Shown here piece after piece: positions 1 through 64,000 of a stretch of DNA of 64,000 nt. The translations under genes were made by a program, and so were the position numbers. The stretch is from NCBI GenBank assembly GCA_947172415.1, contig OX359195.1, forward strand, positions 2,294,001 through 2,358,000, written 5' to 3'. This DNA is from Chondrosia reniformis. Taxonomy: Eukaryota; Porifera; Demospongiae; Chondrillida; Chondrillidae. Position 1 is the first letter of the stretch. Each line of letters opens with the position of its first letter. The notes under the pieces were generated by a model. The model made no database searches and had not been told where the DNA came from. It saw nothing but the letters and a program-made list of their open reading frames with translations.

Positions 1-1076
1 AAAGGCTAGCTGTGGTTGCATTTACCATGCCTTATATACTGTACTATATTGATAATGGCACGCATTTATTTATGTTAGCACTAAGGAGTAAGTTATTATA
101 TTTTTCGTTTCATCATTTGGTTACTAAGATTATACAATGTGTGCATGTAATCATGGATTCTATATATGCCTAGTAAGATTTGTTATTACATACATTATTA
201 CATGTATTACAGTTGCATATATAGGTTGACTATATATATAGCTGAATTTCATTTGATAACAGACTTCAAAGGATAATTTAGGAGCAGCACTAGAGATGAT
301 TTGGTTTCTGCAGCACAATATGGTTAACGCATTCATACCTGTACGTACGTACCTGTTTATTTATTTACATATTTTCATTATTGCATGCTGATGAAGACCC
401 ATGGGTCAAAATGTTCAACCCATGTAGTGCAATTATATTAATGGACAATATCTCAACTAACTTTCAGTCTTATTACTTGTATATATATATAATATGTTAA
501 ATTAAGAGAGGTTCCAGTATTTATATATATGAAGTTAAATAAAACATTCAAAAATGAATGAAATCTAGGGTAGCCTATTCCCTAGTTCGGAAACATTAAT
601 GACGATTTAGTACTTGTGTGTACCTGCGTAAGTTCGCATGTTAGCGCTAGCTCATTTGAAAAAGGAAGAAGAAAAAATGAGGAATTTCAGAATTTGGCCT
701 ATTTCGGTTTTACCACTTTGTGAAGGTTGTAGAGCATCGAAACATATTTTGGCGTTTAGAAAAGCATGCAAAAACGACTGCAAACACTCGAATATAACCG
801 AAAATCCTATCGTTGTTGAATTACGAGGTGTTAATTGATAATACATTAGATAGGGCGGCCATGTTTTTTTTCGGCCATCTCTACTTTTAGAGTACTACCG
901 TACTCTATGATATAAAATGTGTTATACCTAATTAAATTATATATCTAATTATATACGTACAACCACAACAACACATGTACATGTACAGCAGCCATTTCAA
1001 ATGATCACATGAGTTACAGATTATATAAGAAAGTAAACTATGAAATATTATAAAAGCTATAAAGCCAAATTAGTAT
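1..1076. other. Flank of tandem unit 1, no gene seen
   Basis: AT-rich DNA with no supported gene. It matches the flank of unit 3 (8450-9376 and 9719-10790), including the opening GGCTAGCTGTGGTTGCATTT also found near 8454 and, diverged, near 4745. It keeps the empty target sites of two MITEs present only in unit 3 (near 165 and near 514). Short ORFs here (for example around 640-846) recur in unit 3 but are not open in the same way, so I do not call them genes. Confidence 0.6.
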
Positions 1077-1890
1077 TCTTCATTTTTTAATTGTAGTTCT
1101 GGATCAAGTGTAACAACTTGGCTTGGCATGAATACTCCTTACTCATTGATAAAGCCACCAGTTATCAGCTCTGCTGGAGTAACATCAAAGGCAGGATTCC
1201 ACGTATCAATTCCGGGTGCTGCAATCCTTATTCCAGCAACAGCAACCAACTCATGCTCAGGGCGCACTTCAATTGGAATGTCTTCCCCCTTTTCCATACT
1301 GAAATCAAAATTAGAAGTTGGAGCCGCAACATAGAATGGAACTCCAAAATATTTTGCCGCAACTGCAAGTGATAAGGTACCTATTTTATTAGCCACATCT
1401 CCCCTTTTTGCAACTCTGTCAGCTTCTACAATTACAGCATCTACCTTCTTCTGCTGTATGACTGCAGCTCCCATTGAGTCTGTGATCAATGTCCCTGGAA
1501 TTTTTTCTGTGACCAGTTCATAGGCTGTGAGCCAAGATCCTTGGTTGTATGGACGGGTCTCTGTGCAGTAGGCCATTTCAAGCTGCTCCATCTCATGCAG
1601 TTTCCTAATTACACCCAAGGCTGTACCATAGCCAGCCATTGCTAGGGAACCAGTGTTGCAGTGGGTGAGAATATATAGAGACTGTACTATCCTAAATTTT
1701 TGCCTTTAAGGATTGCTTTAGTTCCGTGCTCCCCAATTTTGAAATTATTCTCTTTATCAACAATCAGCATTTTCTCAATTTCATTGATAACGGCATTTCT
1801 CAATTTTTCTACATCATCCTCATCTTTAGCTTGTTCATCAAAGAATTTTAGCACATCTGAATTTGCCCTCTCCAAGTTACAAGCTGTCTT
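1077..1890 (-). pseudogene. mri1: mri1 (methylthioribose-1-P isomerase) 3' pseudogene, unit 1
   Basis: This is a decayed copy of mri1 exon 2 (intact copy at 10796-11755). The reading frame 1639-1139 keeps the family block [20 protein letters not shown] and the [16 protein letters not shown] block. Several lesions are visible. A stop ends the frame after GGFINE, where the intact gene has GGFITEKGVF. A short insertion (extra TATAT) near 1672 shifts the frame. The glycine of the VGADR motif is Glu here. The 5' part of exon 2 stops near 1887, where unrelated DNA shared with unit 2 begins. No exon 1 accompanies it. It cannot make an isomerase. Confidence 0.85.
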
Positions 1891-2227
1891 TAAATTTGTG
1901 ATAATAGCAATTGTGAGTGTCCTTTGGACTTTCCCCCAGTGTTACCAGTCGAGTGTATTTATATGTATATGTAGCTTCTTACCATGCATGCATGCACTGC
2001 GGGTATGGTGATGGCTTTTGCATAGACAGTATTGACTTTCTCACATTAAACATATATGTACTTAAAATTGATGCTAATCATGCACTTGCAAAGGTCCACT
2101 ATATATCTCACTCAACGACGTACAATTCATTAGTTTTCATCCCATACATGTAGAGAATCAAACTTAGATATATAGTGTACAAACGTAGAACTTTTCAGTA
2201 CAGGTTAGCAGTTTCAAAGGTATATTT

Positions 2228-2305
2228 TTATGGATGTATTTGATATTTCTTAGCTAGCATCTCAATTTCATCTAGGAACTGCATGTTCATAACACCAACT
2301 ACTGC
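2228..2305 (-). other. Exon-like relic of an unrecognised gene
   Basis: On the minus strand an acceptor-like CTTCTATAG is followed by 25 open codons and TAA, reading AVVGVMNMQFLDEIEMLAKK then YQIHP. The matching stretch in unit 2 (about 5998-6075) keeps nearly all of these codons, but there the acceptor AG reads TG and the stop is changed. It looks like the terminal exon of a gene whose other exons are absent. I do not recognise the protein. It does not belong to the 7TM gene upstream, which has its own stop. Confidence 0.3.
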
Positions 2306-2825
2306 CTATAGAAGTAAATTTAGCTGAATTGACTCATTGTTTAATATGTTGAAGAAGGTGTATATTTGTATTTTAAAACACATACACATATTGAGTATTC
2401 AATGAATTCTAAAGTTATAAGCTTGTGACTAAAAATGATATTTCATGTACATATATACGTATATATGGGTACATACGTGCGTATATTCATTTAATCTGGA
2501 GCTATAATATATATAAATATTATGCATGTTTAATATTATTTCTAACTTCAAGTAAATGGGTTTGAGAAATACGGAATATAATATAATATGGTATTTTTCA
2601 AACTCATTTAATAATAATTAGACCATGCAATGGACGTACTATTCTTCACTGTATAATAAAAATTATAATAATTTAGAAAGAAAGGTATTATACGTACATA
2701 TGAATCAGATACATTAATGGATATATACGTATACTAGTAGTGTATACCATTGCCACAAAATCCTTAATATATACATAATATGTATGTATAATATTTGTTG
2801 CATAATTGCTTCAATATATAAATGT
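2306..2825. other. AT-rich intergenic DNA with a conserved hairpin
   Basis: No gene seen. A short inverted repeat at 2554-2609 (AAATGGGTTTGAGAAATAC pairing with GTATTTTTCAAACTCATTT) is kept in unit 2 at 6301-6356. It lies downstream of the 7TM stop codon in both units. Confidence 0.5.
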
Positions 2826-4705
2826 TCACACAAACACTAATATATTGACTTGTGATCGATTATGATCAGTATGGTAACATGCCCACATCCTCCCTTTTCT
2901 TTCATCTTCATTATTATCATGATCACCTATTCCATACCAATCCTTCACCTTTTTCTTCCCAAAATAACCAAGAGCAGCCACTAACAAGGTTGATATTACA
3001 TACTCAATCAACTTGGTGCTGTCAAAGAGAGGTGACACATCCTTGTAATGGTTCAACAAGGCAGTTACATACAGTGACATGCCTGTAAAAATCTTCACAA
3101 TAGCAATGCAAAAGAAGATAGTTGCATGGTTGCTACAAATGCAACAATTCTTAGGATGTCTCAACATCAGATACACTTCATGTACAATGACTACAATTGC
3201 TACGTGTAGCAGAAACTGTAAGTTACAGCTTCTAAGGGTGAGTAAATAAACAATATTCCAAGATACACAATGGCTACTCCAAACACCTGAATACTATAGA
3301 CCGGACCCGCCCATCCAAGGGATACTGCATGATATCTGATCACCCTCCTCCATCTTGGGGATATTTGCTGCTGGTTATTAGATGACTGATTAAGTAATTT
3401 GTTTATTTTGCTATAAATAAGTGGATATTGACCTATGAAGCTAGTGAGCATAAACACCTCAATTATGAGAGCAATCACACAGTCCGGAAGGAAAATATCG
3501 AGATAGTATAATTCTTCATGTGACATCAGAAATACAGTACATTGTAGGTTGCTCCAAGAATAATAACAAATAATTAAAAGAGAGAGAAGCACCAACTAAA
3601 GAGTTTGATCTTTTTTGTCTCTTTTGACTCTGATTCAGAATAAAAATTAAAATTTTATTCTCACTTCTGATGACTTGTATCACTAGCAAATTTCCAAGAA
3701 GTATTATACCAAGAATAACTATATTCTTTGCTAGAGTGAAGGTCCATCTTGAAGGTATGCCATCTGCTGCAAAAAGAGGTGTAAGCGTAGTCAATGATAT
3801 TCCATATGGCTTTCCTTCATACCACAACGGTTCATATTGAAAGAACACTCCTTGTGAGTCATTCATCACCTTATTAGTAGAAAAAAACTTAAAATGAAAA
3901 TGCCTCTTCATATATATTAAATAATATTCAATTTGTTTCATACATACTTGTCAAATTGTTTTTCTCAAATTATTAAGGTTTAATATATAATGACTTATAT
4001 TCTCTTATAACAGATTCAGCCTGGCTGTATTTATGTATATATATTTGACAGTGCCTCATTGGGTCTGTACCTTAGCACTTTTTTGCACGTTTGTAAATAA
4101 TAATTATTATTATAATTAGCATATATAATCTCTAGCTATAATAATTTATATATATCAAGTGAAATTCATATACGCATATAGGGAATATAATAAGCTGTGT
4201 ATGTAGTTGTGACACTCACATTAGCTCCAAAATTCTGCAAAAGCGAAGGTTCACATAAAGTTGGAACAGTCAAGCAAAGTGATTGAGGTAGAAAATGTGA
4301 GTCATTTCTAAGGATATGAAACATGACAGGAGGTAGTGCTAAATAGAAATAATACCGGTACCACAAAAATATATCACAATCCTTAGTGTTCCACTGACAA
4401 CAGGGCTTCTCTATATCAAATATTGTATTATTCTGACTTGTTGCATTGATCATTTTGAAGTGAAACACTTTGACTCCGTTTGAAATATTGAAAATTTGAT
4501 GGATATCAAGTGGATTTCCAAAGTAATCACGAATACCATAGAGCTTGCTTCCATTTCTGAGGGCATCCATCATCTGATGTAAATTCTCTATACATTCCTT
4601 ATTCTTGTAATTCACCTCTCCACTTGTGTGTTTAACTTGAAGCAGTACTAGCATCAGTAAGTAGACAGTAATGGTGGAGGATAGAGGACACTTCAGCAAA
4701 GTCAT
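2826..4705 (-). pseudogene. 7TM receptor-like gene, unit 1, frameshifted
   Basis: Paralogue of the intact gene at 6619-8394. Exon 1 (4705-4220) is open: signal peptide, conserved cysteines (PCCQWNTKDC, CLTVPTLC) and a GTGAGT donor after GAN. Exon 2 starts at 3869 (acceptor then GTGATGAATGAC) and is open through TM1. Against unit 2 it then shows a 10-bp deletion near 3608 (after QSQKRQKR), further small indels near 3577-3585, a deletion near 3199 that removes LQLAAIVV-type residues, and a 2-bp insertion near 2897 that alters the C-terminus. Only fragments of TM2-TM7 remain in separate frames. Assembly errors could mimic single indels, but four independent ones argue for a real pseudogene. Confidence 0.8.
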
Positions 4706-5408
4706 AACTGCACTTAATCAGAGATGGAGAATTAAAAAATTGACAAGCTAGCTGTGGTCTCTTTTATCATGCCTTATACACTGTACTATATAATGGCATG
4801 CATATATTTATGCTAGCATTTGTGAGTAAAGAATTGCTTATTATATTTTTTGTTTCATCATTTAGTTACTAAAGTTACAGTGTGTGTAATCATTGATTCT
4901 ATACATACGTTTAATGTGTATATAAGTAGTATATAAGATTTGTTATTATTTCATTATTATTATAAAGTATGTATTACAGTTGCATATATTTATATATTTA
5001 TAGTTGAATTTAATTTCATTTTCATTATATATTCAACTTACATAGCTAGCAGCCACATAATGGTTACAGTTAAAATTTATAAGTGAAAAGGGGCACAAGA
5101 GATGATTTGGTTTCTCGTCAGCAATGAAATTAATACAAATGCAGGTATGTGTATGAATGCGTCAACCAACCATATCGTGCTGCAGAAAAAAATGTTCAAC
5201 TCATGTAATGCATGTGCAATTTATAATAATGGCCAATAACTAAACTTTCAGTCTCACTTACTTGTAAATACGTATAATATGTAAATTTAAGAGATGCTTC
5301 ACAACAACATATATAGCAGCCATTTCAATTAAATGATCACATGAGTTACAGGTTTTATAAGAAAGTAAACTATAAAATACTATAAAAACTATATAGCCAA
5401 AATTAGCT

Positions 5409-5690
5409 TCAATCATTTTTCAATTGCAGTTCTGGATCAAGTGTAACAACTTGGCTTGGCATGAATACTCCTTTCTCAGTGATAAAGCCACCGGTTGCCA
5501 GCTCTGCTGGAGTAACATCAAAGGTAGGATTCCACGTATCAATTTTGGGTGCTACAATCCTTAATCCAGCAACTGCAATCAACTCATACTCAGGGCGCAA
5601 TTCAACTGGAATGTTTTCCCCCTTTCTATACTGAAATCAAAATTAGAAGTTAGAGTCTTACTACACCATCCGTTTCATTGCCATGTGTGA
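5409..5690 (-). pseudogene. mri1: mri1 3'-end fragment, unit 2
   Basis: Only the last ~65 codons of mri1 survive, ending PSQVVTLDPELQLKND, including [20 protein letters not shown]. Upstream, at 5660-5684, a scrap matches the acidic exon 1 of the intact gene (GNETDGVV against GDETDGVV), so most of exon 2 and the intron have been deleted between the two pieces. The 3' fragment retains the native stop. It is non-functional. Confidence 0.75.
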
Positions 5691-6618
5691 TAATAGCAAT
5701 TGTGAGTGTCATTTTGAAATTTCCTCTAGTGTTACCAATCGAGTATATATAAATATATATAAACATGTATTTATATATATGTATATGTATCTTATTACCA
5801 TGCATGAACAGTATTGACTTTGTCACATTAAACATATATGTACTTAAAATTGATGCACTTGCAAAGTTCCACTATCACATTCAATGACATACAATCCATT
5901 AGTTTTCATCCAATATATACATGTAGAGAAACAACTCATTGTAGTAATATACAAACGTAGACCTTTTCAGTACAGGTTAGCAGTTTCAAAGGTATATTTA
6001 TACGGACGTATTTGATATTTCTTAGCTAGTATTTCAATTTCATCTAGGAACTGCATGTTCATAACACCAACTACTGCCAATATAAGTAAATTCAATTGAA
6101 TTGATTCGTTGTTTAAAATGTTGAAGAAGGTGTTTTAAAACACATAAACATATGGAGTATTCAATGAATTTTAAGTTATAAGCTTGCGACTAAAAATGAT
6201 ATTTCATGTACATATACGTATATATGGGTACATACGTTTATTCTGGAGCTGTAATATATATAAATATTGTGCATGTTTAATATTATTTCTAACTTCAAGT
6301 AAATGGGTTTGAGAAATACGGTATATAATATAATATGGTATTTTTCAAACTCATTTAATAATAATTAAACCATGCAATGGACATACTATTCTTCACTGTA
6401 TAATAAAAAGTATAATAATAATTTAGAAAGAAAGGTATTATATATACGTACATATGAATCAGATGCATTAATGGATACATACGTATACTAGTAGTGTATC
6501 CCATTGCCTCAAAATCCTTAATATATACATAATAGGTATGTATATATATGTTGCATAATTGCTTCCATATATAAAGGTTCACACAAACACTAATATATTG
6601 ACTCGCGATTGATTATTA
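5691..6618. other. Intergenic DNA of unit 2
   Basis: Matches unit 1 (about 1900-2825) with many small indels. It contains the decayed exon-like stretch at about 5998-6075 and the hairpin at 6301-6356. No functional gene seen. Confidence 0.5.
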
Positions 6619-8394
6619 TTAGTATGGTAACATGCCCACATCCTCCCTTCTTTCATCTTCATTATTATCATGATCACCTGCTTCATACCAATCCTTCACC
6701 TTCTTCTTCCCAAAATAACCAAGAGCAGCCACTAACAAGGTTGATATTACATACTCCATCAACTTGGTGCTGTCAAAGAGAGGTGACACGTCCTTGTAAT
6801 GGTTCAATAAGGCAGTAACATACAGCGACATGCCTGTAAAAATGAACACTATAGCAATGCAAAAGAAGATAGTTGCATGGTTACTACAAATGCAACAATT
6901 CTTAGGATGTCTCAACATCAGATACACTTCATGTAGAATGACTACAATTGCTGCTAGTTGTAAAATGTAGCAGAAACTGTAAGTTACAGCTTCTAAGGGT
7001 GATTTAATAAAGTATATTCCAAGATACACAATGGCTACTCCAAACACCTGAATACTATAGACCGGACCTGCCCATCCAAGGGATATTGCATGAAATCTGA
7101 TCACCCTCCTCCATCTAGGGGGTATTTGCTGCTGGTTATTAGATGACTCATTAAGTAATTTGTTTATTTTACCATAAATAAGTGGATATTGACCTATGAA
7201 GCTAATGAACATAAACACTTCAATTATGAGAGCAATCACACAGTCCGGAAGAAAAAAATCAGGAAAGTATTCTTCATGTGACATCAGAAATACAGTACAT
7301 TGTAGGTTGCTCCAAGAATAAAAACAAACAATTAAAAGAAATAAGCACCAAGTAAAGAGTTTGACTTCAGTTAATCTTTTTTGTCTCTTTTGACTCTGCT
7401 TCAGAATAAAAATTAAAATTTTATTCTCACTTTTGATGACTTGTATGACTAGCAAATTTCCAAGAAGTATTATACCAAGAATAACAATATTCTTTGCAAG
7501 AGTGAAGGTCCATATTCGAGGAATATTTGTTACATGAAAAGGTGTAAGCGTATGCAACGATACTCCATATGGCTTTCCCTCATACCACATTGGCACATAT
7601 CGAAAGAACACTCCTTGTGAGTCATTCATCACCTTTTTAATAGAAAATATTATATATTACTTATATTGAAAATGCCTACTTGTGCATATTTAATAATAAT
7701 TAAAGGATTCTTGTATATTTTACATAAATTTCAAATGAAATTGCCTATATATTAATCTTAATAGATTAAAAAATTATATTCAATTTGTGATTAATTATTT
7801 TATAACAGAATTTAGCCAACAAAAGTGAATAGAGTCTCTAGCTATAATGGCGTATAGGGCATATATTATTACAAGTTGTGCATGTGTATATAGTATAGTG
7901 GTGACACTCACATTAACTCCAAAGTTCTGCAAAAGGGAAGGTTCACATAAAGTTGGAACAGTCAAGCAAAGTGATTGAGGTAGAAATTGTGATTCCTTTT
8001 TGAAGATATGAAACATGAGAGGAGGTAGCACTAAATAGAAATAATAGCGGTACCACACGAATATATCACAATCCTTAGTGTTCCACTGACAGCATGGCTT
8101 CTCTGTATCTAACACTGTATCATTCTGACTTGTTGCATTGATCATTTTGAAGTGGAACACTTTGACTTGCTTTGAAAAATTAAAAATTTGATGGATGTCC
8201 AGTGGATTTCCAAAATAATCGTAAATACCATAGTGCTTGTTTCCACTTCTGAGGGCATCCACCATCTGATGTAAATTCTCTACGCAACCCTTCTTGTAAT
8301 TTTCCTCTCCACTTGTGTGTCTAACTTGAAACAGTGCTAGCATCATTAAGTAGACAGTAAAGGTAGAGGATAGAGGACACTTCAGGGAAGTCAT
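6619..8394 (-). CDS. Two-exon 7TM receptor-like protein, unit 2, intact
   Basis: Exon 1 (8394-7912, 161 codons) ends at a GTGAGT donor after FGVN. Exon 2 (7632-6619) starts after AAAAAG with GTGATGAATGAC, both in phase 0, giving about 498 residues. Exon 1 encodes a signal peptide (hydrophobic YLMMLALFQV), an extracellular region with Cys motifs (CVENLHQ, PCCQWNTKDC, CLTVPTLC) and N-glycosylation sequons (NFS, NAT, NDT). Exon 2 has seven hydrophobic spans: NIVILGIILLGNLLVIQV, LFTWCLFLLIVCFY, DCVIALIIEVFMFISFI, YSIQVFGVAIVYLGIYF, YSFCYILQLAAIVVIL, TIFFCIAIVFIFTGM and YVISTLLVAALGYF, then a charged tail (KKKVKDWYEAGDHDNNEDER). The topology suits a GPCR-like receptor, but I see no class motif and do not recognise the family. 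The paralogue at 2826-4705 is broken. Confidence 0.75.
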
Positions 8395-8624
8395 AATGGC
8401 ACTTTAATCAGCTGTAGAGATGGAGAATTAACAAAACAAATTAAGAAGTAAAAGGCTAGCTGTGGTTGCATTTACCATGCCTTATATACTGTGCTATATT
8501 GATAATGGCACGCATTTATTTATGTTAGCACTAAGGAGTAATTATATAAATTATTATATTTTTCGTTTCATCATTTGGTTACTAAGATTATACAATGTGT
8601 GCATGTAATCATGGATTCTATATA
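8395..8624. other. Start of tandem unit 3 flank
   Basis: Non-coding. From about 8450 the sequence repeats positions 1-170 almost exactly. It contains the upstream region of the unit 2 receptor gene on the minus strand; no clear promoter motif was recognised. Confidence 0.5.
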
Positions 8625-8966
8625 CAGTAGAACGTCGATTATCCGAACTAATTGGGGATTGGCCTGTACGTAAAATCGAAAAGTACGTATAATCAAACAG
8701 CAAGCAGTTTCTCAATAAAAGTGACGAATTTTTCTTCATTTCGCTTTATATCACAACTCGTCGACTTCCCAATATTCAATTCCTTCGAAAGTTAAGTAAT
8801 AGTAGCCACTTTCTTCAATCGCTTGCAGATCTCAAGCTTCTGGTCTACACTTAATAGTTCTCTTCCGTTGGTTGGCGGCCATATTTTGCTGAGTCAGCAT
8901 CTTGCGACGACGTTCGGATAATCAACGATTCGTATAATTGACGTTCGGATAATCGACGTTCTACTG
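8625..8966. mobile_element. 342-bp TA-target MITE, copy A
   Basis: Terminal inverted repeats of about 24 bp (starting CAGTAGAACGTCGATTATCC, ending with its reverse complement) are flanked by a TA duplication at 8623-8624 and 8967-8968. Length and sequence appear the same as copy B at 9377-9718. The equivalent point in unit 1 (near 165) is an empty site. TA duplication and the CAGT...TCGATTATCCGAAC end suit a non-autonomous pogo/Tigger (Tc1/mariner superfamily) element. There is no transposase ORF. Confidence 0.9.
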
Positions 8967-9376
8967 TATGCCTAGTAAGATTTGTTATTATATACATTAT
9001 TACATGTATTACAGTTGCATATATAGGTTGACTATATAGCTGAATTTCATTTGATAACAGACTTCAAAGGATAATTTAGGAGCAGCCTACATAGCTAGCA
9101 GCTACATAATGGTTACAGTTAAAATTTGTGATTGGGAAGGGGCACTAGAGATGATTTGGTTTCTGCAGCACAATATGGTTAACGCATTCATACCTGCATG
9201 TACGTACGTACCTGTTTATTTATTTACATATTTTCATTATTGCATGCTAATGAAGACCCATGGGTCAAAATGTTCAACCCATGTAGTGCAATTATATTAA
9301 TGGACAATATCTCAACTAAATTTCAGTCTTATTACTTGTATATATATAATATGTTAAATTAAGAGAGGTTCCAGTA

Positions 9377-9718
9377 CAGTAGAACGTCGATTATCCGAAC
9401 TAATTGGGGATTGGCCTGTACGTAAAATCGAAAAGTACGTATAATCAAACAGCAAGCAGTTTCTCAATAAAAGTGACGAATTTTTCTTCATTTCGCTTTA
9501 TATCACAACTCGTCGACTTCCCAATATTCAATTCCTTCGAAAGTTAAGTAATAGTAGCCACTTTCTTCAATCGCTTGCAGATCTCAAGCTTCTGGTCTAC
9601 ACTTAATAGTTCTCTTCCGTTGGTTGGCGGCCATATTTTGCTGAGTCAGCATCTTGCGACGACGTTCGGATAATCAACGATTCGTATAATTGACGTTCGG
9701 ATAATCGACGTTCTACTG
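9377..9718. mobile_element. 342-bp TA-target MITE, copy B
   Basis: Same ends, length and apparently the same sequence as copy A 410 bp upstream, flanked by TA at 9375-9376 and 9719-9720. The empty site in unit 1 is GTTCCAGTATTTATA near 514. The near-identity indicates recent transposition after the unit duplication. Confidence 0.9.
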
Positions 9719-9733
9719 TATTTATATATATAA

Positions 9734-10086
9734 AGTTAAATAAAACATTCAAAAATGAATTTAAAAGTATGGATGGCACTATAACAGTGATTGGCACATC
9801 CATAAAAAGTAACGAAACAAGAAAGTGATCATATGGTAAGGCTAACATTGCAGAAGTGGCATACTGAAACTTAACTATACACATCACTTCTATGTTTGGG
9901 CGCATCATGGATATGTTAGAAGTAGGGATCGATGCACCCAAACATAGAAGTGATGTGTATAGTTAAGTTTCAGTATGCCACTTCTGCAATGTTAGCCTTA
10001 CCATATGTTCACTTTCTAGATGTGCCAATCACTGTTATAGTGCCATCCCTACTTTTAACTTCATTTTTGAATGTTTTTATTTAACT
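9734..10086. mobile_element. Foldback element (long inverted repeat)
   Basis: The left arm (9734-9906) and right arm (9931-10086) are near-perfect reverse complements around a 24-bp loop; the left arm has about 20 extra bases near 9803. An ORF across it is just the palindrome read through. The outermost bases (AGTTAAATAAAACATTC) also occur at 533-550 in unit 1. The remainder, plus DNA up to about 10369, is an insertion of about 606 bp relative to unit 1. Confidence 0.75.
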
Positions 10087-10795
10087 TGTATTGCCCCTTT
10101 TTTCTTGTTAATATTTGTTTTGAAAGTTTTCTTTGCGAAAACTCGAAATAAAGTAGCAGAATAGACGATATAATCTAGAGTTCTACATTAAAAAATGGCG
10201 TCCGAAAAGATCCAAAATTTGTAAAATACGTTTTCTACCGTGCTTTAACATTCAGATTAAGATGTTAAAGGCTCCATAATCGTTAAGACTACGACTGTAT
10301 AAAGGCCCTGCAAAGCGACTAAGTAAAATTTGGCACTTTCAAAAGTAACACGCTTCGGATAGAGCGCGTTGAAATCTAGGGTAGCCTATTCCCTAGTTCG
10401 GAAACATTAATGACGATTTAGTACTTGTGTGGTTTTACCACTTTGCGAAGGTTGTAGAGCATCGAAACATATTTTGGCGTTTAGAAAAGCATGCAAAAAC
10501 GACTGCAAACACTCGAATATAACCGTAAATCCTATCGTTGTTGAATTACGAGGTGTTAATTGATAATACATTAGATAGGGCGGCCATGTTTTTTTTTCGG
10601 CCATCTCTACTTTTAGAGTACTACCGTACTCTATGATATAAAATGTGTTATACCTAATTAAATTATATATCTAATTATATACGTACAACCACAACAACAC
10701 ATGTACATGTACAGCAGCCATTTCAAATGATCACATAAGTTACAGATTATATAAGAAAGTAAACTATGAAATATTATAAAAGCTATAAAACCTAA
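10087..10795. other. Intergenic DNA 3' of mri1
   Basis: Positions 10087-10369 are present only in unit 3. From about 10370 the sequence repeats unit 1 (570-1076), including GGGCGGCCATG and a short shared ORF I do not call as a gene. No supported gene. Confidence 0.5.
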
Positions 10796-13320
10796 TTAGT
10801 ATTCTTCATTTTTTAATTGTAGTTCTGGATCAAGTGTAACAACTTGGCTTGGCATGAATACTCCTTTCTCAGTGATAAAGCCACCAGTTATCAGCTCTGC
10901 TGGAGTAACATCAAAGGCAGGATTCCACGTATCAATTCCGGGTGCTGCAATCCTTATTCCAGCAACAGCAACCAACTCATGCTCAGGGCGCACTTCAATT
11001 GGAATGTCTTCCCCCTTTTCCATACTGAAATCAAAATTAGAAGTTGGAGCCGCAACATAGAATGGAACTCCAAAATATTTTGCCACAACTGCAAGTGATA
11101 AGGTACCAATTTTATTAGCCACATCTCCATTTTTTGCAATTCTGTCAGCTCCTACAATTACAGCATCTACCTTCTTTTGCTGTATGACTGCAGCTACCAT
11201 CGAGTCTGTGATCAATGTCCCTGGAATTTTTTCTGTGACCAGTTCATAGGCTGTGAGCCGAGATCCTTGGTTGTATGGACGGGTCTCAGTGCAGTAGGCC
11301 ATTTCAAGCTGCTCCATCTCATGCAGTTTCCTAATTACACCTAAGGCTGTACCATAGCCAGCCGTTGCTAGGGAACCAGTGTTGCAGTGGGTGAGAATAG
11401 AGACTGTACTATCCTTATCTTTGCCTTTAAGGATTGCTTTAGTTCCGTGCTCCCCAATTTTGAAATTATTCTCTTTATCAACAATCAGCATTTTCTCAAT
11501 TTCATTGATAACGGCATTTCTCAACTTTTCTACATCATCCTCGTTTTTCGCTTGCTCATCAAAGAATTTTAGCACATCTGATTTTGCCCTTTCCAAGTTA
11601 CAAGCTGTCTTTCTTGCAGTTTTTAGATATTCAAAGTTTCTGTCAATAAAATCACGAAGCTGTTCTTTTGATTCCAACTTGCTGTCTTCCCTATTGCTTA
11701 ACTCAACCACCAAACTCATAGCACCAACCATTGCAATTGCAGGCGCCCCTCTCACCTGCAAAAGAAGACGAGAAACCATTACATAATACATAGGCGGCAG
11801 AAACAGGAGAGGTGGGCACTTGCCCTCTCAGAATTTATACCATAATAATTACCGAGCAGTATAGCGAGGTTAATTGTTTCCGTTGCCCACGCACAAAATT
11901 GCTTAAAGGTGTGGCAAAGAAATTTTTCCCATTTATTTAGGCCCATATCTAAATTTTGTGTCAAGTGTAACTAAAGTTACAAACGGGCTAGAAAACCATC
12001 TTACCCTACAGCCTAAAGGGCCAACGGTGAGGCATTGAACAACGGTTGACATTTCAATGTAGACAACTTACTCGATGCGTAAAAGTGGCTTTAATATTTT
12101 CCTTGGTCAAGCGCCCAGAGATCGAGGTTGGGCCTTAGGATAACGTTCATCATCTCTAAATTACAACAAGAACGACTTTAAACTTTCCTGCAGAAAACAT
12201 TTTTTGATTCACTTACAGGAATAGCGGGGACCACTAATTTCTTTTCGGGACACTCAAAACGAGCAGCCATATTGACTTCCATATTTTTAAATCAACGATA
12301 ATATCATGTTACATTTTAAAATGGATGGCAGCGAGGGTCTGAACTGCATTCACGCCTAGTATATACATAATAGCTACAGAAATACAACTCATGCCAGTTG
12401 CAAACTCCAAACTTGGCTTACAGATGAACATGAGTTATGTGTCCAAAGCTACTCACCTAAAAAGGATATAACAGAAAATGAGAAACCATTGCGTAATACA
12501 TAGGTGGCGGAAACAAGGGAGGGGGCACTTGACCTCTCAAAATTTATACCATATCCAATATATACATAATAGCTACAGAAATACAACACATGCCAGTTGC
12601 AAACTCCAAACTTGGCTTACAGATGTAACATTTTACGGGAAGTAACATGAGTTATGTGTCCAAAGCTACAGAGGACATTTTGTGCTGAAAATAAGAAAAT
12701 AAAAGTTAATTCTGTAATCATTCTTCGCCTGTTTTTTAATGCATGGTTACATTGTTAGATCAGTAAATTAGCATGCGAGTAAACTACTGTAGTAATTTAG
12801 ATAAGTGGTGCTTTCACTCTTTGTTCGTATATATCTAGAGAAAAACAACTATATCTTCTTGCTACTACTACCACTACACAACCATGAACTTGGAAAATTG
12901 TGGGTCCAAATGAACAATAATAATGACTACTAATGATGATACTGTTAGCTACCTATTTCTTACTTTCATCAACCTTATTGCCGCCCAGCCATCCTCAATG
13001 GCCTCAATTTCCTCATACTCTTGCTTCAGTGGGATCATCAGCTGGTTAAGGATCTTTAGTTTCCCATTTTCGTAGATTATAGACTCAAGAGGTTTAATTT
13101 CTTTCTCTTCTTCCTCAGAGTCTCCAACAGTTACGACACCATCCGTTTCATCGCCATTCTGCACTATTTTCCGAGTTGTATCTTCTTTGGTGCTATCCTC
13201 GCTAGATACGGGAACCTGAGGGTCGGCCTTCGGATCTCGAGGAGGGGAGAAGTCGCGGGACACTCCGACCTTCTTAGAAGTCGAAATAAATCCTTGTTCG
13301 TTTTCGGTGTGTTCTGACAT
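10796..13320 (-). CDS. mri1: Methylthioribose-1-phosphate isomerase (MtnA/MRI1), intact
   Basis: This enzyme converts 5-methylthioribose-1-phosphate to 5-methylthioribulose-1-phosphate in methionine salvage. There are two coding exons: 13320-12964 (119 codons, donor AAA|GTAAGA) and 11755-10796 (319 codons plus stop, acceptor TTTTGCAG|GTGAGAGGG). Both are phase 0 and join MK|VRGAPAIAMVG, giving 438 residues. Family landmarks are RGAPAIAMVGAMSL, the catalytic Cys in [36 protein letters not shown] and the catalytic Asp in [18 protein letters not shown]. Family members are usually about 340-370 residues. The extra length is an acidic, Ser/Thr/Asp/Glu-rich N-terminal extension of about 75 residues before PLESIIYENGKLKIL. 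It is divergent with V-ATPase C at 13380. Three other copies in the window are broken. Confidence 0.93.
11756..12963 (-). other. mri1 intron with internal direct repeats
   Basis: The intron contains repeated blocks. About 11772-11845 matches 12480-12556, and about 12358-12470 matches 12556-12670 (TATATACATAATAGCTACAG and beyond). The intron of the truncated copy (20655-21152) has only one version of these blocks and lacks about 11845-12480. The only coding-like element is the candidate alternative first exon at 12217-12282. Confidence 0.6.
12217..12282 (-). other. Candidate alternative first exon of mri1
   Basis: An ATG at 12282 opens 22 codons (MEVNMAARFECPEKKLVVPA then IP) ending exactly at a consensus GTAAGT donor in phase 0. 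That is the phase required to join mri1 exon 2 at 11755, giving AIP|VRGAPAIAMVG. A transcript starting here would replace the whole N-terminal exon. Alternatively it is the first exon of another gene, or chance. The truncated second mri1 copy lacks this segment. No transcript evidence is available. Confidence 0.3.
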
Positions 13321-13379
13321 TTAATTTAGCAAAAACTGTTAGACAATCTGCTCAACGTCAACGGTCACGTGGAAGAAAA
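13321..13379. promoter_or_regulatory. Bidirectional promoter, mri1 / V-ATPase C, copy 1
   Basis: Only 59 bp separate the two divergent start codons, so both 5' UTRs and the core promoter must lie here or overlap the coding starts. A TCACGTGG E-box (13365-13372) lies 8 bp from the V-ATPase start. Such CACGTG sites are bound by MiT/TFE and USF bHLH-ZIP factors in other animals; action here is inferred. The same site is in copy 2 (21510-21568). Confidence 0.6.
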
Positions 13380-14250
13380 ATGGACGAACTTTGGATAGTG
13401 TCCGTCCCTTGGCGAGAGAAAACTGCCGAGGAGGCGTATCAGGAGTTGGTCCGTAACTTGAATGCGTATGCTACTTGTACGAAGTTTTCAATCCCTGACA
13501 TGAAGGTAAGAGCACAATGTAGTATTGTCTTGTATCAAAGATTCAATTCTCGCAGATTTCTACTTGTCCTCGAAATGTTTTCCACGTTATATAGTAATAA
13601 GACTTATCCAGGTCGTGTTTTCATGACATTTTAATGACTGTTTGTCCTATTCATGGGACTAAAGATGGCGCTTTATAGCTATATAGCTATTGAACCGTTA
13701 ACTGCATACGTCTTAGCATTGTTTAAAATTGTTCAATGTATAAAAATGGATCCAGGTCAAAGTCTGCTAGATGAAACCTTAAGGGGTGCATGAGTTGATG
13801 TATATGTACAGTGTTGCAGTATTTGTAAGTTTGACTTATTACTTTAAACCATCTGGTTAGGTATTCCTGTCGCGAAACGTTTTCTACTGCATGTGACAGT
13901 CACTGCTGTAATCTGTCCTCAAGGTCTCCCGTGTCCCTGTGTGGTGTCACCTGCAGGGGTTTGGTGTTTATATAAGCCTTGATACACTGGCACAAGCTAA
14001 TATAAGTCACACTCCAGCCTCTTGAAACTGTTTATCATGTAACGTCATCAGCTATGTACCAAAAGCCATCAGTGGTAGTTGTTCCATATAGAGCCCAAAG
14101 CTACTGCAGCTGTGTGAGCTATTCCACTGAGAGTGCTACCAGAGTGTCTCTATTGTCTTTCTCTCGCACTCTGACCAGTTACTGGTCTTCTTCCCTTTAT
14201 ACGTAATTGGGATTCTGTATATGACAATACGTACATCTGTATTATTTCAA

Positions 14251-14414
14251 TATCTTTGAGATGGTTCATCTTTAGTCTTTTGAGCATCTAGAGACGCAGT
14301 GTGTTTCTTGAGAATCAGATCAGTCACTGAAGAAGATCCCCTGGGCCTGATTCTCAAGATGTAAACTGTGCATCTAGACGCTCAAAAGACTAAAGATGAA
14401 CCATCTCAAAGATA
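14251..14414. mobile_element. Palindromic MITE (hairpin family), V-ATPase C intron 1
   Basis: Starts TATCTTTGAGATGGTTCATC and ends with its reverse complement; arms are about 60 bp. The centre contains CACTGAAGAAGATCCCCTGGG, the family loop motif (TCTTCTTCAGTGAC in other copies). The partner in copy 2 is 22435-22597. Confidence 0.8.
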
Positions 14415-15110
14415 CGTTTGGTGCAGTTAGAAGAAATTTTCATCTAATGCTGTAATCTGTTACTACGTATGTTGTGATTAGGTGGGGACAATGGACTCTC
14501 TAGTCTCCATGTCTGATCAGCTGGCCAAGATGGATCCCTCTATTGAGATTGTTGTCAGGAAGCTGGCTCGTTTCATCTACGACATACTCTCCCCAGATGA
14601 GAGGGTAAGAGTGAAGTTAAACTGTTATTTGACTAGCTCTAATGTGTATGCAGGAAAAACTAACATGTACACAGTGTTTCCCGCAGGATTAAATTTGAAC
14701 CGGGTGCTTAATTTAGCGTGGGTGTCATTATAGGTATACGAATACTGGGTTGAGGGCTTAGGGGCATACTCCAGGAATATTTTGAAATTTAGGTGTTCTA
14801 AGATTGCCTGAGTTTGGTGAAGTTTTAACCTTCGATATATGTGTACTTTTGTATTATTACATTTCTTTTGAATACCAACCTCAAAGCAGAATATTGGTTT
14901 AAGCACTTTAAATAGTTTAAGTTACATTGTCTGATTTGTTAAGTCAAACATATCATCCATCTGTCTGCCTTATGGCATCCTGCTGACTCATTATTCAACT
15001 AAAATGGCATTGCATGTTGCCTGACAATCTAGTTTGTACTTTCTCTTCTGTAGCCGAAGTTTAAGGAAAACTTAGTCATTGGACCAAAAAAAGGTGAGAA
15101 GAGTTAAATG

Positions 15111-15455
15111 CCTACTGTTGCCTGTAAGGCCTACTGCTGCCTGTAAGACCTACAGTTGCCTGTAAGGCCTACTGTTGCTTGTAAGGCTACTGTTGCTTGT
15201 AAGGCTACTGTTGTTTGTAAAGGCCTACCGTTGCCTGTAATTGCCTGTAAGGCCTACTGTTGTTTGTAAGGCTACTGTTGCTTGTAAGGCTACTGTTGTT
15301 TGTAAAGGCCTACCGTTGCCTGTAATTGCCTGTAAGGCCTACTGTTGCCTGTAAGGCCTACTGTTGCCTGTAAGGCCTACTGTTGCCTGTAAGGCCTACT
15401 GTTGCCTGTAAGGCCTACAGTTGCCTGTAAGACCTACAGTTGCCTGTGAGGCCTA
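15111..15455. repeat. Minisatellite (~19-bp unit), V-ATPase C intron 3
   Basis: Tandem copies of GCCTACTGTTGCCTGTAAG with shortened variants (GGCTACTGTTGCTTGTAA). A larger-order repeat is visible, as the block ending TTGTAAAGGCCTACCGTTGC recurs. The homologous array in copy 2 is at 23290-23653. Confidence 0.9.
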
Positions 15456-15831
15456 TATACTGTATATGTACTTATGTAGCTCATCTATCATATGTACTTA
15501 TATTACATGGCATGTGTAACTTGTTTGTAGTGCCAGTGGATGTGTATGTGAACAGTTTTCAGTGGGACAATGCCCGTTATCCCAGCAAGCAGTCCATTCC
15601 CAATATACTTGACATGATTAATAAAATAACGAGTGATATTGAAGCAGAATTCAAGAGGAAGACGACCACTTACAACAACTTAAAGTCTCAGATGCAAGCC
15701 ATTGAGAGGAGGGAAAGGTGGTTTGTTAACATGTATATTAAGTATTGTCACTCTCTATTGTTAGTATCAAACAAAGTAGGTCCTGGTTTGAACAGTTGAT
15801 TGTGTGAAAAACAAAATTCTGAAAGTGTACT

Positions 15832-16000
15832 TATCTTTGAGATGGTTCATCTTTAGTCTTTTGAGTGTCTAGATTTGCAGTTTGTTTCTTGATTATCAGA
15901 CGTTTTTGACCCTGGGGTCTTCCTCAGTGACTGATACGATTCTCAAGAAACAAACTGCGTTTCTAGATGCTCAAAAATCTAAAGATGAACCATCTCAAAG
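15832..16000. mobile_element. Palindromic MITE (hairpin family), V-ATPase C intron 4
   Basis: The TATCTTTGAGATGGTTCATC arm pairs with GATGAACCATCTCAAAG. The loop has GACCCTGGGGTCTTCCTCAG. Copy 2 partner is 24030-24201. Confidence 0.8.
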
Positions 16001-16143
16001 TTAAGTTGACACAGTTTGAAGAATACCCTATCACCTAAAGTTTGCGTAACTGTGTTCTGGTTTATATAACCATTTCCAATAACTTTATATATGTACATAT
16101 ACCCCGTTGCCGGGGCAACCGCCTGTGTATATATTTCGTAACC

Positions 16144-16480
16144 GGGGTATAACAGGATTTAAGAAGCTATATACTGCCATCGGATTCTTAAATCCTGTTA
16201 TATCCCTGCCCAAATATGGTAAACTAAGATGTTTCTACTTGGAGGGTGGACAATTCTCCTTACATTTAGGACAGTTGGAGTAGTCAGGGCAAGAGCATTC
16301 TATAAAGTCATCAGTGTTTAAGCAAAACTAACCAGACGCTAGATGAGCCATCCTGAAAGTCCCGCCAAAATAACGATAAGAAGCGACGGAGTATATATCA
16401 CTTATACCACGGCGCTTCGGTGTATATGGGTTTATATACGTACTCGCCCTCGGGCGCATACTCAGCGCCGTGGTATAACT
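16144..16480. repeat. Two short GC-rich inverted repeats, V-ATPase C intron 4
   Basis: First, GGTATAACAGGATTTAAGAA at 16145-16165 pairs with TTCTTAAATCCTGTTATA at 16185-16203. Second, TTATACCACGGCGC at 16402-16415 pairs with GCGCCGTGGTATAA at 16465-16478. Both are kept in copy 2 (about 24346-24400 and 24599-24676). They look like small palindromic mobile elements; an ORF running through them is not credible. Confidence 0.55.
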
Positions 16481-17470
16481 AATACTAATAATTTAGCTGG
16501 CAAGATGACGTCCTTGTCTGTGCTGTAACTACTTTTTAATGTACAGGAAGTACCAATAAGGAATTTGTACATTTTTTACGTTATTGAGGTCAAAACCACT
16601 TTTTGACCAATTCAAGGTTAACCAGTATATTTAAATACAATTAAATACATTAAAATGGCCTTAAGGTTGTTACAATGTACAAATTCAAGATTGCACTTTC
16701 TTAAGAGTTGTAATGTTTTCCTTTATTATGAAGTTTGTTTAGTTTGTCTATACCACTTGAATTTCAACATGTACATAATATTTGACTACCCATAAATATT
16801 AAAGATTTAGTATTCCATTCCTATCCTTCCTTTCATTATCATTTCTTCATTTCAAAGTCATTGTCACATGTTGTTGTTGAACAGGATGTAGTGATTGGTT
16901 CTGAGTACATGCAAACCCTGCTGGTAGTGGTACCAAGATCGCTCTACAAGGACTGGGAGAGAAAGTACGAGAAACTCACTGAAATGGTAGTGCCTCGTTC
17001 CTCAAAGTAAGTTCTAGAAAGTGAATACTGTACTGGCAGATATACTATGATGCTGATATAGCATTGTCCTGTCTAGGGGGGAAACCCTTTAATTCTTGCA
17101 CAATTTACGATGGAGTTAATAACTTGTAAAATCTAGTGCATGGTTTAAAATATAACACGATATGTTACATATAAGTGAATCTCTTAAGGCATGGCTGCTC
17201 TGAACGTTTTAATGAAGTCTTTTAAAGTTAAACCCATTCAGGAAAATAAAATGTGTCATGTAAAGGTCCTTGACTATTAATTTAATGGAGTAATCTAATA
17301 TATCTTTTGTTATGTAGAAAAATTGCCGAAGATGCTGAGCACGGTTTATGGTCTGTAACCTTATTTAGAAAAATGGTAGAAGAGTTTAAAACTAAAGCAA
17401 GGGAGGACAAGTAGGTAGTAGCCGCTAGTACTCTTAAGAGGTACTTTTAAACCAATAGGATTTACTGTTA

Positions 17471-17616
17471 ATATTGAGATGGTTTATCTTTAGTCTTTTG
17501 AGTGTCTAGAAAAGTAGTTTACTTATTGATAATCAGACGTTTCAACCCAGGATGTCTTCTTTAACAACTGCATCTCTAGACACTCAAAAGACTAAAGATG
17601 AACCATCTTAAAGATA
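17471..17616. mobile_element. Palindromic MITE (hairpin family), V-ATPase C intron 6
   Basis: Diverged member: the arm ATTGAGATGGTTTATCTTTA pairs with TAAAGATGAACCATCTTAAA. The loop has AACCCAGGATGTCTTC. Copy 2 partner is 25705-25850. Confidence 0.7.
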
Positions 17617-18144
17617 AGTTTGGCTCAATTAGAGTAAATCCCTATCATCTAATTTAAGATTTACTCTTATTCCAATCAGAAGACAGCTGTATCAGTAATA
17701 TTATCTTGTGGACAGCAGCTTCTCCCATTATTACTTAGTACATTCATGGATTGACGGAAAATATGTGCACTACTTGGGTAGGAGTTGAAGCTGTAGATGT
17801 TATAAGAATGAATGCCTACCCATTATCACTGGTAGACCTTTCAGTGCAGTTAATATTATTATTATAATATTATTAAGTTATGTTGCTGTTCCACGTAGTC
17901 GTTTCCAACCATGCACCGTCTTGCAACAGCAATTGCAGATGCAGATTAATCCTTTAGGTGAATCAAATAACTTTGATAAAGACATTTATCCTAACAGTTT
18001 GTCTATAGTTGGCACACATTTACAGAATAACCTGACTTGTAATTGCTCTTCTTAAGTGAATTAATAACATATAAATCTGATTGTATTAAAGTCAATCATT
18101 ACTACAGATGACAAACTACATATTTCATTATGCTATAGTACTAA
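17617..18144. other. Junction DNA after the duplicated block
   Basis: Homology with copy 2 runs on to about 17859 and then stops; beyond this the sequence is unique in the window. No gene seen in 17860-18144. Confidence 0.5.
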
Positions 18145-18514
18145 TTAATCCATATATATACGTATTGATACTCCTTTATATATTGCCAAAAAAGCCATGT
18201 GCTGCAGTGCATTTGATATGCCAAAAATCATCTTCTCTTTGAATACATCATAGTCTTCATGCAATGGCAGCCGCACTACTAGTGCACATGTGGATGCAGT
18301 TGGGAAACTGCCACCTTCATGCAGAAATTCAAGCCTTCCTTCCTTCTCAAAACCAAGAGGAGGGATGGATGCAGCTCCAGTAGCAAAGGCCAGGATATCA
18401 GATAGTGTTGTGCATGTTGGCTCTCCACCAATTTCAGTTATCGAAAGGTTGCCTCTCTCAACATCCCTCAGGAAATAGCTCCAATGCAGAGCTATCTCCT
18501 CCTCTATATCTCTG
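18145..18514 (-). pseudogene. HECT-domain C-terminal fragment
   Basis: A minus-strand frame without an ATG at its head runs about 120 codons to TAA at 18145. It includes GGEPTCTTLSDILAFATGAA, IPPLGF, EFLHEG and PTASTCALVVRLPL, ending near FKEKMIFGISNALQHMAF. That order (a PPLGF stretch, then P-T-A-S-T-C, then a terminal FGISNA) is the C-terminal lobe of HECT E3 ligases, with the Cys of TASTC as the thioester cysteine. It is similar to HECT-like proteins that are multicopy in invertebrates. It begins abruptly where a kinase fragment is fused, so it is a truncated relic unless spliced from elsewhere. Confidence 0.6.
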
Positions 18515-18790
18515 CATAACTAAGGAGATTAAGTCCATAAAGATGTTTCAATCCTAGGGAAATGTGTAAGCTGATATAGGACTTGCTTTCTAAGATCTAT
18601 GAGATTTGGGATACCATTAGATATTTTGATGTATGTCTTCAATGTGTGATACATTAATTCTAATACAATGAACATTTCTTCAGCAGCACAATATTCAGCA
18701 ATGAATCTTGCGATATTAGGATGGTGTGGAGTTGTTCTTCTAAGCATTTCGATCTCTCTCTTAAATTTATATATTATATTCTTTGAGGCC
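18515..18790 (-). pseudogene. Kinase-domain fragment, duplicate of 19138-20286
   Basis: Matches the middle of the intact kinase from FKREIEMLRRTTPHHPNIAR through LRKQVL. It then suffers a 2-bp insertion near 18573 (reads YQLTHFPRIETSLWT and stops). Similarity ends exactly at the HRD catalytic loop (VM then HECT sequence), so DFG and the C-lobe are missing. Upstream, exon-like similarity ends before FKREIEM. Confidence 0.8.
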
Positions 18791-19137
18791 CCATGTGCAC
18801 TATATTCAATGATACTCAGTACCAAGGATCTGTAAAAACTTGGTAGGGGAAATGTTAATTAATAATTAATACATATACAATAAAATAGAGTCCAAAATAT
18901 TAAGATGGAATCTATCCATTTCTGTTTATATCATCCATAATTAATAACAATGTAGGTGTGGACTATATATAGCTGTCTCTTGATGAAATTTAATATCTCT
19001 TAACTATATAGCAGCTGCATGGTTTGTTAAATGTATGCATGCCATTATATGAGTTTGACAGCAAAAACTGTGCAGCAATTGTTCATATAATATGTCTGTC
19101 AGCAGATATGCATGTAGCCTAGCTTAATCTGTGTGTG
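18791..19137. other. Intergenic, nothing recognised
   Basis: AT-rich spacer between the kinase stop at 19138 and the kinase fragment. No ORF, repeat or RNA gene seen. Confidence 0.5.
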
Positions 19138-20286
19138 TCAAGGTTTATGCATAAATGAACTTTCTACAGAATTATTGTGTTCATCTTCTATCTCTTGAAG
19201 TGTTGAACAGACATCTATAGCTGTAGGTCTTTCATCTTTGCTATCCCTGAGACACTTTAAAATGATTGGCTTTAATGGATGATCATTATTCAGTTTGTTT
19301 AAATCATTTGCACGACGATCGATTTCCGAAATTACACCCACACCTATCAAACCACAGGTAGGGAGACTCTGGGTAGAAACATGTAGTAAATTTACTCCCA
19401 ATGAGAAAATATCACCACCGCGAGTAAATTGAACTAAACTCTCTGGATCTCTTTTAACAACAGCTTCTGGTGGCATGTATAAAAAATTACCTGGAGCATT
19501 TCCTGTTGCATAAGACCAAGCTCCTTCTAGGGCTTTTGATACCCCAAAATCAGTAATCTTGAAAATAGTGCCTTCAGCATCGGTCAAAATATTGTCTGAA
19601 TGTAAGTCCCTGTGCATAACTGGGGGATTAAGTCCATGAAGATGTTTCAATCCTAAGGAAATGTGTAAGCTGATTAGGACTTGCTTTCTAAGATCTATGA
19701 GATTTGGGATACCATTAGATTTTTTGATGTATGTCTTCAATGTTTGATACATTAATTCTAATACAATGAACATTTCTTCAGCAGCACAATATTCAGCAAT
19801 GAATCTTACGATATTAGGATTGTGTGGAGTTGTTCTTCTAAGCATTTCGATCTCTCTCTTAAATTTTATGTAATTTTCATCAATAGAACCTTCCTGTTGT
19901 CTTATTAACCGTTCATGAATTTTCTTGATTGCCACTAATTCTGGAATCACTCTAGATCTCCCATGGTCATTCACATGTATAATTCCCTTGTAAACATTCC
20001 CATAATTTCCCGAACCAATAAATTCTCTAACCTCCGGTTTTTTTGTTAGCACTATTTCATGGTCAAAAATGGTAGGAGATACAGAATCAGCAATTTCAAG
20101 TGTCCTTGAAAGGTATTGGTAGATGAATTGCCCAGAATCGCTTAATGCAGGGAGTATAACGTAAAGAAATAAGAAAATAGTTAAAACAGCGAGAATAGGC
20201 TTCACTATTGGAAATTGACTGTTTTGATAGTCTTTGGAGAACACACTGAATAGTTCTGCAGCATCTAACGGCAAAATGTTTTCCAT
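19138..20286 (-). CDS. Intronless membrane-anchored protein kinase
   Basis: A single 382-codon ORF. One hydrophobic segment (about residues 27-48, ILAVLTIFLFLYVILPAL) precedes a full kinase domain: P-loop GSGNYGNVY (91-99), VAIKK lysine (121), helix C Glu in KREIEML (about 145), HRDLHSDN catalytic loop (225-232), TDFG (245-248), PPE in place of APE (272-274), the GGDIFSLG block and the conserved Arg in DERPTA. All catalytic residues are present, so it is probably active. HRDLHSDN is not the HRDLAARN of animal receptor tyrosine kinases, so I place it near TKL-like or lineage-specific kinases. It lies between the two duplicated blocks and lacks introns, unlike its neighbours, which may mean retroposition or loss of introns. 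Confidence 0.85.
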   Translation of the reverse strand: MENILPLDAAELFSVFSKDYQNSQFPIVKPILAVLTIFLFLYVILPALSDSGQFIYQYLSRTLEIADSVSPTIFDHEIVLTKKPEVREFIGSGNYGNVYKGIIHVNDHGRSRVIPELVAIKKIHERLIRQQEGSIDENYIKFKREIEMLRRTTPHNPNIVRFIAEYCAAEEMFIVLELMYQTLKTYIKKSNGIPNLIDLRKQVLISLHISLGLKHLHGLNPPVMHRDLHSDNILTDAEGTIFKITDFGVSKALEGAWSYATGNAPGNFLYMPPEAVVKRDPESLVQFTRGGDIFSLGVNLLHVSTQSLPTCGLIGVGVISEIDRRANDLNKLNNDHPLKPIILKCLRDSKDERPTAIDVCSTLQEIEDEHNNSVESSFMHKP

Positions 20287-20564
20287 GTTGATAACTTTGA
20301 TCCACGTATGGTGTCACAAAAGGGGATGGCCAAAAATGGCCGTCGAGAGTACTGCCCAATATATGGTATTCTCGTGCCCAGCCCCACTTCCGCAATAATG
20401 GCTGCCGCCTGCGTAAGGTGGGCCTGGCACATTTCGCCGCATTTCTTGGTCTTGCTGACTCAGCATACCAGGATTCTGGAGGGCCAATCAGATTGCTCGA
20501 AAATATTATATTGTAAATAATACTACTATAATAATAATAAAAATTGAAATGTGCGCAGACAGAA
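20287..20564. other. Kinase upstream region / duplication junction
   Basis: This is the 5' flank of the kinase; no clear core promoter recognised. It is locally more GC-rich (20340-20480). The junction with the second duplicated block lies at about 20565. Confidence 0.4.
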
Positions 20565-21509
20565 TTTTGATTCCAACTTGCTGTCTTCCCTATTGCTTAA
20601 CTCAACCACCAAACTCATAGCACCAACCATCGCAATTGCAGGCGCCCCTCTCACCTGCAAAAGAAGATGAGAAACCATTAAACCATTATGTAATACATAG
20701 GCGGCGGAAACAGGGGAGGGGGCACTTGACCTCTCAAAATTTATACCATATCCAATATATACATAATAACTACAGAAATACAACACATGCCAGTTGCAAA
20801 CTCCAAACTTGATGTAACGCTTTATGGGAAGTAACATGAATTATGTGTCCAAAGTTACAGAGGACATTTTGTGCTGAAAATAAGAAAATAAAAGTTAATT
20901 CCATAATCTTTCTCTGCCTGTTTTTTAATGCATGGTTACATTGTTAGATCAGTAAATTAGCATGCGAGTAAACTACTGTAGTAATTTAGATAAGTGGTGC
21001 TTTCACTCTTTGTTCGTATATATCTAGAGAAAAACAACTATATCTTCTTGCTAATACTACCACTACACAACCATGAACTAGGAAAATTGTGGGTCCAAAT
21101 GAACAATAAAAATGACTACTAATGATGATACTGTTAGCTACCTATTTCTTACTTTCATCAACCTTATTGCCGCCCAGCCATCCTCAATGGCCTCAATTTC
21201 CTCATACTCTTGCTTCAGTGGGATCATCAGCTGGTTAAGGATCTTTAGTTTCCCATTTTCGTAGATTATAGACTCAAGAGGTTTAATTTCTTTCTCTTCT
21301 TCCTCAGAGTCTCCAACAGTTACGACACCATCCGTTTCATCGCCATTCTGCTCTATTTTACGAGTTGTATCTTCTTTGGTGCTATCCTCGCTAGATACGG
21401 GAACCAGAGGGTCGGCCTTCGGATCTCGAGGAGGGGAGAAGTCGCGGGACACTCCGACCTTCTTAGAAGTCGAAAGAAATCCTTGTTCGATTTCCGTGTG
21501 TTCTGACAT
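20565..21509 (-). pseudogene. mri1: mri1 5' fragment, copy 2 of divergent block
   Basis: Exon 1 (21509-21153) is complete, open and almost the same as the intact gene (differences near residues 4-13, Q28 and similar), with the GTAAGA donor. Exon 2 survives only from the acceptor at 20654 down to about 20566 (VRGAPAIAMVGAMSLVVELS and a few codons). The sequence then changes to unrelated DNA, so the isomerase active site is absent. It keeps the bidirectional promoter, so an aberrant transcript is possible. Confidence 0.88.
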
Positions 21510-21568
21510 TTAATTTAGCAAAAACTGTTAGACAATCTGCTCAACGTCAACGGTCACGTGGAAGAAAA
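21510..21568. promoter_or_regulatory. Bidirectional promoter, copy 2 (intact V-ATPase C)
   Basis: Fifty-nine bp between divergent ATGs, apparently the same as copy 1, including the GTCACGTGG E-box at 21553-21561. This copy drives the only complete V-ATPase C gene in the window. Confidence 0.6.
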
Positions 21569-24500
21569 ATGGACGAACTTTGGATAGTGTCCGTCCCTTG
21601 GCGAGAGAAAACTGCCGAGGAGGCGTATCAGGAGTTGGTCCGCAACTTGAATGCGTATGCTACTTGTACGAAGTTTTCAATCCCTGACATGAAGGTAAGA
21701 GCACAATGTAGTATTGTCTTGTATCAAAGATTCAATTCTCGCAGATTTCTACTTGTCCTCGAAATGTTTTCCACGTTATATAGTAATAAGACTTATCCAG
21801 GTCGTGTTTTCATGACATTTAATGACTGTTTGTCCTATTCATGGGACTAAAGATGGCGCTTTATAGCTATATAGCTATTGAACCGTTAACTGCATACGTC
21901 TTAGCATTGTTTAAAATTGTTCAATGTATAAAAATGGATCCAGGTCAAAGTCTGCTAGATGAGACCTTAAGGGGTGAGTTGATGTATATGTACAGTGTTG
22001 CAGTATTTGTAAGTTTGACTTATTACTTTAAACCATCTGGTTAGGTATTCCTGTCGCGAAACGTTTTCTACTGCATGTGACAGTCACTGCTGTAATCTGT
22101 CCTCAAGGTCTCCCGTGTCCCTGTGTGGTGTCACCTGCAGGGGTTTGGTGTTTATATAAGCCTTGATACACTGGCACAAGCTAATATAAGTCACACTCCA
22201 GCCTCTTGAAACTATTTATCATGTAACGTCATCAGCTATGTACCAAAAGCCATCAGTGGTAGTTGTTCCATATAGAGCCCAAAGCTACTGCAGCTGTGTG
22301 AGCTATTCCACTGAGAGTGCTACCAGAGTGTCTCTATTGTCTTTCTCTCGCACTCTGACCAGTTACTGGTCTTCTTCCCTTTATACGTAATTGGGATTCT
22401 GTATATGACAATACGTACATCTGTATTATTTCAATATCTTTGAGATGGTTCATCTTTAGTCTTTGAGCATCTAGAGACACAGTGTGTTTCTTGAGAATCA
22501 GATCAGTCACTGAAGAAGATCCCCTGGGCCTGATTCTCAAGAAGCAAACTGTGCATCTAGATGCTCAAAAGACTAAAGATGAACCATCTCAAAGATACGT
22601 TTGGTGCAGTTAGAAGAAATTATCATCTAATGCTGTAATCTGTTACTACGTATGTTGTGATTAGGTGGGTACAATGGACTCTCTTGTCTCCATGTCTGAT
22701 CAGCTGGCCAAGATGGATCCCTCTATTGAGATTGTTGTCAGGAAGCTGGCTCGTTTCATCTACGACATACTCTCCCCAGATGAGAGGGTAAGAGTGAAGT
22801 TAAACTGTTATTTGACTAGCTATAATGTGTATGCAGGAAACGCATGTACGCAGTGTTTCCCGCAGGATTAAATTTGAACCCGGTGCTTAATTTAGCGTGG
22901 GCGTTATTATAGGTATACGAATACTGGGTTGAGGGCTTAGGGGCATACTCCAGGAATATTTTGAAATTTAGGTGTTCTAAGATTGCCTGAGTCTGGTGAA
23001 GTTTTAACCTTCGATATATGTGTACTTTTGTATTATTACATTTCTTTTGAATACCAACCTCAAAGCAGAATATTGGTTTAAGCACTTTAAATAGTTTAAG
23101 TTACATTGTCTGATTTGTTAAGTCAAACATTTCATCCATCTGTCTGCCTTATGGCATCCTGCTGACTCATTATTCAACTAAAATGGCATTGCATGTTGCC
23201 TGACAATCTAGTTTGTACTTTCTCTTCTGTAGCCGAAGTTTAAGGAAAACTTAGTCATTGGACCAAAAAAAGGTGAGAAGAGTTAAATGCCTACTGTTGC
23301 CTGTAAGGCCTACTGCTGCCTGTAAGACCTACAGTTGCCTGTAAGGCCTACTGTTGCTTGTAAGGCTACTGTTGCTTGTAAGGCTACTGTTGTTTGTAAA
23401 GGCCTACCGTTGCCTGTAATTGCCTGTAAGGCCTACTGTTGCTTGTAAGGCTACTGTTGCTTGTAAGGCTACTGTTGTTTGTAAAGGCCTACCGTTGCCT
23501 GTAATTGCCTGTAAGGCCTACTGTTGACTGTAAGGCCTACTGTTGCCTGTAAGGCCTACTGTTGCCTGTAAGGCCTACTGTTGCCTGTAAGGCCTACTGT
23601 TGCCTGTAAGACCTACAGTTGCCTGTAAGACCTACAGTTGCCTGTGAGGCCTATATACTGTATATGTACTTATGTAGCTCATCTATCATATGTACTTATA
23701 TTACATGGCATGTGTAACTTGTTTGTAGTGCCAGTGGATGTGTATGTGAACAGTTTTCAGTGGGACAATGCCCGTTATCCCAGCAAGCAGTCCATTCCCA
23801 ATATACTTGACATGATTAATAAAATAACGAGTGATATTGAAGCAGAATTCAAGAGGAAGACGACCACTTACAACAACTTAAAGTCTCAGATGCAAGCCAT
23901 TGAGAGGAGGGAAAGGTGGTTTGTTAACATGTATATTAAGTATTGTCACTCTCTATTGTTAGTATCAAACAAAGTAGGTCCTGGTTTGAACAGTTGATTG
24001 TGTGAAAAACAAAATTCTGAAAGTGTACTTATCTTTGAGATGGTTCATCTTTAGTCTTTTGAGTGTCTAGATTTGCAGTTTGTTTCTTGATTATCAGACG
24101 TTTTTGACCCTGGAGTCTTCCTCAGTGACTGATGCGATTCTCAAGAAACAAACTGTGTCTCTAGATGCTCAAAAATCTAAAGATGAACCATCTCAAAGAT
24201 AAGTTGACACAGTTTGAAGAATACCCTATCACCTAAAGTTTGCGTAACTGTGTTCTGGTTTATATAACCATTTCCAATAACTTTATATATGTACATATAC
24301 CCCGTTGCCGGGGCAACCGCCTGTGTATATATTTCGTAACCGGGGTATAACAGAATTTAAGAAGCTATATACTGCCATCGGATTCTTAAATCCTGTTATA
24401 CCGGCCCAAATATGGTAAACTAAGATGTTTCTACTTGGAGGGTGGACAATTCTCCTTACATTTAGGACAGTTGGAGTAGTTAGGGCAAGAGCATTCTATA

Positions 24501-27386
24501 AAGTCATCAGTGTTTAAGCAAAACTAACCAGACGCTAGATGAGCCATCCTGAAAGTCCCGCCAAAATAACGATAAGAAGCGACGGAGTATATATCTCTTA
24601 TACCACGGCGCTTCGGTGTATATGGGTTTATATACGTACTCGCCCTCGGGCGCATACTCAGCGCCGTGGTATAACTAATACTAATAATTTAGCTGGCAAG
24701 ATGACGTCCTTGTCTGTGCTGTAACTACTTTTTAATGTACAGGAAGTACCAATAAGGAATTTGTACATTTTTTACGTTATTGAGGTCAAAACCACTTTTT
24801 GACCAATTCAAGGTTAACCAGTATATTTAAATACAATTAAATACATTAAAATGGCCTTAAGGTTGTTACAATGTACAAATTCAAGATTGCACTTTCTTAA
24901 GAGTTGTAATGTTTTCCTTTATTATGAAGTTTGTTTAGTTTGTCTATACCACTTGAATTTCAACATGTACATGACATTTGACTACCCATAAATATTAAAG
25001 ATTTAGTATTCCATTCCTATCCTTCCTTTCATTATCATTTCTTCATTTCTCATTTCTCTTTATATTTCAGAGGAAACTTGATGACAAAGTCATTGTCACA
25101 TGTTGTTGTTGAACAGGATGTAGTGATTGGTTCTGAATACATGCAAACCCTGCTGGTAGTGGTACCAAGATCGCTCTACAAGGACTGGGAGAGAAAGTAC
25201 GAGAAACTCACTGAAATGGTAGTGCCTCGTTCCTCAAAGTAAGTTCTAGAAAGTGAATACTGTACTGGCAGATATACTATGATGCTAATATAGCATTGTC
25301 CTGTCTAGGGGAGGAAAACCCTTTAGTTCTTGCACAATTTACGGTGGAGTTAATAACTTGTAAAATCTAGTGCATGGTTTAAAATATAACACGATATGTT
25401 ACATATAAGTGAATCTCTTAAGGCATGGCTGCTCTGAACGTTTTAATGAAGTCTTTTAAAGTTAAACCCATTCAGGAAAATAAAATGTGTCATGTAAAGG
25501 TCCTTGACTATTAATTTAATGGAGTAATCTAATATATCTTTTGTTATGTAGAAAAATTGCCGAAGATGCTGAGCACGGTTTATGGTCTGTAACCTTATTT
25601 AGAAAAATGGTAGAAGAGTTTAAAACTAAAGCAAGGGAGGACAAGTAGGTAGTAGCCGCTAGTACTCTTAAGAGGTACTTTTAAACCAATAGGATTTACT
25701 GTTAATATTGAGATGGTTTATCTTTAGTCTTTTGAGTGTCTAGAAAAGTAGTTTACTTATTGATAATCAGACGTTTCAACCCAGGATATCTTCTTTAACA
25801 ACTGCATCTCTAGACATGCAAAAGACTAAAGATGAACCATCTTAAAGATAAGTTTGGCTCAATTAGAGTAAATCCCTATCATCTAAGATTTACTCTTATT
25901 CCAATCGGAGGACAGCCGTATCAGTAGCTTAGGATTATTATCTTGTGGACAGCAGCTTCTCCCACTTGGCAGATTCATGGATTGACGGAAAATACATACA
26001 CTACTTGGGTAGAAGTTGAAGCTGTAGATGTTATAAGAATGAATGCCTATAATAGAATAAGGATTCCTTATAACTGCATCGAACTTATCTTTGGGATGGT
26101 ACATCCTTCGACTTTTGAGCGTTTAAAACGCAGTTGGTTTTTCGATTCTTGGTCAAACGTTTCGACCCTGGGGGTCTTCCTCAGTGACTGTGCGTTTTTA
26201 AACGCTCAAAAGTCGAAGGATGTACCATCCCAAAGATAATGAATGCCTACCCATTATCACTGATAGACCATTCAGTGCAGTTAATATTATACAGCTATAC
26301 AAAATTTTCAGTTAGCTTGACTTTCTCATGTCCTTTTTGATTGCTGTTTTCCAGAAAGTTTGATTAATGTTTTTATATATGAATTCGAGAACAGATATGA
26401 AGAATAGGAGACTATAGGGCTGGGAATAGGGGAGTAGACCTCTACTGCACACATGTAAAAGAACACTAGTGGAGTTGATGTATCATTTAATTAAGAATCA
26501 CTTAGCCAGGGACTAGTTTACAGGCACCATTTATACAGCATATGCCAAGAGATAAGTTTACAGTACGTAATTGTAAAATTACATCAATTAGATTTATTGT
26601 ACGGGACTTTGAATACAATCCAAAGAGTATTAAAATGGAGAAGGAGCAGAAGCATAAATTAGAGCAGGAAATTGCCAAACAGTCTGTGAGTATATATATC
26701 TTTTTGTTTTGGTCTCAAGAATCATGATTTTTGTATGTGTGCTAAACTTATTCATTATTACAGGGACCACTCATGAACTGGTTGAAGATCAATTTTGGGG
26801 TTGCCTTTACCTCTTGGATACATTTAAAGGCGCTGAGAACGTTTGTGGAATCTGTTTTGCGATATGGACTTCCTCTGCGATTCCAAGCTGCTGTTATAGG
26901 GGTACGTAGTAGGCTCTAATGCAATTATATAATGGCATTTGGTTGAGGTGTTTGCGGTTGGTAGGATGGCCGAGCGGTCTAAGGCGCTGGTTTAAGGCAC
27001 CAGTCTCTTCGGAGGCGTGGGTTCGAATCCCACTTCTGCCAATTTTTTGTTTTTTTTTCTCTTAGCGTTCATTCCTTAATTTCTTCTTATGTGTATATAT
27101 AGCCCAAGAAGTCTGAAAAGAAGGTTTTAGCTATTTTAAAGCAGCTTTATGATGACCTTGACACTAGATTTGATGTTAAGGATGAAGTAAGCTTGATAGC
27201 CAAGATTAATTTTGTAGTTTCTGTGGTTATTAGTTATTGCTAGAATTTGTACTATATATTATGATGCTACACACTTATTCCATATTCTCTCTATTTCAGG
27301 AACAAATAGATCTTCCTGGAATTACGTCTCAAGATTATAAACCTTATGTATTCTTTAAAGTTAACACAGACTTGCATAGTAAATAA
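21569..27386 (+). CDS. atp6v1c: V-type H+-ATPase V1 subunit C, complete
   Basis: Subunit C joins the V1 catalytic head to the V0 membrane sector and controls reversible assembly of the proton pump. Ten exons: 21569-21694, 22665-22787, 23233-23272, 23729-23915, 25071-25238, 25552-25644, 26592-26685, 26764-26901, 27103-27186, 27300-27386. Phases agree throughout, giving 379 residues (human C1 is 382). Recognisable blocks are [94 protein letters not shown] and [17 protein letters not shown] near the C-terminus. Exons 1-6 are duplicated at 13380-17410; exons 7-10 exist only here. A tRNA-Leu lies in intron 8. It is convergent with the LRR-Ig gene (stop at 27789). Confidence 0.95.
22435..22597. mobile_element. 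Palindromic MITE (hairpin family), intron 1 copy 2
   Basis: Counterpart of 14251-14414 with a few substitutions and a one-base deletion in the left arm. It was present before the block duplication. Confidence 0.8.
23290..23653. repeat. Minisatellite, intron 3 copy 2
   Basis: Same ~19-bp unit as 15111-15455 with slight differences in repeat content, so the array has changed little since duplication. Confidence 0.9.
24030..24201. mobile_element. Palindromic MITE (hairpin family), intron 4 copy 2
   Basis: Counterpart of 15832-16000; the right arm ends CATCTCAAAGATA here. Confidence 0.8.
25705..25850. mobile_element. Palindromic MITE (hairpin family), intron 6 copy 2
   Basis: Counterpart of 17471-17616. 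Confidence 0.7.
26086..26238. mobile_element. Palindromic MITE (hairpin family), inserted only in copy 2
   Basis: Starts TATCTTTGGGATGGTACATC and ends with its reverse complement; the loop contains CGACCCTGGGGGTCTTCCTC. In copy 1 the flanks are directly joined (AGAATGAATGCCTACCC near 17810). With about 40 bp of leading sequence, this is a post-duplication insertion bounded by the repeated word AATGCCTA. Confidence 0.85.
26960..27041 (+). tRNA. tRNA-Leu (anticodon AAG), intronic
   Basis: 82 nt. Acceptor GGTAGGA pairs with TTCTGCC (with G-T pairs) and the discriminator is A. The D-arm carries the A box TGGCCGAGCGG. Anticodon stem CTGGT/ACCAG encloses loop TTAAGGC, so the anticodon is AAG. A class II variable arm (CTCTTCGGAG) follows, with T-arm GTGGG/CCCAC around TTCGAAT (B box GGTTCGAATCC at 27020-27030). 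No intron, no encoded CCA. A T-run from 27043 serves as Pol III terminator. It lies in sense orientation inside intron 8 of the V-ATPase C gene. Confidence 0.95.
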
Positions 27387-27788
27387 AAACGGCCTTGTAT
27401 TTTTGGAATACTTGTAATTGAATGCATAATTACTGTTAATTTATGGGGTACTTACATGTACATCTGTATATATACTTCTATAATTAGAATGATAATACAG
27501 TCAAAAGAACACACAAAATTTACACATAATAGCCTAAAATTATTATATTGGCAATATACTTGGACATTACTGTAAAACTGGTATAATAGTTGTAGGACGT
27601 TACAGGACTATAGGGGTAAGTTATATATTGAATATTAATTAGAATAATTGTATATAATTATATTATGGATGTAAAATAATATCATAGTTCAGAAAAGCGT
27701 GTTGCTTTACAAAAGTTACAACCAATGTGCAAACAATATTGAGTGTTTAAAGTATCATGATGACAGTAACAATATTGATTGTAAATAA
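27387..27788. other. Convergent 3' intergenic region
   Basis: About 400 bp between the stop codons of V-ATPase C (plus) and the LRR-Ig gene (minus). AATAAA-like words near 27384 and several AT-rich tracts could serve polyadenylation. No gene seen. Confidence 0.5.
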
Positions 27789-28078
27789 TCAACAAGATCG
27801 ACATTGGCAAGAGTTTATTACTTCAGTTTCGACAGCTCTGTTGACCACTCGTGATTCCTCAGAGCAAAACATTATGAGGATCTCTCGGCTCTTATCTGGA
27901 CCTGGAGAACAGCAGAGTTGTGTATTGTCAGCTGAGAGGTAGGTTGGATAGATGCTACTTTGACAGTAGCCTTCACAGTAGTGTTCCGTGTGTTCGGCCA
28001 CACTGATGCAGTTTCCTACTATTATAAAGGTTCTACGGCTCTTCAGCTCACACTGTCTAGCGCTACATGTTCCAGAGC
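27789..28078 (-). other. C-terminal cystine-knot (CTCK) exon
   Basis: Last exon of the LRR-Ig gene, starting after TTTCTGCAG in phase 1. It encodes GSGTCSARQCELKSRR, then single Cys (GNC), HYCEGYCQ, a CC pair (QLCCSPGP), IMFCSEES and a terminal CQCRSC before TGA. The spacing C-EGYC, CC and C-x-C-x2-C is the pattern of C-terminal cystine-knot domains of Slit, von Willebrand factor and mucins, which mediate disulfide-linked dimerisation. That the protein dimerises is inference. Confidence 0.8.
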
Positions 28079-31000
28079 CTGCAGAAATATAAACCACAAG
28101 TATTCACATCAAAAAATTGTAATACTTCCTTGGATTTGTATTTTCGACTAGTGATATAGGCCACAAGTATAGTGTTCTGATAAGGTGAAACTTTCAATAG
28201 TAATGATTCCATAGAATATATGTCTCCCTAGCTCTATCTAGTATCACTAACTATTACCAAGTGTTTTGTATACTCTTATGAGGAGACACTTTAACGCGGT
28301 CAAAAGAAATAGGATGAAACAAAGACAGCTACTCTAAAACCATCAGTTAAAAGGACTTATGTATCTGTAGTTATAAACTATTATAAACAGAAATGTACCA
28401 AACACACTTACCAAAAGAAGTTACAGTCAAATAAGCAGATGCTTCAATGAAACCAGCTGGATTGCTTGCAGTACAAGTGTACCTACCAGCATCAGATTCA
28501 TTAAAAGGTGCAAATAAAATCAAGCGTTTTCCATTGTCCATGATCTGGTAACTTTCAACAAGTTCACCAACTGTTTGGTTCCCCTTGGTCCAAGCAAGCG
28601 TTGGTTGGGGGAGGCCACCAGCTTCACACTCAAACACCACTTCACTGACATTCAAAGAAAGATCCAGAGTAGTGTCCTTTGGTTTTACAATAAGATATGG
28701 GACAACTGCAGTAAAAAGGCAAACTCATGGCACTAATGAATGCACTTGTGATTGTGAAATTGAAGGAATAAGTAAAAATTGAAATATGCTGACTAAATGT
28801 ACAAAATACAAAAGAACATATAAAACTTATGTATATGTATATTTAATTACCCTGTACACAAAACCCTATAGCCTATATAATATAGGTGGTTGTGGTTTAT
28901 GAGATTACCGTGAACAATTAGGTCTGCTTTCTGCACAACTCCATTCAATCTGCACTCATACTTGCCAGAATCCAAAAGTGTCACTGAAGGAATAACAAGA
29001 GCTCCATTGTCTGAAATCTTTACATCATTTTTAAACCACTCTGGTACCGCCACTATTTGGCCAATTACTGCAGTGCAGGTTAAAACAGCAGTAGATCCTT
29101 CAATAACAGTCTGAACCAAAGGTGTCACTGTTAGCACTGTTTCACCAAGTGATTCATCTCTATTTTTAACTATTACATTATAAACTTGTGCTCTGATGTT
29201 TCCCTCAAAGCTAAATATACATTCATATTTGCCACTGTCTTCTTTTTTCACTCTTAGCAATCTTAGAGTACCATTTCTTAAATCTTGAAATCGGCTTGTA
29301 GATTCAGAAATATCACTATCATTGTGACGCCAGTAGTGGAACAAATCTGTATCGCTTTCTACTTCATTTGTGCAGTTAATGATGACAGTTTGTCCATTAA
29401 GTGCCACCACATTGTCATCAAAATATTGAGGTTCACCAATAGCAGTAGATGGACTGCCAGACTCAGGGCGAGAATCAATGGTTCTGTTCACATCTGGAAA
29501 ACCCATGGGTCCCGTAATAGGAGAGGTCTCTGGTGTAACACAGTCTTCATTGGCTAATGGCAGAAACACACAAGAAGATATACGGACGTATACACGCATA
29601 TTATAGTTACATAAATCCAAGTACGTACGTACATGAGGTAAACTTTAGTGAATTTGACCAAAAGATTGTTTAATTACTCTCGAAGTATATATGTTCTATT
29701 CTACTCATTTTAAGATGAAATATTAACTAAGATATGAGATATAAAATCATGGATATAATGTAAAATAAAAGGTATTGATCAAACATATAGTGTACATACA
29801 AGTACATATGTATGTGGTATATTGCAATGAAGACCTTACTGCAGCTGTTCAGTAAGTGTGGCTGATGCTCAAATAACTATCAAACCAAAAGCTCACAATA
29901 CCTACCCTTATTATTTACATGCATACATACATAAAGCCTTTAACATAAAATATTTGAGAGAAAGACTCACCTGTAACTAGAATCTCTACTTCCGACTCAG
30001 CAGTACCAAAGTTATTCCACACAAAGCAAGAATATTTTCCCGAGTCCTCAATTGCAGCAACTTGTACGATGAGACTTTGTACACCACCAAAATAATTTTC
30101 AATGATAATATTTCCACCTGTGCATGCAAAAATACAAAAAATATAGTAAAAACAGTGTAGTTGGTAAATCTGTCTCAACGTATAAATAAAACTTCCAAAT
30201 CTACAGAATGTAGGCATAAAGAATGAATACATTTGTACAGTTGAAATAGCTATATAATCTGCCTACAGTCAAAATTACAATCTGCCATTATTTTTGTTTC
30301 TCAATGCTATGTACTACATAAGGCCAATCCAAATTACACTTTAGTTTCCCATCCTGCCCAGGAGGGTTTCATTCAGGGGGTAAGAGTTGCCCCCCGAATA
30401 TCAGTTGCCACTTAACTATTTTATAAAGGCATCATGCCGCCCCTGCAAAACTTTAAAAGTCAATTTTTGCCCCCCCCCTTACAATAATTTCTGGATGAAA
30501 CCCTGCCAGGTATCGAAAAACATACAGGATTTATTATGTCCATGTACTAGAAAAAGAAGTACGTAGCTTCCTGTAATACATGCAGGCAGCAAACATGAAA
30601 CTAAAATGCAATTTGAAGTAGCCTAATGAATGTTTCTGAGTAGATAATTAAACATTTGGTTAATCTGCCAAACTCAATAATGTGCCAAAATATGCATAAA
30701 TCAATTGCTGCACTGTATATTAGAATACAAATAAGGCAAACTCACTTGGAACTACTTCCACACCATCTTTATACCATCTTCGCATAATCTCAGGTGTACC
30801 TTTAGACGCACAGTCTAAGAAGAAACTTTCTCCTTGAAACACAATTTGACTCACTGGCTTAACAGTAATCTGTGGTTCGTCTACATACATACGTACATAC
30901 CATATAAAAAAGGTCACAATGTGTCTATGTACAGAACCGTTGAACACAGAGTATATGTATTATGTACGTATATAGCAGTTGACATACTAAAGAGAATGTG

Positions 31001-34000
31001 GAGAACTTCTACATGTGGTTAGGTTCTTGCATGATAATATGATCAGGTAACCACACTAGCTGAATTGAGAAACGTATTTCAGACATCTTTGGAAAGGGTC
31101 ATCTTTCGACTTTGGGAGAGTCTAGAGACGCAGTTTTTTGATTCTTCTTTCTGCCAAACGTTTCGACCCTGGGGGTCTTCTTCAGTAACCCAAAGTTGAA
31201 AGATGACAAAGATACGTTCGACACAGTTAGAAGAAATCCTTATTCTATATTTCAGACACTTCAACTCAATCCAGTGACTTCATCAGAGAAGGATAGACTA
31301 TAATTTGGCTACTTTGGTTACCTGATCAAATCAGCATACGCACGAAATAGAAGTAGTTAAGCAACATTTCTACAGAATTTTAATGAGTTAACTCAGCTCA
31401 AGATATGCCTTATGTAAGAAACCTAACCATAGTTTCCTTTCAAACTAAAGGATTAGTTTGAATATTGACAATCCAAGTCTGTGAATGTTATGTATGTGAG
31501 ATTAACATGAAAAGTTGCATGCACTCCTCAAACCCATGATCAAAACAAGCTTCTCCTGCTCTTTGCTAATCGCAATATACATACCATAAGTTATACGTAG
31601 TGTATGTATGTAATATATTTGTGTAATTTCCTTCCAAATGTACCCAATCTTGAAACACAATTGCTTCAACAGACACACTTATGTTAAGATCTCCAGTAAC
31701 ATACCACTTTCTGTTACTGTCACTTTTATACTATGTGAAGCCTCTCCTGCTACATTCTTGGCTAAGCAAGTGTACTCCCCTGAATGCTGCGCTCCTGCAA
31801 TGTAGATGGTAAGTTCATTGGCTTCTATAATAAAGTCATCATCTTCCTCAAAAATTTCCATATTGTTCAGTAGCCATATAATATCAGGAGGCGGAACTCC
31901 CTGAGCATCACAATTAAGTGTGAAGTTGCTTCCAGGCTCAATATGTGGAGTGATCGGTGGTAGTATCACCTCTGGCTTTACTACAGTAAGAAATAGTACT
32001 TGAAATGACACCATGTGAATTAGACATACATAGACACAGGGGGGAAGAAAAGAAGTAAAAGGAGAAACCTCTTGTATCCTCATAAAAAGCTGGCACTAGG
32101 TTTAGTTCCCTACAGGTTTTTACTCTAAAGTAGATGTAGCAAGTAATCTTGTCTTAGATTATTTATACTATAGATAGTGCAATAACTTTTGGCAAATGTT
32201 TTTAATTAATATAGATTTTGCCTGCTTTAGCCAACACATAGGTTATGCCAACCTAGCGAACACCATAACATTGTTACATTTATGTTGTACTACATAGCAA
32301 AGTATACCTACCTCTGGTGATTAACATAAATGATCTGGTGTCTACTCCCTCGGAGTTTGTTGCCACACATTGATATAAGCCTCTGTCCATCTCCTGCACC
32401 TGAAATAAACAAAGGATGGTGAGGGGGAGAGACATGTGAATCATGCACATTACATAACAGGTAAATTCCCAACTTTTACTTGAAATATTTTCAAAATGCC
32501 AGCTCTACTGTCAATCCTAATTCGTATTCCATTATCTAGTGTAGTTCCATCTTTTTGCCATTCAATAATAGGTTCCGGGACACCCTCAGCCTGACAGATA
32601 AATGTAATCTCTTCATTTACATTACGAGAAATAACCTCTGGTTTTGTGATGAATTTATCACTAATGACAGGGGCTACAAAAAAACAAATCTCACATGTAG
32701 AAAAACAGAAAAATGTCACTATATGGTTGTTTAGTAAATTTAGAATATTACCTTACCTGATGCATTTCCAAAAAATCCTGATACCTCCAAAAGTGAATTC
32801 TTTTCACTTTGTCCTATTCTGTTACGAGCAAGACAACTGTAATATCCTTCATCCCAGGGCTTCAAATTAGTAATAACTAAGCTGCCATCTTTAACAATAA
32901 AAATGCGATCACCTCCCTCAATAGGTCGACCTAAAGCACATTAAAAGTAAAAGTTTTGATAAGTAGAGGAATTTAAATCAAAAAGTAGCTACAAACTACA
33001 TGTAAATATTGTAATAGACAATTGCTATAAAAAGAGAACTACAGTACAGTGAACCCTCGTCAATCTGAATAGCTACAGGAATGTGTTGACATTAGTGAAT
33101 TTGTTCGAATTACGTAGTGAAAGTTTTACAAAGTGTGCTATAAATGGAGTTACGCACATGTATACAGAAGGACAACAAAGTATTGTACATGTAGCTACTG
33201 CAGTTAATACAAGAAAGATATACACAAGTTCTTAATTAAATATTTCAGGCACCTCTTTCTGACCTTTATATAACCATGTTCTTTCTGGTGGAGGTTCTCC
33301 AGAGACCAAACAATGAAGTCTAACAGTTTCTCCAACCACACTCAATAATCGTGCAGGTCTGACTTCTAAAACTGGTTGACCTAAGTGTACAAAATGGAGG
33401 TTTAGTGCACAAGTATGTCTCTAAAGTATGTGGCTCACTATGAACTGTGTGCATGTATATAAACAGAGATAGAGGGACCAGATGGAGTGCTAAGTAGGAT
33501 GTAGGTATAATATGACAAATGCGTTGGGCATTCCATAAGATTAGCTAGTATTCATTCTTTGTGCAGTATGTATCTGAAAGGTATTGATTACGACGTGCAT
33601 ATTGAACTGAGTCTATGTCTATACACATATAGTCAAGCCATAGGCCCCACCAGGTCAGTGCCATATTCCATCAAACAACCTGATAGGCTATTAGTATCAA
33701 TGGACCACATAATATGCATATTGGTTCTATGATTGGGTGAAATTATGGAGTTATGGAGCTATGGACGCTGCTAAAAGGCTGCCAGGGGGATTTAAATGAT
33801 ATTGTGCAAGGACTACTAAAATTCAGAATACTAAAGGAAAGAACATGAATAGAGCAACCATGACAACTAAAGAAAACAAATCAAGAATAATTTAAACTAC
33901 ACTACCAAATTTGGAAAATGGCAAATTATTTTTCTGCTGTAAGAAATGTGGCTGTGAATATCATGTTTACACCCATATACATATGTACGCACATATGTAC

Positions 34001-37000
34001 GAACCTTGGGAAATCAAATAATTGTATATACAGCAAGTGTACTATATGTACGTATGTGCTACAGGACCCCTATATGATGACTTCTTGTTAATGAAAGATG
34101 TCAAACAAGAGATCACCACATGTAGGCCCAAACACGGTCCGAGGAACACATGTAACATCACTATACTATTGGATAGTTTGACTATCAAATTGGAGGAAAT
34201 CTTAATTAACCAATCATCCTAATTAATTAAAAATCCTTCTATGTACGTTACGTAGCTCCTAATTAAATGGTCATATTATAAATTCTGGTCTATAGTCACA
34301 TTATACGTATATACGTAGGTTGTTCATTACTTACGCAGTACACTAAGTTCTACTGAATGAAACTGTTCTCCAGCTGCATTAGCTACTCTACAGACATATG
34401 TCCCTTGGTCGTCAGGTGCTGCATTCTCAATTACCAGTGTGCCTATTCCAGGTCCCTGTACATTTGTCACACGCCTTCCTCCTTCTGTGGATACCACATT
34501 TCCATCTTTGATCCAAGAAACTACAGGAGGAGGTCTACCATTTGCTGTACAAGGAATTTCCACGCGATTAAGTTCCTCAACAATTACTTCAGTGGGCAGA
34601 TTGGCCCTATCAAAGGATGGTATTGCTACAATATAAAATAGACAATGATTATTTATATGTACATTTGGCATTTGAAAAATGTACACAATCTAAGAACTGT
34701 AAATGCATGTATTATTAGACTACATAGAAAAGGGTTATTTCAAAAGTTTAATTACACAGCACAAACATAAATGACTTAACAAGGTCCTTAACGTTTAATG
34801 AGAATATTGTTAGTTTCTATAATTACTGCTAGCTAATGGAAAAGGTTATCTTTTATAACCTTAATACTGATATAACATACATATGTATGTATGTATTGAT
34901 ACACAAAGCCATAAGTTATTATTCAGAAGGTAAACTTCTATGAGAACAGTATTATGTAGAAAATAAATTTCTACTTACAGTATACAGTTAGAAATGCTCT
35001 TCTACTTGTTAAAAGTCCAAGACGTGATGTAGCAGTGCAATAGTAGTAGCCTTCGTCACTGCTTCTACTGTGCAAAATAATCAGCCTCTCATCATTCACA
35101 AAGACTTCACCAGAGGATGTGACTTCCCTTTCAATGCCTGTTTTGTTACTGATAAAGAACCAGCGAATGTCAGGCTTAGGATTGCCTGCGGCTGAGCAAT
35201 AGAATTGGGCAGCTTTGGTTGGAGGAACCCCAAGGTCTTCGGGTTGCCTAGAAAAATAGGGTACCACTATATAGAAGTGATACAATGCAAAAATAGGAGT
35301 AAAGACATATAATAAACAGACAAATTAAGTGGTGTTCAAAAGACAATGATTTAAAGAAAAACGAATGATCATGTAAAAATGTACATTTGAGGGCCATCCT
35401 GAATACACACTACAGCATAGAGGCATTCAGTGACTTACATGTTACATCCACGTTAGCAATTAATTGGTCAACTCCTGCCTCATTTCTGGCTATACACATA
35501 TATTCTCCCTTGTCAGCACTATCAGCATTCAAAATGACCAAAGTCTGACCATCATTAATTAGCTAAGGAAAAGACATATGCATATAACACAATGTTTTAT
35601 ATAATGTATGATGAAATAATATTTGTATTTGTTGTGTTTATAATGAAAAGGTAGGTATATATTAGAGTATCAGCAACACTTATATTCGAGAAATAGATGC
35701 TTCAAATCTTAGGTATTCTCAACAATGATGTATGATATATGTATGTGTTCTGATGTATACAAATGATTACTTGTGTAGTGATTACCGCTTTGCAATTGAT
35801 TCTCTATAAGTTTAATGATATGCTTGAGAATATATAGTACATTTTATAAAGTAACAATGAATTAATTAATCCAACAAAGGTGTGAGTATGTATAGATGAT
35901 TTTGGGTGAAACTTACACTTACACTAATAATACTATCTTACATTCCTATATGTTTAGTCTATAGATGATATACAAATAAACAAACCCTTATGAGTGTATT
36001 GTTGTTAAACGTCTGTTATGAATAAGAACAGTCTTGCTAGTTACCCAGATACCTACGTACCTGTTTTTTATGTAGTAGCTGTCAATTGTCAAAATTTATC
36101 TACCCATTCATTCTACATTTCTACTCACCAACCCATCAAACCAATCCCAAACAAATTTACATTCCCTGTAAAACATCCACTTATGCAATAAACAGTCAAT
36201 ACAAAGGCTCTCACATCACACATACATACTTCATATTCCGTTCCAAAGAAAGCATCCCTTATTGGCCAACCATTATAGAACCAATCCACTGTAAAGTCTG
36301 AATCAGACATAACAAAACAGTTAATTTCTCCTCTGTCACCTCTTGCAAATGTTACGGCCAAACTTCCATTGCTCTTATCAATCTTCGGAGACAGATTTGC
36401 AATAGGAACTAGAGTGTTATAGAATATGAGTAGTAAATAAAGACAACAAACAACATACGTACTATTTAGGTTTAAGAATACCAACTACCAATATCTCCAT
36501 GCATGTAGTCTAAGTTTTTAACTATTTAAAAACTTTAAAAAAAAATATATATATTTATACTTTTAAGTGAAAAGAAATTGCTATATACATCAGAAACAAG
36601 GTTCATGTGATAAACTTCATATAGGTACATGGTACGTACATATATATGTAACTGATGTACATAGATTTGGATTTACTAAAAGGATCCAGCAACTGATGCC
36701 ATCACCTGACTAATTAGGAGAGTCTACTGCTCAAGTCAGACATTTTATTGGAATTCATAACTTTACATGTTTTTACATAATTCTTAAACCTAATAATCTT
36801 TGAACATTGTCAAAAAGGGAAGAACCTTGGGAATATCCCATTGAATGTTTCTCCCAGTAATGTTAATTGCTTCCATGATATTATATATGTACCTCACCCG
36901 TATAGTACGTACACGTATCTAATACATTTCTTTGTTCTTTACTATGTTTTACATTTATTTTTATGAAACATAACCTTTGTATATTATCCATTGTTATTTT

Positions 37001-40000
37001 ACTCTGTAATGTCCTTAAACTCCACAAGTTCCCCTATATTATATTGTATGAACCATATATTGACTGCGTGTGTCTAAAGAATGCAAGATTACAAGTTTTA
37101 CCTCCTAAGTAATTCTGTGTACTAGTTCGTTCAACTTAAGCTTCATCTTGTAGTCACAATGTTTTACTTACGTATACGTAGGTAAATATAAATCACAATC
37201 TATTTAATTCCTGATATAAAGTATGTATATTGTATATTAAACAGATGACTTATCTACTGCTGACACATAAATTTATTGGTGACCGGATTAGACAGGTTTC
37301 ACAGCACGGTACTGCAGTGTGTGCGGTTGAATGCACAAGGTGATTTACTTTCAACTTCCAACTGATACTGAATTGTGTCAGAGCCAAGGATGTTTCTAAC
37401 TGTACATTGATATACCCCTTCATCACTAGACATTATGTTTATCAACATTAGTTCATTACTAATAGTTACAGTGTGCCTCGGAGGAATTGGTAAGGCGTCT
37501 GCTCGTTCCCAAATATGATCTAAATCTTCAGTTGAATCAATCCGAGGATCACAGGGTAATTTAACATTTTCCCCTACAAAATGCTGCTGAAGTATTGGTG
37601 TGCTGTCCTCTCTGTCAAAGGATGGTTGTCTAAGCCCAATACCAGAAAGAAAAACGTCAATCCCATTTGAAGCCACACCCTCGGAATTACCTAAGAAGAT
37701 GATTCCCAATTGAAATTAAATGTTATAGATGTACTTATGTATATACGTTAGTATGTATGTACATTTTTAAAATGAAACAACGTACGTACATATGCATATA
37801 TTAAATTCATTGCCAGAACAATTTGGTCTGTACGAATAATATGCACACATAATGAGGGTATGTGCATTTTAGGTACGTACAGCTTTCAGATTTACGTACC
37901 TGCAGCACAATAGTAACTGCCTTGATGATCAATTGTAATATTAGGTATAATAAGGGTATTCTCTTCCTTCACATAGCCTTTGCGGGAGGACACTAGTCTT
38001 CCGTTCCTTGACCAGTGCCATGAAGGTTGTGACAGACCACTTGTATCACAAGTCAGCTTTAAAGTGTCACCAGTAAATACAAACTTTTTAGATTTTTCAA
38101 TTCTAACTTCGGGTGTGGCTAAGGAAGAAAAAGTAAACTACTTGTCACATTACTATTAAACATCCACAACACTAACTTTGTCAGGGTACATACGTAAATA
38201 CAGTTTTTTCAAACAGGAAGTCAGTTAAGTATCTATGAACAGCATGTTTGATCAACTTATACTTGTGTAATTACGTAGCATGGTACAATATTGAGCATAA
38301 TCTGTTAAAACTTATTGTACGTATACACTAAAGGTGATATCAAGCAAATATATAGTAGATGGAAAGTAATACATATTGTACCTAAGCAAAGTACTATTAA
38401 AAAGGCTCCTATATACATATGTGTATGGGTGTTGTAGACAATACAAAATTTAATTCTTGGACACAGATACATAATAACTTGTACTCCAGTACAAATTAGC
38501 TAAATACACATAAATTGTAAGGTATAAATTCTCCCTTCCAAAACCAATCAATCTTTCACTGTATATAAAACATTTCACCTTTTAGGGTACACAAATACAT
38601 TCACAAACTCTTTTGATAGGACAGCATAAACTCACGACAAAGTAGATTTTCATCTTGCAAGTGGACAATATGGAATTCATCTAGAGCTTTAGGTCGGGAG
38701 CACCTTGGACCAATACCAAGGTTTGGCCTTGTTTTCATCCATTCCCACAACCAAATTGCATCACAATCACAACTAAAATCATTGCCATCAAAGAATCTAT
38801 AAAAACATAAAAATATTAGTATCCATTCTCTATACGTATGTCATACAGATGTTACAATGTTCATATGCACATATGTAGATGATGCAGTACGTATGAAGCA
38901 ATGATTATACAACTGCTACTTAACGTACAACCTATTACAGACATTGGATCCAAGCAAATATGCATTAGAGAGATATAATGTATGAAATTTTGAATTGATT
39001 ATTTTAACAGACATGCCCTACAGCCAGTGGCTGGTCTACTTGGTAACTTAGCACTTCCAGAATGTTACCTAGTGGTATATAATACTGATAAGGAGTGGTA
39101 TTCTTTGAAAGGCCTTCCAGTACAGTGGTACATACGTACCTTAGTTAAGAGTACCTTTTTTCCTGAGACCTTTTTAACATAAAGGTTAATATCTGATTTG
39201 CTGTGATGTATTGCATGTATGCAGAACCAGCTAATTTGGCTGTATATACTATGATTGATAGAGGATATAATTTGCTAACTTACATGACTCGCAAACTTGG
39301 TAAACTGTTGAAGGCCTCTGATAGGATGTTTCGAATTCTATTTCCACCAAAATGCCTACAAGTAGAGAAAGAGATGTCCTAAGGTAATTTTATCTAAATA
39401 AACTGAAAGAATAAATGATATCTATCAAATTGAAAACTGTTGCACTTTTAACATGTACATATACACATTAAAAGAAAGAGTTGGTGCTTAGTAGATTCAG
39501 TACTGCTGCTTCTATGATTTTAATCAATATATAAAATAACTCTCTGCATTCATAAATTTCTATATGACTAAATTGTAAAAACATTTATATATGCCAATGT
39601 AATCTATGCATGCATGTATTCTATTTTGATGGATCAGGTGTCAAGCGTATTATTTTTCTACTTAAGTACAGAATTCAGGATATTTTCAGTGTGTCTAGTT
39701 AATGCATATAGATTTTAAGATTGAGGTAGGCATGTAGACATGAAACGTAACATAATGCAATGTTGATGCATGAACCATCTTCAATCAATTTCTCAGCTTA
39801 GGAGAAAAAGGGCAGTTAACCAGTGTATTCTAAAGAATAAACTACATATATTGCATTGCAAAGTCTTATCTCAAACACCTACACAGACAGTAATGGATTA
39901 AACCATTGAACACAAGTATGCATGTCATTGTGAGCATATATATTAGCTTTTGCTTATAAATCTCTGATCAGTTTGAAACTGTCAAATCTTGACATGTATC

Positions 40001-43000
40001 ATATAGCGGGAATTTTGTTGGTATATATTTTGTAGAATAGTTCTTCTGGAGTTTTCGCTATTTAATTTTCAAGGAATACTTGCATGTATGCTATATTATT
40101 ATTCATAGGTGATTGTGATACAATTTCAGGGTGAAAAAAATACAATTTGAGTGAAATTCTTTATTCCTCTTAAAAAAAACTATATACATATGTATAGTAA
40201 AGGGACTCTACACTTAGTGCTCCTTCGACTTCATTAAAACCTCAAGTCATGAATATCATTAAAACCAATTGAAACCAACTAGGCAACCATTAAGTAATAT
40301 TGACCTCCCAAAGTATCCTTACAAATGACTAATACTGTAAATCCCAAAATTAAAGCGGTCCCGTTCAAGTTGCACATATAATATCATGGAATTACAAAAT
40401 TAATGGTACGTAAGTCATTTTGTCCATGTGACAATGACGTCATGTCTCTGTCAAGATGTGGCTGTATCAGTTGTTCGCTACCAGATCCAGAGGTAAAGAG
40501 TTGCAGGACACTTGAAGCAGAAGTCCGAGAAGCAAATAAGGTACTGGTAGAGTTGTGAAGGAAGAGACCAAGCTCACACCATCCTAAACTTCGCGCAAAG
40601 ATTAGCAAGTTTGCCGCTTTATCTAGCAACGAAGCTGCTGTTGATGTTTAAAGGCCACTATTCTACTGATACCATTACAATCATTAAATAAAAGGGACTC
40701 CATATCAATGTATCAAATACCTTTTGTACAACAAAAGGAAGAAAAAGAAAATTTCAACTCTCAGCAGCTAGGGGACCCCATTGCCTAGGATGAGAACTAT
40801 TAATTTTACAAGATAAGACCTTAATTTTTTCTAATGTACTTTTCGGCTTACATACGTATGATAGCCTTTCACAATAAAACTAAGAAAAACTATCTGATTG
40901 ATGATAGACACTGCTGTACATGCATACACACAAGCACACGCATATATAAATTTGAAACTTCATACCTAAAATTCTACCACTTAATAGATAAATCTGTCAA
41001 ATAGCAATATATCCAATACAATTAGATTAGCCAGGTGATGCTAGTCAATAAGTATAAAAACCAGTGCTTCAATTAATATTTAATACACACAAAACCACCA
41101 ATGAATGTATCAATAATGGAAAGTGATAGTATGTGAGTGAGTGCCAACTTTTATTGGTTCTGCTGGTGGGTATCCCTTGGTAACAGGTGCAGGTGTACTG
41201 TGTTTTGAGTATTGCCAATAAATTAACACAGTTTGCATGCAATTGAAACCAACAAAGGGAGCATGTTTATGGACACTGTGGCTTCTACATAGCTTTATTT
41301 GGTCAAAATGGAGCTTATGACCAAACAATGTCATACATGTGCCCCAGTGGAGAAGATGAAAGAGGATCAAAGAAAGGAGAAGAAAGAAAGACTTCCATAT
41401 CTTCATCCAAAAGCTCTCTTCAGGTTTAGTTCCATATAGGCTTTTTACAGAATAGGCATACAGCATGTAGAAAAATGGTGTATTAGATTTTACGTATACT
41501 AGCATTTACAAAGACTATACGTACGTAGAGCAACTTACACGTATGACAATCTAGACAAATTATCAAAAGCCTTGCTGTGGACAACTTCAATTTGGTTATC
41601 ACGAATAGACCTACGTACAAGATACCAGAGAGTCAGTTGTATTCACTCCAAAATATATAGGACATTTTGTGCACATCCTATGTACATAAGTCATACACAT
41701 ATAATTTTACATACGTAACTCCATGAATTAAATCCTCTCATTTATGTTACTGTCAAACGTGTTTCCAATGTAATATAATCACACATATATACACACGCAC
41801 ATGTATACACACACGTTTGAAAACTTACAATCTTGTCAATAACGGAAGATTTCTGAAAGTTCCAGACTTCAGATTAGTCAGTTTATTGTCATCAAGGTTC
41901 CTGAAGAGTGATGACTGTGGTATGTATATATGCATGGCTGTATTACAGTTGTAGTTATAGTAAATACTCTAAGCCCAAGTACATACAGTTTAATGCTGCA
42001 GAGGTATCTTTCTAATTAAAGCACACCCAGGTTGTGGTTCTGTACCTACATGATAGTGCATCCCAGCAATGGGTCAAATGCCCCGATTTCAATAGTCCTT
42101 ACTCCAGTATTGTAAACTTCACTGTACAGAAGAGGTAGAAAATTTAAATATTAGAGTTTTTAAAATCAATATAATACATATGTATACTTGGAAATATACT
42201 TTAGTGGTACAGTTACAAGAAGCATCACTTTTAGTACACTTACAGTTGTCTTAGTGATGTCAGACCTTCAAATGTTCCATTTTGAAATTGTTCTATGTTG
42301 TTGTCATATATATTTCTAATGATTTTGTAAAGTATGAAAATAATCAAATGTATTGTATGTAGCGTAAAGATAATTGCTCTACTTTGCACATTAATACCTT
42401 GAATACTTTCAACAGTTAACATTAATCTTAGCTTAGCTAAAGCTATGGGAACAATACAAAGGCAGTGTTTTAATATAAGGATTGTTACTATATATATATT
42501 TCCTTGAATCTTTAAATGTCAGAGCAAGGAAACAAAGATCTCTTTTTTCAATAATGTGTTTGTGTTCATGGGTACATTGATAAGTCACATAGGTTACAGA
42601 GTAGCCGCAGCTGTCATGAAAGGTATGGATCTACTGAATTAATCATAACACCTTCATTGACACATTTAGCACATTTAGGTGGATTTTTAAAATTCCAATT
42701 ATATAAAAATTATTTCAAATCTTATTATGGATCTACCATTATACACAGTACATATACATTACATCACATAAGAAATTACAGATAAAATCCATATATGTAT
42801 ACAGGAATTAACTAAGCCAGCTCTTTCTCTAACAGCTAACTAATCATTATGTATAGTATGTAAGTGTACTGTATAAATTATATATTCATAGATATATAGA
42901 TGTACCATAATTTGGGAAATTTCGTGGTTTGGGCCAACCACGAAAATATCTTAACAACCAGAATTACAGTATATATGCAAGTGTAATGAGTAAAACGTTA

Positions 43001-44608
43001 AAAACTTACAAAACCTGCAAACTGTTTAGGTTCTTGAAAGAACCAATTTCTATTGATGCTATTTTGTTGTTTTGAAGGTGGCTACAACAAACAGAAAGTA
43101 ACTTATATTACGCCAAACAACATACATTGAATGGTGGAATTCCCAGAAACAGCTGTCTGGCCCAGTGGAGCAAAGAAGAAAAAAAACTCCAGGACCTGTA
43201 TCTTCATCCAAAGCTCTCTCCAGGTTTAGTTCCCAAAGGCTTTTTTACAGAGTAGGCATGGCATGTAGGAAAATGGTGTATTTGATTTTTCATTGTATGC
43301 CTTATGGATCACATATAATTAAATCTGAAACAACAAATATTGTCAACAAATATTTTTAGTCAAAAAAATGTAAAAAAACAACTTCATATACAGAATATGT
43401 CTATAGAGCCAAGGATGCAGTTTCATGCACACAATAGTATGAGGTAAATAGGCTTAAAAATCTGCATCCTAATACACAGTATATATGTAGGTGAAAATCT
43501 ATAATAGATAAAACCTGGAATGCTTTATCTAAACAAACATACATAAGTAAGTACCTTAATGAACCACACTTATTTCTTTACACAGTTAACCAAACCAACA
43601 ACAGAAGGTGGGAGATAAATAAAAACCCTTGCTATAAAACTTTAAAGCTACCACACATAGTAATCTATTAAGCAAACCTAATAGATTACACAAACAAATC
43701 CATTAAGTACGTACAGCAAGTTTATTTGACCACAACTTCAGTAATTGTGGTTACACTTAGACAAAACCACAGACAAGACTGCATTTTGAAACAATATGGA
43801 TACAACATTTATGCACAATGACCATTACTAAGTGAAATGATATATCAATAACATTTATTACTTCAATGAGCACACAAAGGACGCCATGTTGACATTTAGA
43901 GAACAGAACAATACCTCACAAGCAATTTACCACATTACCCAATTACTAGTAATTGTCCTTAAGTGAAAGTAAATTGCTTACTAATAATTGTCATAAACAA
44001 TCTCAAGCACTTCAAATATAGTACAACTGTTCATTAGAATACCACTAAAAGACAAATTGTATAGGTTTTTGTTTACTAGTTCAATGATTCCCCCTGAAAA
44101 GTGTTTCTTTCGATAAATTATTGGTGAACTTAATGAAAAGATAATTATATATATACATTAATATAAATATTCTTAAATATCAAAATATTGGTCTCTTAAT
44201 AGAATTTTCCGATATTAATTGCACTCACAGATAAAGCAGTTGTGTTAATCCAGCCAAATCAGTGGCTCTGACAGCTTTGATCGCATTATCACCTACATCG
44301 CTACAGTAAAAAAAGAATGGCCATTAAAACAAAAAATACTTATTCCTGAGTACAACCAGAAGGCGACCTAACTATTAACGTATCGGGTTAGTTTACCGAA
44401 AGAAAACTCACAGATGAACTGTATTCCTAGGTAAACCGGCAGGAATGAATCCCAGGTTCTTAGCGCGACAATCTACAGCATACTGCGTACCCGCTGGATC
44501 GAAGGTAAAGCAGATACACTCACGGGGACACTGCGAGATAACATGGCGAATCAGCAAGAGAACACAGGTGATGGCCACAAGAGCCTTCATATCTCCAGCA
44601 GACTGCAA
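27789..44608 (-). CDS. Secreted LRR-Ig(12)-cystine-knot protein, 24 exons
   Basis: Exons in order: 44608-44412, 44300-44229, 43081-43010, 42315-42244, 41900-41829, 41610-41539, 39355-39284, 38796-38636, 38118-37900, 37690-37349, 36408-36230, 35562-35439, 35266-34979, 34625-34335, 33380-33264, 32930-32757, 32673-32480, 32399-32312, 31980-31705, 30880-30746, 30117-29971, 29553-28909, 28705-28412, 28078-27789. Phases match at every junction. From the Met at 44590 (signal peptide MKALVAITCVLLLIRHVISQ) the total is 4,575 nt, 1,524 residues. Exon 1 holds LRRNT cysteines (CPRECICF). Six 72-nt phase-2 exons each hold one 24-residue LRR. Exon 8 is LRRCT (FSCDCDAIWLWEWM). Exons 9-23 encode twelve Ig domains with C...W...YxC pattern. 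The last exon is an 11-Cys cystine knot. No membrane span seen. The donor after exon 15 (GTCAGA) is the weakest site. Peroxidasin has LRR-Ig but ends in a peroxidase; Slit ends in a cystine knot but lacks Ig. Confidence 0.88.
30353..30510. mobile_element. Short inverted-repeat element in LRR-Ig intron
   Basis: CCTGCCCAGGAGGGTTTCAT at the left pairs imperfectly with ATGAAACCCTGCCAGG at the right; G- and C-runs occur inside. Single copy in the window, in the intron splitting Ig domain 9. Confidence 0.5.
31084..31214. mobile_element. Palindromic MITE (hairpin family), diverged, LRR-Ig intron
   Basis: CATCTTTCGACTTTGGGAGA pairs with CCCAAAGTTGAAAGATG. The loop CGTTTCGACCCTGGGGGTCT matches the other family members, so it is the same family in an unrelated gene. 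Confidence 0.75.
41345..41480. repeat. Dispersed repeat, copy 1 (LRR-Ig intron 6)
   Basis: Shares CAGTGGAG...CATCTTCATCC, AAAGCTCTCTTCAGGTTTAG and AGGCTTTTTACAGA...GTAGAAAAATGGTGTAT with 43155-43285 and, reversed, with about 52625-52770. It is a non-coding interspersed repeat; full length and ends are unclear. Confidence 0.55.
43150..43290. repeat. Dispersed repeat, copy 2 (LRR-Ig intron 2)
   Basis: Same repeat as 41345-41480: CCCAGTGGAGCAAAGAAG, ATCTTCATCCAAAGCTCTCT and GTAGGAAAATGGTGTATTTG. The plus-strand ORF here is the repeat, not a gene. Confidence 0.55.
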
Positions 44609-45470
44609 AACGTATTAGCAGCTAGTCCATCCAGCCCCCGGATAGGTGTGTACATACTATTGCATAATATCGTTTTGCTCTCTGCGGCCTTGACAAAGGC
44701 TATTGTGTCCTAAAATGGCCGTCTTATTTGTTTCCATAGTAACAAATTACTTGTTTTAAAATAATTAATATATAGAAGGAAACTATATCCGAAACCAGTC
44801 CGAAAACCATGTGCATTAGTTACAGTAGTTAGTATCTATGGCATGCAGGATCATGAAATGGACGATCTAATTACTGCGTTCACCATTAAAAGTATTGCGC
44901 AATTTATCCAGTACAAAAGAGTTCGCAATTTGGTATGCTACATATTATGCACCTAATTATCCGGTGGCATTGCGGAAGTTGCTAAATTCTCGAAAACAAT
45001 TGCTTATCTCTGGCGGACTCCCTTATCATGACAGAGGCTGGCTATAGCTACTCCCAATATTATAAATATAAACGATTCAAACTACGGTAATTTAACGGTA
45101 TTTCTTTTCAGAATATATATACTATTATCTAACATTTAAAACTTAATGCACATTTGCACCTATACAGCTCAGAGACCTACGACAAGATTTAATAATAATG
45201 ACTTTCATTAACTATTCTAAAGTGTACGGTATATCGAGCGCCGATTCTAAACAAGTTACGTAGTCATGGTTAGATTCACATAGTACATGTATACTGATTG
45301 TGTGTACTGTGAAATAATGGTTGCATACTTCCTGCATTGTTTTAAACTTTCAAATGTGCATACTTTCAAACGCCTTGATCAAACATCTAGCACGTTCACA
45401 TACTTGAGTGAATCTTATATTATGTGGGAAGTATTTCTTTATACCTATATACATTGTTTATGGCCTTTAG
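44609..45470. other. Upstream region of LRR-Ig gene; no gene seen
   Basis: The start of the LRR-Ig gene (minus) lies at its left edge and a GC-richer patch at 44620-44720 may be its promoter. I looked for upstream exons of the kinase fragment at 45471 on the plus strand and found no kinase-like reading frame. Confidence 0.5.
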
Positions 45471-46240
45471 CTTAGGAGCTAGCATTCTGGAGGTAGCAGG
45501 TGATCTAGAGTTACCTGGAAATGGATCACTTTGGCATAGCCTGCGCAGTAGCTGTATTCCAGAGGAATTTAGGAGGAACCTGTCCAGTAATATGAGCCAT
45601 TTGATAGGTCGAATGATGCAGCCTAGCCCTCCAGCTAGACCTACTATGAATGACATTCTACAGTGTCCCTTTATCAAAATGGTAAGTTTACTCATATGTA
45701 CATACTCAGTGCATATTCACCTAATGAGATAACTTGTACCTTCCATGTATTTGGAAGATAAAGAATTAGAGGACACAGGTAATGCAATTCAACAATGAAA
45801 TTGAACACCTAATGCAAGCTAAGAGACCAGTCCATCTCACACATACACTTGTCATACAACTTGGAATACTGTTGCACTGTCTTAAAGTGTATGTAAAGCA
45901 AGCCTACGGAGCTCATAATGCATTCTCTATTCTTTCAGGTCTGCACTGTTCTCCCAAGTTAGTGCTACCACAAGGAGATGCCTCATTCCACCTGACAACT
46001 GAATACTGTCCCTTTCTCCATTCTGATGAAGAGGACTCTTGCCTCTTCCAACTCAACGGTAGCAGCTCTGACGAGAGTGGTCCCTCCACTGTGGAGAGAT
46101 TCTGGCTGCAGAGCCCTGCCGTGGAGCTGTCCCCACTCTCCTGTGGCCCCTCTGTTCCTCTGAACTTTGGAAAGTTGGCAGACAGCGACAGTGACATCAT
46201 GGATGTCACATGCCTTCATTTCATGAACAGTGATTATTAA
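45471..46240 (+). pseudogene. Wee1/Myt1-type kinase, 3' exons only
   Basis: Exon A (45471-45681, acceptor GGCCTTTAG, donor ATG|GTAAGT) encodes the C-lobe end: SLGASILEVAGDLELPGNGS then LWHSLRSSCIPEEF and PPARPTMNDILQCPFIKM. The L-E-V-A-x-x-x-E-L-P and following pattern suits the Wee1/Myt1 inhibitory Cdk1 kinases, closest to Myt1. Exon B (45779-46240, acceptor GGACACAG, phase 0) continues with a hydrophobic stretch (LTHTLVIQLGILLHCLKVYV), as in the membrane-tethered Myt1, then a Ser/Asp/Glu-rich tail ending NSDY. An acceptor-like TTTCAG inside exon B (45938) does not keep frame. The catalytic loop, DFG and N-lobe are absent from the 860 bp upstream, so this is a 5'-truncated copy, or the rest lies outside in an unexpected arrangement. 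Confidence 0.65.
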
Positions 46241-47835
46241 TTAGTTACCATGATGATAGATACTGCATCGTGACAGTCCCTCTGTTATTTTAATTAGATG
46301 TAATATTGCATATATACACTTGAACTTTAAAGTCTTAGGCCTTATTAACTTATATATATTTAATAGAAGTGAAATCTTCTCTTCTATAACATATTCAGAA
46401 TGAATCTTTTACTATGTATATATTCTCCACTATACTATATGTACAATTATAAACATTTTGCACTATAATTTATATTCATTTGTATGTATGTGTACACATT
46501 CAATAGAATTATGGTCTCCTAACCAAGATCAGACTTTGGTCACTTGATTGGTAAGGTGTAATATCTCCAAGTGAATATTACTATCACACTAGTTCCCATC
46601 AGTTTGAGAGAGATTAGCTTGAATAAGACGCCAAGTGAAAGTTCTAATGAACTGAAAAAGTCTCTAACAGTGGCACCTAAGAATTTAATGGAAGTATGTA
46701 TCTGTTCGTATCTGATATATACGTACATGTATTAAGTGTATATAATATATATGATTCAGTAGTTGTTTTATAAGGTATACTTTGTGTTATCCCTTTTTAA
46801 TGCACTTAATAGTAATAAGTACGTACATATGTATAAATTAGTACAGTTTGTTAACATGTATTCTCTTACATTTTGTAGGTATTCAGTGATACTGATTTTG
46901 ACTGACTTACTACATGCATGACTATATTACCTTGCCTTTGCCTGACTGAACATTTTGCTAAAATACTCTCATCATCTTTTGTATAGTGATTGCTATCGCA
47001 GAATATAATACATCTTTATATAAATTACCTTAGTATATTTTATCTTGTACTGTATATATAATATATCTACATAGCCATAGAGTGTATAAATTACCAATCT
47101 CTAACCATTAATTTTGGGTGCTACAATTTGATGTACATTTGGTACTGATATTCTAGCAAATAGAGAGTTATGAAGAAGATAAGACTTAATTGCAATTGAA
47201 ATCAGTACTCACATGCAGATATCCATATTTGCTGGCTCAAGTTATCCATACATGAAGTGATAATCAAACCACGTGCAAGTATTACAGTTGAACATACAGT
47301 TTACGTAAGCAAAGGAAATATATATACAATAATTGTGGAGAAGAGAATTCGTGCTCCAAGTCACGTGACATATAAATTGATCACGAGTAGCCAACTATAT
47401 CTCTTCTCCAGCATAGAGTTTCATTATTCATAGAAGTTGGTGCTCTAGTGTTTGACTTCGAATTCGGATCTTCTACGACACTGAGTGCGGGTTTTGCTCC
47501 ATGGCCAGTTACTGTATATATACGTCTACTCTGACCGCCGCACTGTCCCAATTGAGGTCAGCCGAGGGGAATCCCCGTAGACTCGAAGTAGCCTACGCTC
47601 TTTTGCTTGTACTAGTTTCTCATCATCTTTTATCCTGAACGTTAACTAAGCCTTGACGTGTCTCTGGTCTAAAGGATGAGACCCCTTTTTGGTTGAATTA
47701 AAGGTTAGTTGAATCAGGTCTAAGATCCATTCAACATTATTTGCAATTTAAATTTCTTATTGTCTATTTCCATCAACTGACTGTACTGCTTGATCTGACC
47801 AGATAACCTCTTAATACTATAACTTTACCGTAGGT
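46241..47835. other. Intergenic, possible 5' UTR of the NLR gene
   Basis: AT-rich with no convincing ORF. A GC-richer patch at 47440-47640 and the TTTACCGTAG acceptor just before the NLR start (47833) suggest a non-coding first exon in 47400-47700; no donor can be fixed with confidence. Confidence 0.4.
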
Positions 47836-50800
47836 ATGGCTTTCACCGAGATATCTCCCAGAGAAGTGAGGGAGTTCCTTCAGAAGTCTCTTCATCCAGC
47901 CCTCGAGTGGTGTAACGTGAGAAGAGTGGCAGATCACCTGAGAGCAGCTAATGTTATCTCAGCTGACGAGTGTGAGACTCTGAGGGACCATCAGAAGTGT
48001 GAGGATGCTAACAGGTTCCTGTACAGTCTCCTTGAAGGAGATCCTTGTTGTGACAAACTGGAGGCTCTTTGTGATGCACTACAGAAGGACTCTACTCATA
48101 AAGGTCACAGGAGACTGGTTGAACTAGTGAAACAGTTCCTACCAGGTCAGTAAACCTTCTTGAATGATATGTTAAACCACAACTGTTTTATTCGGTGCAT
48201 TGTACATACGTATAAATAAGAATTGACAATCTTTCCATTAATAACGATTGAGGGAGTGACAATCTGTTAACAATTAGTTTTATAGTCTCGAATTACTCCA
48301 GAATGTTTGGAACTTCCTTTTAATCACTTCTTTAGAAGACTGGTTCACTTCCAAAAAAATGAAGTAGAATAAGTACAAAATATCCTTGCTCATAGTGAAG
48401 CAGACAAGACTTATATATACAAAAGCAGACTATGTGCATATACGTACTAGTCAGCCTCTAATTTAGCCTTTATTAGGGGCTGCCTATGGCAGCCCCTATA
48501 TTGTTTTCATAACGCGATTTATGTATGGCTTCATGTCACGGATATATATATATATATATATATATCAAGTACTACGCAGTGCAAGTTACAAATTTCTACA
48601 CGAATGCAAGTGACTCCCAAGATAATTACACTGGATATATAATATAATACGGATGCAAATGACTCCCAAAATAATCATAATCAGGTATATTAAACGCTAC
48701 AGGACTTTAGCCACACTGAAATTCTCAACTTTTGCATACGGAGTAGTAGTCTCTACAGATCATATAAGGTTAAACACATGGCCTTCCAATTACATTTTCA
48801 CACCTTAGTATAGACTGAAGATGATGCATTTGCATGCCATTTTCAGCAAAAATTCCAGTCTCATGCAAGGGGTCTCAGCCAATAATCACCGCAGATTTGA
48901 GTTGCCTTGAGTGTGAGCTATGAGTACCATCGGTTGCTTGCATGCATTCACATAAACAACAGGGATAGACATGATTTAGTAACTTGCACACAAGGGACAT
49001 TGTTTATGAAATAAATTAAAGGCCTCAGCCTTTATGTCCTTTTTGGGAGTCATTTGCATCTGTATTATATTATATACCTCAGTGTGATTATCTTGGGAGT
49101 CACTAGCATCCGTGTATAAATTTGTAACTTGCACTGTGTAGTACTTGATTGTAAGTAAACGTGCATAATACATAAGCAGCATCATTTTTAGTATATATAT
49201 ATATATAGATATGGGGCTAGCAATATACTGAGATATTCACTATATCTACCGTATTTAAACATGGAAATGACACACATGAGCTTGCACGCACGCATATTTA
49301 TCCAAATCCACCCCTACATATCCAATTACACTGCTGCATATGTACACACATGGATAGGTAAAAATATTAACAGAAAACATAAGAAGAGAAGACGGAGCTT
49401 AAAGTACCAAAGTTTTACTACGGTTGTCTAAACGAATTTCATTTATTTCTTTTAAGTCTGTATATAGCATCAATTCTGTCTCAAACTTAACGTGAACGTA
49501 TACAAATACACTTTATCTAACCTTCGCTACAACTCGCTTATTTGGTAGCTCCTTCTCATAGGAGAGCGTCGACTTGTCCTAGCCGTTCACAAAAGGGATG
49601 ATCTTCTTTAGCAACGAGGTGGTGACGTTTTCGGAACGTCACCTGAATCACTAAATGTGTACAGAGCGACATACGAGGGTGTTGGTGATGCACTAGAGAA
49701 ACATCACAATACATCACCAGATTGCACAATCGTAACCTTGAATTCTTCATTATATCTTGATTATTTTGCTCATTTAATTAACCAAAACTTCGCCAGATAT
49801 TTGTCATACACATGTACCATGATATATGTTGGTTTCACAGTTATCTGACAAATTTAAACTTTTTATCAATGTAACACATGGTTTGAATATAAATTTCCCA
49901 TAGGTTTTCTATAGTCCTATGGCCTTTTATATGCAGACTTTGTCCTCGTTTTCTAACAAAGGGAGGCCTAAATAAAAAATCCCTTAATTTAAATGAGTTT
50001 TATACCCTAAACTTTATGATAATATAACCATTCTGTTTCTAGGTCCTTTCCTCGAGCCATATTAATTATTTAATTAATTATTTATTTATTTATTTATATT
50101 ATATTATATTAGAATACCTTAGTATATTGTAACTTGCACTGTATATATAATACGAGTTCATACGCAACTATTATAACACTTATTTTATACGTCAATACAT
50201 CATTTTGCTAATGGCGGCGTTAAGGAAGCTTTAGTTAACAAAACTTTTCTGTCGCTATTTAAAATGTTCAGGATACTTAAGCATCCTCAATTGTTAGGCT
50301 TAGTAATATATATATTAAAGCCCAACATGCGGCCAAGTAGTTTGAGTTAATTCAGGGGGCGGCAGTCCCATGAGTTTTTAAACTCGAAATACTTGTATTA
50401 TTAGTCTACAAGAGCAAATGTTAGCAGTAAATGTCAATGTACTACAGTGAAACTAGGTTATCTGACATCGAATTTATCTGGAAACCTCACTTTACCAACA
50501 AACACTTGTAGAAACAATTATATCGTATACCTTTGTATATTTACGGCCCTTATTTATTGGAAACCTGGTTTATCCATATCTGACAATGATTTTAGTATAT
50601 GGATATAGGCAATTATATTATTTCTCACCTCAATTATCCAACTGTTGCGACACTTTTGAAAGGAAATGGCTGAAAACCAGCAAAAAGGCCAAGAACAATG
50701 ATTACTATGACAGCAAAGAAGGATATATGCCAATATAAGCTAAAGAATCCGATGTGAACTCAAGCAAGCATCCTTGAAGTGGTTGCCAAATATCATCGTT

Positions 50801-53800
50801 TAAGTATAGGACGATCAATGAATCTTCAAAGTAGCTGTTTAGAGAAGATTCTGATGACACTAAGAAACAGTAGTTGTGACATGAGAAGATGGAAGAAGCA
50901 CTAATGCTCTGGTTTTCGAGTATTCCTTTACAAAAGTAGCTTTTTCTGACAATATATGATGAAGAATTAAGTAATGTATTAAAGAATGTATTTATACTAC
51001 ACCGAAGAGTTATTAAATTGCATGATATTTTGGAACCCTTATTTATCTGACACCTGATTTATGCAATATATTTGACAGGGAACAAACAGTGTCGAATAAC
51101 CCAGGTGCCACTGTATATCCTGTGTTGCTTAGCAACCGTCTAAGGTGTTATGTGTCACAGGATATAGTGCATGGAAAGTTAGGTACATTGATAGGAAAGT
51201 TTCCCCAAAATCAAGAATTCATACATTAGCAACACAGGATACAAGGACAAAATTTTCACCTGACAGATGTAAATACAGTGGACTCTCCATCCAAGGGACG
51301 GGCTGGGACGATGGCATTTGTCCTTTGTATGGAACTGTCCTTAACTCAGAAAGTATTAGAAAACCATATTATAAGCAAATTAACACACCACTATCCATTA
51401 ATGAAAGTGCTACAATCACAAAAGCACCAATCTACAATGAACAAAATAAGTAAGTTATTTTTACAGTAGTTGTTCACTATGACACAATTAAGTCCAAAGG
51501 ATAGATTTGCTGTGGTTGTTTGCCTGGACGGTGAGATAGTCGGAAGATTTCCTGCTCAAACGTTTTCTTCATTTCTAGCAAGGGAGTGTAACACCATCAC
51601 AGCAACCATAACTGGTGCTCGAGTCAATTGTGGAGCGGGTTTGGGTCTGGAGGTTCCTTGCTGCTACACACTAACTGGACCAAAATGTTACGTGCAACAT
51701 GCAAAGAAACTTCTGACCCATTTAAACTAGACTGCTTGTTGTTTGAGACTCTTCTGGTACTTTTATTGAATTGATATGCTGGTTCTTTGTGTCCGTTCAT
51801 AAAGAGAATTTAGTATGTATGTTCGCAATCAGGAACTTTAAAGTGTCCATTGGACAGTATTGAGACCGTCTACATTTTGGAGATTAAATCGTATTAACAC
51901 CATGTGCAGGAGAAACAGTGACCGCATGGAGGACGTTGTAAAGCGACTGATCATTACTGGGAGAGTCCGTTAATGGAGAGTCCACTTTAATGCTGTGAAA
52001 CAGTCCCAAATTCCATCTAATATAAAATGTCTAGAATAAAAATTTCCTTGGGAAGTATGCCAGGCCCCCTATAGTTTGTCACATGCCATGCACTCTGATA
52101 TGTACTTGCCCCACTCAATAATCTATATCATCTCATTTTGCCCCCCCTTGGGCAAAGGTTGAACAACATGAACTAATTTATATTTTTCTCCTATATTAGT
52201 TTCCATGGCTATCAGAAAGATACCATCTAAAGATACTGAAAGATTCATTAAAGAGACTCTTTATCCAGTTCTCAAGAGATGTGATGTGAAACGAGTGTCT
52301 GCTGACTTGAGAGCAGCTAATGTCATTTCAGTTGGAGAGTTCCAGAGACTTCAAGCTTGTCCTCAGTTGGAGGATGCTAACAGGTTCCTGTTCAGTCTCT
52401 TGGATGGAGACCCTTCTACAAGGAAACTTGAAACTCTCTCTGCAGCACTGAAGGATGACACAACACATGACGGACATCAAGAACTAGCTCAACTGATTGA
52501 CCAGTTTCTACAAGGTCAGGATATAGGTGTGGGTGTGGTCATTTATATTTCAAATTACACTCTTTGTTTTGAACCACATTTATTAACCACAGTGTTTTAA
52601 TGTATATATGAAAAATCTAAGATACCATTTTCCTACATCCTATACGTATTCTGTAAAAGAGCCTATAGGGGAATTAGCCTGAAGAGAGCTTTGGATGAAG
52701 ATACAGGAGTGTTTTCTTTCCTTCTTTTACCTTTTTTTAATCTTCTTCTCCACTGGGTCAGACAGCTGTTTCTGGGAATTCCACCCTTCATCGGTGATCC
52801 TAGGAGTTTTTGTCTTTTTCTTTATCTTGATCTTCTGTGAATCCTTGGCTCTCTATGCTAAATCTAGGGGTCTTATATACACTATTTTGGCGCAAGTGTT
52901 AACTAAGACACATAATGAAATTTAATTTTATGAAAGGAATGTAAGTTTTATTAATTAAATCTATTAGTAATCTTGCTTGTACAGGTAAAACAGACTCAGC
53001 ATAACTATAGACACAACGAGGACACATTACATACTTCTCCCCTAAGTTCTTGTAGAAGAAAAAAATTTTTGGAGGTGGGGTAACACACGACAGTCCTTAA
53101 GCATACTAGCTACTTTTTGTTTATATTTTATTCTAACTAGAGGCTGCCGGGATAGGAAAGTTTTAAAGGTTGATTTTAGCTTAAAGTATTTGTAACCCTG
53201 CTTAATAAGCCTATACATGAAACCTTTTGACCTGAAAACTGGAGAAGTCACTATATAATCTAGAATACCTAATTAGTTGTGAAATAAACACACCTGGCGG
53301 GGGTATTAGGAATATTACTACCTAAATGGGGAAATTTACTATATCAAAGTTAAAGTCCTCTCGCTTATCCAATTAACCTCCACTGTCGCCTGTATGCGAC
53401 AAAAAATACAGCCGCTCGAAACGCCGCTGTCGCATTCATGTGACAGACTTACTGTTAGAAAATTCAGGCGCCTCCACCGCTTCATTGTTAAGCGTGATGA
53501 ACCTGTCAGCAAGGTAACTTAGACCACACTTACGTAAGAGTCTTTTGATACAGTTTTACTGGGTGTCGTAATAGGAAACTACGGAGATATGATGACATCA
53601 AATTACCGATGTAATTTCTGATACGTGCAAGTTATCAATGAAAGTAAACAAATATTCAGCTGCTAAATTGGGATTTGTAGCGACTGCTTCGTCTTTGGAG
53701 AGCTTTCTAGCTGCTGTCTTGTTGAATTAGACGTTTGTGACGCTTTGGTAAGCTTCCTAAGCATTGTTTCGCTTTAATAGACGGAAATAATTACAACTAA

Positions 53801-56800
53801 ATGTAAATATAATTGTTATTATATATATATATAGACAACTAGGCACTTTTCCTACATATAATGGTCCACCATTATATGTAGGAAAAGTGCCCTTACTTAA
53901 GTGAGAGCGGGTTTTTCGATGATTGTAATTCACCATTAGGGCCCCTTTTCATATATAACAACCACTTATTATTCTAGGCTTTCTTTCTTCGATATTGCCT
54001 CAGCGATGGACTAAGTACAGTGGCAAAATTGACAAGGTCAGGTACAGTAATTAAAGAGTATACTGACGTTTCACTTCGGGAGAAGAATATTACTATAGTC
54101 CATCAATACGTACTTTTCTTATCATGAAAGTATTATTAGCGCTCAATTTCTTTTGCCTTTTGCCTTTAGTCTCTTCGAAAAACAATCAATGAAAGTAAAC
54201 AATTATTCGGCTGCTAAATTCGGATTTGTAGTGACTACTTCGTCTTTGGAGAGCTTTCTAACTGCTATCTCGTTCAATTAGATGTTTGTGACGCTTTGGT
54301 AAGCTTCCTAATATAACAACCACTTATTATTCTAGGCTTTCTTTCTTCGATATTGCCTCGGCGATGGACTTAAACATATGCCCATTCGTGTCTACTATTA
54401 TTAGTGCAGTGGCAATATTGACAAGGTCAGGTACAGTAATTAAAGCGTATACTGACGTTTCACTTTGGGAGAAGATTACTTATAGTCCATCAATATGTAC
54501 TTTTCTTATCATGAAAGTATTATGAGCGCTCACCATTTCCGATAATTGTCGATTTCTTTTACCTTTTGTCTCTTCAAAAAACGAAAGTTGTCTATACAAA
54601 AGTCCTCTCGCTTCAAGACTACAACCGGTTAAAGACACAGGGTTAAACATTTCTTCCATGTGTATTTTTCCGGCTTACAGCGGTTACCAGTCACACGCCC
54701 TTGCCGGAAGCGGCGGTTCTTCGGTTATCATATACTTTAGTGATAAATTGATTACTTGTAATGGTTATATCTAAGTCTAAAAAGGGGGATTTCCTAGGGC
54801 TGGTATTTATCTTTTTAAGAATATGTTCTTTAGGGTAAATGTCACTAATTGACAGTTCAAAATCCTTGTTGTTAATACATAAAAGGTCATCAATATACCT
54901 ATATATGTCAATGATGCATACAATTAATGTATGTACATACATATTATATTTGATGACACAATTTCTCTCTTCAGATCAGGGAAGAAATCTTGCTATCTCC
55001 ACCTCTCCTCACAGTGATGATACTACTGGTCTTTGTAAAGTAAGTGTATTTACATAGCAACATATATTGTATACTAACAATGTACTTCATATAGCTTGCA
55101 TATTATTAGAGTAAATAGTTCTTTTTATTTATAACTTTAAATGGTAGATCCACCCTTTAAATTCTTCAGAAAATAGAAACAATAGCTAGTCTTATATAGT
55201 GTGAATAGACCAGGTTTTATGTTAAATACAACTTTATTATTCACATGGGATCTAACTTACGTGATCAGTTGGTCATAAAATAAAGAGCTATTATACATAC
55301 TTCCTGAATACTTTACAATAGCTAATCAAAAACATATTCTCCTTCCTAATATACAGAATGCTCTGACCAATCTTAAGAAGGTGTACCAAAGTCCAGTCAT
55401 ATCAAACCACTGGTCACTGAAGCTAGCTAAAATGGACTATGTCAAACTCCAACTCGTAGAGTCACCAGAATTAAAAGTGAGAAAAGCTGAGCTACAGTGC
55501 GCTCCATCTGTAGTTCTAGCATCAGCTACTGGTCAGTCACATGACATCAAAGGAAAGTCAATCGGCCTTCAGGATATCTTGGAGTACAAGCCTATGCAAC
55601 CTCCAAGGAAGTGCATCCTGCTAGAAGGAGAGCCTGGCATAGGCAAGTCCACTCTGACCAAACAGCTGTGCTACAAGTTTGCTGAGGGTACATTTGCTGG
55701 TGAATACAAGCTAGTCATTAGAGTAGTACTCCGAGGTCTTCCTTCCGATACCACACTGAGTGTAGAGGACCTAGTTTGTAGCTGTACCAGTGATGTTAAG
55801 GCAAGTCTTGATGAAGAAGATGAGTCCACTTTGAGTCGGTACATCACAGACAACAAGGGAAAGGACACACTTTTCATTATGGATGGCTACGATGAATTCC
55901 CTGAAGAGCTACAGGAGAAATCTCTGATTGCAGACATTCTAAATGGAAAGACCCTCCCCCAGTCATCCTTCATCATCACATCCAGACCACGATCATCAGC
56001 TCTTCTACACGACTATATAGAAAGACGCATCGAGGTTACTGGATTTGGAGAGAAAGAGATTGAGCAGTTTATAAGAAAGTACTACGGAGAGTCGTCTAGT
56101 TGTGTAGCTGATGCTTTACTTACAAGGCTAAACTCTACCCTGCCTCAAATCAAAGCCATGTGCTTCATCCCTCTGATCCTGCTAATGACATGTTATGTCA
56201 ATGATGTCCTTGATGCCCCTCCCGATACAATCAGTGATCTATTTAAAAGCATCATCTGCCTCACTGTGAAGCGACACTTTGAGAAGAATGGAGTTGAAAT
56301 GAAAATTGGCAGTTTTGAGGATGTCCTTCAACTCTGTCCCCGTTTGATCAAACTGAGTCAACTTGCCTTGGATGGTGTACTGAAAGATGTCATCATTTTC
56401 CACAATCTGGAGCTGTCAGAAGATGATCATTTTGGTCTAATGAACTGCATCTCTTATCGAAGTGCCTTTGGTGGAGTCACTGGATCATACCACTTTCTTC
56501 ACAGAACAGTTCAAGAATTTCTTGCAGCTTGTGCAGTCAAGCAGTTACCTGCTGAGGAACAGGGAAAGTTCTGGAAAGAGAAACTTGTTCTTGGGTACAA
56601 CAAGAGAGGAAAGTTTGTCTTGTCAGACAACAACTACGAGATGCCATTTCTTTTCTACTGCAGTATTGGAGGACTAGAGAATGATGCTGTGAGAGACCTC
56701 TTGTTTGAGCCACTTGCATTTACCAATGATCGCAGGTTTGCTAGAGGGACCCCTTTCCCTGAGATTGCTACAGCAGTAGCAGAGAGCAGAAATGAAGAGC

Positions 56801-59800
56801 TTTGTCAAAGGTTCATGGAGTATTGCAGTGATGCTGACATTATTGGTCTCAGTCCCCATCAGCTCAACAGTTTGGCGTACCTGATGACCATCAGCAGACA
56901 CATCAAAGAACTTTCAGTTTCATCTGATACATCTGATTCCTTTATTCAGCAAATATCTAGAAAAGTGACATATTTGGAAGAAGTCACAATTGACGGTGAG
57001 TTGATACTTTAAGTTGAGATGTGTGAACAGTGATTACGGTGTGTATTGATTGCTCCTAATACCTTGAGCTTGTGATTTTCTTTGAAGTGTAAATATTCAA
57101 CTTGATTGATGACAACTTTCCTTGTATAGTTTTTAGGGAGAGACAGCTAAAGCTAGAATATGCTCTACTTCAAGACTTTCTAAAGTTGCAAAGTTTACTA
57201 AATAAACTGACTTTACAAACAAAATGGGTATGTTTGCAGTCCAAGCCAGAAGTGTATTTTTATGGCTTTTTTAATTGTTTTTTTATGAATGTTTACCAAA
57301 CTTATATACTATATATAACTTTATGTAAGTTTTTATTACATGTATGTATGTATGTAAGTATATTACATGGTATATATACATTTTACATCTGTACAGTTGG
57401 AAGGAAATTATATTTCAGCGATGTCTGACATTGTTTCCTATCATTCAAAGAGACTTGAACACCTTGTAATGTATTTCAATAGTGAGTCATATCAACTGTG
57501 TATGTCAATGGAATGTAATAACTTCTTGTTAGTTTTGTGTGAATATCATTGAGAGTGATCATCTTAATATAGCCACATGTGACAGTCACTAGTGTGTGTA
57601 CATACTGCACAAGTCTGAGTCACTTGTGTTGTCATTCACTGCAGAAGTCATGAGTTGTGAAGTAGCTAACTTTAAATGATACCACAAACTATAGCCTTTC
57701 TTGTTGCTATGTAGATCATCAGAATGGGAAGGCAAGTGTACTAATGAGCTCAGTAGTTACTTGTCATCAGTTGAAATTTCTTAGTCTGGAGAGTATCAAC
57801 TTTACACACGAAGACACAAAGGTCTTACTTGATAACCTACCACAATTGGTTACCATGGAGATGAGGCAATGTGAATATGAAGGTGGTGATTTTGATGCCA
57901 GTGTCAATGTGAGTTGTGGAATACATACAAGTGTCAGAGATGCCAACCTTTAGAAACCAAAATCAGTGAGAAGACAAAATTTTTGCTTGCTTCGCTCCCA
58001 ACATACTTCATACTTTTATCAGTCATTCCCAATGATATTGCTTTCATGCATTCGTATACAGCTATAGAGTGCATGTGTGATGGTGTGGTGAGGTTTCTAT
58101 GTATAAAATTGAGGGGGTAGTGACTAAAGGTGTAAAAGTTACAAGTCAGAAATTGATCATTGAATAAGCTAAGTCAAAAAGTGCACTTAGTTAAGGGTAG
58201 GGCATTAATGCTTGCTGTGAGCTTGATTGTATTCTCTGGTGGCTTTTTTGGCTGCTGTAAGGAGCTCCTTTGTGGCTCAAACTTGTAAACTGAGGTATTC
58301 TGAGGTAATGCCATTTTGGTGGTTATTATGCTCCTCAGTGTTTCGTCTGGGTCTAGATTGGGTTGAAATGGGGTTTTATTCTTCCTGACCATAGAAAAAA
58401 CACTTTCCTCAGCTGCATTGTAGTGTGGAATTGTCAGTACTAGATGTGCCACCTTACTGAGATAATTTCAATTGGGGGCTTCCAATAGTGTTAACTCTGG
58501 TTGCAAGGTGTACCCAAACAGTATCCAGGGAATACAGGTGTGATGTTGCAGAATCATCCATGCATTGCAGCTTTTTTCCAAACATCTGCAGGTACATCAC
58601 TGTAGCTGGTAAGATAACAGCTCATCCTACAGCTTGTCTATTAAAGCTGGATCACTGTTGAAAGGTAGAATGGATGGATACCTGTCAACAAAGTACTCAA
58701 CTTGAGACAGTTCTGCTGATTTCCTCTGTGTAAAGTTTACGAACCTGGTATTCTTGAGAGTAGAAATTCAGCAGCAAGTGGCTTTTAGCATACTTGCAGA
58801 TCTCTCAACTTGGCAGTGAAGGCAAAATTTTGCTCCGTTCTAAGTCGCCAACAGCTGTGGTGTCATTTGCGTCAAATATATAAATAGATTATAATTATAT
58901 GCAAGTGTCATAGTAAGATGGCCGCTACGTAATGCAGAAAGTGATTATTTATTTTATGTGCTTATCACTGGTGTATACTTGAAAGTTACCCTCAGGCGAA
59001 GTAGCTAGCTAGTACCTTTTAAGTTTTAGGTGTATTGGCTAAGCTTTAGGTTGTAGAGTAGCAGAGCGTGTGAAAGGAAGACTTCGTCGTGAGATCGTGA
59101 GCATTTGCCTTAAATGGTGTGACACATGACAGAATCGTGAGTTGAGGGGTCTGTACTTGAGAGCTTCCACATAGAAGAGTCTGATACCACTGAATAACTG
59201 TCTGACCTTGTTCATGCCATGTCCATCATCAATGAGCTTCCTGAGTGCAGTCCTGGTTGTGAAGCCAATGTCCATCTGCTCGTTTGTTTTCTTGGCTAGG
59301 TCACTATCGTAGTCAATAGCCTGTGCTCCCATCACCTTTACTCTCTTGACATCCAGAAACCGGCAGCAAAGTTTCTTCAGGAAATCATGTAATAACTCAT
59401 GCACAATGGGAATTAGAGGGTTCTCCAGCTGCATAAATTTGTTCACTCTGACAAACTGTTGTAGTACTGCCTGATAGAAAAAGAGATGCACTCCTGTCAT
59501 GGGATCTTCAAACTACTTCCGTAGGTGTCTGAATCTTGGATTGCTCTCATCATTGATGAGGAATTAAGTAGCTCTTGAGGCCAACATACTTCTGTAATAT
59601 CCTGGTGACCACACTTTCCAGACTTAACCACCGTGCAGATACATATATTTAATCATCTGTGCATATGTGGTATTACAGAAAGTGCAAAATTCTTCCAGTT
59701 GCAACTTCCTTTTTTTGTTGACTTGTAAAGTCAATAATAAATGTCCACACATAAATCTTCAACATCAAAGTATGTTGCTCCAACACACGCATCCCCAGCT

Positions 59801-62800
59801 TTACAAGCAGTATTATGTATGATGTGGCAAAGGCAGCCATTGAAGAAGACAGCTGGGTTCTTCTCTAATTAATACCTTTGTCTTGACTGATTTCCTCTTT
59901 TCAAGGTTTACTGAAGTGTTGTCCACTCCAACAGTTGTCCCATGCAATGCCATACTGCTGCAGAGTCTCGTCCATTTTCCGGAAGATGTCTTCAGATGTT
60001 GATCCCCTAGTCATACACATGTCAAGCAGTTGAGTATACACCCCATCAGCAGTGAAAGTACGCACAGTTAATGGATTCATTTTCAGTAATTCCAAATCAT
60101 TAGGACCATCAATTAACTTGGATCTGAAATGTCCCCTCAATGCGTCATTAAAAATACATGTACTTTTAGTTCTCTTAGATGCATACCCTGCAGCAATCAT
60201 AGAATCTGGAAAAATCTTCTTGAAGAGGGGGCTCAGTTGGTCAGTGAAGACAAATGGAACATTGCCATGGACCAAGACTGCAGCAACTTTCATTTCTGCC
60301 CTTATGATCTGTGAATTGAGAATGTGTTGAGTATTATACCATGCAAACATTAGAGGCTACCATGTTAAATAGTAGTTTGTATGCATGGAATGATGCAGGG
60401 TGTTAATCAACACATGCCATATTGAGAGCCTTACCTTGTCAGTCAATGCATTGGTTGAGGGAAAGACAAGCTTTGGTTGTGTCGCAGCAAGTTTTGCTAA
60501 CTTGGTGTGTACTTGGGATTGAATGTGGCTACGTATATCAGCAGCTCCTTGACGGGCAATGCTCACTGTCTTGTCACACACATTGCACCTAACCTTACAG
60601 GGATCTCCAACCACGGCACTGATGAATGGCCATGTCTTTGTCCATTCCTTGTTGAAACTGGTCTTGTACTTAAAAGCACCCAAGTACTTCGACTATTTCT
60701 CACTGACTTCCTTTGTTTTGCAAAGCTGGTTGTCGCTTCATTGGGATCTGTGTCACAATCCGTATCATCAGACTGGGTGCCTGCACCGTCCACAGCAACA
60801 GGACCAGAATCAGTGCTGCTAGTGGTTGTGACGCCATGTTTAATCACTGGCCCGGTGTAGCAATCAATCGAATTTGGTGCACTGTACATGGTCAAATCGA
60901 ACAGATACTGATAACCATTTTCTGATGAAAATTCTTTAAAATTATTTTTACGGCAAAATTGAATACAAACAATTTTTTACTTAGAATACCTTATTGCCAA
61001 AATCGATTTTCTCTCATCGATTACGGTGACCGATTTCGTTGTATACACTATAACTAGTAAAAGTCGGGCGGATTAATTAATATAAGGAATTGCTATGCGA
61101 AGCTATGTAGAAGTACGGAGTGTTAGTGTACAATTTAAAGCTCTGGAATTTCCATGAGATTATTACACATGCCCGTGAGAATGTGGGAATGCTGTCAATT
61201 TAGTGAGACTCATGGAAAATACGTGAGCGTTGACATGTCTGAATCGTAAAGAACAGTAAAGCCTCTATACTAAAAAGCTAATATTTTAGTTGAGAAATGT
61301 TAATCTTAATGGACAGGTATTAACTCTATTAATAGTGAATATTGTATTTGGTTAGTGGTCACTTTATATTTGTTTAATTCCACTGAAATGTGGTCATTTC
61401 TATCCAGCTATATATCATGTATGTGACACAAACCAGTGAATGCAGCTATGGGACAATTCTATAATCAGCTGTAATCACTACATGTGATTGATTGTTGGTC
61501 ACATGAGATCTCACTGTATGACACTTGTGTGTAGTGTTAAGTGTGAATGTTGAGATATGTCTTTATGTGTAGTAATTCTCTACAGTGAATCCTCGGTTAT
61601 CCAAACCCCATTGGTCAAATGGCACAAAAATTTTGTTTGGATATGTGAAAAGTTCGGATAAGTGAAATACAATCATCCGCTTAGGCTTCACAGCACTAGT
61701 AGACTCCACCATCTTCGAGCAAAAAACGTTCGAACTGTGAGTGAAGTTCGACCGAAGTGAGAGCGTTAACTTCGGTCGACCTTCGCTCACACTTCGGTCG
61801 AACTTGGGCTAAACTTTGAATGGAAACGCCATTTCCGTACGTACAGTAATTGGGTAATCCACGTGTCACGTGCAAGGTAATTTTGTGATCCGGATAATCG
61901 AGGATCCGGATAATCAAGGTTCGGATAATCGAGGATTCACTGTATTTAGATAAGCAATTGTATATATTGTTATTCTCGAGTGATCCATCAACATCTTATA
62001 CTCTAGTGCATTAGGAGGCACCCCAGTCTGGAGGATGTGACATTTCGTTGTAGTGTGAATTTGATGAAAGTGTTCTTGTTTGGTACCAAAGATAAACTAA
62101 ACATGAAGAAAGTAAATGTTGACTTTGCTACATGCTCATGTAAGTGTATTGTTATCAAAATATTCAAGTCTATTGATCTTATATGAATGTTTTTATTCAT
62201 TTTGGGTGAATATTGTAGTGAAGTTGTTATAACTTGTTAACTTGTCAATATGAGGTCTAGTCCTGATAAGCTGGTGATGTGTGATTGTACGTAGTATATT
62301 TTGTAACTTTTGTAGATGCTGATAGTGTAGAGTTACTAGAATGTGTTGTGAGTTGTATGAAGAAAAGCTCACTAAAGACACTTTGTCTCAGGGGGATGGA
62401 AGGAGTGCCACAATGTTGTGAAATGTTTGACTGTCTCAGAAGCAGTGAAATAGAAGAGTTTGAGTTTGGACTGAAGTACAGAACTTCATTACCTGTGAGT
62501 GTGATGATGATATATAGAATATTATCTTCTCCTCTTTACTCTCCCAATTCACCACTCTGGCCCATACACACCTAACACTATATCTCCTCATAGCTATATA
62601 GCCCTGTGTCTTAATGTTATATAGCCTTCGTATGTGTATCTCAATTGAGTTCCAAGTGTATATAGACAGGATCTGTGAAAGACTGTGCAGAAGCTACTGA
62701 CTAGTATTGCTTCTCAAGTATATGGACATAACTAACTTATCTTTTGAAGGCTCACTTTGTTACTCCTGATAATGTGTAGCAGTCTTTATGGCTATCCCAT

Positions 62801-64000
62801 AGTTGGTCTAAATAATGTAATAACTGCATTGTTTATGAGTAAAGGTGTTCATTTGAGAAGAGTGATGTGTCTTGTGTGGTGCAAATTAGTTCAAATGGTC
62901 AATCCTTATGACCAGTCCAATCCATTTGATTATTAGAGAGTGCTCTGCTCATTCACTGTTCTCTCAGATCAACTGGTATGTAGAGACTGGAAGTGCTATC
63001 TCATTTCCATGTAGTTATTCCATCCACACAATGTTTACATCATGTCAGCTAACCTTGTTCTGTGCAGAAGACATTTTATTGTTATATCCATGTACTGAAT
63101 TGTGACTTGATATTTCAGTTGACACATTTGTATGGTATATTCTCATGTGTATATCACATCTCTGTTATGTGTGGTGTATACAGGAAGGTCTCACTGATCT
63201 TGTTGAATGTGGAGTTGGACAGTGCAAGACACTCAGGAAGGTCACCATGGGAGCTGGAGGACGTCAAACACTGTCCTCCAGTATATTGAAGGGAGTGATC
63301 CAGAATCCTTTATTGGAACAAGTTTTTCTGTGGAATTGTGACTTTAAAGGTAGGTTTTATAGCTTTTATGTATAGAATGTATTGCCTATGGACTTTATAG
63401 GTTTCATCAACTATGAGGATCATGTACTCTATACAGTCATCTCAATAGAATGGTTGTGTTCAATATAGTGTTCCTTTCAAGTGATTAGTAGCCAATGCAT
63501 AGCTTCTCTCTACAACATTTCAAACTATTACATAAGCATTTAATATACATTTATTATTATAGTGTGTTAAAGTACTGTAATCTCATTGGTTCCTTCAACT
63601 GATAGGAAATGGATCATTACTAATGAAGGTACTACAAAGTGGATTGAAGAGTGTTACAATTGGTCACTCCTTTCTAGGAGACTGTTACAACATCACTCCG
63701 AGGGAGATTGCTAATGCTATTGGGTGTCTACGTGACAACACTTCATTGAAAGAACTCACTATCTGGACTAACACAGACCAGTCTGAGGTACACTTGACTG
63801 CCTATCACTAGTAAATGTTACTTTACTTAATATTACTTTTCCTTACTTATCAAAGGTATATATATGCAGTCTGCTTATTACAAAGTTTAGGTTTATTTGA
63901 CTAGCTTGTGCCAGTCTATGGCCTGTAGATTAAGTAATCACGTCATATTGTAGAACATGTATTTAATTGTTCTGGCTACACTTGTACAGAATATCCAGGA
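47836..64000 (+). CDS. NLR innate-immune receptor: CARD-CARD-NACHT-LRR, 3' end beyond window
   Basis: Exons: 47836-48145, 52200-52514, 54975-55039, 55357-56995, 57130-57227, 57397-57481, 57715-57908, 62007-62139, 62316-62494, 63184-63349, 63606-63787, and 63990 onward past the end. Phases agree at every junction. Exons 1 and 2 each encode one death-fold domain of CARD type (FLQKSLHPALEWCNVRRVAD and FIKETLYPVLKRCDVKRVSA; both share ADLRAANVIS/ADHLRAANVIS and EDANRFL). Exon 3 is a short linker. Exon 4 (546 codons) is the NACHT: Walker A LEGEPGIGKST (55621-55653), Walker B TLFIMDGYDEFPEE (55867-55908), FIITSRPRSS sensor. Later exons carry leucine-rich repeats (LKFLSLESINF, LKTLCLRGMEG, LEQVFLWNCDF, LKELTIWTN). 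By family it should be an intracellular sensor that oligomerises on ligand binding. Intron 7 (57909-62006) is swollen by transposons. Confidence 0.87.
48564..49149. mobile_element. Inverted-repeat element beside a (TA)n tract, NLR intron 1
   Basis: Arms of about 115 bp: ATCAAGTACTACGCAGTGCA at 48564 and its near reverse complement ending at 49149, continuing through TGACTCCCAAGATAAT and ATGCAAATGACTCCCAAAA. It sits next to a run of TA dinucleotides (48541-48564), consistent with insertion into a TA repeat. The 350-bp centre is non-coding. Confidence 0.75.
50445..51113. mobile_element. Degenerate pogo/Tigger-like element, NLR intron 1
   Basis: The left end CAGTGAAACTAGGTTATCTG and the right end reverse complement CAGTGGCACCTGGGTTATTC are imperfect terminal repeats, bordered by TA at 50443-50444 and 51114-51115. 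669 bp; any transposase has decayed beyond reading. Confidence 0.6.
51470..51730 (+). pseudogene. HIRAN-like repeat-associated protein fragment
   Basis: An 86-codon ORF with KDRFAVVVCLDGEIVGRFPA, FSSFLARE, ITATITGARV and GLEVPCCYTLTG. This resembles small HIRAN-like multicopy proteins of cnidarians and sponges that typically read KD(R/P)YAVAV...VVGH.PR...FL..GG.I.C.VTG.R...GGLEVPC. Assignment is by memory of that family pattern. It lies in sense orientation in intron 1 of the NLR gene, without the usual N-terminal part, so it is most likely a relic. Confidence 0.45.
52625..52775. repeat. Dispersed repeat, copy 3 (inverted), NLR intron 2
   Basis: Reverse complement of the repeats at 41345 and 43150: ACCATTTTCCTACATCC, CTGAAGAGAGCTTTGGATGA, CTTCTCCACTGGG, then CAGCTGTTTCTGGGAATTCC as at 43140. 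Confidence 0.55.
53636..54585. repeat. Direct duplication of ~350-400 bp, NLR intron 2
   Basis: CAATGAAAGTAAACAAATAT at 53636 and CAATGAAAGTAAACAATTAT at 54187 begin two copies sharing GTTTGTGACGCTTTGGTAAG, CCACTTATTATTCTAGGCTT and ACAAGGTCAGGTACAGTAAT. Copy A is interrupted at 53761-53954 by an inserted segment holding a TA tract and a palindrome; copy B lacks it. Confidence 0.7.
53842..53892. repeat. Perfect ~50-bp palindrome
   Basis: GGCACTTTTCCTACATATAA then TGGTCCACCA and the exact reverse complement. It can form a hairpin with a very short loop. It belongs to the segment inserted into repeat copy A. Confidence 0.75.
54691..54942 (-). pseudogene. Penelope-like reverse-transcriptase fragment
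   Basis: An 83-codon ORF contains the RT catalytic box YRYIDDLLCINN, then DIYPKEHILKK and SPFLDLDITI...FITKVYDNR. Order and wording fit the palm and thumb region of Penelope-like element RTs. The N-terminal RT and GIY-YIG endonuclease are not seen. It is antisense to the NLR gene, in its intron 2. Confidence 0.7.
58174..60895 (-). pseudogene. hAT-like transposase relic in NLR intron 7
   Basis: Four minus-strand pieces in transposase order. 60895-60357 in overlapping frames carries a BED-type zinc finger (VRCNVCDKTVSIA...DIRSHIQSQVH). 60350-59901 has FTDQLSPLFKKIFPDSMIAA, TFTADGVYTQLLDMCM and the DNCWSG stretch of the catalytic core. 59500-59039 has KVMGAQAIDYDSD and further core helices. 58452-58174 has HLVLTIPHYNAAEESVFSMV RKNKT, the hAT C-terminal dimerisation signature. 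Frameshifts separate the pieces and no terminal repeats were found, so the element is dead. The orientation is opposite to the NLR gene. Confidence 0.75.
61583..61942. mobile_element. 360-bp TA-target MITE, NLR intron 7
   Basis: Left end CAGTGAATCCTCGGTTATCC, right end GGTTCGGATAATCGAGGATT CACTG, with TA on both sides (61581-61582, 61943-61944). The right end carries extra near-repeats of CGGATAATCGAGG. Inside is a GTTCGACCGAAGT/ACTTCGGTCGAAC inverted repeat (61746-61803). It is in the same superfamily as the 342-bp MITEs at 8625 and 9377 but a different family. Confidence 0.85.

Follow-up and report, generated by a model that had tools for sequence, protein, structure and literature searches.

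The window analysed here, a 64,000-nt stretch of Chondrosia reniformis contig OX359195.1, carries on its minus strand a single open frame (44590..27789, rebuilt from the DNA; 4,647 nt, 1,548 amino acids). We read it, with a probability of roughly 60%, as a single sponge gene for a secreted matrix or adhesion glycoprotein that would act as a two-headed disulfide dimer joined through its C-terminal cystine knot (CTCK). The predicted protein begins with a signal peptide and continues through an LRRNT cap, seven LRRs, an LRRCT cap and twelve Ig domains to an 11-cysteine CTCK exon, without a membrane span. The leucine-rich head would do the binding, the Ig domains, twelve in all, would form a long jointed rod with a free cysteine in the linker between Ig9 and Ig10, and the cystine knot would probably provide the disulfide link between two chains. 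Such a dimer could bridge cells or matrix components, combining an IGSF10/MXRA5-like mode of action with a VWF- or Slit-style dimerising tail.

Twenty-five exons and 24 introns of 80 to 2,183 nt can be read directly in the sequence. The start ATG lies at 44590, 18 nt inside the end given in the preliminary description (44608), and the stop codon occupies 27791..27789; on the contig the gene spans C7:2,321,789-2,338,590. That description had already found a joinable frame, which stands, but its count of 24 exons and 4,575 nt omits one LRR exon of 72 nt. All seven LRR exons have this length and are in phase 2-2; from the LRRCT exon on, 14 of the 16 junctions are in phase 1 and two, within Ig3 and Ig7, in phase 0. 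We infer one transcript from a model built on the DNA, with splice sites picked by hand and the domains in view, and such a model could instead have merged neighbouring genes, two or three in number (LRR-Ig1-5, Ig6-12 and CTCK). We consider this very unlikely: each of the 24 introns is bounded by GT-AG and keeps the phase, and in the open frames containing the CTCK exon and the first Ig6 exon no methionine precedes the domain, although an unseen first exon might lie upstream. Moreover, Ig12 without the CTCK exon would run only 13 residues into the intron before reaching a stop.

The domain order proposed earlier, a capped LRR block followed by twelve Ig domains and a C-terminal cystine knot, is borne out by the rebuilt frame and by Pfam, which was searched with the whole protein cut into four pieces. 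Among the relevant profiles, I-set and LRR_8 matched, LRRNT and Cys_knot scored under their cut-offs, and LRRCT was unmatched. Hydropathy likewise agrees with the proposed signal peptide and lack of a membrane span: 19-residue stretches pass the threshold of 1.6 only when they start at residues 1-4, the next best value is 1.55, and no transmembrane span follows the signal peptide anywhere in the protein. The predicted protein contains 15 N-glycosylation sequons.

Exon 1 (44412..44590) supplies the start codon, the signal peptide and the LRR N-terminal cap (C21, C25, C27, C41), identified from the frame and hydropathy, with an LRRNT score of 18.2 bits that lies under the 25.8-bit cut-off. The frame and Pfam place the LRR exons at 44229..44300 (LRR1), 43010..43081 (LRR2), 42244..42315 (LRR3), 42050..42121 (LRR4), 41829..41900 (LRR5), 41539..41610 (LRR6) and 39284..39355 (LRR7), and LRR_8 matches with E 3.3e-41. 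The C-terminal cap exon (38636..38796; C237, C239, C260, C281) follows from the frame and from LRIG1 (4u7l), the top-ranked PDB chain for the LRR block (E 1.7e-45), whose alignment spans residues 59-281 and so reaches the end of this cap; Pfam LRRCT matched nowhere in the protein. LRIG1 is also among the PDB matches of the Ig domains. A genome-wide LRRCT search returned one weak match elsewhere and is uninformative, since it missed the window's own cap.

The rod consists of Ig1-9 in a contiguous array, a linker of roughly 45 residues and Ig10-12. I-set matched nine stretches in the Ig1-9 piece and three in the Ig10-12 piece, and in each of the 12 domains the cysteine pair is present, with a tryptophan 12-14 residues past the first cysteine. 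Cysteine spacing, the frame and Pfam together support the first two exons, which hold Ig1 without its end (37900..38118) and the end of Ig1 with Ig2 (37349..37690). Ig3 is divided between an exon placed by the frame and bearing an RGD tripeptide at residue 491 (36230..36408) and a second exon (35439..35562). This second exon and the following ones are placed by frame and Pfam, apart from Ig5 (34335..34625), which rests on the frame and a comparison of copies. Ig4 (34979..35266) and Ig8 (31705..31980) occupy single exons, while two exons each encode Ig6 (33264..33380 and 32757..32930), Ig7 (32480..32673 and 32312..32399) and Ig9 (30746..30880 and 29971..30117). The linker, with the unpaired cysteine C1144, shares an exon with Ig10 and Ig11 (28909..29553), and Ig12 has its own (28412..28705).

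The last exon (27789..28078) encodes the CTCK and the stop codon, and is assigned from the frame, cysteine spacing, Pfam, a PDB match and shuffles. It shows the traits of the CTCK superfamily, namely knot cysteines with the expected spacings and a CxCx(n)C end (here CQCRSC), at a Pfam score under the curated cut-off: Cys_knot (PF00007) matches with E 2.4e-4 and 21.8 bits, 2 bits below the 24-bit threshold. In a genome-wide PF00007 search this exon alone was listed, at 23.9 against the cut-off of 24, and knots split by introns could escape such a search. None of ten shuffles of the CTCK, five of them with cysteines fixed, was listed for Cys_knot at E up to 10, a setting at which HMMER filters still discard most matches above E ~0.1. 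A second CTCK candidate at C1:5559614 (36% identity, E 0.04) was rejected, as its open frame resembles a reverse transcriptase by eye.

Among PDB chains the CTCK matches VWF (E 3.8e-4). The VWF CTCK has 11 cysteines, of which eight form four intrachain bonds and three form dimerising interchain bonds (PMC8626975). The alignment pairs 7 of these 11 with sponge cysteines, the last pair in a shifted register; VWF Cys2773 aligns to sponge residue 1508, and 2811 corresponds to 1548 by motif only. VWF Cys2771 has no partner in the sponge CTCK; in VWF it takes part, with Cys2773, in two of the three interchain bonds, and its mutation causes VWD type 2A/IID in humans (PMC8626975). The predicted structure of the exon, at a pLDDT of 36, gives no usable fold. 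The dimerising tail suggested in the preliminary description is plausible; the sub-threshold Cys_knot scores and the missing partner of Cys2771 count against our main reading. VWF and the gel-forming mucins likewise carry an 11-cysteine CTCK at the extreme C-terminus, whereas their VWD, TIL and C8 domains are unmatched in the sponge protein.

Several known families share parts of this architecture. Peroxidasin is secreted and places four Ig domains after its LRRs; the sponge protein shares that order but has 12 Ig domains, and neither a haem peroxidase nor a VWC domain was matched by Pfam over its whole length. LRIG1-3 have a capped LRR block followed by three Ig domains and a membrane span, which the sponge protein lacks. 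Slit is secreted, with four LRR blocks and a C-terminal CTCK, and is not known to have an Ig rod. The shared LRRs and cystine knot (in the sponge, under the Pfam cut-off) raise the alternative of a diffusible guidance or patterning ligand, in which an Ig receptor would be engaged by the LRR head and clustered by the CTCK dimer. We regard this as quite unlikely: the sponge protein has one LRR block against Slit's four, the receptor is only putative, and the EGF and laminin-G (LamG) domains of Slit are absent from its Pfam matches. Mutations in IGSF10 do disturb GnRH neuron migration (PMC4888853), which would suit a guidance role. A matrix or adhesion role appears at least as likely.

The closest likeness is to the vertebrate proteins IGSF10 and MXRA5 (adlican), large proteins with LRR and Ig domains. 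IGSF10 is described as LRRNT-7 LRR-LRRCT plus 12 Ig domains with no clear membrane span (PMC4888853), and as a large, secreted paralogue of MXRA5 (PMC2235866). The sponge protein has an N-terminus of this type, with seven LRR exons between two cysteine caps (LRRNT under the Pfam cut-off, LRRCT unmatched), and the same Ig count (9 + 3 I-set stretches; 12 cysteine pairs). IGSF10 differs in having two long disordered regions, Ig domains arranged as 2 + 10 and a reported putative cleavage that frees its N-terminal part (PMC4888853); the regions and the 2 + 10 arrangement are absent here. The text consulted on IGSF10 and MXRA5 makes no mention of a CTCK; the comparison is by description. LRR with 12 Ig domains is therefore not new. 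The preliminary description, which knew of no family with LRR, many Ig and a CTCK, overlooked these proteins, so what is left as novel is the addition of a CTCK to a protein of this kind. We found no description of that combination: the exact order occurs in no known family among the literature matches listed, mostly partial sets.

Searches for relatives were also made. No IGSF10 or MXRA5 chain was among the best 60 of 260 PDB matches for the LRR block or the best 60 of 128 for the Ig domains, and the main text of a sea-anemone matrisome paper (PMC12549020) has no mention of cystine, leucine-rich, LRR, immunoglobulin or Ig domain. Prokaryote genome contigs queried with the CTCK and the Ig10-11 exon, and viral contigs queried with the CTCK, held no relative; being prokaryote and viral, these collections say nothing on other sponges. 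Paralogue searches of the genome scored 30 of 224 candidates and 150 of 821, and may thus have overlooked distant paralogues. At C1:10.26 Mb lies a multi-Ig gene (four matches, 29-48% identity) that reads by eye as Ig and FN3 without LRR and was not taken as an orthologue.

Should the transcript prove real, an IGSF10/MXRA5-like protein with LRRs and 12 Ig domains would carry a dimerising knot in an animal that lacks neurons. It would then inform the question of whether LRR-Ig matrix proteins have an ancient origin or arose repeatedly through phase-1 exon shuffling, and it would be a concrete candidate, with putative binding partners and a presumed matrix location, for a protein that cross-links the collagenous mesohyl of sponges.

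Two truncated copies lie on the same contig, at C7:2446371-2456891 and C7:2554679-2565628, with LRR to Ig4 intact, Ig5 frameshifted and DNA identities of 98.0% and 96.7%. The segment common to all three (34254..44770, from DNA matches) has its lower end 81 nt inside the intron after Ig5, so the two halves of the gene differ in duplication history, as would be expected of separate genes joined in error; against this, of the three copies only the window's has an intact Ig5. Codon changes over LRR-Ig4 suggest that this frame is under constraint, with 6 synonymous and 2 nonsynonymous changes against copy 2 (P 0.002) and 6 and 6 against copy 3 (P 0.03), compared with a neutral expectation of 78% nonsynonymous, uncorrected for transition bias. 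The test covers LRR-Ig4 and not Ig6-CTCK, and the changes may have arisen in any of the copies, the window's included.

The copies could also fit a secreted immune or allorecognition receptor, whose LRR head and Ig rod would bind microbial or non-self molecules, whose CTCK would raise avidity and whose local duplication would yield soluble shorter forms. LRR-Ig4 is kept intact in both partial duplicates, a NACHT (NLR-type) frame lies ~11 kb from the gene's 5' end, and past the break the DNA of both copies matches window 62.6-63.9 kb, downstream of that frame, at 84%. This role nevertheless seems unlikely: the codon changes are mainly synonymous or even, with no arms-race-like enrichment of amino-acid changes, and the duplication is regional, since it also affects other window stretches, among them one with a V-ATPase-C-like frame. 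It is a tentative possibility that the gene represents a sponge family not yet described, whose LRR-Ig12-CTCK members are covalent dimers, and that the two nearby copies make shorter, knot-less LRR-Ig4 forms that could compete with the dimer as monomers. The first copy was compared only up to C7:2457000; the match of the second extends to window position 45177 and, piecewise, to 47354.

Joining the exons by hand, we obtained a gene of 25 exons on the minus strand of the window (44590..27789), with a coding sequence of 4,647 nt for 1,548 amino acids and a single stop, at its end. All 24 introns were GT-AG and all phases agreed. The preliminary description had reached a single joined frame with consistent phases, which stood, but its 24 exons and 4,575 nt fell short by one 72-nt LRR exon. 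Seven LRR exons, each of 72 nt, were in phase 2-2; from the LRRCT exon onward, 14 of 16 junctions were in phase 1, and the remaining two (inside Ig3 and inside Ig7) were in phase 0. This agreement is strong support for the model, though not a blind test, because the splice sites were picked by hand with the domains as a guide. That the gene is an artefact of such joining is, to us, unlikely.

A whole-protein search of the genome (117,379,552 bases, 15 contigs), in which the window spans C7:2294001-2358000, gave at least 35 matches, with 30 of 224 candidates scored: 16 in the gene itself, 7 and 8 at two more sites on the same contig, C7, and 4 on contig C1 at 29-48% identity. At C1:10258001-10276000 lies a sizeable gene that, by eye, contains numerous Ig and FN3 domains and in which no LRR was seen; parts of it are 29-48% identical to the Ig region of the window protein. 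Two truncated copies of the 5' half lie on C7. Copy 2 (C7:2446371-2456891) matches window 34254-44770 at 98.0% DNA identity, and copy 3 (C7:2554679-2565628) matches window 34254-45177 at 96.7%. Both keep the lengths and splice dinucleotides of the 14 exons from the NT cap to Ig4, and in both Ig5 is one base short (290 vs 291 nt), with a stop shortly after; the aligned Ig5 donor position reads GT in copy 2 and AT in copy 3. The match to the window gene stops 81 nt into the intron following Ig5. Since the alignment of copy 2 with copy 3 (98.3% over 18.6 kb) continues past this end, a single truncated duplicate, later copied a second time, is probably the source of both, and the window gene, because its Ig5 is intact and it has the full 3' half, is the likely parent. 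A few kb past the break, both copies contain DNA resembling window positions 62.6-63.9 kb (84% similarity).

Comparison over 1,995 coding nt gave 6 synonymous and 2 nonsynonymous codon differences between the window gene and copy 2, 6 of each kind between it and copy 3, and 10 and 6, respectively, between the two copies. Binomial values for the window comparisons were 0.002 (copy 2) and 0.03 (copy 3), taking 78% of sites as nonsynonymous and without correction for transition bias. These counts and values support a translated frame from the LRR to Ig4; their bearing is limited to that part, with none on Ig6-CTCK.

The Pfam search, run in four pieces that together covered all 1,548 residues, bore out the described LRR block and twelve Ig domains, with LRR_8 at E 3.3e-41 and I-set in 9 + 3 stretches. 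LRRNT and Cys_knot matched below their curated cut-offs, and LRRCT had no match in any of the 1,548 residues. The assignment of the LRR caps rests on their cysteines and on a PDB alignment to LRIG1 (residues 59-281, E 1.7e-45). Each of the 12 Ig domains had two cysteines spaced 41-53 residues apart and, 12-14 residues past the first of them, a tryptophan. The Ig region's best PDB matches were generic I-set proteins (contactin-2, titin, DSCAM, Robo2). The 1,548-aa protein has no membrane span, as had been described, and no RxRR/RxKR site; it contains 46 cysteines, 15 N-glycosylation sequons and one RGD, in Ig3, which carries little weight.

The C-terminal cystine knot (CTCK) was also upheld. 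Its exon, the one CTCK exon found by the genome searches, matched Cys_knot at E 2.4e-4 and, as best PDB match, the VWF CTCK at E 3.8e-4, followed by TGF-beta-family chains from E 0.15 upward. None of ten shuffles (five full, five with cysteine positions fixed) was listed for Cys_knot, in searches whose filters remove most matches above E 0.1; the match is therefore not explained by composition or cysteine spacing alone.

According to PMC8626975, the VWF CTCK has 11 cysteines, with intrachain bonds 2724-2774, 2739-2788, 2750-2804 and 2754-2806 and interchain bonds 2771-2773' (twice) and 2811-2811'. With VWF numbers assigned by spacing, sponge cysteines 1476, 1487, 1491, 1508, 1509 and 1524 aligned with 2739, 2750, 2754, 2773, 2774 and 2788, respectively. 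Because 1545 aligned with 2804 in a shifted register, the CxCx(n)C motif served to assign 1543, 1545 and 1548 to 2804, 2806 and 2811; for 1462, beyond the aligned stretch, the assignment to 2724 was by spacing. VWF 2771 has no counterpart; the sponge domain instead carries an additional cysteine, 1457. VWD 2A/IID results from mutation of 2771, whereas mutation of 2811 leaves dimerisation and secretion intact (PMC8626975). For these reasons, the missing 2771 partner counts against a fully VWF-type dimer. In TGF-beta-type dimers, the interchain bond is made by a single cysteine, the first in a CC pair, which would correspond to sponge 1508. Dimerisation is thus predicted as likely.

Two chains joined by disulfides would give a two-headed secreted protein acting in the matrix or in adhesion, and to this favoured reading we assign a probability of roughly 0.6. 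The guidance-type ligand raised previously appears unlikely, and an immune or allorecognition role is doubtful, if slightly less so. The observation in the preliminary description is confirmed and its interpretation partly supported.

Among known families, IGSF10 is described in PMC4888853 as LRRNT-7 LRR-LRRCT, a disordered region, 2 Ig, a disordered region and 10 Ig; it lacks a clear membrane span, and a putative cleavage is reported to release its N-terminal part. Compared by this description, it has the same counts as the sponge protein (7 LRR, 12 Ig), but the agreement may be coincidence, because the Ig layout differs (2 + 10 with disorder vs 9 + 3). Its paralogue MXRA5, or adlican (PMC2235866), has a capped LRR and Ig-like domains (PMC10511426; PMC5192817). 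The open-access papers listed, mainly by title and abstract beginning and including PMC4079206, on sponge cystine-knot hormones, and PMC12549020, showed no family combining LRR, Ig and CTCK, which is weak evidence that such a family is absent.

Elsewhere in the window, duplication recurs. Window 12483-17818 and 20680-26049 form a tandem duplicate in two pieces (~98% and 96% identity), starting with a frame that weakly matches V-ATPase subunit C (E 0.002, below the Pfam cut-off). A frame of the IF-2B family (initiation factor 2 subunit; 10799-11827, minus, E 5e-77) has a 97% partial duplicate at 706-1891, and 8623-8969 equals 9375-9721 (347 bp, 100% identity). Duplicated stretches in 1894-8622 (minus; 88% and 85% DNA likeness) hold frames resembling a multi-span membrane protein by eye, and the two searched in Pfam had no match at E 0.01. 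Frames at 47815 and 52172 have the appearance of death-fold domains by eye, the latter with no confident Pfam match. We also found a NACHT domain frame of an NLR-type gene (55279-57009, plus, E 2.6e-28), a protein kinase frame (19141-20313, minus, E 5e-33, 391 aa open) and, ~750 nt beyond the stop codon of the window gene, a tRNA match (26960-27041, plus, 53 bits, Rfam).
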